From NCBI GenBank assembly GCA_026120035.1, contig JALRME010000031.1, positions 62,001 to 126,000 on the forward strand: DNA of 64,000 nt, read 5' to 3'. Source of the DNA: Coleophoma eucalyptorum. Taxonomy: Eukaryota > Ascomycota > Leotiomycetes > Helotiales > Dermateaceae. Shown in pieces: positions 1 through 64,000 of this stretch. The notes beneath the pieces were generated by a model. That model was not told the DNA's origin and searched no databases. It saw only the letters and a list, made by a program, of their open reading frames with translations. A program made the translations under genes and the position numbers. Position 1 is the first letter of the stretch. Each line of letters begins with the position of its first letter.

Positions 1-690
1 TTGAGGTTGGTACATCCACCAGGTAGGCTCGGGGTCCATGTTTTCTGAATTGGAACGCATTGGAATATAGATACCATGACGATAGAGAAGGCCCAGCTAA
101 TAGTAATGCTCCCCAAGATATATGCCCCAATCTTAATACTTTGCATGGGAAAGATGCGCCGATACATCGAAAGGAGTGAAAGTTTTGTGCAGCATATGCA
201 GACGACGTAAATGCATTCGAAAGCCATAAGTAGCTGTTTAATTATTACTCTCTTAGACCACTGAGAACAAAGGGTACCCGCCTACCTTCGCAAAAATTAC
301 ACGATTCTCAGGAGCAATGGCAGCTGCATGTCTTCCCAGGCCATACTTGATGCCTAGCACGCCATTATCAGCATTCTATGTTGTATTAAATGATGAGGGG
401 GGGGGGGTACTTGCCATAGATGCACAATGCTGCCATAACAAAAAGGAATCCCTATATTACAGTTAGTTAATATAGAGGTGAAGCTGGAGATTGAGTAAGA
501 CCAAAGCCATAACCAACATCAGATCATCCAGACCTAGCCCAAACTTCCTCATCCTTCTTGCAACGAACCGAAGAATGACAAATGCAACTGCTAATACAAG
601 AACAGCTACATTTGTCACCCGAAGGCCATTCTGTCGGTTCTCTGCGAGGTATGCTGCTAGAGTAGACGGATCCAGAGCGGTAGTTGACAT
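1..690 (-). CDS. PTH11/rhodopsin-like integral membrane protein, 3' part beyond window
   Basis: This is the N-terminal part of a fungal seven-helix membrane protein of the rhodopsin-domain (PTH11-related) family. I start it at the second Met (690, MSTTAL), because family members begin shortly before a conserved 'NRxxGLRVTNV' stretch. Exon 1 (690-502) has a helix followed by RRMRKFGLGLDDLMLVMAL, the family's D-D motif. A small exon from 451 gives GFLFVMAALCIYG. The next exon gives GIKYGLGRHAAAIAPENR and ends at 286. The exon from 233 to the edge reads LLMAFECIYVVCICCTKLSLL, then YRRIFP and a Cys-containing extracellular loop (PGGCTNL). All of these are typical of the family. For the second intron only a GC donor at about 415-414 with the AG just before GIKYG keeps the frame, so that border is tentative. 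Function in such proteins is mostly unknown; PTH11 itself is a surface sensor. Neighbours suggest no pathway. Confidence 0.8.
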
Positions 691-3642
691 GTCGAGACTT
701 AGAGCTGCACATGATGTATGCAAACTCAGAGATATGCGTCCTTCTTAAAGCTAATCGCTTCCAAATGGATTCCTCTTAGCCATGATTACAAGGATCGTGT
801 GTGTGGTCGGTCGCACATAGTAGCAATCTCCCAAGAGACAAAGACATTTGCACGCGCACTGACCCTCGGATTTTTATCTTTCCATACTTGCAGTAGCAAA
901 GTAGGTTGATCTAACAACGGTTCATGAATCCTGATGGCCAGGCTAACGAGAAACCTGGCTGGTGGTTGAGATGAACCCGGGTTCCGGTATTGTACCGGTC
1001 AGAAATAAAGATCCTTCCCAAACCTTCCACAAATCTAGGTAATGATCTTCCTCACCGTTTATGGTCCTTGGAACTTGCGGTAGGACATAGCTTGAAGCTT
1101 GACCAGCTTTGGGTATCGCTCCTCAAGGATAAGATTGTCCGGTTTGGTGGGCTTCCACGTGTATTTCGAGACGATGCCTGCCAACGGCTTTCGAAGGCTA
1201 CCTGCTCTGCAGGTATGGAAGGCTCCAGCCAGACAATGATTCCTCGTGCTTTCCTAGCATCTTTCAAATGCCAGTTTCTATATAGGATTGGGATGGCTTC
1301 CTGGATGATTCAATATACGCTAAGAATTTACACGGAGACGACTCAAGTCTGGCTTTCCTAACTAGTCGTCAGTAGTCAAGCTTAAGTAAGTCTGGACCAG
1401 CTCCATGCCTCCCTGTACATACAGTTTCGCCAGGAGTACGAAGACACGAAATATCGTGTGTTCCTACTTTGTAAAGATCAAGGTAGGATTTTCATAAATT
1501 GAGTTTTACATCTCGTCGGGCGCGGAAGGATTCAGTGGGGCATACCGAGGTTGAGCTTGGGCCTTAAGCCCTGGGAAGAAGATATCTGCACCGGCGCTGC
1601 TGCCCATACTTTCGGATTCGCAATGAGATGCGTCGTTGCTTTCGAGGATCAGCCTCAGATGGATAAGAATCTTGATAAAGAGGGCGGTTCGGTGGCATTC
1701 AAAGTCTTAAGTGTGCGAAATACCGACATCATTCATTGGCAGCACTTTCCAATGTTCGGAGACCTTGAGAAGTGCTTTCTCGGATCCACAGCGAAACATT
1801 TCTCACAAGCTCTTGCACCATTTCGCGCACCTTCTAGTATTGTTGTGAATGCTGTAGACTCAGGGCTGATATGATTTTGTCATCCGACTCTCTGATCTTA
1901 CTACTTTCGAGGCAACTTGGTGGGCTCCAGTCGTGAGAGGTGCAATCGAGGCCCATGTCGATCGATGGTAGCACAGATCTCCTGTCGAAGATCATAGTCG
2001 AAATTGGGTGTGAAGTGGAATGCTTTTATTTAAAGAGCCAGCATGTTAGTATCATTCTACCAAGCCCTTACGCGGTGTTTCAAACCCTGAGTCGCCTTTC
2101 ATCTATGATGTCTGTGATATCAGTGATTTCGGACTCGCTTGAGGTAGCGAGCCCGAAATCTGGGGAGTTGCTTGTCGTTCCTTCCGACCACTTATTCAGG
2201 TTTCGTGGAAGTCAAACCTCAGCTTTGTCTTGAACTGCCATATTTAATGTCTTAATTCACCAATGAAAAGGTCTATAGATTGGGAATTCCCAACTATCAG
2301 CAGCTTTGGTATTTTATCGCGTGTAACAAGGACTTCGCCTATGCTCGATTGGATGAGAACGGTATAGATTCCGGGACTTACATTGCTGATCAACTCCACA
2401 GTCCAACCCGGCGAAGTCTCACCTACCATGGCTCCGGTAATTTCAAGCGGGATACTTTCTTAGCATACTGAATATCCTTGATTCCATTTATAGAGAGGGG
2501 CAAAGTCATATCGCTCATATTTATCATTAGTGGATGGCCTTGCAAGCCAGAAAAAAACCTCACACATTTCGTACTATTTTTACTATGTGTTCTTTAAGAG
2601 TTTTTTGTTCCAGAAGATTCTTCAAATTTTCCAACAAAATTTTAATCAGCAGATTAATGGTGCTTCTTCTCTCGTGACCACAATGTGCATGCTTGAAAGG
2701 TAGCAAACACTGTGGCAGGAATGACACGACCTAAACAGAGTGGCATTTCGTAGTAAAATCTACAGCGTGGAAAGAGCAACAACAGAACAATTTTTGAGCC
2801 GAAATGGCAGACTACTATGGTCATCTCATCCGTAGACAGTCAATTCAAGATACATGCCTCTTAACTTGAGTCAGCAAAATAGGACTGAAAATGGTCATCA
2901 TTTTTGAGGATGTGATAAATTTACTCAAGTGTTCCAGGATGCATGCATGAGTTTACCATGTAGATAAAGGCTAATATTATAGTTGTGCATACTTGGGAAC
3001 TAGTACTACTGGTCGGGTTGCAAGCTAGACAAACTGGCCGAGCGCGGGTTGGCTATTTTAGGTTGATAATGTACATGTTGAGAGTATGCTATAGCTGTTG
3101 CTTTCGAAGTAGTCCTTCTAGCACAGGTCACGAGTGCGCTTCGGCCGAGATCCGGGCTCTAAGGCTCAGTTTGTCTGATTATTTTCTTTCTCACGCCTGA
3201 AGATGATATTCAGTTCTATCTGAATGCGCCTACGTCCGATCCTTCCAGGCTAACATGTGACTTCTTTGGTTCAATATTTTCCCCCTGAAACTCCCATTAC
3301 ACAGAAAAAGGAGCTTCAAATCTTTGTATTAGACCTCAGCATCCCACCTTTCGCGCACCCCATCTCTGTTCTTGACGCCCCATCTATAAGGACCCTCGTT
3401 ATCATCCGCGAAGTCTTATCTCTGCGAGACCTACCATTTTCTAATCGTGGGATGCTTTGCCATTAAAATGCTTTCGGAGATGCTTTGTAATCCCGACAGT
3501 TGTTTGTATATAGCCGACCGTATCTTTTGACAGCAGTGGCCGTCGAAGAATATAACATTATACATCTCATCCATAGTTCAGTACTCCTCGCCGGCATCAA
3601 AATAGCTGTCCCTCATACATTGGTCCATCAAAGCATTTCAAC
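691..3642. other. intergenic, no supported gene
   Basis: About 2.9 kb between the divergent membrane-protein gene and the monooxygenase gene. Several open frames of 60-120 codons occur on both strands (for example 990-1361 and 1551-1874 plus), but none shows a recognisable motif, a consistent splice pattern or a continuation into a neighbouring exon. I see no RNA gene here. The last 140 bases before 3643 presumably hold the promoter of the next gene. Confidence 0.5.
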
Positions 3643-5144
3643 ATGGAAATCGGAGTCTTTATTCCCATTGGCAACAATGGATGGCTTATCAGCGATAACT
3701 CTCCAACCTATATGCCATCCTTTGAGTTGAATAAGCAGATTGTGCAAAAGGCTGAAAGCTATGGGCTTGACTTCGCTCTGTCGATGATCAAGCTGCGTGG
3801 ATTTGGGGGCAGGACAGAACGTACGTACATCCGCATAACCTACCCTAGATAGTGGCCCGTGCGATCGACGAAGGGACGATGGTTCCGTTCCCTTTTGTCC
3901 TGAATGATACTTACATGAAATTGTAACAGATTGGGATCACAATTTGGAATCGTTCACTTTAAGTAAGAAGCCAAATTTCTTTCTTAAATGCTTTGATCTT
4001 CGGTATTGCAAACGTCACACCCATGACCTCAAGAGTCGTCTTTCAATGGTCCAGGTCATCCTTGGTGAATTGACGAATTTAATGGGACAAGTATAGTATA
4101 TTGATTTTCAAAGCCGGCGCCCCCTCTTTCTTTCTGTGCAATATGCTAATTTACTTCGGAAAGTGGCCGGCATTGCAGCAGTCACATCAAGGATCAAATT
4201 GTTCGCAAGCACAGCTATTTTGACGTTGCCACCGTAAGTTCAATTTGCTTCGGAGCAAAGGGTCATGCTGATTTTGTCCTCCCTTAGAGCTCTTTGTGCG
4301 CGAATGGCTGTTACTATAGATTCCATTGCTCCGGGACGCTTTGGTAGGTCGATACTATTGTGGAGCCTTTCTTAACGAAGACATTATTAACTGTCCTCTA
4401 GGAGTAAACATTGTTACAGGTTGGCAAGCCGCCGAGTACGAGCAGATGTCTCTGTGGCCAGGGAATGCTTATTTCGGTTACCGCTATGACTACGCTGAGG
4501 AGTACGTGAAGGTTATGAAAGACTTGTGGACAAACGGATCCTCGGATTTCAAAGGGAAGCATTTTACCATGAACGACTGTAAACTGTCACCAAAGCCATC
4601 TCAGCCAATCAAGATCGTCGCTGCTGGGCAGAGTCCTCGTGGCGTAGAATTTGCTGCAAACTTCGCAGATTACAATTTCTGCGGCGCTTCTGGCCATAAC
4701 ACTCCGAAAACCTTCGAAAAGGGCAATCAAGCTCTTGTTGAGGCTGCTGCAAAAGCCGGTCGAGATGTTGGGGCCATGGTGCTCTTTATGATCATTGTTT
4801 ATGAGACGGATGACGAGGCTTGGGCCAAGTGGGACTGGTATAGCGAGGGAGTGGACCTCGACGCAACGAGTTGGGTTTCTTCTCAAGCAACAAAGGACAC
4901 AAAAGCTGCATCTACCTCAACGGCAAGTCGCATTAGCAGAAACGACAATCCTGTGAATCTGAATGGAGGTGCCTTGATAGGATCTTACGAAACTGTTGCG
5001 AAGCACCTCGATGAAGCAGCAGATATTGCGGGAACCAAGGGCATTATGTTGATCTTCGACGATTTCCTTCTCGGCTTGGACAAGTTTGGGAAGTATGTCC
5101 AACCGCTTATGAAATCTCGCTCCCATATCAAGTTGGCTACATAG
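3643..5144 (+). CDS. RutA/luciferase-like FMN-dependent monooxygenase
   Basis: The product belongs to the bacterial luciferase-like (LLM) flavin monooxygenases and is closest in appearance to pyrimidine oxygenase RutA. RutA uses FMNH2 and O2 to open the uracil ring. I read five exons: 3643-3820, 3930-3962, 4164-4233, 4288-4343 and 4402-5144. They join without frame conflict into 359 aa, about RutA length. Visible family landmarks are the N-terminus [15 protein letters not shown], then KLRGFGG, a [10 protein letters not shown] block encoded by the 33-bp exon, [48 protein letters not shown] and FDDFLLG. All junctions are GT-AG. No stop or shift interrupts it. No other rut gene and no flavin reductase lies nearby, so the substrate may not be uracil. 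The match to bacterial RutA is strong while the gene carries four introns, so any transfer from bacteria would be old. That is inference. Confidence 0.85.
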
Positions 5145-6767
5145 TTCATACTAACTGAGGCATTATTTATGCTGGTAAATCTTCCCAATAAATAGCATGG
5201 TTCATTGCCTGGATACAAGTCCTCTTTGCTGAAGTAGCATTATACAGCCCAGTAAGACCGGGTACCTGCTAGTAGATGTGCTATTTCCACCCTCCACTGG
5301 TACTTAACATTTCTTGATCTTCCTGCAATCAGGATAGCATTTCAGTGACATGGGCCCCTAATTTGACGTATAGTATGTCTTTTTTACCGTATCCTAAGCT
5401 TCTCTACCTTGGTGGCTTTGATATCGTATGTCTTCTTGATGGTTCCAAAGTCACTTATGCCTAAATTTTCAAGATTAGATTCTGCATTTGGCAAACATTT
5501 TATTTCATTATAGTCGCAACATCGCACTCAGCAGAAATGGTCGGTATTTCGTTCTATCCTCCTTCTTTAAACACTGAGGCTCTTTACTGTGAATCTGAAA
5601 CCTGTTCACCAACAACAATACTGAAAATGACATAACAGGGCCAATCAGGACCGCTGAGAAGTACTTAAGCTCAAGCTGCGCCAAAGATAAGAAAATACCA
5701 CCAAGGTAGCATCGAGAGCCTTGAAGTACGAGGCTTGCTGGCTAAATCGTGAAATTTCGCACTGTCGGCAGATTCCGGACCATAAATGTGTTCTATAAAG
5801 GTGAATAAAATTTATTTTCCCTAGGAATACTTTTAAATCAATTTGCAAATAAATGAAACCTATGGCCACATAAAGTCACTAAAAAGATAGATTTCGCAAA
5901 GGTTGAAAATTTTGCAATATCAGATTTAGGTCAAATCCTTTCGGATTGCACTGTTGTATTTTAATTATACCGTGCCGTTGCGGAATCCTAGAGCTCCCAA
6001 CCCTCTCACCTGTCACATCTACAATTTTATAGGACAATTCAATATGGTGAGTGGTTGTTAGAACCTCTCACACTTGAACATAGTCGGGGCTTTTTATGCT
6101 AGGGAGGCTTGTTCCGAAAGTAGTTTGTCGCTTAACATAGCCTACGGCCCAGATGCCAAGCGCTTTTCACAACTCAAATTGCCTATGGGGCTTACCGGGC
6201 TATATTTATATAGCTTCTAATAATAATATACATTTCTTAATTCCTTTGCCTTGCAGTAATGGATCTCTGTGGTTCAGCAGATAGTCGTACACAGGTGCAT
6301 ACTTGATATAAAACACATCATTGAGGTCATCGCCTTGCTCATGGTCATAAACGATTTATGGAGGACGTCACCTAAGGTATGCCGATTGGAGATGTAACGT
6401 GGATACGGTCACTTAGTGTTGCTGGCTCAGCAAGTAGACTGGCATTGATCGTTCTTACTGGTGCTGCACCGAACTTTCCATCTTCACTAAAACCTCTACC
6501 AACTCAATAAGCTAGTGGCTAGCCCGACAGACGGGATGTTCTCGCTAGCTAGATTGAATGAAGCTGTTGGGTTAGCTATTTCCTTCATATTGAATTACTT
6601 TCTAGCTTCTTTGGTGTTTGATCCATCCTCTCCTTTCCGCCAGTCGCTTACTTTGAAATTAATTAATCGTTATCATTTTACATCTGATACATTTTCCACA
6701 ATCATTGGCCATATCTTCATAACCACTATCACCTTCCCTATGGCCTATTTTTGATTATCTTTGAACA
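5145..6767. other. intergenic, no supported gene
   Basis: AT-rich spacer of about 1.6 kb between the monooxygenase and the small secreted protein. The open frames here (5645-5869 minus, 6515-6754 plus) have no start context, motif or partner exon. I see no repeat or RNA gene. Confidence 0.5.
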
Positions 6768-7235
6768 ATGAATTTCTTCACAGTCGTCACCTTGGCAGGA
6801 CTCTGCATTTCCTCGGCACTGCCATTTACGAGCGCAGATATCATTAAACCATTCGGTGAAAAGTACGATCCATGTGTTAGAGCAGACGCTCCCCACAAAA
6901 CCGCCATGTGCTGCGACGTTTATACGTGGCAGAATGTTCACCTCTCATGCAAGAGAGGCAAGTCCGCACTTCAAAAAGCCCCAAGTTGTATAGGTTTAAT
7001 AAAAAAACAGTCCCTGAGGCCCTCCTTCCCATATCTTCACTTGAGGAATTAGATAAATGGTGCTACAACCCAAAGTGGCGTAGTGCTGCACACTGTTGCG
7101 ACTCTTCAGATGTAAGCAGGTCTAAACACAGTATACTTCATTGCCAAGTTAGCATACTTATACTCCTAATAGAAATTTCCCGGCACGCAATCATGGGAAT
7201 GCAGATCTGTTGGTGCGCTCAATTCTACTATGTAG
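6768..7235 (+). CDS. small secreted cysteine-rich protein, class II hydrophobin-like
   Basis: Three exons are proposed: 6768-6957, 7011-7111 and 7173-7235, giving 117 aa. The protein opens with a clear signal peptide (MNFFTVVTLAGLCISSALPF, cleavage near TSA). The mature part runs YDPC-x11-CC-x11-C-x19-C-x10-CC-x13-C. The CC-x11-C spacing and the YDPC start match class II hydrophobins, small proteins that coat spores and hyphae at air-water surfaces. The family normally has eight cysteines with x16 and x8-9 in the middle and a last C-x6-7-C. Here loops are longer, and I find only seven cysteines, so it may be a divergent or decayed member or another secreted cysteine-rich protein. The first intron uses a GC donor (GCAAGT at 6958) and the second a GT donor. 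A different last exon, ending near 7368, cannot be excluded. No neighbour helps. Confidence 0.5.
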
Positions 7236-8346
7236 ACTAAGTCGAATTTATGTTGACATGAGTTGTAGGACGCACCAGCTGGCACACAGTTAAACATGAA
7301 GATGGCTGGATTGACTCCGATCAGCTTGAGGCATGGCGCCCATCTATGGAGAACCACGAGAATCAATAAATCCCCACCTCATACAAACAGTCCCTGTCTG
7401 TGATGAATGTCTGGGATTTACTATGTTAACCGCGTCTGAATATTTCTTTACTTTGCCCTTGTTCGAAGACTTCACCTTTGTCAAAGAAGGGTTTTAGGTC
7501 ACACTACTGATTTTGGTTGCAAAGGAAGAGGGGACATGGGACGCTGAAGTAATGACTTCCATTCTCCTTCGTGCAAAGTCTCTTTGAAATATTTCCTCGC
7601 ACTATCTCTTATTTGCCAAGTTCGTGTCATACCATATCGTTCCAAGATGCTGGCCAGCTTTCCTTAGAACCGCTGTGATAGCATCAATTCTGTAGAACCA
7701 AACAACTATCGCAACTTATTTTGAATAACCCCTGGCCCCATATGTTGCACATTGCTCTCTCAAAATGGGAGTTAGAAAATTCAGTACCACCACCCAAGGT
7801 ATTGCAAGCACTGATGTCCTGTGACAGCGCGAGATGGTGGAAAAAGGCCCAAAAAAACAAGTAAAGACAATCAAACCAGTGTCCAAAAAGTAGTCGAGCT
7901 AGGACAGAAGTTTGTTGATGGCCCAAGAAGGAACAGAAGGCAGTTTACAAGTGGTTCTGTAATTATTTGTTTCAATGCAAATTATAAAATTGAACGTGTC
8001 AGAAATGTCGGCTGCGTTTGTGGGGAAATGACTATAGCGTCAAAATGGTCGATGGCTGGTGATGACTTTGGAGAAAAGTATAGGACGTACGTATACTTCG
8101 ACATGGTTTAAGGCAAGACAGATGATATTAGGGGAGTAGTAACGCTTGAGATAGATAAGAAGCAAAAGGCAAGTGAAAGCCTTAAACAAAGACAATCAAT
8201 CGTATCCAAATTGATAATGGAAAGGATCACCCCACATACGGCGTAATAACCATAATAGAAGAGATGCTTTCTATTGCTCTTACTTTGACGTAATGGATAA
8301 GGTAGCTAGCTCTGCTATAATGTGTAAGCGGCAAAAGACTAGCAAA
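7236..8346. other. intergenic, no supported gene
   Basis: Spacer of about 1.1 kb. An alternative last exon for the preceding gene could lie at about 7277-7368, in a frame reading GWIDSDQLEAWRPS before a stop, but the splice phase only fits a weak site. The open frame at 7821-8111 has no recognisable features. Confidence 0.45.
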
Positions 8347-8465
8347 ACATACAACAGTAGGTATTCGCTGGTGGTCACCCACCCAACTACTAATCTACCG
8401 ATCTGAGGCTTATGTATGGCAGAGCGGACGGGATGCCCAGTTTTCCTCAGTCTATGGTCGTATGT
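8347..8465 (-). rRNA. 5S ribosomal RNA
   Basis: The reverse complement begins ACATACGACCATAG and ends CTGTTGTATGT, the conserved 5' and 3' strands that pair to form helix I of fungal 5S rRNA. Between them are ATCCCGTCCGCTCTGCC, ATAAGCCTCAGA and AGTAGTTGGGTGGGTGACC, the loop and box-C regions of the RNA polymerase III internal promoter. The length is 119 nt, as expected. A TTTT run lies a few bases downstream on the same strand and would serve as the Pol III terminator. It stands alone, not in an rDNA repeat. That is the dispersed arrangement usual for filamentous ascomycetes. It appears full length and not RIP-mutated. Confidence 0.95.
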
Positions 8466-9578
8466 GGTAGGAAAAGCTTTAAGTATGTATTTAATAATGC
8501 TAATAGTAGCGCCCGCAGCCGAGCCAGCCAGTTGCAGTATCATGTTGTTTTCTCCGTCTCGGTACGAAGTCTCCACCCAATACATCGGTTATTCGGCGTG
8601 ACCGGCCCTTCTTGAAAACTCGTAGGAGACGGCTTCCATGGTCGTCAGGGATAGTCCGTGGCGGTAAGCAGGGTTGGGTGGTCTTTGCAAATGCTTTCCA
8701 TTTGTCGTTATCACCAAGCGCATGAACGAGAGAGCTGAGTTCGGACATGCGGTTATGACTAGCACTCTCCCTCCTGATAAGAAGTACGACGATGTTTGGG
8801 CGGCAGTCGTAGCTCTCTCTTTCTTTAGTATCATCGTCTCATCTTCTCACGTTATTATCTTCGGACGAGTATCTGCAACGACGGCGTTCAAGGCTCATGT
8901 CCGAAAACGTCCGTTTCCCGGAGGACCTTACCCTGATGCTAATTAGCCAGGGCGTGGATCCAACCAGTGATGGTTGGTGATTCAAGCAAGTCCGGCTCCT
9001 TTTTGTGGCGACTTGACACAAAGAATCTCCTCAGAAACACCAATTATTGATCTAGTGCCCGCGTCAAGTCGAGATGCTGGTACCGGCACTGTATGTGGTG
9101 GGAGGGTAAAGTACGGAACGGCCGTACGTTCTCTAGATGTATGTATGTGTTTATGCCATTATTTCACCTTCCCTTTTCCTATCCTATCCCGTCCTATCTC
9201 GTCCTACAGCATCTTCCCCGACCTAGATCCCGATCCGCGTTGAGCATGCATATTTCGAAGCGTTACATTCCTCTACTGTAGAAAACCCTGACGATCTCCC
9301 GCCTCGTTTTTGCTCATTTATCTCTCTTTCCCTTTCCCAATCCCGCTGGACGCTCTCTCGTCTTCTTTCCCTCACTCTCTTTATTCACAATCTTCTCGCT
9401 CCTGTGCTCCACCATCGGGACCTCCCGACTTCCCAGCTGTCAACACATTGAGCATGCTCAATTGACTTCTCCGCTTTCATAAGTCATCAATCGGGTAAGG
9501 CTTGCCAACTGTTGCATCCGTCGGAGGGTTTTTGCTTGGTTTTGCTTGGTTTTGCTTGGACGGAAGAGCTTCGACAAA
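8466..9578. promoter_or_regulatory. upstream region of the MFS gene, pyrimidine-rich
   Basis: No gene is supported here. From about 9155 to 9420 the plus strand is rich in C and T runs, as in many fungal promoters. Immediately before the MFS start, a 10-bp unit TTTTGCTTGG is present three times in tandem (about 9531-9560), in the presumed 5' UTR. The frames at 8500-9021 are shadows without motifs. Confidence 0.45.
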
Positions 9579-11321
9579 ATGGCGCCGTTAGCCAAGCATG
9601 ACGTCGAGAAGAAGCACGTGGTCTCCGACTTGCCAGGCACTTCAGACGACCAAGAGAGAGGCATAATCAATGATCCTACGGTGCCAAAGAACAGTAAGAC
9701 GCCCGAGGAAGCCCTGGCTATTCTGGAGCTTGTCAAGGCGCAAGATGTTCACCACCCAATGCACTGGCCTGCCGCCAAGCGATGGTCAATTGTCGTAGTC
9801 TACTGCTTCTTGCAGTTGTTCGTGACTTTGACCAGCACAACTTATGTTAGTGCGGAGTGGATGGTTGAGGAGAAGTTTGGTACCTCTGCCCAAGTTACAA
9901 CCCTCGGTCAAAGTTTGTTCATTGTAGGAACTGCCGTGGGTCCAGCTTTCCTGGGTCCCTTGAGGTTCAACCCCCCTACTCAGTATCAATGCGAATGATT
10001 TGCTGATTCCAAGAAGTGATATTGGTGGTCGAAAATGGATCTATGTTGCTTCCATTGCAGTCTATGCCATTCTGAACTTTGTAAGTGTATCTTGATTAAA
10101 GTTGATACTGCTTCATGCTTGGCTAACCACTCCTCCAGGGAACTGCCTATGCCATTAACATGCCCATGCTGGCCATCTTCATGTTCCTCGCAGGAACAGC
10201 TGGGTCCACCGCTCTCTCTAATGTCGCTGGTACGATTTCAGATCTCTTCGGAGATGTCGATGGTGCTGGACAAGCCATGGCTCTGTTTGTTGTGAGCGCC
10301 AACACTGGGCCATCACTTGGATCCCCTATCGGAGGCTGGATCACCGACAATCCCAATATGGGACTCAAATGGATCTTCCTCATCAATGTGATCATTGGAG
10401 CTGCCTTTGCCATTATCATGTGCTTCATCCCTGAGACATTGCCCAGATTAGTCATCGCAAAGGAAGCTGCAAAGGCTGAAACCGTTGACTCCGATGAGGC
10501 TGCCATCCTGAAGGCCAAGGTCAACGTCTGGAAGGAGTTGCGATTTGTTGCAACTATGACCTTCAAGATCATGTTCACCGAGCCTATTGTGCTTCTGATG
10601 GGTATCTATAACGGCTTTGCTTATGGTATTCTTTTCTTGTATCTTGATGGTGTTTACGATGTCTTCGCCGTCAACAATGGACTCTCGTATGTTTTACCCT
10701 TCAAGAGAAGCTCTTCGGATCAAAATAACTGACAGTTAATAGAATCATTGGTGCTGACTTGACCTATCTCAATTTCGTCGTCGGTGTTATCGTCATGTTC
10801 TGTTTCGTTCCTGTCCAAACATGGTTCTACGGTCGTGACCGCAAGAAGCACGGTACCAACCGTCCAGAAGCTCGCTTTATCACCTCACTTGTTACTGTTT
10901 GGCTTTTCCCGGTTACTCTTCTCTGGTTTGCATTCACCAGTGATGGTAGTGTCTCCTATTGGTCCCCAGTCGTCGCTGGTGGCGTCCTTGGATTTGCTGA
11001 TCCACTCTTGTGGCTCAGTATGCTCAATTATATCACTGGTAAGTCACAGTCTTCATTGGCTTCATGAAAATCATATTGACTCTTTGTACAGACGCATACC
11101 CTAATGTAGCCGGATCTGCAATTGCAGCGTTCCTTATTCCATCCTTCGTCATGGCTGCCGCCCTTTGTCATCTTGGGCTTCTTATGTTTGCGAATATGAG
11201 TACCACATGGGCCATGGCCACGATTGGCTTCATCAGTTTCACTCTCTGCATCTTGATTTATGTTATTTATTTCTTCGGAGCCAGAATTCGCCGAAATTCG
11301 AAGCTTGCCAGGACTTTCTAA
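9579..11321 (+). CDS. MFS transporter, DHA1-type drug/polyamine exporter family
   Basis: This is a plasma-membrane major facilitator superfamily transporter, likely a proton-driven exporter of the DHA1 type. I choose the start at 9579 (ACAAAATGGCG), eleven codons inside the longest frame, because of its better Kozak context. Five exons (9579-9964, 10017-10080, 10139-10686, 10743-11038, 11092-11321) join to 507 aa without conflict, all with GT-AG introns of about 50-60 bp. A hydrophilic cytosolic N-terminus of about 75 residues precedes the first helix. MFS motif A appears as GPLSDIGGRKW split by intron 1, and motif C as NTGPSLGSPIGGW. The central loop after FIPETLPRL is charged, and a second six-helix bundle follows, ending at RRNSKLARTF. 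It looks intact. Its substrate cannot be read from the sequence, and it is 27 kb from the polyketide genes, so I do not link them. Confidence 0.88.
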
Positions 11322-13562
11322 ATAACAATAATGTCCGATACCGAGCCTTTGATACATCTGTAGATAGGGTATGTTCTTTTGTTTTATGTCCGCAGTTATG
11401 GAGGGATTTTTTGGCTTTCGATAGTGTTAGATGGTTGTACAAAAGGATTGATACAAAGATGTCTTAATTTGCTCCTCGGATATGGGAAAAGATACCCCAG
11501 CACTTGATTATACCAGGCGGTGGGCGCCATCGTGCAGGCGGTCATTGAAGTCATTTACAGCGGGTTAGAATATGCAATTCACAAGCATTTCCTTTCATTG
11601 ACAGTGTTTGTAAATCCGCATTCTATAACGGATCAGTGCAGGGGACTATTCTTATAAGATATTGATCTCAAGTCCCTGTTGCGCTTGATTTACCTGAGGT
11701 AGTTTCAGGCTTCGTAATTTTCTCCCGAAATGCATCCGCTCTTGCTCAATCCCTAAATCTAAATCGGCACGATCATCACGATCAGCACGATCAGCACCAT
11801 CAACTCAATCAACTCCACTTCTAGAATTTATTGTTTTCTTTGGTGTTGCCTAATTCAGTGTAACTATTGGCAAAGCACGAGAGTGCGTCTCGCTTAGAGC
11901 AAAGCTGGTATATCTCCTCTGCTCGAAAAAGGGTCTAATCTCACTGTCGCAGGAAAAGACGCTTGCTCTCCTGTTTACCAGACACGCAGAAACAGCTGGT
12001 CCGACATGAGCGTGATCCATGAAATATTTCAATCCGCAAGAAACAGATTATTTGAGCAGATTGATGCAGTCTTAACCTCAGTCTTGAACCACCTAAAAGA
12101 AGCAGCGTTGCAGAACGCAGAATGTGCAAGTTTGAGCTCATGTTTTGGCGAGCTGATCTAATAACATCTCAGCCACAGCCAGTTTGATATTGTGTTCACC
12201 AGCTTCCCTTCAGGCGCCTAGCGTAGCACCACATTTTCCGTAGAAATCAAGTGCTTTGGTTTCTTGTTGACCCTTTCTTGCCCACTTTGCTAGGGAGGCG
12301 ACAGTGTAGCTGAAAGCCGTTGACTTTATACCCTCGAACCCAACCCTGTCTAAGTCCATCCTCTTTGATGCGTGAGATTTGAAATCAGGGGAAGTGGTCG
12401 ACTAATGTACCACCTGCAGCTGGTCCTCCTGTTTGTTCATGGAGTTTGGATTTCCTCAGGACTCGCGTGCTTGGCATCCCTTTCTGGAAAGGACATGCTG
12501 GCAGTCGCGTTACGCGTCACATTTAGGCGATAGGGTCGGTAAATTACCGAAGCTCCACCACCACCACTTAACATCGCAGTGAAGGGGCATGGCAAAAGAA
12601 ACACGCTTCGACGGTACAATTAAAGTTGCACTGCCATCATCGGTGTAACGGAAGAAATGCCCGTTGCCAGTCGTCATACCTTTCGTGCTCTCCAAGCAGC
12701 TGGGCTGCCATTCGGTTACAGCGGAAGACACAGTAAGACGACCTGGACAGGGGGACACGAAGTCTATGTCTATCGGTACCGCCATTGTTGGCATACACCG
12801 TTGTTGGAGTTCTAGGACTTCAGACGTCCAGACGTCCAGACGAGAACTTTGCAATGGGCTTGAATTTTGAGAACAAATTTATGTGATTGTCTTCAAAACT
12901 TCTGTTATCTCTCTTAGTTGAGTCTATTTAAAGAGAGCTGCAATGCCTCCGTATTGTGAGCATGTCGCTTATTTCCCCACTGCGATATTCCGACCCATCT
13001 TCAGGACTCACTTAGGTGTCCATCCATGAGATTGCATGCACAGTGCACTGCTCCTTTCCATCTTGCACAGGATTTTGAATATCCTAGCCACCGCGCAAGA
13101 ACCCTTCTCCTCCTAAGGTGGGCAACTGCTGCGTACGAATTCCATTCCGTATTCGTCGATAGCTTCGTCACTCTAGTGGATCGGCTCCATTCAATCCCTC
13201 TGCATTCTCTGCCATCCTGTAATGAATGGGTAAAACCCAACACCGCAGTTAAAATACCAAGGAATTCTTTAGGCAAGGCTGCTATTTCAATCAGACTACG
13301 CCGAATAGCAGTATTCAAGAAACTGCACAGGGTATCACCAAAGCTGACTAGGTTGGTACATATCAGTACGCATTAAACAGGTACTGTAGATAGGTCAGGA
13401 GCCCCACCCTACAATTCTATCAATTGCAAGGTCCCACAGCAATGACATACCTATCTAACCCCAGCTTTCTCAAGTATACTTAACTCCTTTATCTTCCTGT
13501 TTTGAGTACTTGTTGAAGGTGTTGCTTTGTGACGGTGCTACCAATCGAGAACAACCGCAACC
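11322..13562. other. intergenic, no supported gene
   Basis: About 2.2 kb. At about 11767-11800 there is a short imperfect tandem repeat of CACGATCA units followed by CATCAACTC units. Frames at 12510-12854 minus and 13026-13376 plus are open but show no motif, start context or splice pattern. The last 100 bases are presumably the promoter of the following gene. Confidence 0.45.
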
Positions 13563-15382
13563 ATGAATTTTCTACTGGCGAAACTCGGTATCATCACAAT
13601 GCTCCCACTACTAACATCTGCTCGATCGTGGTACGATTTGGGCTTATACGGTGTCTATCCAACAGAAGACTATGTCTCTTTCAATATGAAGTCGCCCCTT
13701 GTCTCAATTGAGAAATGGGACGAATCATGCGACCATGATTACACCCTTCTCACACCGCGCGGAAACTGGGTTCACGACTATGGACCAATGATTCTTGACC
13801 CAAGAGGAGGTTTGGTATGGATGGAGACAAAATTTGGAGTGACTATGGATTTGAAGGTGCAACAATACAATGGCACGGATTTCCTAACCTTCTGGGCCGG
13901 GACTAATGATGGAACTCATGGAAGAGGAGTTTACTACATGGCAAGACAAAAAAAATCCAGTTTCACAAGCCTAAGGTTAACAAGACACAGCTGGATTCCG
14001 CTTACGATGTTGCACATGTTATATCTGCAGGAAATGGGCTCGAGGGCGACCTCCACGAGTTCAAGATTACTCCCGAGGGTACCGCATTAATCACTATCTA
14101 CGAAATCGTTAACGCAGATCTTTCGGCATTTGGAATCCAATCTGGCTGGATATATGATGGCCTTTTTCAAGAGATAGACATTGCCACGGGCGAAGTGCTA
14201 TTTCAATGGCGGTCGTCTGAACACTATAAGGTCGAAGAAACATTCGAGCCAATTGGTTGGAAAGGTAGAACTGAGGGATCCGCATTCGATTTCTTCCACA
14301 TCAACAGTATCGCGAAGGATCCAGATGGTAATTATTACGTCTCCTCTCGATACATGCATTCTGTGACATGCATCAGTCCGGATGGAAACGTGAATTGGAT
14401 TCTCGGAGGCAGAAGAAATGAGTTTGAAGATCTATCGGACGGCGCTGCAACCAACATGTCCTGGAACCATCATGCTGACTGGCATGAAAACAACACCCTG
14501 ACTATCTTTGATAATGGTGCAACCGACGAGATCCAAACTGCTCGATATAGCCGTGCGCTTTTGATCTCGGTCGATCCAGCGAACAGGACTGCCAAGGTGA
14601 TGCGGCAATTTGTAACACCAGGGAAATATCTTTCACAGTCGCAGGGCTCTGTACAGATTCTCCCAGAGAGTGGTAATATTTTTGTGGGCTGGGGCCACAC
14701 AGCCGCGTACTCAGAGTTCACAGCTGACGGGGAATTGCTTTGTGACACACACTTTGGGCCTTCACTCTTCTTCAGCTGGGGAAAAGTGAAGTCGTACCGA
14801 GGGTTTAAGGCATCTTGGATAGGAAAACCAAGGACTCCACCTGATGTGAAGATGCCTGATGCGAATAGCATATTTGTCAGTTGGAATGGTGCAACGGAGG
14901 TTGCTAGTTGGGTTCTTCAGGGCGCCAGTCCAGAGCATCCTCAGTTCATGGATATTGATCAGATACCGAAGGATACTTTCGAGGCAGGTTTCGAGCTTGG
15001 AGCCGAAGTGGAGGACTACAGTTTCCTGCGGGTTGCCGCAATGGATCTGGACGACGACGTTCTTGGATATACTAGTGTGGTTGATAGGAGAAGTCGAAGA
15101 ATGGTAAGCTCAGCTCGTGCCTTGTCACTATCGCACCATAGCGCTGATTCTGTCCAGGTTTCTGATAGCTTTATCCCGCTCGATCTGGATACTGACCTTG
15201 AAGGAGATGAATCTCTTCTTCTCCAGAGTTGCATTATTATAGCCAGCTTCCTTTTCGGAGTGTGGTTCATTTGGAGATTTCGTCGAACACTAGCGAAAAG
15301 AGCCTCTCACTGTTACCGAAGCTACTGGTCCAAGGAAAGAGCTTCGGTGGGATTCCAACCAATTCCAAGTAAGTGGCTGTGA
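13563..15382 (+). pseudogene. arylsulfotransferase-family (ASST_2-like) protein, one frameshift
   Basis: The product belongs to the fungal arylsulfotransferase-like beta-propeller family (Arylsulfotran_2), secreted or membrane-anchored proteins of unclear substrate. It starts with a signal peptide (MNFLLAKLGIITMLPLLTSA). Family landmarks are LTPRGNWVHDYGPMILD, GGLVWMETKFG, FLTFWAGTNDGTHGRGVYYM, GNGLEGDLHEFKITPEGTA, GWIYDGLFQEIDIATGEVL, FHINSIAKDPDGNYYVSSR and GNVNWILGGRRNEF. A single transmembrane segment (SCIIIASFLFGVWFIWRF) lies near the C-terminus, so the protein is probably anchored with its catalytic part outside. The reading frame shifts at an A8 run (about 13948-13955): upstream coding is in one frame, while KPKVNKTQLDSAYDV and everything after it is in the next, as for one lost base. 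No intron of fungal size fits there. It is either a real break or a homopolymer sequencing error. The stretch at about 15104-15157 may be an in-frame intron. Confidence 0.8.
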
Positions 15383-16126
15383 TCTCACTTTATGTATCGT
15401 GTTGACAACCTTTATAGCAGCTGAGATTGACTGAAGAAGCAAGGCGCATTGTTCGAGAACCATTTTAAGCTCTATACATTGCTTCTCGAATTTGACACAG
15501 ATTAGTGAAACAGATTCGAGTTTGATCATACGCCACGGCAATCGCTGTAAACATGTTTCTAAGTTCACAGATCTCGCCTATCGGTACGGTGGCTCAGGGA
15601 GATATTCAAAGTGAGAGCTCCTTAATGAGCCTGAAAATCAAGAGACACGATGGAAGAGGGCCTGGAACTGATTCATCTTCTTTCCAGGAAGCCTTCCCAG
15701 GGCAATCCAAGATTCAAGGTAAATGCAGGCGTAGGCGTAGACAGAACGTGTGCAGATAGAGGAGGTAACAGAATCGATTGATCGAATTTCAAGCACGACA
15801 CCAGCCAGCTCATGTGTTAGCTATTTGGGGCATATTGACCTTGGTTACCTGTCCAGTCATTGCAATAGTCTAGTACACAACATCACTGGTGTTGTTCTTC
15901 AAATTGACAAGTCATGGCATAGTCTCTGCTGCGGATATCGCAGATGCCTGGTTGATGGGAAAGCAATCATCTCATTGACACTATCTGTATCGAAATCCCG
16001 TTGTATATTGCTCTTCTATATAATAGTACATACTTTGTCACCGACACCCCTTAATTTTGCAAATTAAGTCTCCTTACATCTCTGGTCTAGTTCTTGTATT
16101 CCTTCCTGTCCTCTACTGCCACATTT
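15383..16126. other. intergenic, no supported gene
   Basis: Region between the converging ends of the sulfotransferase-like gene and the F-box gene. It should contain both 3' UTRs. No motif-bearing frame is visible. Confidence 0.5.
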
Positions 16127-17010
16127 TCAGTGGGCGATACCATTTCTACATGTTCCTGATATTTTAACCCTACTCCCATCTGACCAGATGTCATGTATTC
16201 CCATTGCTCGTCGTTTCTTAAGTCTGGGCTGCACACGGTCTGGTTGGTATGTGTCGTAATATGCGGTTGGTGGATGAGTTGGTCTAATATATGCGGGATA
16301 GTTTGACGTTTCGTATGCGTTATCAAAATGTTTTCTTCTTTTTACCGTTGATCTATGGGAGTTGATATCACTATTGGGAAGGGAGCGTAAAGAGGCTGGA
16401 TGGTTCCACCTTGGTCTGCTCCTGACTGCTTCAAGCATGTCGTATCTTTCCCTGCTCACCATCTTCTCGGATTCCCAGTCCAAGCACAGGTTTGAGGGTG
16501 TCCAGTCTTGAAGTAGCATACACAATGGCCGGTATTTCCCTTCGAACAGACTGACGTTTTGGTGTCGAGATCGGTGCATAGGGTAGAGTTTTTTGCTCGC
16601 AAGTCCAAGACATGCTGAGCTGGCTGGATCGAGGTGATCGAATATCGATAATTGGATCTCTGGTGGAAGCTCTTTAAAATATGCCTTTCTTGGGGGGGTT
16701 GTATCTGGTTAAGTTCAGCTCTGTGCCTTTTCGCAATCAATACCACCCTGTTAGGCTTCGACGTACCACAGCATTCATAGGACCGTGAATTACCTGGAGC
16801 TGGTTTGTCTACATGATGGCTAGGGTAAAGCGTTTGGTATTCTTTATTGCTGTGTTTCTTGACCTGACGCTTAGATTTGTAGTTCGTCCTTAAGCCCCCG
16901 AGGCGGAAGTAGTCTCGAAGAGAACGAGAATCCGAATGGTAATCTGGCATATCGTCAACTCCTAGTATAGGTAATAGAATGCTGGGGATTGAATATTTGA
17001 GAGAATCCAA
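16127..17010 (-). CDS. F-box domain protein
   Basis: Two exons, 17010-16794 and 16704-16127, joined by a GT-AG intron with a CTTAAC branch-like site before the acceptor, give 264 aa. An F-box begins right after the junction: ELPPEIQLSIFDHLDPASS, then ACLGLASKKLYPMHRSRH. It is followed by LFEGKYRPLCMLLQDW and KMVSRERYDMLEA, the usual C-terminal companion of short fungal F-box proteins. The F-box would bind Skp1 and place the protein in an SCF ubiquitin ligase; the target is unknown. The N-terminal 70 residues and the basic C-terminus (RPTHPPTAYYDTY, RLKKRRAMG) have no recognised domain. The two exon frames differ and neither alone shows the domain whole; the splice phase (1) fits exactly. The gene sits at the edge of the AT-rich island but has no stop inside the exons. 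Confidence 0.75.
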
Positions 17011-18699
17011 CCCGACAACAAATTCGAACGGGAAAACCGATCCTTTATACTGAGGCGGGAGTCGTACTTACCTAGTTGTATAGTTTATGCTAGGTTAAAA
17101 AAAAGCTGGTAAATCTCACTCGTCTCCGTGTCTTAAATTAGGTGCAGCTCCTCTATAGTGTTGCTTGTATGGTCTAGTTTGTTCATCGTTTGCCCCTCGA
17201 TGAAGGACACGCTTAGAATATTTTCGATACATTGACTCTCAAATCCCATTATCTCAAATATCACATGAAAGTATCACGGGCCAACTTAGGTCATTAGAAC
17301 AAGACCGATGCCTTCATGAAGGCTGTTAGATCTCTCACAGTGTTCGAATGACTATAAGGCATGTGCATTTTACCAAAGGGTGCTATGATCTCGGGATTAT
17401 GTATTGTACTAAACTCGTGACCCGGGTACCCCATGATCAGAATGTCTCTATCGACCTCACGTGATGTCAATCTATACAGCCCAGAGGGCTTTGTGGGAGT
17501 CAGGTCTTGGGAATTTGAACAAGAGATCAGGGGTCGTAGCCAGCCTTTTGTAAAAATACTAGTCAATATCATACTAGTCCGTGTGATAACCCTGACATAA
17601 CTTGATTGCTAGCTTACCTGTTTGAGCAATCAAGACATGCTGAACATAATCCGTAGCACAAAGCGAATACACATCTATTTATATCCATTATCAGGTACTC
17701 GGGCGACTATTCACTACTGAACAAAGGGTTAATACAGAAAGCGCCACGATATATAAGTAGAATGGCTATTTAATCACCTCGGATGTTCACTAAAGTAAAG
17801 TAGAAACTACGAAGTCATTTTTTGACCATCAAGACTTTTAGTTCCAAGTTAGGCAAGAAGTCTCCGCGTACCACCTATTCGTATTCTTTACATAACAACA
17901 AATATCGGCCTTGAGCTGCACAAAGGAAGGAAATACATGAGTATGAATGTAAGACATCCGCACAGCGTGCAACTACTGTAAAGTACAATGTTACTTCTAC
18001 ATAAGTAGGTATACACTTCAAGCCTTCATATAATAGCTTAAATCGAATTCAATTTTGGGTTAAGCTCGATTAGAAAGAACTAGAAAGGAAATTTAAATTG
18101 AGTTCAAGTCCGATTTGAATTAGATTTAAAGTATACTCAAATTAGATATAGGAACAATAATTTTTCTAGTCAATTTAAAAAAAACATATATTAGAAGGCT
18201 CCCCCCTCCCTAACGAGTCAGCTTAATAATAGACTGTCACCTATTATATGGCTTGACTCGGTATCTACTCTAGTCTTAATACTAGCTCTAGCTTAAACCT
18301 AATTTGAACCGTAAAAAAGACCGAATTAAAGCTCTGCTTTCGTAAGGCTTAATGCCGAGAAATGTTATGAAGCCATACTGATTCGAAGGATAGGGTAAGT
18401 ATTACCTAGTATCGTAGGTAAGGGTAGCCTAATTGATAAGTCAAGAATGATACGAATATTTCTTCTATGCGTATACGTATTAGTAATATAAGGAAGTTAA
18501 GTAAGAAGCAATAGGGTAACAATAACCAGCATTATTAAATTTCTAGAGCTTAACTTTTTTTTCAAGGAAAAAAGGGTTATATATATAAGTAGGAGTTATG
18601 CTAGTAAATGTGTATAAAACATATGCTATAGTCTAGTCCAAGTTTAGGTTTATTAGTTCAAAGATAAGAACATAGCATAAGTCTAAGCTTAGGTCTGCG
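17011..18699. other. transition from gene island to AT-rich island
   Basis: The first 600 bases look like ordinary spacer. From about 17700 the sequence becomes strongly AT-rich, with repeated words such as AATTAGATTTAAA and TTCGAATT and no usable reading frames. An open frame at 17294-17572 minus has no recognised motif. I read the rest as old, RIP-degraded repeat DNA of unidentified kind. Confidence 0.4.
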
Positions 18700-18768
18700 A
18701 CAGTAAAACAAAGCTTAAAGGTCGACTTAGGTTACCTTGAAAGGATAATCTAAGTCTGTTTTTACTGT
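18700..18768. repeat. short inverted-repeat (fold-back) sequence
   Basis: The 69-bp stretch begins ACAGTAAAAC and ends GTTTTTACTGT, and the two arms pair imperfectly over about 30 bases (left arm AAGCTTAAAGGTCGACTTAGG against the complement of the right). It could be a tiny MITE remnant or a decayed hairpin. It is flanked by an AT dinucleotide run (18775-18795). Confidence 0.4.
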
Positions 18769-19399
18769 ATAATATAATATATATATATATTATTATAGTA
18801 ATATACTATATCTACGGACTTGGGGAATTAAACTTGATTTAATTGAGATTTGAACCCGATTTAGATCCGATTTAAACCCCAATTCGAAATTAATAACTGG
18901 GATCACATGAACGGACAAGAGGACATAAATTATACTAAGTAAACAGTTATTAGTTCTATGCAAGGTATTAAAGTGCCTTTCTATACGTGTTTCCCTAAAT
19001 TATCTAGAAACAAAAGTACTCATTTCTTCAACATCGTTGTTCAATATAGAGATAGAAAGATTTCAAAAAAATCCAGAAATTTTTTTTGATAGAGTTATGT
19101 AAAATATAAAAAACTTGACATGAAAAAATATAATAGAATTAAACTATAGCTTAATCTTAATTCAAAATTACTATACATTTACCTTAATTTAAACCGACCA
19201 GGATCTACTTTAAGATACTATTATAGACCTAAGTCAACACCAAATCTGTAACTAACCCTGCCTATATTTATGCTTAAATTTGAGATCTTTAATTTAAAAT
19301 CTTATTTTAAATCTATAAAGGCTTTTTTCATTATTGTTTCGTATGGTTGATTCAAATACTGTAGGCATGTACATACTATGTAAGTAGTTATTACCTACT
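18769..19399. other. AT-rich degraded sequence
   Basis: AT-rich sequence with TA runs and no coding signal, probably RIP-degraded repeat DNA. Nothing recognisable. Confidence 0.4.
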
Positions 19400-20167
19400 A
19401 GGCTGCGCACCAAAATCAGACCAGACCAGTGGGTGGGTTTTCAGCCCAGTAACCAGACCACTGGTTTCTTAACCAGCTCACATAAACCATTACGGAATTC
19501 TATACTGTAGAGGAGGGGTCTCGAAAAAGAGAGAGGGGTTTTCCTTGCTTGATTTTAACTCTAGAATCCAACTTAAGTTTCTATTTCGACTTTAAAATCT
19601 ACTAACTCTTGATCTTTTTGACTTTGGATATTGACTTTAGATTTCGATTTTGAATTTCGACTTTGAATTTTAACTTTAAATTTCGACTTTAGGTCCTATC
19701 TTTAGATTTTAATTTACTTAGGTTATCTATTTTAGGGTTAGTATAATAACATTAAAAAACACTAAATAAGCGAATGCATAGATACTAGAGATTAAAGAAC
19801 CTTTTATAAGCGAGTAAGTCGGAAGCAACTAAGAGGGGCCGTTTAAAATTAAAGTCAAAATCAAGCGAAAGTTGGAATTAAGAGTTAGAATCGAGAGTTA
19901 GAATTAAAAGTTAGAATTAAGAATTAGAATTCAAAGTATTAATTAATTAAGAGTTAAATTCTAAGAGAAGAAATCTAAAGTCAAAATTAAGAGTTAGAGT
20001 TTAAAGTTGAAATTAATAGTCAAAACCTAAGAGATAGGTAACCCCCCCCCTTTTTGAAACTCCTATATACTAGACGAAACCCGTATATTAAGCAAAAAAC
20101 CAGTGCTTAAACCAGTGGGTGGTTTACAAATTGAAAAACCAGCCCATGGGTACTCAGTGCGCAGCCT
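19400..20167. mobile_element. non-autonomous TIR element (MITE/fold-back)
   Basis: The ends are exact 12-bp inverted repeats: TAGGCTGCGCAC at 19400 and its complement GTGCGCAGCCTA ending at 20167. Inside each end comes a CCAGTGGGTGG / ACCAGTGG motif, with further imperfect complementarity (AACCAGCCCA near the right end, TCAGCCCAGTAACCAG near the left). Then come a G-run (left, about 19512-19540) and a C-run (right, about 20041-20050). The core is made of degenerate short repeats, TTTCGACTTTAAA-like on the left half and AGTTAGAATTAAG-like on the right half, so the halves could fold on each other. There is no coding capacity. The YAGGCTGCGC-type end resembles hAT-type TIRs, but I could not find a convincing 8-bp target duplication. 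Size is 768 bp. Confidence 0.6.
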
Positions 20168-20267
20168 ACCTCTAAGTATGCAGTTTTGAATTTAAGGTTG
20201 AACTTTAACCCTTAGCTCTTATATGGTGCCGCTATATATAAAAAGACAATATACAAATTTATGATAC

Positions 20268-20455
20268 TGTTGGTATACGTTTACAACGGGCAGACCTCGT
20301 AATAGCATCGTAGGCTTTAATTACAGGGTATACAGTGTGTTGTAGGTGGTTGTTGATTCTCTATGTATGTCTATCGTAAATAGGGTTATATCCCATCAAT
20401 GAATGCTACCACGTGATTGGGTCACGTGCTAAGTATATATCATTGCAATCCGACA
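20268..20455 (-). repeat. 3' LTR of Copia element 1
   Basis: Begins TGTTGGTATACG and ends AATCCGACA (TG...CA). It is 188 bp, the same length as the partner LTR at 26096-26283, and differs from it mainly by C/T and G/A changes. Contains a CACGTGATTGGGTCACGTG inverted motif. Confidence 0.85.
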
Positions 20456-20509
20456 CTAGCAACTCTTTCTTTTTACAGAGAGAATCCAGATGCTCTTAGA
20501 GCTCCTATT

Positions 20510-20692
20510 TCAACGTTCTACCCATTCTACCTCCTGTAGGTTGATCCTATTCGTATCTATAAGTTGTTTTAATACTAGCGAGGCATTGCTTTTAGTTATA
20601 GTATCAGCTGGATTAGTAGCACCTTCTATCCACTTTATCTCTACAATTTTACGTCTTTCGTATGACTGTCGAAGGCATATGATATCGATCAT
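20510..20692 (-). pseudogene. Copia RNase H relic
   Basis: Fragment reading MIDIICLRQSYERR, then IKWIEGATNPADTITK and LKQLIDTNRINL, the C-terminal RNase H end of Copia polyproteins (the NPAD motif is diagnostic). It is closely parallel to 48827-49018. It is part of element 20268-26283 and is interrupted upstream by stops. Confidence 0.75.
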
Positions 20693-23600
20693 AAGGCGCT
20701 TTTCCTATATTGTTCCTAGCTTAACAAGGCATTCGAATACTAACCTAGAATCAGTACAAATAACCAGTGGAAGGTGGATATTAAGCTGTTGTTCTACGGT
20801 TGTTTTTAGTACTATTCCTGTATCGAATCCATATGTTATAGCGTATAGTTCAGAGGCTAATACGCTCCTTATAACTCTCTTACACTTAGTAGAACTCCAA
20901 TGTATAATATTGGCCTTATTAGAGCCATCAGCTAGTGCACAGATATATCCAATTTAACTCGATAGATCCTTATTATTTGCAAAAGATCCATCTACGAATA
21001 TAATCAATTTAAGAGTCTTAATATCCAATTTAACGAATTTGAGACCTCTGGACTTATTATCGATCTACCACTTAATACGCTTGTTTAGTTGTATGTTATC
21101 ATCCTTCGTAGGATTGATTACTTGAGTAGCAACTAATAGATCGTATGATGCCTCTGGTTAACATACGGAGGCGATATAGGCACCTCTGGCTCTCTAAGCA
21201 ATATATTGTTGCTTTAGTGTAAGTATACCTCTCGTATCGGCTATAGATATACTATTTGGAACTATCCTTTCTTTAATAGGTGACAATTTAGTATACTAGC
21301 GTTCTTGGCTCAAATGTATAGTTTCACTTTGTAGTTCGATTATACCTCCGTTGAACTTGATTGGGTGTTTAGGTGTAAGCTACTCGCGAGGTTTTGTAGG
21401 GAATCCTACCTTAGTAAGTTGTTCTTATTCTATAGTAGCGAATTTGTTATCTACTAGGAATAAGGTATCATCGGTTTAGAGGCCTATAATACCGAATACA
21501 GTTGTATCTAAGTTGGTATATAATAGGTATGTATCGTACGTGGATTGTACTATATTAAGCTCCTTAATGTGATGTTTGTGATACGTATTGAACTAGTGAT
21601 TGCCTACTTCTGGAATACCGTATAAGGATCGTAAAACCTTCATAATAGCACCTTCTTCGGCTCCTAATGCCTAACTAAGTTCGTATGGTACTCGTATATA
21701 GAAATCACGAGCTAGAGTCGTTTTGGATTGTACGTATGCCTAGGATATATCACGTAGGTATAAGTTTGTATCTATACCTATAAATATAGCTACTAGGCAG
21801 AGGATAAGTCTCTGGCTCATTCTTTGAATTATAGGTGATTCTATAAGAACTAGCCTCTTGCCGTCGTCGTTATATGCCTGTACAACTAGCCTAGATTTAG
21901 CGTATGGCTTATTCTCCTCGTTCTTCATACTATCCACGAATCGAGCTTTGAAAATACGTACTCCTAATGGTATCTTAGAGGGTTGAACGAGTCGAAATAC
22001 GTCTTTTTGGAGTAATCCTTTAACCTCTTTCTCACGTGATTCTTCGAAGGTTGATTTAGGTAGCCCGGCTGGGTAAATCGTTAACGAATGTAGGTGGACT
22101 TCTATAATGTCAATTGGATATTTTCGTGGCCTTCCTCTGCCCCGTTTTATAGGAATTGTAGGTGTAGTTTGTATAGGCGTTACCTGCTCTTCTGATAATG
22201 CTACGACATCGATCCTAGCGTCGACTCCGACGTTATTTCCGGTTTCTTCGAAATATGGCTTTACGGATGTAGTACGAAATTACGTAACGCCACGTAGTAA
22301 TCGTAAGGTATATGTTTCGCCTTCTATACTTATGAGGTTATAAGGTCCTACCTAATAACCTACCTGGTTTATTAGGCCTTCTCTCCATACGAGAACAGGT
22401 GCGTTCAGAGGTAGGTTATATACTATAGTTGATAAAGGTCCGTTTCGCATCTAAAGTGCCTCTGAAACCTAGCGTTATGAGCGTAGCTTTCTTATTTCTT
22501 CTATAGCTTTTCTAAGTGCTTTTGAGCGTTCTACAATCGAAGGATTCGATAGATCTAATTCTACCATACGTGGGAATGCTCCAAATACTAGTAGTGTTGG
22601 TACAAGGCCATCGGGGCCTATAGTATCGTTCAATGCTTTTAGTACCATCTAGAGTGCTATTTCCTTACTCAGATCTAGTAGTTCTATTGCTATAATCTTA
22701 TAGGCTCGACGAAGTAGGCCATAGTACCTCTCTACTATACCTATCGAGTTGTGTGCCTCTATAGGTACTACCTTGGTTGTGATACCTACGTTTATAGCGT
22801 AGTGATTGAATTCCTAGCTTATAAAGTTCTTACTAGCATCGTAGGTTATAAAGTCAGGTAGGCCTAGGTAGGTATCGATCCAACATACGCGTAGTGCATC
22901 CTAGGTGTGTTTTATAGAGATATTTACTAGCCATCTAGTAGCTTAGAATCTTATAGCTTCGTCGATCACGTACAATATCGGTAGGTTATCGATATAGAAT
23001 ATATCGACGACTATAGAGTAGTTAAAGTCGATATCGTCCTTTAAGGTAAATCTGAACCTCCTAGGTGATTTACTATATATTTAGCAATAGTAGTAGAACT
23101 TTATAAGGTATTCTAGCGCCACCTTATCGACGTTTTCGTAGCCTAATCGTTCTAGAACTCGCCGTAGCCTTTCTACGGATGGGTGGCCAAATCGTCGATA
23201 TAGCCTTCGTAATTCAGTCGTAGTTAGGTAGCATAGATCCTAGGTGAATGTTATAGTTATATAGCTACTTAGTACATTATTCCAAAGGAGAAACGGGTGT
23301 CTATAACGTCGAATTATAGGTATTTTCTTTATGGGTGAATTAATCGTATTATCGAGGTTATTATAGTATACATTCAATCTATCTATATCTATTAGGCATA
23401 GTAGAAATAGTATATCGACTTCGATAATATAGAATTAGATGATTCCAATAGGTGTATCTACGTCAATTGATCCTATTGACAATATAGTGCCTATACCAAA
23501 TTATACGCTAACGAGTCCTTTTATATCGGTATTCAAGCTTACTATCGTATCGAGTTTCTAGAGTGCTAGAAATTGATTGTAGCCTACGGTAGATCTATTG

Positions 23601-25786
23601 GATGCTCTAGTATCGATAACGATGCCTCTAAAGGTCTCGTTCGAGTATCGAGTATTTATAATATAGTTGTAGGTATTCTGATCCTCGATATCGTCGATAT
23701 CGTTATATATAGGTATTTCTAGTGTATCGTTCGATTTAACCTACTCGGTAGGGTAAATCGGTTCTATAGTATCTATACCGAATGCGTAAAGGTATAACTT
23801 ATTATTCAACTTATTTATAAGCTCTATTCTATACTTGCTATCGACCTAGTTAAATAATATAAAGTAATACCTTGTATCCTCGTCGTCAAGCTATTCTAAC
23901 GATATTACTATCGTAGGCGTATTTGGTATTTCTATAGATAACATTTGGAATACTTCTTGGACGTCTTCTTCAAGGTCGTTTTCTTCGCCTTTGAATTCTA
24001 TAATATATTAACGTAAAACGCCTTTAAGGCGTTAGTTATTATACCTTTGGAGGTTATTCTTCTTCTTAAACCTCTCTCGAGCATCTTCTTGTTCTTATAG
24101 TATATAATTATAGGATCTATAGTCCTCCTTGAAACAGATAAAACATCGAGGTTTTTAGTATCTCTATTACGAGGTCGACCTTATTCGCGAGGGTTGTCGA
24201 CTTCGACCTCTCGACGATTCTCGATTGTAATATCGTCGATCTATATAGTATGTTTGGCTCGTAGGTACGTCGTTACATTATACCTCCTATATCGAAATTG
24301 ATAACTACAATCGACTCGTAAGAACTAATATTTCGTTAGGTATATCTATTAGGGCGAATTAGCATACTAGTACGCTTTGACATACTATTATAACCTTACT
24401 TATAAGAAACTTCGTATTATATAATAATTAAGAGAGTCTATATTGCATTAGTATAAGCTTATTAACGAGTAATATAACACAGTCTGTTATAGGCTTTCCT
24501 TCGTTCTCGTTCATTATAGAACGTAGTAAGATCGTATTCCATTTATGAAGGTTCTTACGTTAGAATTCCTAGCTTTCGAAGTAAGCTTTAAGCCTAGTAA
24601 TAGCCTCCTAGAATAGTATATCTCCAAGGTCGTATACGAAGTAGTATTCTAATGCCATACCTAAGAGCATAGCTAACAATACTAGGTGGTATACTCCTAG
24701 GGGTACGTTTGACTTCTTACAGGCCTCGTAGAAGATCTTGAGTTTGAAGTCAATACTACTATTGGTTCCATCGTATGTTATATTCTCTATGAACATCTTC
24801 GTGTATATAGAGATTTCCTTTCCATATACAATTAGATTAATAGTCTAGGTTTGCTGGCTTACAGCCTTACCTAAGGGCGTAGGTTCCTTGCTAGTAGCCT
24901 CGTATATAGGTCGTAATTGATTTTCAGCTTATAAGGTCCTATTCAGAGGCGTCTCGGGTGTGAATTAAGTTATGTTTCGAGGTGGTATTCTAGCCTATGC
25001 CTAGGTATATAGCAACGATTGAGGTATTAGAATACTAGGGTTTGATATTAGAATTAGTATAATAATAGGTTGAGTATTAGGTAACGAGCCTTCGTTAGGT
25101 AATAAGTTATTTGGTATAGTATTACGTAGTTGGAAGGAACGTAGCCCTTTACTACTAGCGTTCTCTTTGACTTCATATAGGCCTTATAGAGTCCACGGAG
25201 GTCTCTCATCCTCCTAGATGACTTCATATAGCAGTTAAGCATATATAGTATTCCTATTCTTGTTCTCGCCTTTCTTAGGCTTCGTTCGTATCCATACTCC
25301 TACCCAGCGAAGTTCGTAGTATATATAACGTTGTATAGCGATAGCGGCGATAGAGAAGGTTTCAATTATAAATTTCGAGAAATCCTCGTATAGTTTAGTC
25401 TATAATCTACTATCGACTATACCACGTTGTTCGTAGTCATCTAGTTTGAACTATATATATTCCTCTATATACTTTTTATCGATGGTATCGAATTCTTCCT
25501 CCTATGTAGTCCAATAGTCGAGATCCTTCGTAGTATTTGTATTACCTTTAGTAGTTGTAGATACGTTAGATTCTACCATCCTATATAATATTGATTCGTA
25601 GGGTATTCGGGGGGTATACGGAGGGGTTTCGGTTTCGTAGTGTTACCTAGTTGGTAATCGAATGAAGGTACTTCGTAGAGGGTACTTTCGTTATATTGTT
25701 TTGTGACGTTTTTCGGTCCTTTTTGACGTAATTCTTAGTCCAATTAAGGATGTTAGAATGATGTTATTAAGTCAAATAGCTAGTTA

Positions 25787-25932
25787 GATTCGCAATGGCC
25801 GTATATATATAGTATATACGTCGCGCTACCTCTTTCCAAATAGGGGTATTGACCTTGCTAGATAGCGAATAGCTAACGTAGATTCGCAATGGCCGTATAT
25901 ATATATAGTATATACATCGCGCTACCTCTTTC
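25787..25932. repeat. direct repeat in the Copia 1 leader
   Basis: A block of about 52 bp starting GATTCGCAATGGCCGTATAT and ending CGCGCTACCTCTTTCC occurs at 25787-25838 and again at 25881-25932, with one extra TA and one G/A difference. Farther right, GAGCC(T/C)GTTGGAGCATAGGG also occurs twice (about 25978 and 26036). Both lie in the 5' leader of the element, next to its 5' LTR. Confidence 0.6.
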
Positions 25933-26095
25933 TAGTAGTCTATTGATATCCCTCTTCAACAAAGTAGTATGTTATAGAGCCTGTTGGAGCATAGGGGTAT
26001 AACGCTTGACTGCTTAATCGACTATATACTTTAGAGCCCGTTGGAGCATAGGGAGTATAGTACGTAGTGTTCTGATCTATACGTCCACTGATCAG

Positions 26096-26283
26096 TATTG
26101 GTATACGTTTACAACGAGCAGACCTCGTAATAGTATCGTAGGCTTTAATTATAGGGTATGCAGTATGTTGTAGGTGGTTGTTGATTCTCTATATATGTCT
26201 ATCGTAAATAGGGTTATATCCTATTAATGAATGCTATCACGTGATTAGGTCACGTGCTAAGTATATGTCATTGCAATCCGACA
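26096..26283 (-). repeat. 5' LTR of Copia element 1
   Basis: Partner of the LTR at 20268-20455. It begins TATTGGTATACG, where the first TG has become TA as RIP would do, and ends AATCCGACA. Confidence 0.85.
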
Positions 26284-26748
26284 GCAAGAGAAAGTTTTAA
26301 AAAATTATAATATACTCTAACCCTAAGGCGAATTATACCTATAGAATGGTTCAATAATAATGGATAGGTTGAGCCTAATTCTCTAAATGATTTGATATAT
26401 TTCTTCGTACGAATAGTAGTAGAATTAAGGAAATAAAAGTTTACCTTAGAACCTATTTATACTATAAATAAGATTGTACACTAAGACTACGTATAGACAT
26501 TTTTTGTATAGGGAAAAAACCTATTTACATTATAAATAGGGAACAATAGTATTAGGGAATTAGTTTAGCTTGATGTTCTAATAAATTTACTATCGTAGTT
26601 CGTACGAAATAAGATAAAATAAGAAGAATAAAGATTAACCCTAGAATCTAATTACAATATGATTGGGTTTTCTTACTAAGACCGTACACCAACATTTTTT
26701 ATATAGGAAAAAAACCTAATTACGTTATAATTAGGGGATTCTAACGTT
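26284..26748. other. AT-rich spacer with a duplicated segment
   Basis: No coding signal. Two related segments of about 130 bp (about 26400-26530 and 26605-26735) share TTCGTACGAA..., AACCTA/ATT and a block GGGAAAAAACCTATTTAC / GGAAAAAAACCTAATTAC, so an older duplication is present. Confidence 0.4.
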
Positions 26749-26822
26749 AGGGTTATATTCCATCATCGAATGTTACTACATGATTAGGTCATATAATAGG
26801 TATATATCATTGCAATCCGACA
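26749..26822. repeat. fragment of Copia 1 LTR
   Basis: The sequence GGGTTATATTCCATCATCGA through CATTGCAATCCGACA matches the last about 70 bases of the 188-bp LTRs at 20268 and 26096 (there GGGTTATATCCCATCAATGA), with C/T changes. It is a truncated solo LTR next to the full element. Confidence 0.7.
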
Positions 26823-27020
26823 GTAGTATTATAGGTAGACTATTATACATTTTGATGTTATTGAATACAGCTAACGTAGGTGTATATTTCGTAGGAAAGA
26901 TATTACTTGATAGTAGTGTAATTATCATCAAGTTTAGATACATAAAATCCATCAAAAGTCTTGTTAGATTTAAAAACAACAGACTTCAATTACATAGTAT
27001 AAAGTTAAATTTAAAAGAAA

Positions 27021-30000
27021 TCAGCAAGCAGTAACTGTTGCAGTAAAAGGAGATACGGGACCAGAATTAGTAGTGAGTCCATATGTGCCGATAGTAGTCG
27101 TTCCGTAGAGTGCAAAATGTTGTATAAATCCACCGATATTTGTTGCGATGCCTATACCTTGACTGTCTATTAAATTGGTACCCGTGTTTGGATCCCCAGA
27201 CGGGTAGAAGCAGTAATCAGGACTTCCGATGGATGTTCCAGTGTCGAGGGTCGATACAAAACTGTTTATATCTCCACTCAAACTAGTAACGAGGAGTCCA
27301 CTACCAGAGCCGCATGATTGGAAAAGACTGTACATAATCTGAAAGGTAAAGTCATTCGCTCCACTGGTGCTTTGAAAGTTGTAGCAGCCCGATGTCGCCA
27401 CAGGTGCTGATGTAGTACTTGTACTAGAAGAACTCGTAGAGGTAGTAGAGGTGGACGAATCTGTGGATGTTGTCGACTCACTCGAGGTAGTAGAGGTGGA
27501 CGAGTCCNNNNNNNNNNNNNNNNNNNNNNNNNNNNNNNNNNNNNNNNNNNNNNNNNNNNNNNNNNNNNNNNNNNNNNNNNNNNNNNNNNNNNNNNNNNNN
27601 NNNGTCCGTGGATGTTGTCGACTCGCTCGAGGTAGTAGAGGTGGACGAATCCGTGGAGGTAGTCGACTCACTCGAGGTAGTAGAGGTGGACGAGTCCGTG
27701 GATGTGGTCGACTCACTCGAGGTAGTAGAGGTGGACGAGTCCGTGGATGTTGTCGACTCGCTCGAGGTAGTAGAGGTGGACGAATCCGTGGAGGTAGTCG
27801 ACTCACTCGAGGTAGTAGAGGTGGACGAGTCCGTGGATGTAGTCGACTCACTCGAGGTAGTAGAAGTGGACGTCTCCGTGGATGTAGTCGACTCACTCGA
27901 GGTAGTAGAGGTGGACGAGTCCGTGGATGTAGTCGACTCACTCGAGGTAGTAGAGGTGGAAGACTCCGTGGATGTAGTCGACTCACTCGAGGTAGTAGAA
28001 GTGGACGTCTCCGTGGATGTAGTTGACTCACTTGAGGTAGTAGAAGTAGATGAATCCGTCGATGTTGTCGACTCGCTCGAGGTAGTAGAAGTGGACGAAT
28101 CCGTGGATGTAGTCGACTCACTCGACGTAGTAGAAGTAGAAGAATCTGTCGATGTTGTGGACTCGCCCGAGGTAGTAGAAGTGGACGAATCCGTGGATGT
28201 AGTCGACTCACTCGACGTAGTAGAAGTAGAAGAATCTGTCGATGTTATCGACTCACTCGACGTGATAGAGGTGGAAGTATCCGTCGATGTAGTCGACTCG
28301 CTCGAGGTAATAGAAGTAGAAGAATCTGTCGAGGTTGTCAACTCACTGGAGGTAGTAGAGGTAGACGACTCCGTCGATGTTGTCGACTCGCTCGAGGTAG
28401 TGGAGGTGGACGAATCTGTGGATATTGTCGACTCATTCGAGGTAGTAGAAGCGGAAGACTCTGTCGATGTTGTTGACTCACTCGAAGTAGTTGAAGTGGA
28501 AGAGCCAGTGGATGTAGTCGACTCACTCGAAGTAGTGGAGGAAGAATCCGTCGTTGTTGTCGACTCGCTCGAGGTAGTAGAAGTAGAAGAATCTGTGGAT
28601 GTTGTCAACTCACTCGAGGTAGTAGAAGTGGAAGAATCCGTCGATGTTGTCGACTCGCTCGAGGTAGTGGAGGTGGACGAATCTGTGGATGTTGTCGACT
28701 CACTCGAGGTAGTAGAAGCGGAAGACTCTGTCGATGTTGTTGACTGACTCGAAGTAGTAGAAGCGGAATACTCTGTCGATGTTGTTGACTCACTCGAAGT
28801 AGTTGAAGTGGAAGAGCCAGTGGATGTAGTCGACTCACTCGAAGTAGTGGAGGAAGAATCCGTTGTTGTTGTCGACTCGCTCGAAGTAGAGGAAGAAGAC
28901 TCCGGCAATGTTGTTGACTCACTCGAAGTCGTTGAAGTTGAAGAACCAGTGGATGTCGTCGACTCACTCGAAGTAGTAGAGGTGGACGAATCTGTGGAGG
29001 TTGTCGGCTCACTCGAGGTAGTAGAAGTGGAAGTATCCGTAGATGTAGTTGACTCGCTCGAGGCAGAGGACTCCGAAGATGTGGTAGACGAAGAAACACT
29101 AGTTGACGAGTCGCTTGTTGATGCTGGGCTTGTAGAAGACTCGTTGGTAGATTTCTGGATGGCGGAACTACTTAGGCTTGTTGTAAATGTTGATGGTGTA
29201 GTTTGGCTTGTGCTGCTTGGCTTTGTTGCACTCGTTGATTCTGGGACCGTGGAAGACGGTGAAATCGATGAAACCGTCGAAAATATTGGAGCTACTTTAG
29301 AGCAATCAGCTGGAACAGCAGTAAAGTATACTGGTAGGCATCCTGTGGGTAGAATGTCACTGAATACAACTTGCAGTGTCCCTCCGATAGAACAAAACAA
29401 TGCCGTGCCAGATGTGAACGAAGCATTTCTCCAAACAAGGATACCATTGTTGACAAGAAATGTTGTCGAAATATCCAATACTATAGATGACGGTAGAAAT
29501 TCCTGGCTCGAAGCATTAAGCGAAGTAGAGTATTGTAGACCATTGGAATATAGGCCATCGCCGATGATACTAAATATTGAACTGGATTGACATTGGGTAG
29601 ATATGGCCGATGAGTTGCTAATAAATCCAATCGGTGATACGGTAACTTGACGCTTCTTGGAGTTTGTACGAGGTACAACTTGAAGAAAGAATGGAGCACT
29701 TGATGGCTCTAGGGTACTAGATGTCCTAGTATGATTAGAGTCAAATATCTCTTTATAATAGAGCAAATACCTACAATGTTGAAGAAATTGTCGCTGAGGA
29801 TGTCTCGAGAAAAGTAGAGGTGGATGTGCTCAGAGGGAATACAGTCCTAAGAATATTAATTATGGATAGCTGATGAGGAACATGCTTACTGCGTAAAAGT
29901 GGCAGTAGCTATAGTGCTTGATATATAGGTTATTATTGAAGTCGCCGTTACAATTGTGCTAATGTAGACAGGTGCGTTAGATATTGTTATCTGAATGCCC

Positions 30001-30203
30001 CCATTGATGTTTATCGTAGTATCCGACCCAAAGTATTGATTGATGAAAATAGGTTGTTCATGCTGAATCTTCTGAAGGGTAATGTTTGACAAGCCTCCTG
30101 GACACAATCCTTCTTGTATTGTTGTCGGGCTGAATGTATAGTTGTTAGCAGCAGTACATGTCAGTAGCGAGCAAAATATCAAAAGCAAGAAAGGAAGAAC
30201 CAT
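27021..30203 (-). CDS. secreted Ser/Thr-rich repeat protein (DUF7908-type)
   Basis: Three exons: 30203-29890, 29846-29775 and 29725-27021, with GT-AG introns and matching phases. The protein starts with a signal peptide (MVLPFLLLIFCSLLTCTAA). The N-terminal domain contains FINQYFGSDTTININGGI. After PFFLQVVPRTNSKKRQV comes a globular domain with four cysteines (STQCQSSSIFS, ALFCSIGG, TGCLPVYF, ADCS). I recognise the style of fungal DUF7908 proteins. A long Ser/Thr region follows, built of a 15-residue unit (ESTTSTDSSTSTTSS and variants), then a C-terminal domain with four cysteines starting SGCYNFQSTSG and ending TVTAC. It is probably a heavily O-glycosylated cell-wall or surface protein; no GPI signal is seen. 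The assembly gap at 27508-27603 interrupts the repeat, and the frames on either side of it disagree by the N count, so true repeat length is unknown. It lies between two transposon islands yet looks intact outside the gap. Confidence 0.75.
27440..29100. repeat. 45-bp coding minisatellite
   Basis: Tandem 45-bp units (plus strand GTCGACTCACTCGAGGTAGT followed by AGAGGTGGACGA and related bases) encode the 15-residue Ser/Thr repeat on the minus strand. Units on the left (27440-28020) are nearly identical, while those on the right (28300-29100) are more diverged and include 42-bp versions. The near-identical end holds the assembly gap. Confidence 0.85.
27508..27603. other. assembly gap (96 N)
   Basis: A run of 96 N inside the most homogeneous part of the minisatellite. 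The coding frame before and after differs, so the N length is an estimate, not the true distance. Confidence 0.99.
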
Positions 30204-31213
30204 GATGGTAAAGCTGTAGAGAAAATGCCGAAGAAGAAATAGTGAGATAGCTAGAAGATTAAAAAGACAGGAAATATCTAGGGAGACTGTAGACAGGCAA
30301 TATTTACCTCGATATTCAGACTATACCTTAAAGAATTAGGTAAGATTTGTGCAAGCATTCCTTTCGGATCCTTACTTACTTCACCCAATGTTGGCCCGAC
30401 GAAAATGCTTTAGAGTTTGATGATTATTAGCACAGCAAAACTCAATTTACATCATATTCCAAAATTTCAGAGATCTTGATAGCTCAGAGTCGCGTAAAGA
30501 CTTTGATTAAAAGTTTAATGAATCCTCGGCGTTTCTGTAGAAATGGTCTTGTCCCGTATATTGTCACACTACACGCTGCACTTAATAAAGTTAAGCAATC
30601 ATTCAGGCTTTGTTGAGAATTGCCAGCTGGCAGCATTATATAGATGACACCCTTTTCATGGAACTTGGATACTGCACTTTTTCCCTTGCCTTTTTTAACT
30701 CCATATCGCCTCACGCATTCAATTTGGAATACTTGAAAAACATGCAACCTCCAGTCATATAGCATCCGATATCACATGCTCATTTGATTATGGAGTACGA
30801 GATCTCGCTCTCCTGATACAGGCTTAGACGCTCTCTGATCTTCCTCTTTAAAGTGCCAGGCCCTCTCTCTATGATACAGGGCTACAAACATCATTTATCT
30901 GCTCTAGTACGGTAACCAGGCGTAGCCTTGACATCCTTAATGGTAAAGATTTCATCCCCGATAGCCAGACTTTCTGTGCGGTACTGGGCGAAGCTACCAC
31001 GATGAAATTAATCCTCTCGAGATTTTGCCCGCTGCATTCAACTCTGGCTTACGGGTGCCCAAGCCCGAGTTCTGACAGCAGGCTTAGGTGTGCAGTTCAA
31101 GGCATTGTCATATATAGCCATGGCTCGCGCAAAGATCCCATCAAGATTTTTGTTGGAGACTTACATCCTCAAGCAACCTTAGTGTCTTACAACAAATACA
31201 ATCACTTCATAAG
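30204..31213. other. intergenic, no supported gene
   Basis: Upstream region of the Ser/Thr-rich protein followed by ordinary-looking spacer. On the minus strand at about 30908-31000 a short frame reads FAQYRTESLAIGDEIFTI, which looks protein-like and may be a gene remnant, but I cannot place it and stops surround it. The frame 30484-30765 minus has no motif. Confidence 0.4.
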
Positions 31214-31380
31214 TGTTGGTATCAGTCGAAGCAATATTCGATTCAGATCAGGAGATCAAAGGGGGGGTCGATTCAGTGTAGTATAATAAGTCATTCTTCT
31301 TCTAAGTAGGTGTAATGCGTGGGTAGCCCAAATACCACCTATGGCATCATATGATTGTAAACGAGTGGTCATGTGAGTAT
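31214..31380. repeat. truncated LTR (family 3)
   Basis: Begins TGTTGGTATCAGTCGAAGCA and matches the sequence at 32287-32480 (TATTAGTATCAATTGAAGCA) for about 165 bp, with many C/T and G/A differences. It stops exactly where the Gypsy LTR at 31381 begins, so that LTR cut it. Confidence 0.65.
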
Positions 31381-31818
31381 TGTAAGAACCCGACCTGCTG
31401 CCGACCTGCCTGTATTGAACAATTGGGATATCAAGGATATGTGTCACGTGAACCCATTGAGGCATAAGTGTCGTTTACAGGCCTATTATCTCTGTAAGTA
31501 CATGGTATGGCGTGTCCCAACACGGCCATACCGCCCGCAAAAAGGCTAACATTACAACCGAACGCTCGGATTGTAACGTAATAGGCTATATATATCGTTC
31601 CCAAACGACATAAGCGAGTAGTAGCTGACTCGGAGGGGTTTCAGACCCAGGAAGCATATAAAAGGGATATGATATGGAATTGGTTCACTTTTTGGGTTCT
31701 TTCCTTATCTTTTTTGTGTCCTTCGTACGAGACCTATAGGATTCAGTCAATATAAGGTTATTATGCTCCCAAACTCCTCTATCCTGCCTTTGATCAAACC
31801 TGTGTCTTTACGTGGACA
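31381..31818. repeat. solo Gypsy-type LTR, relatively unmutated
   Basis: Begins TGTAAGAACCCGACC and ends TTTACGTGGACA (TG...CA), 438 bp. It matches the LTR at 57394 in its first about 75 and last about 210 bases, with shared TTCGTACGAGACCTATAGGA and CAATATAAGGTTATTATGCTC. The copy at 57394 lacks the GC-richer middle about 140 bp and is converted to AT-rich. No internal retrotransposon sequence adjoins it, so it is a solo LTR. A target duplication is not evident. Confidence 0.7.
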
Positions 31819-31968
31819 CTTCCTATATGTGTGTATATATATATAAAAACAGCTTAGTTCGTATATAGTGCTTCCTTGGATATAGAATAAGGTGTAGTAA
31901 GGTCATATATCGAGTAGGGTGTATAGAATAAGGAGGTGGTTCGGTCTAGGTTCTAGTTTGGAAATAAG

Positions 31969-32836
31969 GGTATTTCCAACTCTAGTTCTTAGTATATATA
32001 AGGTCCTTTTGACGTAATACAACCTTAGTTCCTTAGATTAGATCGGAAGCCGTCCCTACGAATAATAAAGCTAATGATAATAGTAGAGTATAAAGTACTC
32101 TAAAGGTTCGTAAAGTACGTTTTCCAATTAAGGATTCGTTGCTTTACTATATGACCTAAAGGTTGGCTATAACTCTCTCTTCAATAGAGGTATATATTCA
32201 CCAAGCTAGTTCTAAATAGCTTTAGAAAGTGACGAAGGGATAGACGTATCTCCTGATCTATATACGCACGCAATATACTAATTAGTATTAGTATCAATTG
32301 AAGCAATATTCGATAAGAGATCAGAAGATCAAGGGGTCAATTCAGTATAGTATAATAAGTTATTCTTCTTCTAAGTAAGTATAACATATAGGAGGTATAA
32401 ATACCGCCTATAGCATCATATGATTATAACAAGTAGTCATATGAGTATTAGGTGATAATCATAATATCGATATTCCAACATTTATAACTAGCGAAGGAAT
32501 AGTATGTATCTCCTGATCTATACACACTTATTGATCAGTATTGGATTACCTCTTATTTTAGCTATATCAATAATAGTCAAAATGTGGAAGGTAAAATATA
32601 GATGTATTCTCTGTTCTAAGTAAGTATAATAGAGGTCTTATTAATATCTTCTTCTGTTTGTAGAATAAACAGAATAGGTCTCGATCCAACCTCCGTTCGT
32701 AATGCTACGTAATGTAGGCATCGATCCGACCTCTTGTTCGTAGTACTACGTAATTACAAACAGGTAGCGTTTGTAGTAAGTACGAACGAGTGTTCGATCG
32801 AGGTCGAGATCGAGATCCAATAATGATATACCGACA
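31969..32836 (-). mobile_element. Copia leader and LTR relics
   Basis: 31969-32286 resembles the leader of the Copia element at 54085-54410: both have AGGTCCTTTTGA, TTAGATCGGAAGCCGTCCCT, CTCTCTTCAAYAGAGGTA and TATTCACC. Next comes a family 3 LTR (32287-32480, ending ATTCCAACA). Then a short piece of the same leader (32481-32538, GTATCTCCTGATCTATAC) precedes a 298-bp LTR (32539-32836) that matches the Copia 2 LTRs at 48395 and 54411. Both LTRs thus carry the same type of leader on their left, the 5'-LTR/leader arrangement of minus-strand elements. No gag or pol sequence remains. Confidence 0.65.
32539..32836 (-). repeat. LTR of Copia 2 type without an element
   Basis: Starts TATTGGATTACC and ends ATACCGACA. 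It shares long identical words with the Copia 2 LTRs, such as AACCTCCGTTCGTAATGCTA and GAACGAGTGTTCGATCGAGG, with scattered transitions. It is 298 bp against 305 in the full element. Confidence 0.8.
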
Positions 32837-32916
32837 GTACCACTCGCTTGTGTTATATATTACTAGTTAGATTTCAATAGTTGTTAATACTTCAAAGAAG
32901 AAATCTAAGTCTAGGT

Positions 32917-33774
32917 CTAAACCCTATATAGTCTTTTATTATTATCTAACTTCCAGTAGTCATCACTTCCTACGCCTGAATTGGCCCAGAAAACGTAGTT
33001 CGGGTCGTACTTTTCTTTAATACCAAGCAGGCGTTCGTAGTTGTCACCAAAGTAGTCCTCTTTCCAGTACGGTTTGTCCCATGTAGCCTCATTCATATAG
33101 GTTCCCGAGCCGGGGGTCACAGTACGCATGGCGTCCTGCCATTGATTTAGCTGGGCTTCACCAAGGGCCAAATCGGCCGGTGAATCTGTGGTTGGAAATC
33201 CGATGCCAAAGGTCATATGAAATAGGGCGTCCCGCTATGCTGGGAGAACAGCATTTGATGCAGCCGTGTTGCCCACGCGTGCGTGACTCACGTTCGCCGC
33301 TATGACGCTAATGAGAGACGGGTACTCATCGTTGCTCACAATACTACGCAGTGTATCAACCAACTCGGGAAGCGTGTCTTGGACCACTGAGCGTGGTACC
33401 AGCCGCCCTCCAATGGAAGTGTTTGTGTCGTATTGTTGGGCGCCATCGAACACCTCGTATCCTTCGTAGAAGGTTTTGTAAGCTGATGTCTGATTGACTG
33501 CAAGGGTTATATTGAGTGATGCTAGTTCTTGAAGAAGGGGCGCTAGCACGGCAGACACATCGTCACCTGTTTTGTCGGGATATACTGCCCACAAGAGAGT
33601 GGCAGACACTCTGCTGAGAGCCCAGAAACTCGACATGCCAGGTATATCGTCGAGCACAAGCAAGTATTTGAGACACGCCGACACTCCAGCCCAGAATGTA
33701 TCGTCGTTGGTGTTGCTGAAGGAAAATTGCGATCCCGCTACGGGGCCGTCTACCGATAATATGCACATAAGCAT
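32917..33774 (-). pseudogene. FAD-linked (BBE-type) oxidase, 5'-truncated and with a stop
   Basis: C-terminal half of a berberine-bridge-enzyme-like FAD oxidase. Visible parts are VDGPVAGSQFSFSNTNDDTF, then FWALSRVSATLLWAVYP, GGRLVPRSVVQDTLPELVDT, SNAVLPA, and the BBE tail ATWDKPYWKEDYFGDNYERL with KEKYDPNYVFWANSGVGSDDYW. A TAG (complement 33237-33235) sits between VLPA and RDALFHMTFGIG, where the family has Trp, so TGG to TAG is likely. The frame is otherwise continuous. The N-terminal FAD-binding domain with the His/Cys flavin-attachment residues (roughly 250-280 residues) is absent, and no trace of it appears upstream to 34283. Such enzymes often oxidise polyketide or alkaloid intermediates, so it was probably part of the adjacent cluster. 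It is next to the LTR relics, which may explain the truncation. Confidence 0.85.
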
Positions 33775-34283
33775 TATACGTACTATTATGATTGATTATA
33801 TTTTATGCTTATTTCCTGAAATGCGGTGCTTATACCAAGACCACCCCACAGTAATACAACACACGTTATCACTTCCTTTCAATGCGACGCCATTTTAGGT
33901 TAGGCCTCTTATATTGCTTTGTCAATAATTTCCAACTAATATTTGAGACTTATTCTTGTCGATACTGTAAGGTTTGTGGATCTCCCTTCATTCATGTGCA
34001 TTGTCATAATCCTCAGCTATCATTATGCTTATCAAATGGGGCTTATTAACCGGGCGTTTCTTCCTACCCTACATAAAACTTCATATGCATGATTACTTTA
34101 CATTCATTTTTCACCTTATTTTGGAATGCTGTACCTAGGGAAAAACGTCTAATCACCGATCAATGAGAATCAACTCCGAATATCTAAATCTGAGGCCAAA
34201 GTCTAACATTGTGGAATTCTCGTTGAAGCCTCAGACTTGTAGCCTTTAGTAACTTTCAAACTTAGCAGCTCCCTCTCATTACC
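33775..34283. promoter_or_regulatory. spacer between oxidase relic and hydrolase
   Basis: The missing 5' part of the oxidase is not found here. The right part should contain the hydrolase promoter, and no specific site stands out. Confidence 0.4.
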
Positions 34284-35323
34284 ATGGTTGTTCTTCCGCG
34301 CCACCAGCCAGTCGAGTGCAAAACCATTGATGGTACAGTTATTTCAGGATGGCTCTACACGGTTAATGGGCCAGCACCAGCAATTATCATGTCTCATGGT
34401 GTACGTTTTCGTTTACCAGATTCGCTTCTAGAATCTGGGTACTAATAAATATATACAGTTCAACTGCGTTAAAGAAATGACGCTTCCAGAAGTAGCTGAA
34501 GCGTTCCAGGCTCAGGGGTTCAATGTGCTCCTCTACGATGCCCGAAGTGTTGGAGGCAGTCGTGGGTACCCAAGAAACCTGCTTAATCCGCTTCAAATGG
34601 CTGAAGACCTGTCAGGTAAGTATTCTCTAAGCAATCGCTGTGAGTCAGGTACAGAGATAGGACTAAGCAGCTTCGATGGCAGATATCTACACCTACATGG
34701 CAAGTCTTCCAACTGTTGATTCTAGCAACATAGCGCTATGGGGAATGTCCTTCGGAGGCGTCGTGAGTGCAACGTCGGCAGCGATAGATCGACGACCCAA
34801 GGCAGTTGTTATGGTGTGCCCGCTCTTTAGTTACGTCAAGCCGCACAAAGCTGAGAAGGCCTATGCACAACTCGTCAAGGACCGCGTGTCACAGCTTCGA
34901 GGCAATGAACCGTATTCCCTAGCCCCATTCACGCCCAAGGGCGACAATCCCATTGGTTTTGGTGGTGCTGGAGGACCAGGTGGAATCGAGGCCTACACCC
35001 TCATGAAGGCGGCGTCCGAGCTGGGTCACCCTGATTTCCGCGATCGTATCACTCTGCAGACGTATCAGAAGTTGGCCTTGTTCCGCCCAAAAGAATATAT
35101 GGACATGATCCGTGCGCCTGTGATGATGGTCATTCCGGAACTGGATGATATTTCCCCTCCCGAAGAACAGAGAGAAGCCTTTGCCAGGATACGAAGCCCG
35201 AAGAGGGAGTACTTCGCCAAAGGCAAAGGACATCTTAATATTGCTACTGGGGATGGATCCAAAGAGATGGTGGCGGCAACAGTTGCGTTCTTGAACGCAG
35301 CATTCGGTAGCCGGATAGAATAG
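34284..35323 (+). CDS. alpha/beta hydrolase, cluster-type (possible thiohydrolase)
   Basis: Three exons (34284-34400, 34459-34615, 34683-35323) with GT-AG introns give 304 aa. The start ACCATGGTT is in good context and the first exon carries the family's beginning (DGTVISGWLY, APAIIMSHGFNC with the junction inside the oxyanion-hole region). The nucleophile elbow is GMSFGG, the acid is in PELDDISPPEEQ and the catalytic His in GKGHLNIATG, so the triad is complete. The lid part contains a Gly-rich GFGGAGGPGG stretch. Similar hydrolases occur in fungal polyketide clusters, where some release or trim the PKS-bound chain; others are esterases. Its position between a BBE oxidase relic and a P450 and PKS supports a cluster role. 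It is the only cluster gene here with no visible damage. Confidence 0.85.
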
Positions 35324-35744
35324 TGTCAAAGAAAATACTGTCCCCTGAGTTCTACTCAGCTTACCTCACTTTCAATGTTCGCTTACGAGCTGTTAAATGT
35401 ATTTAAGCAGCTCCTATTCATTAGTTGTAGCTTTTTAGTTCTTTAGACAACAATAAACAGAAAGTTAGTCTCCGAGCAATTACCATTTTTTTCTTGGATT
35501 TTCAACAAACTCATATATCATTGAATGCATGTACAGAGCATCAGAGTATTAGTTGTATTATAGACTAATCATGCTTTGAAATTCAGATGCAAATGAATAA
35601 CGTAGTCGAAAGTTTGAACAGGTCACTAGCTAAGCGAGGTATAATATCGATCAAACGTAACCCAGGACAGAGTATAAGGTGATAGCCAAATATATTAAAC
35701 TTGATAGCCCCTTCAGTCTGATCATGATTCAGAACAAATTATCA
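35324..35744. other. convergent 3' spacer
   Basis: Lies between the 3' ends of the hydrolase and the P450. It holds no gene; AT-rich, presumably both 3' UTRs. Confidence 0.5.
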
Positions 35745-37671
35745 TCAAGAGATCGCTTTGAAGTCCTTTGTTTTGACTCGAATGCGCAGGCTCTTTTTGT
35801 TATGGACCACGACCCTATCCAGCCACTCCATACCTTCATGGCTACCGGGGGTCAACTCTACTTGAAAATGAGTGAATAAATTGGCTAAGACGAGGTGCAT
35901 TTCGGCATATGCAAGACTATATGCGTACGATACCGGTCAGACAACTTTCCGTTCTAATTTTTAGCGGACGGCCTTCTCACCTCTTTCCCATACAGTCAGT
36001 CCTGCCTTTTGAAAAAGACAAAAGCCAGTGGTTATTTTCTTTGCCGTATTCGCCCGTCCAACGCTCTGGCTCAAACTGCCTGGGTCGTGCGAAGATGCTA
36101 GGGTCTTCGTGAAGAAAGATGTGACTCATGCCCACCACAGAACCCTCAGGAATGGTGTCCTTGATAGCAGGTACATAGAGCCCGCCTTTTGGCACAGTGC
36201 GCGGCAGACGACCTGGAACTAGGGGCATGAAACGAAGAGTCTGCTTGACAAAACCGGTCTGCGAAGTTAGTTGCAATTTCACATGGAGATGCTAGGTGGG
36301 ACTGGTCTCACAAAGAAGGGCAATGCTTCAATCTTCTTTAGGGACAGTCGCCCCTTGCTATCTGGTTCAATCGTCTCGAGCTCGGCCAGAATCTTTTTCT
36401 GTATCTCGGGATAACGAACGAAGTAATAGGTAGCGTACGCCATCATTGTCGCAATAGGTTCGGTGCCAGCATTAAGAATCGCGGTGCTCTCGTCGGCCAG
36501 CTCTTGGAACGTTAGCTGCTTCGCTTCCTTCCCTTTCTCTCGGCGACGGGCGCTATCAGTAAGCAGGCGTTCGAAAATAGTCTCCTCACTAGGTTCTTTT
36601 TTGACACCTCTTTGCTTGTTGAATTCTGCTATCGCTTGCTTGAAGAGCTCTTCGTAGAACTGACAGAGGTATGATTATCAGGAGAATACACTACATGCCG
36701 GGAATTGAGGATGCATACGCAGATTACTTTTGGCCAAGCATCGCTCATCATAGAGGCCAGCCATTTTGGCATGGAGGTCATAGACTTCCGGATGAACGGG
36801 AAGTGGATGGCGACCCATATACCCCGAGTGAAAGAACGCATCGTCTCGGCTCGCTCTATGAAATCAGGGGCTTCAATCATATTCAGGCTTTTGCCAAAGA
36901 GATAGCGAGAGATTATATCACCCTGCACTTTGTCAAAGCCTTCGGGAATGAAACCTGGACGATGAGCCCCACAGTGTAGCAGTAAAACATTTCTTGTATC
37001 GGAACTTCCTCTTCTCGCTCCTCAAATTCCCTGATCTTTTCGAAAACGCGGTCGAGCTCCTCGTACAAGCCATCCTCCATGAAGTGAACACGCCGATTCG
37101 AAAAACACGGGTCAAGTGTCTGCCGTTTGATTTTGTGAGCATGGGCAGGCACTGTCATCGTGATAGCGGTTTCCATTCCTAACGCATACACTTTCGCGTC
37201 TTTGGTATAAAGAGTGTTTTGTTTGTATATCCTATTAACTTGGTGAGTTTGAAACAATAATACCATATTCTAGGGGTTGATTACTCGTGGAACACAGCGG
37301 GGTCATGGATATGAACCTCGTTTGGATTGAGTCTCACCACGGGCCCTAATTAACACTGATTAAGATGGGCGTCCTTCAAGGTGTCTCATTTATGCCGAAC
37401 AGAACATGTCATGTTTTCGATGATACTCGGGAAGCTTTTCGAGGAATTTCCCATTTAATATGGCTTCATAGTAACACTGCTGCCAATAGCTAATGCGGCA
37501 GAGGAAAGGGCCGGGGAAACGGGCCAGGGGATGAAAAGTCAAGCGATAAAGTATTAGACCCCCCCAATACAAGGAAAAAAGAACAACAGAAGCATAGAAG
37601 AGCACCCATTTCAGTGACTCTGGCTTCTGTTGATTTAGCTGTCCGAGCAGCTTCGAGAATTGGACGTCCAT
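35745..37671 (-). CDS. cytochrome P450, probably inactivated
   Basis: A membrane-bound fungal P450 of about 530 aa. Exon reading: 37671-37401, 37345 to about 37285, 37238-36973, 36922-36728, 36659-36312, 36258-35981 and 35916-35745. Seen in order: N-terminal membrane anchor (LKWVLFYASVVLFSLYWGG), FHPLARFPGPFLC, GPVVRLNPNEVHIHDPAVFH, I-helix NAGTEPIATMMA, K-helix KQTLRF, FEPERW, heme loop FSKGRTDCMG, and a C-terminus ending KTKDFKAIS. Two oddities: the ExxR Glu is Gln (CAG, complement of 36241-36243), and the second exon cannot be joined to the third in phase with a canonical donor (the only GT, at 37284-37283, gives the wrong phase and the frame runs into TAA). The donor of the first intron is also weak. 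The last four junctions are clean. It lies head-to-head with the PKS (820 bp apart) and likely modified its product. Confidence 0.75.
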
Positions 37672-38131
37672 TGATGGTGCAGATGCTGGAGCCTAACTGT
37701 AGTTTAGATCCGAGTGAACAGATAGGTCAAGTATTCAAATTAGAATAATTGTTCAAATGGCTTACTATTTGTGAGAAACTCTAGGTGGTCGTACACTTAG
37801 ACCACTCTAAAAATGGTGATCCAATCCAATTCAAATGTATAGTGCCTTAAATAAAAGACTGAAAACACCTAGCTGTACCTGTCCAAGAAAGTGGTAATGT
37901 GCCATCTAGTAGGGGATAGAGGAGCCGGCACCAGCCAGCCTTACATCAAAACTATAAGCTTCGGGTTTCTTTACTGCTGGTTACTATAAGCAACATAATC
38001 GTTAGCTATCAACATTCATAAAACAATTGGTTCATAAATTTAAATTGTATAGTTTAAGTAGAAGGATGCAAGATAATACATCGTGACCCATAAAGGTGTC
38101 GACCAGAAGACTCTTGACAATCGCTCATTGG

Positions 38132-38207
38132 AATTTGCTTACCAGAGCGTAATTTGCTTACAAGAGCATCATTTTCTTACAAGAGCATCATTTGCTTACA
38201 AGATGAC
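38132..38207. repeat. four tandem ~19-bp units in the divergent promoter
   Basis: Units read AATTTGCTTACCAGAGCGT, AATTTGCTTACAAGAGCATC, ATTTTCTTACAAGAGCATC and ATTTGCTTACAAGATGAC. The core TTGCTTACAAGAGC is repeated. Such spaced direct repeats in a shared promoter could be binding sites for a regulator. This is inferred from position and repetition only. Confidence 0.6.
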
Positions 38208-38220
38208 ATGCATTGATTAT

Positions 38221-38238
38221 CCGACGCCACATAATCGG
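38221..38238. promoter_or_regulatory. candidate Zn2Cys6 regulator site
   Basis: CCGACGCCACATAATCGG is an inverted CCGA/TCGG pair with a 10-bp spacer. CGG-type inverted half-sites with fixed spacing are typical targets of Zn(II)2Cys6 dimers. No regulator gene is in the window. Confidence 0.3.
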
Positions 38239-38490
38239 TTATAACAAACCACGTTACTTAAAATTTCAGGTATTTATCAATTCTTAAGTATCTAAGAACT
38301 GATAGTGGATTGGCGTTTCAAAATCACGAACATTATTCTTCAGATGTCCCAAAACACTCTTATCCAGAAATGCACACTTAAGGCCTTCTTTTGCAAAAGT
38401 CCTTGGTTTATCTGATTTGTATATGCCCAGCTACCATCTATCTATTGTTGTAATCTCGACACAACTGAAAATCCTTCAACCGACACAATC

Positions 38491-41400
38491 ATGAGCCAAA
38501 GCCCCATTCCGCTGGCTATTGTAGGCATAGGCTGTCGACTGCCAGGAGATTCCACAAGTCCAGAAAAGCTCTGGGAGTTGCTGGCAAACGGAAAGAGCGC
38601 ATGGAGTAAAGTGTCAGCCGACAGATACAACGAAGAAGCATTCCTTCATCCCGATCCCGATGATACCAACGGTACCCATAATCATGTAGGGGGCCATTTC
38701 CTTAAGCAAGATATAGGAGAATTCGATGCCGGGTTCTTTAATATCTTGCCGCAGGAAGCAGCATCAATGGCAAGTTGCTCGGGAGTAATTCCCTTTCTCC
38801 CTATATCTTTCTAGCCGTCCTTTGGATGCATCTCTTGAATTTGAGAACCCCTGTTAACTTTGGTATTATTGCTCTAAATTCAGTTCGAAATAAATTTCAC
38901 AAAAGTATATGCTAACCCTCGTTTCTCATTAGGATCCTCAACAACGGCTCTTACTTGAGACCACTTATGAGGCATTAGAGAACGCAGGTATCCGCCAAGA
39001 ACAAATTCGAAATTCAAATACGGCGGTATATATGGCCATGTTCACTAGAGACTACGATCGGAACATTTACAAGGACATGATGAATATCCCTAAATACCAT
39101 GTGACGGGTACTGGCGAAGCAATTCTTGCCAACCGGATATCTCATTTGTTCAACTTGCACGGACCGTCAATGACACTTGATACTGGTTGCTCGGGCGGTA
39201 TGACCGCTGTCAGTCAAGCATGTCAGGCCTTACGTTCTGGGGAGTCAAACTTGGTTTTGGCCGGCGGTGCAAACCTGATACTGAGCCCTGATCATATGAT
39301 TTCTATGAGCAATCCTCATATGCTCAACGCCGATGGCAGATTATATTCTTTCGACAGTCGAGGTGCTGGCTATGGGCGGGGCGAAGGCATTGTTACCATC
39401 GTCATCAAACGGTTGGATGATACGATTAAGGCTCGAGACCCAATACGAGCTGTCATCCTCGATGCAGCCATTAACCAGGACGGCCACACGGCGGGAATAA
39501 CACTGCCAAGCGGTGTAGCTCAGATGGAATTAGAACAAAGAGTATGGAAGCATGTTGGTCTCTACCCTCCAACGGTAGGCTACGTTGAGGCGCACGGCAC
39601 CGGGACCCTCGCGGGCGACAGTGCTGAGTTGGAGGGAATATCAAATGTCTTTTGTCGAAATCGCGACACGCCACTGTATGTTGGATCCGTCAAATCAAAT
39701 ATTGGTCATCTGGAGAGTGTTAGTGGTTTGGCCGCTTTGATTAAGGCGACCTTGATCTTGGAGCACAACTCTATCCCGCCCAACGTCAACTTCCAACAGC
39801 CGAGGGCCAGTCTTAATCTAGAGCAGAAGAGGATTAAGGTTCCAACGGCGCTTGAACCATGGTCTCAACCTGGGATCCCGAGAGTCTCTATCAACAGCTT
39901 CGGATACGGAGGGACCAATGCGCACGCAATTCTAGAGCAACCACCACGACCTTCCCGACCATCAAGGAGCACACTAGAGAAATATGCAGCGATGCAGGAG
40001 ATTCCACGCCTATTCCTGTTAACGGCAGCAAGTCGCAGCTCACTGGTGAGCATGCTAGGAACTACTCGGGAATGGGTATCAAAGCATCCCGACCAAGATT
40101 CCCTGAGAGACCTATCCTATACACTGTGCCAGCGCCGATCCTTAATGTCATGGCGTTTCGGTTTTGTTGCAGCTAATCAAGAAGAACTACTTATGGCTCT
40201 TGAAAAACGTTCCAAGAAGACGGACGCTGTCACACGTATATCTGCAGACGTAAAAATTGCCTTTGTATTTACAGGACAAGGAGCTCAATGGGCCAGAATG
40301 GGTTGTGAACTGCTTTCCCATCCAATCTTCAGAGATTCAATGCATCGGCCAAGAGAAATCCTCTACAACCTCGGGTCTTCATGGAATCTGATTGAGGAGC
40401 TCCAGCGAGATAACGAGGAGTCTAGGCTGAAGGAAGCAGAATTGGCGCAACCTGCAACAATCGCCATCCAGACCGCGCTGGTTGATCTTCTCCATAGCTG
40501 GGGAATTGTCCCCGACTCAGTCGTTGGCCACTCCAGTGGGGAGATCGGAGCTGCATATGCCGCAGGCTACCTCTCTCACCGTATGGCGCTCACAGCAGCT
40601 CACTTGCGAGGCTTCTCCGCCACCATATCTAGAGGCAAAGGTCTTGGGAAAGGAGGAATGCTTGCTGCTGGTGTGGGAGAGAATCAGGTCGCAAAATACC
40701 TACCACTACTAAAGCAAGGTGTTGCTGTTGTTGCCTGCCAAAATAGCCCAAGCAGCTCGACCATTTCTGGAGACGATGCCGCAATCAAAGAACTGTCAGA
40801 AATTCTAACTAAAGAGAGCATTTTTAATCGAAGGCTCAATGTTGATACTGCCTATCACTCCCATCACATGGAAGCTGCTGCTGATGAGTACAAGAGCAGC
40901 TTGGGCCAGATCGGGGAAGACGACTCGCCCAAGACAGTCAATTTTTTTTCTTCTGTTACAGGATCCTTAAAGTCGAGTGGCTTTGACGCCAGATACTGGA
41001 CATCAAATCTCGTTGGCAAAGTCAGATTTTGTGATGCTCTGCAAAGTTTGTATAAAGCAGGACAGAATTCGTCCCGGAACGCACAGCCGTATCGGATCTT
41101 CATTGAGATAGGACCCCATGCTGCTCTTGCAGGACCCGCTAGACAATGTATTGCAGATTTGGGCGAACCGGATACTTATGAATACATTTCGGCTCTCGTT
41201 CGTGGAACCGAAGCTGTGCGAAGTGCCTTGGCCATGGTAGGAAATGTCTTTAATCGGGGCTATGCAGTAGATCTAGAGAAAGCTTTGGCTGTAGATCCAA
41301 GCTTGGATGATGCATTGGTGCTACACAATCTACCTCCTTACTCCTGGGATCATTCCAAGAGGCATTGGCACGAGTCACGTCTGAGTAGAGACTATCGCTT

Positions 41401-44400
41401 GAGGAAGTACCCTTACCATGATCTATTGGGTCTTAGGATGACCGACAGTACGCCACTACGACCAGCATGGAGACACATGGTTGGAGTCGAGGGCCTCCCT
41501 TGGCTCAGGGATCATGTCGTAGACGGGCTGATGATCTTCCCAGGTTCAGCTTATCTCTGTATGGCAATAGAGGCAGCGTCTCAACTAGCCAATGATCGCA
41601 ACCCAGAAAACAAAGTCCAGCGTGTTCTCTTAGACGATATCTCGTTCCTCAAAGGTCTTGTCATTCCCGAAGGCCGAGCTAGGATTGAGGTTCAGCTTAA
41701 CCTCAACCCCGTTGATGGGACTAACTCAGGCAAAACGATGCAACATAGGTTCTCTGTCACTGCTTTCACAGGCGATGAAAATTGGAACGAGCACTGCCGC
41801 GGGTCAGTTACGGTGGTTTTTGCGTCAGAACAAGAGGAAAAGCTGTTTAAGACCAGTCTGACTTACGGAAAGATGTCGAACATGCTTGATCCACTCTCCA
41901 CCAAGGTGATCCCATCGCATGAATTATATAAAGAGCTCGAGAGGGTTGGGAATGCCTATGGTCCAACCTTTTCAGGAATTCAGGACTTCTCAATAGATAC
42001 TGATCGAGCCGTTTCCCGCGTCATAATACCAGATGTAGCGTCAATAATGCTAGCAAATCATATACGACCGCACTTCATTCATCCTTCAACCCTGGATATT
42101 CTGCTGCATACCAGTTTACCCTTGGTCAATCAAAAACTTGGCTCCGGTTCGGTAATGCCAGTTCGAATTGAGGAATTGACACTCTCTGTTGATATTGAGA
42201 ACGAGCTGGGCAAATCTTTCTCCGCAGTAACCACTTTGATATCAAGCCATTTCAGAGCTGCAGAAGCTGATATCTTCGTGTTTCCCAGCAATGGCCTCCC
42301 AACTGCGACCCCCATAATGTCAATATCTGGAATAGAATTGCGCAGCCTAGCTTCCAATCCTCTCGATGATGCGACTCTCCAGAATGCACGCAACATTTGC
42401 TACGAGCTGAAATGGGGCCTAGACGAAAGCTTTCTCACCACAAGGCACCTTCAGATATCGGAGCCAGAACCATCTGAATCGAAACTCAGGATCTTGGACC
42501 AAGCAGTGGATATCTATATTCGCCGCTGTATTGCCCAGATACGTGGTAATGGCCTCAAGATCTCAGAGAAACACCACAAACTCCTCTACCAATGAATGGA
42601 GAACTCAGAGGGTTCCATGGTGTCTAGTAAAGCAGTAGTACGAGAAGATGAGGTCTTAAAAATTGCTTCTGAGCAGGGAGTAGAAGGCGAATTTCTTGCT
42701 CGTTTGGGACCGGCGCTTTCCGACATATTGACAGAGAGGGGCAGATGCGCTTCAGTTGGTGCATAAGAATGATTTGTTCTATCGAGCATGCGTCGACGAT
42801 TATTCTAGTCGTTGCTATTCTATGATGTCAAATTACTTGAAGCACAAGAGCTTCAAGCAGTTGGATCTTTCCGTCATTGAGATTGGAGGTGGCATAGGAG
42901 GCGCAACGCTACCGTTTTTGGAAGCCTTGGAAGCCTCTGGCACCCGCCCTGCCGTCTACGACTTTACAGACGCTTCCACAGAGCTTTTCGACCGCGCCCA
43001 AATTAATCTGCAGAAACGATCTGCGGCAATCAATTTCCAGTTGCTAGATATTGAAAGGGATCTCGAAGACCAGGGAATTAAGCAGCACTCTTACGATATT
43101 GTCCTAGCTTCCAATGTTCTCCACGCTACATCGAACATTGCCACCACCTTATCTAGAGTGCGCCAACTCTTAAAATCCGATGGTGTATTGTTATTAATCG
43201 AGCCCACAAATCCATAGCGGTTTCAAAATATCACTCTCGGCACGTTGTCGAAATGGTGGAAGGGTGCGGAAGAGGGCAGGGATACTGGACCACTCCTCAC
43301 CGTAGATGAATGGACAGCCGCAATGTCCCAGGCCTCATTAGAGGTGCAGCTTGCAGCTCCTGATGACGACCTGACCGCACTGTCTAGTTTTATGGTTGCG
43401 AGAGCTTCTGGTGTTGCTGATGCTATACCACTTCCCCATATCAGACTCATCAGTGAGCCTAGTTTACCAGAAAGCTTGGAAACTTTCACACAAGGAATCT
43501 CGAGTGCTTTAAAGAGCAAAGGGATATGGGCCTCCTCAACTCCATGGGGTAGCAAACCTCCGCCGAACAACACTATTAATGTCGTGATTGACAACGGCTC
43601 CAATCCTATCCTCAGTGACCCATCACTAGGACGATTTCAGGATGTATGTGAACTGTTGAAAAGCCCCTCAATAGTGATCTGGATAAGTGTTCAAGATAAA
43701 GAAAGTGATAAAACTAACCCCAAGAAACACCTTATCACTGGCATGTCACGAACAGCACACGCAGAAAACGAAGATCTCCATATGGTCACGATCGACGTGC
43801 AACAGAGTCTTAGTCAGATTAATCAACCAGGACTACTGAAGTTATTGATACAGCTAGTCAAATCTTCTCTGCGAACAGATTGTCTTCGTGAGCGAGAGTA
43901 TGTATTCAACGACACTGGTGTGCTAATCCCGAGAGTCATTCCCAGCGCCACACTCAATCGTCAGATCTCTAGCAAAAGCGAGACAGTCGTAGAGATCAAG
44001 ACTTTTACAAACCCTCAAGTGCCTCTGAAGCTTGATACAGAGAGGAAAGAATTTCTGAATCATCCTATCTTCGTTGAGGACAAGGCTCATCGTGAGCCAA
44101 TCGCAGCAGACTGTGTTGAATTAGATGTGAAGGCTTTCGGAATTGCTTCCAAGGAGTTACAGTACAATATCAACGAGTATGCTGGCGTCATCTCTGCAGT
44201 TGGGTCTGCTGTTACTATACTAAAAGTCGGCGATCGAGTCGTTGGTTTCAGTGCTATACCATACGCAAATCGGCCCAGGATTGACCAAACACAGGTTCAA
44301 CTGTTATCAAGCCCAACTTCATTTAACACTGCTGCGGCGTTACCGATCTCGTTCATGACCGGCTATCATGTCCTCGTGGAAATTGCAGGCATACAGTCTA

Positions 44401-47400
44401 GACAGTCAGTCTTCATCGATGGTGCCGCAAGTGCTGTCGGCCAGGCCGCCCTTGCAGTGACTAAATACATTGGAGCTAAAGTAGTAGCTACTGTGTCGAG
44501 AGAGGATGAAGCAACCTTTCTAATGGATTCTTTCAATACACCGCTAGGCTCCATCATTCCCCGAGAGAGTTACCTATCTAAGCGTCAACTGGATAAACTG
44601 GTTGGTCCGAAAGGACTGGACGCCATAATTTGTTGTTTGGGATCTCCCGTATCTAATGAGATAGTTCGTGTTCTAAAGCCCTTTGGGACCATAGTTCATG
44701 TCCAAAGTCATCATAAAGAGTCGAAAAATCATGGAATAATGGCACCGAGACAACCCTGTAATGCAACCATCTCACACTTTGATCTCGAGTCGTTTATTCA
44801 GGCCAAACCCCAAGAGGCTGCCAAACTACTTCAGAAAGTCATGAATTTTGTTAATAAGGGCATGTCCCTGAAGTCACATAAGATCTCAGTTGTGCCGATG
44901 AACGAATTTGAAGAAGTGTTGAAGCTATCCAGCAAGGATGAGGGCTTGACCAAATATGTTCTTCAAGTCGGGGATAATTCTGTGGTAAAAGCTATGAGAC
45001 CAAACCGCAGTATTCTAACACTGGAACCCAATGCTACATACTTAGTGGCTGGGGGGTTGGGTGATTTAGGTAAGAGATTTCTACGTCTAATGGCGAAAGC
45101 AGGCGCGAAATATCTGGTTACATTGTCAAGAAGTGGATCGGATTCAACTTAGCATCGAAATTTTGAAAAGGAGCTTCAAGAACTTGGAGCAAACTGCGTC
45201 CTCTGCAGCCTAAATTGTAATATCGCTGATGAAGGCAGCATCAAAGCCGCAGTATCTCAAATCAAGGCCAGAGGGTGGCCCAGTGTCAGAGGTGTCGTCC
45301 AGTCAACCGTTGTACTCCGAGATTCTACGCTCGACAATATGACCGTTGAAGTGTTCAACAGTGTGCTTGAAGCGAAGGTGAAAGGCACATTAAACTTGCA
45401 GAAGGTATTTGCAGCAGAAGACTTGACGTTCTTCATCTCCCTCTCCTCTGCTGTGGGAATCATTGGCACAAGTGGACAGGCGAACTATAACGCAGGGAAT
45501 ACCGTCCAGGATGCGCTAGCGCAATTCGACAACACTTCGAACTGTCATTACATGTCAATCAATATTGGTTCAATAGAAGGTGCCGATGCTTACAACAACA
45601 ATGACGCCCGTGTCCAGTCACTCCGAAGACAGGGATTAATTCCCATTATGCCCTCAGAGTTGCTGCCATTTTTGGAGTATTCGATGAGTGCTGATGCTCG
45701 CGAAGCAGGCTGCCACCAAGCCGTGATCGGCTTTACTCCAGAGTCTCTATATCAGACAACTGCCGTCAATGGGTCTGCATATACACCGATGTTTAATCAT
45801 GTCCCTCAAATAGATACGAAGAGCGATACTGCTGCGCAAAAGAAGGCCTTCAAAGACATCATTATGGAGGCAGTAGACGAGGACGACATCTCTCATTTCA
45901 TTGTACAGGCGATAAGTGAGCAGCTCGCAGATCTTTTGGGCATCAATGCTTCAGAAATAAACCTTGGCTCATCTATCATGGACTTTGGACTTGATTCATT
46001 GATCGCTATTGAGCTCAGAAACTGGATCATGAGAGAATTTGACGCGCCGATTCAATCTTCCGAGGTTATCGACAGTCAAGATATATGGTCTTTGGCTCAA
46101 AAAGTTACCCTGCGCTCCCGTCTTGCAAATGACGATAGCACCGAAACTATTAGTAGTAGTGAAGGAATATCAACATCCACGATGCCGACATCAAGATCAC
46201 GCTCTCAGGAGTCGCAAAATAGACTTACTAAGTCTATCGCACAACCACTTCCTGTCCCAGACCTTCCGGAGACCCTCAGAATGTTTGTTGACTCACGCAG
46301 GGCTCTTTGCTCGCCTGAAGAAGCGGCCGAGACCATGCAAGTGGTCGAGGATTTTCAACAATCAGGTTTAGAGCTACAGCAAGCTTTAGAGGATCCATCC
46401 AGGCAAGACAAGAGACTAGATTTTTACGAAAATAACATTCATCTTGGTCGTAGTGAAGCTCTTCAAGACCATGCCCTATTTTATCTGGGCCATTTGACGG
46501 ATGGGGCTCCATCGCACAGCCAGGCTGCGAGAGCTGCGATTATTACCACTGCTGCGCTAACATTCAAAAAGCAGCTCGAAAATGGGCAGCTCGAACCAAA
46601 CCTACTAAATGATATACCATTGAACGCAGAAACCCTTCAAGTGGATTTTCCATGCATACCAAGACCCGAGGAAAGGAGTGGACTATATTAAAAAGTTCCC
46701 TTCAAGTAACAATATCATAGTGATGCGAAGAGGACACTTTTACGAAGTCGAGGTGGCGGAGCAAGAGAGCCTTGCGCAGCTCACAGCTTTGTTTTCCAAT
46801 CTTATCGAATCTTCGGAGCAAGCTGTACCAGCCGTCGGTGTTTTGACTTCCAAGGGGAGAGATGACTGGACTTTGCTGCGCTCCGAGCTGTAGGGAATCC
46901 ATTCCAATGCTGCCACCCTCGAGGCTATCGAGTCTGCTGCATTTGTAGTTTGTCTTGATGAGACTTCCCCAGTCACCACATCTGAGCGTTGCACTGCCAT
47001 CTTGCTCAATGACCGTCATTTTAACAACCGCTGGCTAGATAAGACAATCCAATTCACCGTTGCCGCCAATGGAGTCTCCGGCCTTCTTGCGGAGAATGGA
47101 AAACTGGACGGACTAAGTGTGAAACAGTTGAATGAGTACATCACGGACCAGATTCTGGAATATCCAAATATGTCCGCGCTTGAAGAGCAGCCCAGTCTCA
47201 AGTCACTGGTGCGAGAGATTATATTCAATATCCCACCCAGTATTACCAAGCACATCAAAGAACAAACGTCACGCAACTTAGCATTTTACAGCCCCATTGG
47301 AGCATTCCGCCACAACTACTCTGAGCTAAACCGACAATTCCTTGGCTCCAAACGCTTACGTTCCAAGGGAACCGTTCTATTGTCCATCTTATTCGCGACA

Positions 47401-47982
47401 CGCGTATTTTATGGTTTTTTCGAGCCAGTCTGGGAGACAGTAACACTAGCTAAGTACGCAAAGGGCCGCGTTGATTGGCTACAGAGTCTTACACCGGATA
47501 TCGCGCTCTGGATTGAGAGAGCCATTGACTTCATGGAAGGTCGGAAAGACGATAGCATGGACCTTTCATTCAAACTGAGGGATGTCGTCAGCAGTCATGC
47601 AGTGTCCATCCGGCGGGTTGCAGATGGTCATGGCTTTGTCGAGCCGCTCTATGCACTCTTGGGTGTTGCACTGGAAAAGAAAGAGCGTGACCCAGATTAT
47701 GTGATCCTAGCGCTGTTCCATTCCGCTGCGTGGAAGTTCTATGACCGTAACGCGTCGCCAAAGAGGGCGAAGACGGATTGTCTGGGGTCGGGCGGCTATC
47801 TCCGGATGTAGGAAGGAGGCTTCCAAATGCCAAATCCCAATAGCGTGTTTGTTCATTATGAGGTCCACCATTCGGACCCGCTAATATTGGTACAAGGCCG
47901 TGTGCAAGATGTTGCGAGGTTTGAAGTGTGTCTTGATGCGGCGATTAAGACTATGCGTGCCATTATCGACCCTGAAGGGTGA
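38491..47982 (+). pseudogene. highly reducing PKS with C-terminal carnitine acyltransferase domain, disrupted
   Basis: An iterative type I polyketide synthase of about 3,100 codons. Exon 1 is 38491-38769; a GC-AG intron follows (38770-38932). Domain order: KS (DTGCSGG near 39188, EAHGTGT, KSNIGH), AT (VVGHSSGEIGAAYAAG), DH (HVVDGLMIFP; DILLH), cMT (VIEIGGGIGGAT), ER (GAASAVGQAA), KR (LVAGGLGDLG; NYNAGN), ACP (GLDSLIAIELRNW) and a carnitine/choline acyltransferase domain from about 46240 (LPVPDLPETL to FVHYEVHHSDP). PKS-CAT enzymes release the chain by transfer to an alcohol. Damage: TGA at 42593-42595, +1 shift in a G4 run at 42738-42741, TAG at 43215-43217 and 45150-45152, one extra G at 46641, TAG at 46891-46893 and 47809-47811. 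Coding resumes in the predicted frame after each. The acyltransferase EHxxxDG motif reads ENGKLDG. It cannot make full-length protein. A Pogo transposon begins 135 bp downstream. Confidence 0.93.
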
Positions 47983-48117
47983 GAAGGGCGGTTTTTCTAT
48001 AATTTTGGGTTAGGTCTGACCCGACAGCTGTACTAAGTAGCATCTTCTCTCTTTCACCTAGTATAGTCGTGTCATAGTTCTTTCTAGAAGACTTTATATA
48101 ATAAAACATAACTACTA
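47983..48117. other. spacer between PKS and transposon
   Basis: Only 135 bp, AT-rich at its right end, between the PKS stop and the TA target site of the Pogo element. Confidence 0.6.
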
Positions 48118-48394
48118 ACGTGCGGGATAAGCGGATGGTATAGATAAGCGAATGGTACAACCTCGTTATAAATTTACTACCTTTACCTTATACTACAATT
48201 TTTCTATAACCAACTATAGGATCTACTTCAAACGAACGTTAGCTTATCCTTGCCCTCTAAGCTCTTAAAAATGATACTATACTTACCGTACGGAAGGCTG
48301 CAAAGATCTATAAGGTCTTATATATGACCCTAACGCGTCGTATTAAAGGGAAACCTCCTTAGGCCGATACAACAGTCAAATCACAAAAGCTTAC

Positions 48395-48699
48395 TGTTGG
48401 AATACCTCTCATTTCAGCTGTACCAATAACAGTCAAAATGCGTGAGGTAAAATGTATATATCCCTTTTTTTCTCTGTTCTAAGTGAGTGTGATGGAGGTC
48501 TTATCAATACCTTCATCTGTTTGTAGAACAACCAGAATAGGTATCGATTCAACCTCCGTTCGTAATGCTACGTAATGTAGGCATCGATCCGACCTCTTGT
48601 TCGTAGTACTACGTAGTTGCAAACAGGTGGTGTTTGTAGTAAGTACGAACGAGTGTTCGATCGAGGTCGAGATCGAGATCTAATAATGATATACCGACA
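48395..48699 (-). repeat. 3' LTR of Copia 2
   Basis: 305 bp, TG...CA. Partner of 54411-54715. Confidence 0.93.
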
Positions 48700-48826
48700 C
48701 TGGGAACTCTCTTTTATAGAGAAGAATCTATGTGTTCCAAAAGACCTAAATTCGAAGTAAAATAAGAATATTAAGTTTAATACCGAGTGCTGTATACGAG
48801 GTAAAGTATACGCACTATCCCCTTTT

Positions 48827-49018
48827 TCAACTACTTACTCTTTCTACCCATTCCACTCTATATAGGTTGATTCGATTCGTATCGATCAATTGCTTTAGAG
48901 CTGATGAAGGATTGCTCTTGGTCATAGAATCAGCAGGGTTGTTACTACTATCAATCCACTTGATTTCGGCAATTTCCCGTCTTTCGTACGACTGGCGGAG
49001 GTACATAATATCGATCAT
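48827..49018 (-). pseudogene. Copia 2 RNase H, C-terminal part
   Basis: Reads MIDIMYLRQSYERREIAEIK, then WIDSSNNPADSMTK and LKQLIDTNRINLYRVEWVER. The upstream part (TDSKSIYECLVKLGTTQEK, FTDASFANN) is readable in the same frame but broken by TAG and TAA codons up to the reverse transcriptase. Confidence 0.8.
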
Positions 49019-49732
49019 AAGCCTCTTTTCTTGTGTGGTTCCTAGCTTGACGAGGCATTCGTATATCGATTTGGAATCCGTGCATAAGACTAGTGGTAAC
49101 TTGATATTGAGCTATAATTCGATTGTCGATTTTAGTATCGTACCGATGTCGAATCCATGAACAATAGCGTATAGTTCGAAGGCAAGAACACTACGTGTAA
49201 CCCTCTTGCACTTGGTCGAGCTCTAATGAATGATATTGGCTCTATTCTGAGCATCTGCAAGCACACATACGAACCCAATCTGGGAACTAAGGTCCTTGTT
49301 ATTAGCAAAGGATGCATCAGTAAATACGACCAATTTGAGTGTTAATAGGTCCAATTTGATAAAGGTAAGACCTCTGGTATAGTTATCCAATTGCTACTGA
49401 ATATACTTATTAAGCAGCTTGGCATCGTTCTCTGTAGGGTTGACCACCTAGGCAGCAACAAAGAGGTCAAACGATACCTCTGGTTGACATACAGAGGCAA
49501 TATAAGCACCTCTGGCTCTTTGAGCAACGTATTGATCCTTTGGTGTAAGGGCAAAGCGTACGGTGCCTCTTGAACTAGTACTTGATATAACCTCCTTGAT
49601 ATTAACCAATTTGAGGTTCTTACAATAGCGTTCCTAAGTCAATTGGATGTCGGTTCCTACCAATTTGATGATACTACCATTGAACTTAATTGGATGATTA
49701 GGTGTCAATTGCTTACGGTCCTTTGTAGGAAA

Positions 49733-50638
49733 TTAGGCTTTATCGACTACCAATTGCTCTATAATAGCGAACGATTCATTGGCTAGGAACAGGGTGTCGT
49801 CAGTCTGTAAGCCTACTATTCCAAGTACTCCGTCAGGCGAATTGATATATAGTAAGCATGAATCGTACGTAGATTGGGCTATATGGAGCTCCTGAATATG
49901 GTGTTTGTGATATATGCTGAACCAATGGTTTCTAGCTTCAGGAATGCCATACAAGGGTCGAATAACTTTTATGATAGAGCCTACATCCGTATCCATTGCT
50001 ATACAAAGCTCGCGTGGTGCTCGGATGTAGAAGTCTCTATTTAGGGTGGTCTTCGATTGAACGTATGCTTGTGAGATGTCACGCAAGAATAGGTGTGTGT
50101 TTTTATCCTGGAGTATTGCCGTATGGCTAAGAATGAGTCTCTGGCTCATTCGCTGAATTGTAGGCGATTGGGTGAGCACAAGATCTTTACGAGTATCGTT
50201 ATATGCTTGTACCACCAATCTTGACTTCTCGTAAGCTTCCTTCGACCCGGGATTCTTGACTTTATCGACGAATCGAGAGTTAAATACTCGGATGTTCGAT
50301 GGTATATACTTAACGTCAACGAGCTGGAATACACCCTTTTCAACTAGTCCTTCGACCTCCTTTTGGCGGGAAACTACGAATGACGGAGTGCTCTGAATAG
50401 TATTATCCTGGATGTGAATTAAGATATTAGCTTGGTTAATAGGGTATTTGTGTGGTCTTCCCCTAGGTCTCTTTGGAGGCGGTACTATAGGTGCTATAGT
50501 ATCAATAGATTGAGGTGGTGGCACTATAGGCGTGACTGTAGTATCGATTCGAGTATCGATTCTAGTGTCAATATTGCTTGGATTCGTCAAATAAGGCTTG
50601 ACCGATGTGATTCGAAATTGGGTGGGCCCGTGAGGCAA
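49733..50638 (-). pseudogene. Copia 2 reverse transcriptase region
   Basis: A 301-codon open stretch with a Copia RT: VFNSRFVDKVKN, YEKSRLVVQAYND, TQSPTIQRMSQRLIL, FLRDISQAYVQS, IKVIRPLYGIPEARNHW and LQTDDTLFLA (the YVDD-equivalent, with both Asp kept). The N-terminal Pro-rich part (PPKRPRGRPHKYP) links it to integrase. It is part of a pol frame broken on both sides by stop codons. Confidence 0.85.
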
Positions 50639-51619
50639 TTTTACGGTACACGATTCGTCCTATAGGCTCAGGAGGGTATAAGGACCGGCCCAAAATCCAG
50701 GTTGGCCAGTTGGACCTTCTCTCCATACCAACACAGGTGAATTCAGGGGTAATTCGTACACGGATGCCGTGGAGGGGCCGTTACGCATTTGAAGTGCGTC
50801 CGAAATCTGGCGTTCAGCACGTAATTTCTTAATCTCGTCCATTGCCTTTTTGAGGGCTTTCGTACGTTAAGCTACTGTAGGATTTGGGGCATCTGATTCG
50901 CTCATCCGTGGATACGCTCCAAATACTAGTAATGTAGGAACGAGGCCATTCGGACCTACTGTATCATTCAATACTTTAAAAGCCATCTGTAGAGCTATTT
51001 CCTTGCTCAGATCTAGGAGCTCTATAGAGATGATACGATACGTACGTCGGAGGGGTCTATAGTATCTTTCGACTAGTCCGATCGAATTGTGTGTCTCAAT
51101 AGGCGCTAATTTGGTTGTAATACCTAAGTCAGAGGCGTAATGCTTGAATTCCTAGCTTACGAAGTTCTTGCTAGTATCGTGTGTAATGAAATCAGGTGGA
51201 CCTAAATAGGTGTCGATCTAGTATACACGAAGACAGTCCTATGTGTGTTTGGCTGTAATGCTCTATAGCCATCTGCCAGCTTGGAAACGAGTGTACTCGT
51301 CGACTATATAAAGTATAGGAGTACCATCGATATATATAATATCTACAATGATGGTATAGTTAAATTGAACATTATCGCGTAATATAAAACGAAATCTGCT
51401 AGGTGATTTTCTATAGACCTAGCAGTGGTGGTAGTATCTATTCAGGTGCTAAAGGGTCGACTTTTCGACGTCATACCTAGCTCGCTCTAATACTCGCTGT
51501 AGTCTGTCCATAGATGGGTGACCGAAACGCCTATAGAGCCGACGTAGTTCAGCGGAGGTTAGAAAACAAGGGTCTACAAGTGAAAAAGATCCTATAAGGT
51601 ATGTTTCCAAAGATGTGTT

Positions 51620-51955
51620 CTATAGTATGAATGGGTGCCCAAAACGTCGTATAATAGGCACTTGTGTAGTTGGTGTAACAAGTATGTTTTTCAGGTTGTT
51701 ATAGTATACCTGTATATTGTCTATATCCGCTAGGTATAGTAAAAATGGTGTATCGATCTCGACTATATGGAATGTGATCATTCCAATAGGTGTAGTTACG
51801 TCAATAGATCCAACTGAAGATATAGTACCTATACCAAATTGTACATTGATATCACCATATGTAGAGGTATCTAGGTCTACACTAGTGAGTTTCTTGAATG
51901 TCTGGTATTGCCTATACCCTACGGTTGATCGTTTGGAGGCTCCTGTATCAATCAT
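51620..51955 (-). pseudogene. Copia 2 aspartic protease
   Basis: Starts IDTGAS, the catalytic D-T/S-G motif, followed by HIVEIDTPFLLYLADID and a GAG-pre-integrase-like start (RRFGHPF). Stop codons flank it. Confidence 0.75.
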
Positions 51956-52852
51956 AACACCTAGGAATTTGTCAGAGGTGTATCGAGCCTATGATATATA
52001 GGTGAAGGGATCCTCGACTGGTTGATGATTTACCCCGCCGGGCGGGTTAAATCGATCCAAGTGGAGGCCATATAGAAATACGGTATCAGCCAGGTGTAAG
52101 GCTATATCAGTTGTAATATCCTAATCAGCCTGACCGTATGATGTATGGTATTAAGCTACAACCATGGTATTGGATGTAGGCTCAAGGTTAGGTGTAGGAG
52201 GATCCTATGATTCGATATCGATCGAGAGTGCTTGGAAAGAGTGTTCAAATTCGTCTATATCTTCGATATTATTGCCTTCACATTCAGTAACGTATTGACG
52301 AAATCGAGTATCGAAACGCTTGCTTTCAAAGCTAGGTTTTTGTGCCATTTTGTCCCTAAATCGCTGTCTTGCTTCATCCTATTCTTCCTTGGTGTGTCGA
52401 TACGATCGATAGTTCTCTTTCTAACACATATAGCATCGCGGCTTTCGTCGAAAACTAGGCTGGAATCTAGCTTGCTTTGGTCGAGAATTATAGTATCTAC
52501 GATCTGTGTAGTATACCTCTGTATCCTCGTTCGCATCCGTATTGAATGCTTGAGCCTTTAGTTCAGGATACTAATCCTCCTATATGTTAATTGATGATTG
52601 CATAAGGCTGATCAAAGGTCCTAGCTCTCGAGGAGGGTTGGATAGGGCGAATTAACAGGCAGGAATGCCGTTACATAATGTTAGTACCTTGGTTGTAAGG
52701 AATGATAATGTACGTAATTCAGGTATAAGACCATACTGTAATTCTAACAATTTGTCGACCAGAATCTAAAGGCATTTCTTGATTGATATACCAGCATTAT
52801 CATCCATAACTTTCTGGAGCGTAAGGCTGTTCCATTCACCTAGTGTCTGGGT

Positions 52853-53287
52853 CTATGATATTAGGCCTTCGAAAAAATTACGTAGGTATATGCATGCTTG
52901 GTCGAAAGTAAGGAGAGCCAGTTTGGTATTATAGTATTGCCTCAACGCTAGTCCTGAAAGCATAGCTAGTAATACTCTAATGTAGGCTTCAGGTAGTACT
53001 CCTGATCGATCACATATATCTAGGAAGATCTCTAGCTTATAGTCGAAGCTACTAGTACCATCAAACTTAAGTTCACCCTCGATTTGCTTAGCAGCATAGG
53101 TGATCTCCTTGCTGTAGTTAGTAACTACTAAGGTCACTAGGTGAGGTTGGTACAGTGATGCTAGTGCTGGTGCTAGTGGATGTACCATAGGTACTATAGA
53201 TCCAGGTACCATAGGTGCTATCGATCCATATGCTATAGGAGCTATCGACAATACGGGTGCTATAGCAGGTGCCGTACGTACGAACAC
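52853..53287 (-). pseudogene. Copia 2 gag-like domain
   Basis: Contains GELKFDGTSSFDYKLEIF and LPEAYIRVLLAMLSGLAL. The same domain survives in Copia 1 (about 24608-24796: IDFKLKIFYEACKKS, LAMLLGMALEYYF), which shows that the two elements are related. Confidence 0.7.
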
Positions 53288-54410
53288 TAGAACAGCTGGT
53301 GCTTAGGGGTTTTTGAGTCGATTTGAGAGCCATCCTTCCTTTGGAATCTGACTTTACGCCATCAGAAACTCTTCGGCTGTCCATATGTGTGGCTCCTCTT
53401 CCTGAAGCAATTCGTAGATCAAATCGGCGTATGTGAGTGTCTTAGACTTGTTTTTCATCCATACACCTCGACGAAGGAATTCAGTGTAGATAGGTCGAAT
53501 TAAGGCTGTTGATGCCTCTTTTAGATCTTCTAAAGAGAACTTAGCAAAGTCATCCTGTATTGTATGCTAGAGTAATTGATCTATAAGGCCTTCCCTAACG
53601 TATTGATCCAACCTGAATTAGATGAATTGATTAATGTGTTCTTGGTCGACTGATGTAAAGGTAGAGTACTAGTTCTCCTAAAACTGGGTATCTCTAAAGG
53701 TTGCTATCGAAGCTAAAGGTGTAATGAACGTATTGAATGAGTGAAGGTATAAAGGTAAAGGTGTTAAATATAGGTTGATGTATTGATATCGAAGGAGGGA
53801 ATAAATAAGTGTTTTGTACTAAGAATTTGATAAGAGAATGACTGTAAAGTATCCTTCCTTCGGACCGTAGTTCGTTTGAAGGATCAGATGATTTGTATGC
53901 GTTTGCTATAAGGGATTTCTTGATTGACAAACGCTTTCTGGGTTGAGAGAAGAGGGGTAATTCGGAGTCAAATTCGGAGTCAAACAGAGGAAAGTGAGGT
54001 CTCGTTTGTATCGAAATTGAGGTGATTCGTTCAAGATTTTCTCGTCCAAAATTGAGGCTATTCCCAACTCTGGTTTATTCGTTCGTTCGATCTTTCGTAA
54101 GGTCCTTTTGATATAATGCAACTTCAGCTCTCTGGATTAGATCGGAAGCCGTCCCTGCTAGAGATGTATGAAGCTGATGATAACTTAGCAAAGTAATGCC
54201 TCCTGGGTTCGCAAGGGCCGTAGTTCAATTAAGGGTACGTCGTACTGCTGGGTCTAGGGAGGTTGACTACTCTCTCTTCAACAGAGGTAGGTATTCACCG
54301 AGCCAGCTCTGAATAGCTTCAAACCCGATACTAACGAAAGGTAGTATCGAATAACTCATTCACAACTGACGGAGGGATAGTACGTATCTCCTGATCTATG
54401 CACTGATTAG

Positions 54411-54715
54411 TGTTGGAATACCTCTTATTTCAGCTGTACTAATAACAGTCAAAATGCGTGAGGTAAAATGTATATATCCCTTTTTTTCTCTATTCTAAGT
54501 GAGTGTGATAGAGGTCTTATCAATACCTTCATCTGTTTGTAGAACAACCAGAATAGGTATCGATTCAACCTCCGTTCGTAATGCTACGTAATGTAGGTAT
54601 CGATCCGACCTCTTGTTCGTAGTACTATGTAGTTGCAAACAGGTGGTGTTTGTAGTAAGTACGAACGAGTGTTCGATCGAGGTCGAGATCGAGATCCAAT
54701 AATGATATACCGACA
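54411..54715 (-). repeat. 5' LTR of Copia 2
   Basis: 305 bp, TG...CA. It is followed by the CTTAC duplication and the continuation of Pogo copy A. Confidence 0.93.
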
Positions 54716-56305
54716 CTTACAAACCTAGAAGAAGAGACTATTGTTAATAGGTTACTTAACCTAGATTCCTAAGGATTTCCTATACGAATCTCTAGTGTTA
54801 AAGATATAGTAGATCTTCTCCTTCGCGTACGTAACGTATCTTCGGTCGGATAGAAATAGGCTACGAACTTTATAAAACGATAACCATAAATTAAAATATA
54901 CCAAACGCGTTCGTATAATAATTAGAGAGCCCTTTGCGAAGATCCAATAAAGATTTAGGCTTAGTTTAGGCTTATATAGAATTTTATCGCGAAATTTAGG
55001 ATACGTATTAAGGATATCTATAACTTTGACGAGACTAGGTTTATAATAGGCTAGATCGGAACCACGATAGTTGTTATAAGCTCCGATCGTACGACGAGAC
55101 TAAAGCTACGTTAGCCTAATAATCGAGAATAGGTTATAGTTATTTAGGGAGTTAATTCGGAGGGCTAGACTATTCCGCTATATATTGTTTTTAAAGATAA
55201 AAATCTCCTAGATTCCTAGTATCCTCGAGAGCTATTCCTAGCTAGCTAGAGGGCTAGTGTCTCTGAAAATAGCTAGATATCTAATAAAGTATCTCTAGAA
55301 TGGCTAGAGTACTTTGATAAGTATACCCGTACGAAGACAATAGGGAAATATCGTCTTCTTATCCTAGATAGCCACGAAAGTTATATATCAGCTGAATTCT
55401 AGGAATACGCCTATACGAATAATATTCTTATACTCTATATACCTCCTTATTTATCTTACCTACTCTAGCCTTTGGATGTTGGCTGTTTTGGGCCTCTAAA
55501 GAAAGTATATAGGTTACAAATTGAGAATATCATACGTAGCTAGATTTCTTATATTTCTAAGGAATCTTTTATACTAGTATTTATAGAGGTATTTAAAGCT
55601 ATCTTTACCAAAGTAAATATCCAGAGAGGTTTTAGAGGGGTAGGACTTATTCCGTACGACCCTAAGAAGGTCCTATCAAAGCTAGATATTTAATTATCGA
55701 CTCCGGTACCTGAAAGCTTGCGTCCCTTAACCTCCCACTCGTGGGTCTATAAAACACCACAAACAGCCAAAGAAGTAGTCAAATAAGCAACTCTTATTAA
55801 GAGTAGAATCGTACGATATTATAGTAGTTCTCTAATACCAATTTTGGACTCTATCGATAGATTATAGAAAAGTATAAGCTAGATTAGTTATAAACTTATA
55901 CTTCTTAAAGTAGAGGTTATAAGACTTCAAACTACGAATAAAGAGCTAAGCCGTCGTCGACGTACGAAACGAAAGGTACTCTAGTAAGGCGGAAGTCTTA
56001 CTATAGGAGAGATCTAAGAAATAGAAGAAGAATAGGCTATTTAGACCTAAATTTCAATAGAACAAGGACAAAATAAGGAGAGGAAACCATAGGTCGAGTT
56101 ATATGATCGGCGCTATAGAGCCTATAGAGAGACTGAGTATAACAAACGAACCTACTAGGCTAGTAGAGTAGCTTCGTATGATTCTAATGATATAGAGGAA
56201 TAGTTATTTAGAGCTAGGGTTATTAAGTTATTAGTGTTTCTATAAAATAGGGTTTCAAAGTTGTACCATTCGCTTATCTGTACCATCCGCTTATCCCATA
56301 CGTTA

Positions 56306-56652
56306 TGTTCCATCTATAACACTTCTATATATGAAAGGTAAAATGTAACTATGTCTTCAATTAATAGTTTACTTCTTATTTGAGGGCCCTTTTAATATCC
56401 CTTCGACTACTACGGGCGTGAATTTTAGCGTAGTAGGGGTTGTAAGCTAATCAAATTAGTATATAGATTCTAAACTACTATTACCTTATATAAGTTAGGC
56501 AAGTGTCTTACTTTCTATACCTTCTGTGTGTTTTAACTTTTCAAACTAGAATATCTCTACCAAAAAGCACCTTATCAATACAAAAAGAATACTATATAAC
56601 TCTTGCTATAGATTCTATAGAAAAGTCTGTTTTATAAGGTTTAACTAGGCTA
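56306..56652. other. AT-rich spacer between Pogo copies A and B
   Basis: About 350 bp with no coding signal and no repeat that I recognise. Confidence 0.45.
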
Positions 56653-57393
56653 ACGTGCACCACAAGCGAATGGGTCACACAAGCGAATGGGTCAGTCCCA
56701 TAATAAAATCACCACCTTTATATTATACCTCTATTTTCTTAACAACCAACTATGGTATCCTCTTTAAAAGAAAGCCAGTTTATCCTTGCCCTCTAGGCTC
56801 TTCAAAATGACCCCAAACTTAGTATACAGAAGGCTGCAACTATATATAACGTCCCTCCTATAACCCTAACGCGTCGCGTCAAGGGAAAACCCTCTTAAGC
56901 AGAAATAACAGTCAAATCACGAAATCTTACAAACCTAGAAGAGGAGACTATTATTAAACGGTTACTCGACCTAGATATACAAGGATTCCTTATACGGATT
57001 ACTACTATTAAAGAAATGGCTGATCTTCTTCTTCGTGTACGCGACGCGCTATAAGTAGGGCGAAACTAGGCTACCAACTTTATAAAACGACTACTACGGC
57101 TTAAGATATATCAAACGCGATCGTACGATAATTAGAGAGCTCTTTATGAAGATCCAAAGAAAATTCGGCCTTGGTTCGAGCTTATAAAGAATTTTATAGC
57201 TAAATATAGAATATACGTTAGAGATATATATAATTTTGACGAGACTAGGTTTTTGATAGGACAAATTAGTACTATAATTATTGTTATAAGCTTAGATCGT
57301 ACGACTAGACCAAAGTTACGCTAGCCTAGTAATCGTAAATAGGTTATAGTTATTCAGGGAGTTAATTCATAGGGCTGGGCTGTTCCTCTATAT
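56653..57393 (+). mobile_element. Pogo/Fot1-type relic (copy B), cut by Gypsy LTR
   Basis: Starts after TA with ACGTGCACCACAAGCGAATGG and carries the same transposase N-terminal region as copies A and C (GCCCTCTAGGCTC, AACCTAGAAGAGGAGACTAT, TTTGACGAGACTAGG), but is clearly more diverged, especially in the TIR. It ends abruptly at 57393 where the Gypsy LTR begins. Its 3' part is not seen before the window end. Confidence 0.8.
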
Positions 57394-57693
57394 TGTAAGA
57401 ACCTGACATACTCAGAATAGACAATTAGGAATCCAGATATATATCATATGATCAAATATATATTATATAACCTAAGATAGTATACGTAAGCGAGTATAAG
57501 TAGAGTCGGAGGGGTTTCGGACCTAGTAAGCATATAAGAGGGATATATTATAGAATTTGGTTTCTTTCTCTTCTTCTTTTCTTATCTTTTTTGTATCCTT
57601 CGTACGAGACCTATAGGATATAATCAATATAAGGTTATTATACTCCTAAATACCTCTATCCTACTATTGATCAAACCTATATCTTTATATTAT
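57394..57693 (+). repeat. 5' LTR of the Gypsy element
   Basis: About 300 bp; the right border is approximate because the CA end has been mutated. It lacks a middle section of about 140 bp that the solo LTR at 31381-31818 has. Confidence 0.65.
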
Positions 57694-60289
57694 ATAAAAA
57701 AGATTACGCCTATTGGGGATAGCCTACTATAATATCCTAATTCGAGATTTCAATCCGTATTAGAGGATATTCGGTATCGCCTTACTATTGGAACTCAAAT
57801 AGCTATAATTCTTAAGATCTTATAGACAATTAGTAAATTAGGGTTTGATTTAGTACGAAGCAAACCAGTAGAAGTCGTTAGTACTTAACGCTAAAGAGAG
57901 TATTTAGAGACTCTTAAGAACCCTCTCGCGATAGAGGAAATTATCAAGAAAGAAGTAGAGATAGTTAGAAAGACCTATTTATTCTTTGAAACCCCTATAC
58001 CGGAAGTACTCCGAATCGTATCCGACCTAGATGTTATACTTATTTAATATAAACATCCTATCTACTATAGGATTGACTATACCTAATAAACTTACTCGAG
58101 ATTATTCTTTAGTATCGATAAGTTAATAAAGAAGAACTAAGAGCTCGAAAAATAAAGGAAAGGATAAATTAAGAGATAAGAGGGATTTTAGTAACCCTAA
58201 CGTACTTAAGGGTATTATCTAGTCCTTAGAAACTTAATTATCTAAATCAACTCGAAAGTTGGATAATAACTTTAGTTAGATTATAATACTCCTTATAGAG
58301 AGGTTATTAGTTCAACTAATACCTATATAAGAATAAGGAGGTTCGATTATATCTATACCTTTATCTAGAACGCCTTCGCTTCGCGAAAGAGCTAGACTAG
58401 TATATATTCCTTTTTTCGGGAACGAAGATATTTCTCCCTAAATCCCTTTCGAAACCCTACCGACTTAGATTGATCGAATAAAAAGAAGTAAGCTAATCGA
58501 GAAAATTATCCTACTTAATAATAGTATTACTCTAACCTTTAAGGAATAGAGAATTTTAGTTATAGATCAACTTAAGGTTAATACTAATTATTATCTAACG
58601 TCTAGAGCCTATAGGGCCTTAGTATAGGAAACTATAATAAGGAAAGCTCGAAAGTATCTAAGGCCTCGATATACCTCCGACCTAGATCTATTCTAGATGG
58701 TAGAAGAGATAATCGCTCTATTAGGAATCTATTATCTAATAGATAACGAAACAAAGAAGGCTCAAAATAAGTTCTATAACCTATAAATATTATTAAGAGA
58801 AACCTTCTTAGAATTCTAGGCTCGATTCCTAGATATAGTAACTAAAGGAAGAGTTCCTCGATCTAAATAATTCTTCTCTCTATAGAATAAGATAATACCT
58901 TGATTATAAGATACTATACTTAATAATAAGAGACAATAGAATCAAGATTATAATTTTATAGTCGAGAATATATTATCTATTAATAATAAGTATCGTCGAA
59001 ATATAGAACGAAATCCTTTGGCTTTTATAAAGAAATCGGTTATAATAAGTACTATTATAAAACCGACCTAAAAGGTATTCGATATACCTTCGACTAGAAC
59101 TACTTATATCTAAATTCCTAAACCTATAGTTTATCCTATAGTAACTAGAAACAGAATAAGAACAACCATCCTACGACCTAAAGATATTCTATCTTATCAA
59201 CTAGGACCTTTAGATTAATATTATACCTATAGGAAGCCTAGTTATTTCTCTTCTAGTTACCCTAGTAAGCCTACTATAAAGGAATTAGATCCTAATAAAG
59301 CGGAAGAAGAATTAGAATAGTTAGAATCTAATAGTGATATCGGAGAGGAATCAGAACCGAATCAGATAGAAAACGAAGAAGCCTAGGAAAAGACTCCTTC
59401 CTAGGTTTAAGAAGATATAATCTATTAAAGTTAGATTTAAAGTTACTATTAGGTAGCGAGCCCTTCCTAATCTCTAGTACTCTAAGTATAAATAGATTCG
59501 GAATAATTACGAATTCCTTAATAGACACTAGAGTAAATAGTTATTTATTTATTAATTACGCTTTTGCTAAACGTTTAAGTAAGGCCTTAGGAGTCAAGAT
59601 ATAGAAATTACCTTATTCTATAGCTATACGAGGATATAAAGAAGAGGTCTAAAATAGGACTTCTTATTATATTCGATTGTATTTTATTATTAAGGGCTAA
59701 TGTATTTATAACTACTCTTTTGTTATTCTTAACCTAGGGAACTAGGATGTTATAATTAGAAACAAGTAGATAAAGCGATTTAGACTTAAAGTAGATCTAA
59801 TGTATAATTGGTTTATTTAGTCTTTATAATATCTACTAACTCTTAGATAGGATAAAAAGCTATTATTACTCTACTAGTAATACCTTATTAAGTACTTAGA
59901 TATCTAAGCTAATATAAATCGAAGGGACTATTAGTTAGAACGTAGTATTTAACGCTAAAGAACTATAGTTATAAGAATTTAGCCTAGTACTCCTAGAATT
60001 CTACGAATCCCGAAAGTACTACGAAACCCATCCGATACGGATAGGAGTTACCAACTAGGTAAAAAGACTATTCCTAAGCAATAGAGAGGTTAAGTAATAA
60101 CTAAGTCGAATTTTATCTATAAAATTAGTATAAATATATTCTATTATTAGATAAAGAGAAGGAAGAATAAGTTCTTTCAAACTAGCCTCTATAAAATCGA
60201 TCGTATTAGAGAAGAGATAGTTAGAAACCCCTTAGATAATATCGATATCCTATAATTAATCTAGAACTAATTATCCTCCGACTATAATA

Positions 60290-61170
60290 CTTTTTAGGAT
60301 GTATTTTCAAAAACTACTTTAAATATCCTACTACTATATCGGTTGTACGATTATAAAATCTATTTGAAAGTACTACTTCCTAATATATTCTTACTTCTAT
60401 ACCGATAGTCCTTCGAAGAGCTTTAGGCTACAAAGGAATACCTAATAGATAATTTAGAAAAAGGCTTTATTACTAATAGTAATAACCCTTTTGCCTTATT
60501 AGTACTATTTATTAAGAAAGTAGATAGTACCTTATGATTTTATATTAACTATAGAAAGCTAAACTTCTTAATTAGGAATAATCCTTACCCTATTCTATAA
60601 ATAGATAAGCTTTTGATAAGAATATCAAAGGCTAAGGTGTTTACTAAGTTGGATATTCGTTAGGTATTTTATAGGATCCGAATAGACCTCGAGTCAGAGG
60701 ATTATATTAGCTTTCGTACTCGTTATAGACTATACAAATATAAGGTCCTACCCTTTAGATTATATAATAGCCTTACTACCTACTAAAGGTATATAAATAA
60801 TATCCTAATAGATTATCTAGATAACTTTTATACTACCTACCTAGATAATATCCTTATCTATTTAAAGAATATAGAGGATTACTAGAACTATATTAAATTA
60901 GTATTAGGAAGGCTTCGAGAGGCTAGACTATAAGCTAATATCAAGAAGAGCGAATTCTATATAACTTAAACTAAGTATCTTAGTTATATTCTAACTATAA
61001 GGGATATCGAGATCGATCCTAATAAAGTAGAACCTATTAAGAATTAGAAGGTACCTATTATAATTATAGGTATCAAATCCTTTCTAGGATTCTATAGATT
61101 CTATCGATAATTTATTAGAGACTTTAGGAAGATTATAAAGCCTATAAGTAATATTATAAGGCCTTTAGAA
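60290..61170 (+). pseudogene. Gypsy reverse transcriptase relic
   Basis: Readable across stops: NPFALLVLFIKKVDSTL, INYRKLNFLIRNNPYPI, KVFTKLDIRQVFYRIRI, YKVLPFRLYNS, YLDNILIYLKN (the YLDD box with its second Asp changed to Asn), then IKSFLGFYRFYRRFIRDF. This order is typical of Ty3/Gypsy RT. Confidence 0.85.
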
Positions 61171-61181
61171 CCTTTTATATA

Positions 61182-63041
61182 ACGTACGGGATAAGCGGAT
61201 AGTATAGATAAGCGAATGGTACAATCTCGTTATAAATTTACTACCTTTACCTTATACTATAATTTTTCTATAACCAACCATAGGATCTACTTTAAACGAA
61301 CGCTAGCTTATCCTTGCCCTCTAAGCTCTTAAAAATAATACTATACTTACCGTACGGAAGGCTGCAAAGATCTATAAGGTCTTATATATGACCCTAATAC
61401 GTTATATTAAAGGGAAACCTCCTTAGGCCGATATAACAGTCAAATTACGAAAGCTTACAAACCTAGAAGAAGAGACTATTGTTAATAGGTTACTTAACCT
61501 AGATTCCTAAGGATTTCCTATACGAATCTCTAGTGTTAAAGATATAGTAGATCTTCTCCTTCGCGTACGTAACGCGTCTCCGGTCGGATAGAAATAGGCT
61601 ACGAACTTTATAAAACGACAACTACGAATTAAAATATACCAAACGCGTTCGTATGATAATTAGAGAGCCCTTTGCGAAGATCCAATAAAGATTTAGGCTT
61701 GGTTTAGGCTTATATAGAATTTTATCGCGAAATTTAGGATATATATTAAGGATATCTATAACTTTAACGAGACTAGGTTTATAATAGGCTAGATCGGAAC
61801 TACGATAGTTGTTATAAGCTTCGATCGTACGACGAGACCAAAGCTACGTCAGCCTAGTAATCGGGAATAGGTTATAGTTATTTAGGGAGTCAATTCGGAG
61901 GGCTAGGCTATCCCGCTATATATTGTTTTTAAAGGCAAAAATCTCCTAGATTCCTAGTATCCTCGAGAGCTATTCCTAGCTAGCTAAAGGGCTAGTGTCT
62001 CTGAAAATGGCTGGATATCTAATAAAGTATCTCTAGAATGACTAGAGTACTTTGATAAGTATACCCGTACGAAGACAATAGGGAAATATCGTCTCCTTAT
62101 CCTAGATAGCTACGAAAGTTATATATTAGCTGAATTCTAGGAATACGCCTATACGAATAATATTCTTACACTCTATATACCTCCTTATTTATCCTATCTA
62201 CTCTAGCCTTTGGATGTTAGTTGTTTTAGGCCTCTAAAGAAAGTATATAGGTTATAAATTAAGAATATCATACGTAGTCGGATTTCTTATATTTCTAAGG
62301 AATCTTTTATACTAGTATTTATAAAGGTATTTAAAGCTACCTTTACCAAAGCAAATATCTAGGGAGGTTTTAGAGGGATAGGACTTGTTCCGTACGACCC
62401 TAAGAAGGTCCTATCAAAGCTAGATATTCAATTATCGACTCCAGTACCTGAAAGCTTACGTCTCTTAACCTCCCACTCGTGAGTCTATAAAACACCACAA
62501 ACAGCCAAAGAAGCAGTCAAACAAGCAACTCTTATTAAGAGTAGAATCGTACGATATTATAGTAGTTCTCTAATACTAATTTTGGACTCTATCGATAGAT
62601 TATAGAAAAGTATAAGCTAGATTAGTTATAAACTTATACTTCTTAAAGTAGAGGTTATAAGACTTCAAACTACGAATAAAGAGCTAAGCCGTCGTCGACG
62701 TACGAAACGAAAGGTACTCTAATAAGGCGGAAGTCTTACTATAGGAGAGGTCCAAGAAATAGAAGAAGAATAGGCTATTTAGATCCAAATTTCAATAGAA
62801 CAAGGACAAAATAAAGAGAGGAAACCATGGGTCGAGTCATATGATCGGCGCTATAGAGCCTATAGAGAGACTAGGTATAACAAACGAACCTACTAGGCTA
62901 GTAGAGTAGCTTCGTATGATTCTAATGATATAGAGGAATAGTTATTTAGAGCTAGGGTTATTAAGTTATTAGTGTTTCTATAAAATAGGGTTTCAAAGTT
63001 GTACCATTCGCTTATCTATACCATCCGCTTATCCCGTACGT
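61182..63041 (+). mobile_element. Pogo/Fot1-type DNA transposon (copy C), full length
   Basis: It is 1,860 bp with 43-bp inverted repeats (left ACGTACGGGATAAGCGGATA, right ending CCGCTTATCCCGTACGT) and TA on both sides (61180-61181, 63042-63043). It is inserted between the Gypsy RT tail (ISNIIRPLEPF) and the RNase H start (SKEYNNTFKELQ). It is nearly the same sequence as copy A, including the uninterrupted CTTAC site where Copia 2 entered copy A. The transposase has the same domains and is likewise interrupted by stops. Confidence 0.9.
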
Positions 63042-63043
63042 TA

Positions 63044-63530
63044 GTCTAAAGAATATAATAATACTTTTAAAGAACTCTAGTACTAGTTGCTTACGATATA
63101 AGGAACCTACTACTTCGATCTCGAACTCCTTACGAAGCTAGAAATAAATACCTTAGATAGTATAATTATAGGAGTACTTTCTTAAGAATATATAGATAAG
63201 AACTAGTACCCTATAGGATTTACCTCTTATATACTAGTTGGATCTAAAGTCAATTAGGAAATCTATAATAAAGAACTATTTACTATTATAGAATCCTTTA
63301 AGAAGTAGCAACCTAAGCTTATATTAGTTTAAAGCTAAGTCGGAGTATATTCGGATTATCGATCTTTAGAATACTTTATAACTACTAAAGTCCTAACTAC
63401 TAAATAGGTTAGATAGATAGAATTCTTATCTAACTTTAATTTTATAATTATATATACCTTAGCTAAGAACAACTAAAAGGCTAATATCTTAAGTCGAAGA
63501 GAGTAAGATATTTAGACTTACGATATTATT
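63044..63530 (+). pseudogene. Gypsy RNase H relic
   Basis: Reads SKEYNNTFKELQ, DSIIIGVLSQEYIDKNQYPI, GFTSYILVGSKVNQEIYNKE, LFTIIESFKK and, further on, AKNNQKANILSRRE, the RNase H and ADxLSR tail of Gypsy pol, with several TAG/TAA codons. It is the direct continuation of the RT at 61170. Confidence 0.8.
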
Positions 63531-63592
63531 AAGTATAATAGTCGTTCGAGGGTTCTTCTAAGAATAAACCGACTAGATAAAAGGATTGTTAT

Positions 63593-64000
63593 TGTTGGTT
63601 CACCCTACGGTAAACACTGTCTAATCTCTGTCGAGTACTCGGATCAGAGTCCGGTTCACTAGGAGTTCGAGCTCGACTCCGTAGGGTATTAGGTTCACGT
63701 TAGACCTATATAATCGGTAAGACGATAGACGTACTATACGCTTAGGTCACCTTTTCTTCTAAAGGTAATCTAAGTATATTATAGCTGTTGTCTATAATGT
63801 CTATCCTTCTAAGAGTAGGTATCTCTACTACTTAAATACAACTAGGTTACCCCTTTTTTCCTTGCTTAAGGCTGACCCCTTATGTTCGTACGGACTTCCC
63901 TTTACCTTGCTTTTGTCTAGACCGAGTTGTATCAAGTTCTACAAAGTAATTACTTTTTCCTTTCGGGAGCTTCGTATGGATCGGGAAGCATCCTAGTAGA
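63593..64000. repeat. LTR-like sequence (family 4), partial
   Basis: Begins TGTTGGTTCACCCTACGG inside the Gypsy frame and has no coding continuity with it. The same TGTTGG start is shared by the Copia 1, Copia 2 and family 3 LTRs. A hairpin CCCTACGG (63603) and CCGTAGGG (63679) lies near the start. It is less AT-rich and seems less mutated. It runs off the window, so its end and nature are unproven. Confidence 0.45.

What the first reader, a model, noticed from the sequence alone, without database searches (positions are those of the whole stretch)
38491..47982. HR-PKS with a C-terminal carnitine acyltransferase domain, caught in early decay
All eight domains are still readable in order, yet there are five in-frame stops and two single-base frameshifts. 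After every lesion the correct family sequence resumes, so the gene died recently. PKS-CAT fusions are an uncommon class in fungi with offloading chemistry different from ordinary HR-PKSs, so an intact relative would be of chemical interest.
Basis: partly seen in the sequence, partly recalled or inferred. Interest (0 to 1): 0.75.

Follow-up and report, generated by a model that had tools for sequence, protein, structure and literature searches.

The report
Dead polyketide synthase, odd release domain
This is a recently broken fungal gene for a large polyketide-making enzyme, and its end domain belongs to a family branch that has swapped out the histidine that such domains need for their usual chemistry, so how that branch lets go of its product is an open and testable question.

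Summary
Window 38491-47982 reads as KS-AT-DH-MT-ER-KR-ACP plus a carnitine-acyltransferase (cAT) domain, with one intron, five in-frame stops and two frame changes. Relatives align on both sides of each lesion, leaving no room for introns. RIP is excluded, and editing the four UAGs to UGG would not give the family residue. About 1% neutral divergence predicts most of the stops, so 'early decay' is fair.

So this is a recent pseudogene of a non-canonical PKS-cAT branch that cannot use the textbook mechanism. Base relocation to the QDH histidine is a testable guess; a catalysis-free role is the main rival. No report of the loss was found in the library searched.

The parts
38491..38769 (+). exon 1: start codon and N-terminal part of the ketosynthase (KS)
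   Evidence: PF00109 on 38491-38775, E 1.5e-16; P0005 3-94 then 95 across the intron
38770..38932 (+). intron, phase 0, GC..AG borders (GCAAGT ... TAG)
   Evidence: read by eye; relatives run on across it
38933..40156 (+). KS, rest, with C-terminal extension; DTGCSGG, EAHGTGT, KSNIGH motifs present
   Evidence: PF00109, PF02801, PF16197; motifs
40262..41248 (+). malonyl acyltransferase (AT), GHSSGE
   Evidence: PF00698 E 4.9e-53; motif the same in 29 of 29 relatives
41417..42361 (+). dehydratase (DH), DHVVDG and HPSTLD motifs
   Evidence: PF21089, PF14765
42593..42595 (+). lesion: in-frame TGA
42730..42738 (+). lesion: reading frame changes here
   Evidence: alignment to relatives is in one frame up to 42730 and in another from 42732
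42876..43190 (+). C-methyltransferase core (MT)
   Evidence: PF08242 E 2.6e-15
43215..43217 (+). lesion: in-frame TAG
44172..44726 (+). enoylreductase-type region (ER), weak to Pfam
   Evidence: PF00107 E 2.3e-9, PF08240 0.004
45033..45578 (+). ketoreductase (KR), split by the stop at 45150
   Evidence: PF08659 in both pieces
45150..45152 (+). lesion: in-frame TAG
45885..46139 (+). acyl carrier protein (ACP), GLDSL motif
   Evidence: PF23297, PF00550
46248..47982 (+). carnitine-acyltransferase-fold domain (cAT), in three Pfam-matched pieces, to the natural end of the gene
   Evidence: PF00755 profile 1-132, 139-235, 241-510; relatives
46470..46472 (+). His of QDH, fixed in the Asn clade
   Evidence: 33 of 33 Asn-clade relatives, 0 of 51 His rows of which 3 are gaps; window position read
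46641..46642 (+). lesion: reading frame changes here
   Evidence: PF00755 continues in another frame
46891..46893 (+). lesion: in-frame TAG
47095..47097 (+). Asn in place of the catalytic His of EHxxxDG
   Evidence: alignment with human and mouse CrAT; 34 Asn against 51 His rows
47809..47811 (+). lesion: in-frame TAG
47866..47871 (+). His-His of HYEVHH, fixed in the Asn clade
   Evidence: 32 of 33 Asn-clade relatives; P0036 ends before it
34432..35320 (+). neighbouring alpha/beta hydrolase, possible separate release enzyme (inference)
   Evidence: weak to moderate Pfam hydrolase matches; 4 of 5 genome matches, itself included, lie within about 4 kb of a PKS or cAT

Best explanation
The locus is a recently inactivated gene for a highly reducing PKS with a C-terminal carnitine-acyltransferase-fold domain. 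It belongs to a clade (with AFT9-1) in which that domain changed its catalytic His to Asn once, before the clade radiated and so long before this gene died. While the gene worked, the PKS domains would have built a reduced, C-methylated chain on the ACP. The terminal domain kept the fold and about the same constraint as a working cAT, but cannot have used the textbook mechanism, in which the His removes a proton from the acceptor hydroxyl. Shown: architecture, lesions, the clade-wide Asn and its single origin, fold (on a relative), similar constraint, change of the three carnitine carboxylate ligands in the window copy. Inferred: the domain still meets the acyl-ACP, with either no catalytic role of its own, release being left to a separate hydrolase (about 0.4), or another base, the co-fixed QDH His being the first candidate (about 0.3).
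Against: The window is only third of 30 in breaches of invariant sites (P0032 21 of 544, P0023 16 of 539), so that clock is rough. Pairs are not independent, and in the 0.2-0.3 bin the one His pair has ratio 1.01 against 1.36 in 120 Asn pairs. No RNA or reads were available; 20 of 59 PKS matches elsewhere in the assembly also span stops, introns and lesions not being told apart. No activity of any Asn-clade cAT is known to me; an Asn enzyme might keep slow activity. The His at P0002 2533 occurs in 5 of 51 His rows too, so that one is not tied to the Asn.
Confidence: 0.85

Rival explanations
1. The lesions are read through or edited: the four TAG codons are changed to UGG by A-to-I editing in the sexual stage, as known in Fusarium and Neurospora (recalled), so the gene is alive.
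For: Four of five stops are TAG, the codon favoured by that editing (recalled). At the TGA column Trp stands in 8 of 29 relatives.
Against: At the four TAG columns Trp stands in 0 of 12, 0 of 29, 0 of 29 and 0 of 29 relatives with a letter there (29 relatives aligned). Editing cannot remove two frame changes.
Confidence: 0.03
2. The lesions are assembly or base-calling errors in an intact gene.
For: No reads were examined; frame changes are a common long-read error (recalled). 20 of 59 PKS matches in the assembly span stops, though introns were not told apart.
Against: Five of seven lesions look like substitutions; five other PKS matches of the same assembly lie in open frames of 2,009-2,492 aa; 15 invariant sites are breached as well.
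Confidence: 0.07
3. Sub-reading of the best explanation: the Asn-clade cAT is a pseudo-enzyme kept as scaffold, ACP-docking or chain-length part, while a separate hydrolase releases the chain. BAHD proteins of the same fold superfamily such as CER2/GL2 work with a ketosynthase without needing their own catalysis (recalled; GL2 complexes are listed).
For: Catalytic His gone in 34 of 34. An alpha/beta hydrolase stands 3.2 kb upstream, and 4 of 5 genome matches of its family lie by a PKS or cAT. AF- and AK-toxins end in a free acid, which a transferred ester would not explain (PMC8102738 section 8).
Against: New histidines were fixed in the clade and the DG of the motif stays in 34 of 34, more than a bare scaffold needs. 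The hydrolase link rests on nearness alone.
Confidence: 0.4
4. Sub-reading of the best explanation: base relocation. The QDH histidine (or the HYEVHH pair) has taken the role of the lost His, giving a transferase or hydrolase with new acceptor use.
For: QDH His 33 of 33 in the Asn clade, 0 of 51 His rows, 3 of them gaps; HYEVHH 32 of 33; constraint about unchanged.
Against: Distance to the acyl site not measured; co-fixation in one clade is one event, not a repeated correlation.
Confidence: 0.3

Closest known systems
AFT9-1, HR-PKS of the AF-toxin cluster of Alternaria alternata (P0025), and the pseudogene AFT9h of the AK-toxin cluster
   Same: Window pieces fall in the same order along AFT9-1; same Asn clade; GLNSTLDG at the motif. 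AFT9h is also a pseudogene according to PMC8102738 (section 8 read).
   Different: Window cAT pieces are 47, 56 and 66% identical to AFT9-1 and KS-AT-DH 56%; its listed Pfam domains lack the ER model PF00107. Product of the window gene unknown.
Tv6-931, LtbA and MaPKS17a (PKS-cATs with tested release)
   Same: HR-PKS with C-terminal cAT (PMC10901484 sections 7, 9, 10 read).
   Different: That paper reports the catalytic His conserved in their cATs; here it is Asn. Release as polyol ester, glucinol ester or by hydrolysis is therefore not transferable. Their sequences were not fetched.
SdnO-type HR-PKS (sordarin; P0069, P0070 by source name)
   Same: PKS-cAT; the C35 locus of this genome groups with them (SH-aLRT 97).
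   Different: His kept (EHTMIDG, EHSMIDG).
Carnitine acetyl-, octanoyl- and palmitoyltransferases, choline acetyltransferase
   Different: Catalytic His and the carnitine carboxylate ligands replaced in the window copy.

Membership tests
highly reducing type I PKS | KS-AT-DH-(MT)-ER-KR-ACP in this order | tested here: met
   the ER is weak to Pfam
HR-PKS with C-terminal cAT | PF00755 domain after the ACP in one gene | tested here: met
   PF00755 also in the Pfam lists of 41 of 41 hits
carnitine/choline acyltransferase, by fold | complete two-lobed fold | tested here: met
   on the relative P0002, not on the broken window copy:
carnitine/choline acyltransferase, by mechanism | catalytic His of EHxxxDG | tested here: not met
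   Asn in the window and 33 of 33 clade relatives; His in the 50 other rows (47 PKS proteins, three loci of this genome) and in the genome's own CrAT
carnitine/choline acyltransferase, by mechanism | carnitine carboxylate ligands Tyr431, Thr444, Arg497 (human numbers, PMC11820905 passages) | tested here: not met
   Trp, Val, Glu in the window. In the 34 clade rows: Trp 33 and 1 gap; Ile 29, Thr 3, Val 1 and 1 gap; Glu 32 and 2 gaps. Trp is also usual in His rows (33 of 50); Arg is kept in 34 of 50
Tv6-931/LtbA-type ester-releasing cAT | conserved catalytic His | tested here: not met
   conservation in that type from PMC10901484 section 9
Tv6-931/LtbA-type ester-releasing cAT | polyol or glucinol ester release | not testable with these tools
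   needs enzyme assays
AFT9-1 clade | the cAT lies in one clade with AFT9-1 | tested here: met
   100/99
AFT9-1 clade | makes the same kind of toxin acid | not testable with these tools
   no chemistry available
pseudogene | several independent disabling lesions not removable by splicing | tested here: met
   not checked on reads

The most novel reading that the evidence does not exclude
The AFT9-1 branch of fungal PKS-cATs is an acyltransferase lineage that lost its catalytic histidine once and moved catalysis to a different residue (QDH or HYEVHH), keeping its constraint. This would give a release step, perhaps to a free acid, that no carnitine-acyltransferase-fold enzyme known to me uses.
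Probability: 0.28. Interest if true: 0.72.

Novelty: new variant of a known kind. Interest (0 to 1): 0.5.

Why it matters
PMC10901484 states that the roles of the cAT domains in the AF-toxin and sordarin clusters remain unclear (section 9). PMC8102738 presumes cAT off-loading for AFT9-1, yet notes that an ester does not fit the acid products (section 8). A clade-wide loss of the catalytic His bears on that conflict and turns it into a direct test. It also warns that calling this domain a carnitine acyltransferase can mislead genome mining for off-loading chemistry. The pseudogene itself is ordinary.

Tried and rejected
A-to-I editing of the TAG stops: tested, see rivals. A first, quicker alignment gave 0 Trp of 32 at the TGA column; its end looked misplaced, and (8 of 29) replaces it. 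For some searches, 29 of 41 hits were used: P0011, P0026, P0030 and P0034-P0042 were dropped as partial or distant. RIP as the cause: rejected. Introns at the lesions: rejected, no extra bases. Asn as a further lesion of this copy: my first idea, rejected. Wider homologue sources: plasmids (cAT piece) and viral contigs (six peptide patterns of P0002) gave nothing. In one search only the candidates sharing most words were scored, so the His set is a sample. Prior report of the His loss: not found in searches of the held library; most subscription papers are missing, among them the Tv6-931 paper, which I have not seen. The first structure model (pLDDT 72.6) was under 50 around the motif and was replaced. 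One search used 60 proteins in which a KS start was found, of 81 entries.

Full report
Setting. The window lies in an assembly of 45.3 Mb, contig C26; introns and gene content are fungal. Upstream of the locus 38491-47982 lie a P450 (35980-37692, minus; Pfam on 2 of 5 pieces), an alpha/beta hydrolase (34432-35320, plus) and a berberine-bridge-type oxidase fragment (32920-33795, minus). Farther out on both sides are repeats with a RIP signature.

Observation. Pfam on eight pieces read apart finds KS, AT, DH, MT, ER, KR, ACP and cAT in order; the cAT profile is covered as 1-132, 139-235 and 241-510 in three pieces. The closest of 41 database relatives, P0002, is 76% identical over KS-AT-DH, 53% over a 30-residue linker, 59% over MT, 60% from MT end to KR start, 71% over KR-ACP-cAT start and 65, 71 and 75% over the rest of the cAT. 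Relatives align on both sides of each without room for an intron. A single intron (38770-38932) precedes them; its GC border is unusual but the donor context GCAAGT is good (by eye).

How recent. Of 523 alignment columns invariant in 29 relatives, the window breaks 15; nearest relatives P0002, P0003 and P0005 break 2, 1 and 6; two relatives break more than the window (21 of 544, 16 of 539). Read as neutral change, an excess of 9-15 means 0.8-1.4% per site and predicts 2.5-4.9 stops in 3,105 codons, against 5 seen. Frame changes were not modelled. Editing and RIP do not explain the stops.

The unexpected part. The window reads AENGKLDG where carnitine acyltransferases have EHxxxDG; phmmer sets this Asn on the catalytic His of human and mouse CrAT, and the Asn of P0002 on the His of CPT2. 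It is not a lesion: 33 of the 41 hits have Asn there, the other 8 His. Two further searches from His-type members brought the set to 80 proteins, 33 Asn and 47 His. With the window, three cATs of the same genome and the genome's own carnitine acyltransferase there are 34 Asn and 51 His rows. On a tree built without that column the Asn rows are one clade, 100/99, one change, in all 200 bootstrap trees; P0034 (His) is its sister at SH-aLRT 95. By source names the clade spans Alternaria, Colletotrichum, Fusarium, Trichoderma, Xylaria, Talaromyces and Monilinia and includes AFT9-1.

Mechanism. Shown: fold, similar constraint, loss of the His. Inferred: either a moved base or a catalysis-free role, release being then left to a separate hydrolase. 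The hydrolase 3.2 kb upstream fits the latter: four of five genome matches of its family, itself included, lie within about 4 kb of a PKS or cAT. I could not measure distances in the model, which would be the first discriminating step.

Relatives in the same genome. C62 and C35 carry KS-to-cAT PKS genes of His type; their integrity was not tested in full. C13 carries a cAT whose start looks ACP-like by eye but has no Pfam ACP match; no KS was matched on its strand nearby, and a PKS match lies on the other strand about 7 kb upstream.

Verdict. An ordinary recent pseudogene of a PKS-cAT; its clade is a non-canonical variant whose release chemistry is unknown and testable.

Noticed in passing
38770-38932: The only intron of the PKS has GC..AG borders (GCAAGT donor); possibly a late donor change, possibly normal.
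   Followed up: no
34432-35320; G000 C11, C68, C13: The alpha/beta hydrolase has 5 matches in the genome, itself included, 4 of them within about 4 kb of a PKS or cAT, which suggests a trans release enzyme family.
   Followed up: partly
L025 1481-3320 (C13): A cAT with an ACP-like start by eye (no Pfam ACP match) and no KS matched on its strand nearby, beside a hydrolase and a P450; a PKS match lies on the other strand about 7 kb away. Remnant or stand-alone cAT.
   Followed up: partly
L022 (C35): A PKS-cAT whose cAT groups with SdnO-named synthases of Penicillium.
   Followed up: partly
18001-28501, 31751-32501, 48001-63251: 79 of 254 windows of 500 bases carry a RIP signature, mostly repeats on both sides that share direct copies (D3, D7, D10). 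The PKS itself is untouched.
   Followed up: partly
27478-29829: Long Ser/Thr-rich frame on the minus strand made of 45-base repeats, with a stretch of N.
   Followed up: no
P0006, P0023, P0025-P0029, P0032, P0036: In 9 of 34 Asn-clade rows the Glu before the Asn is also lost (Leu in 6 rows; Val, Ala, Gly once each).
   Followed up: no
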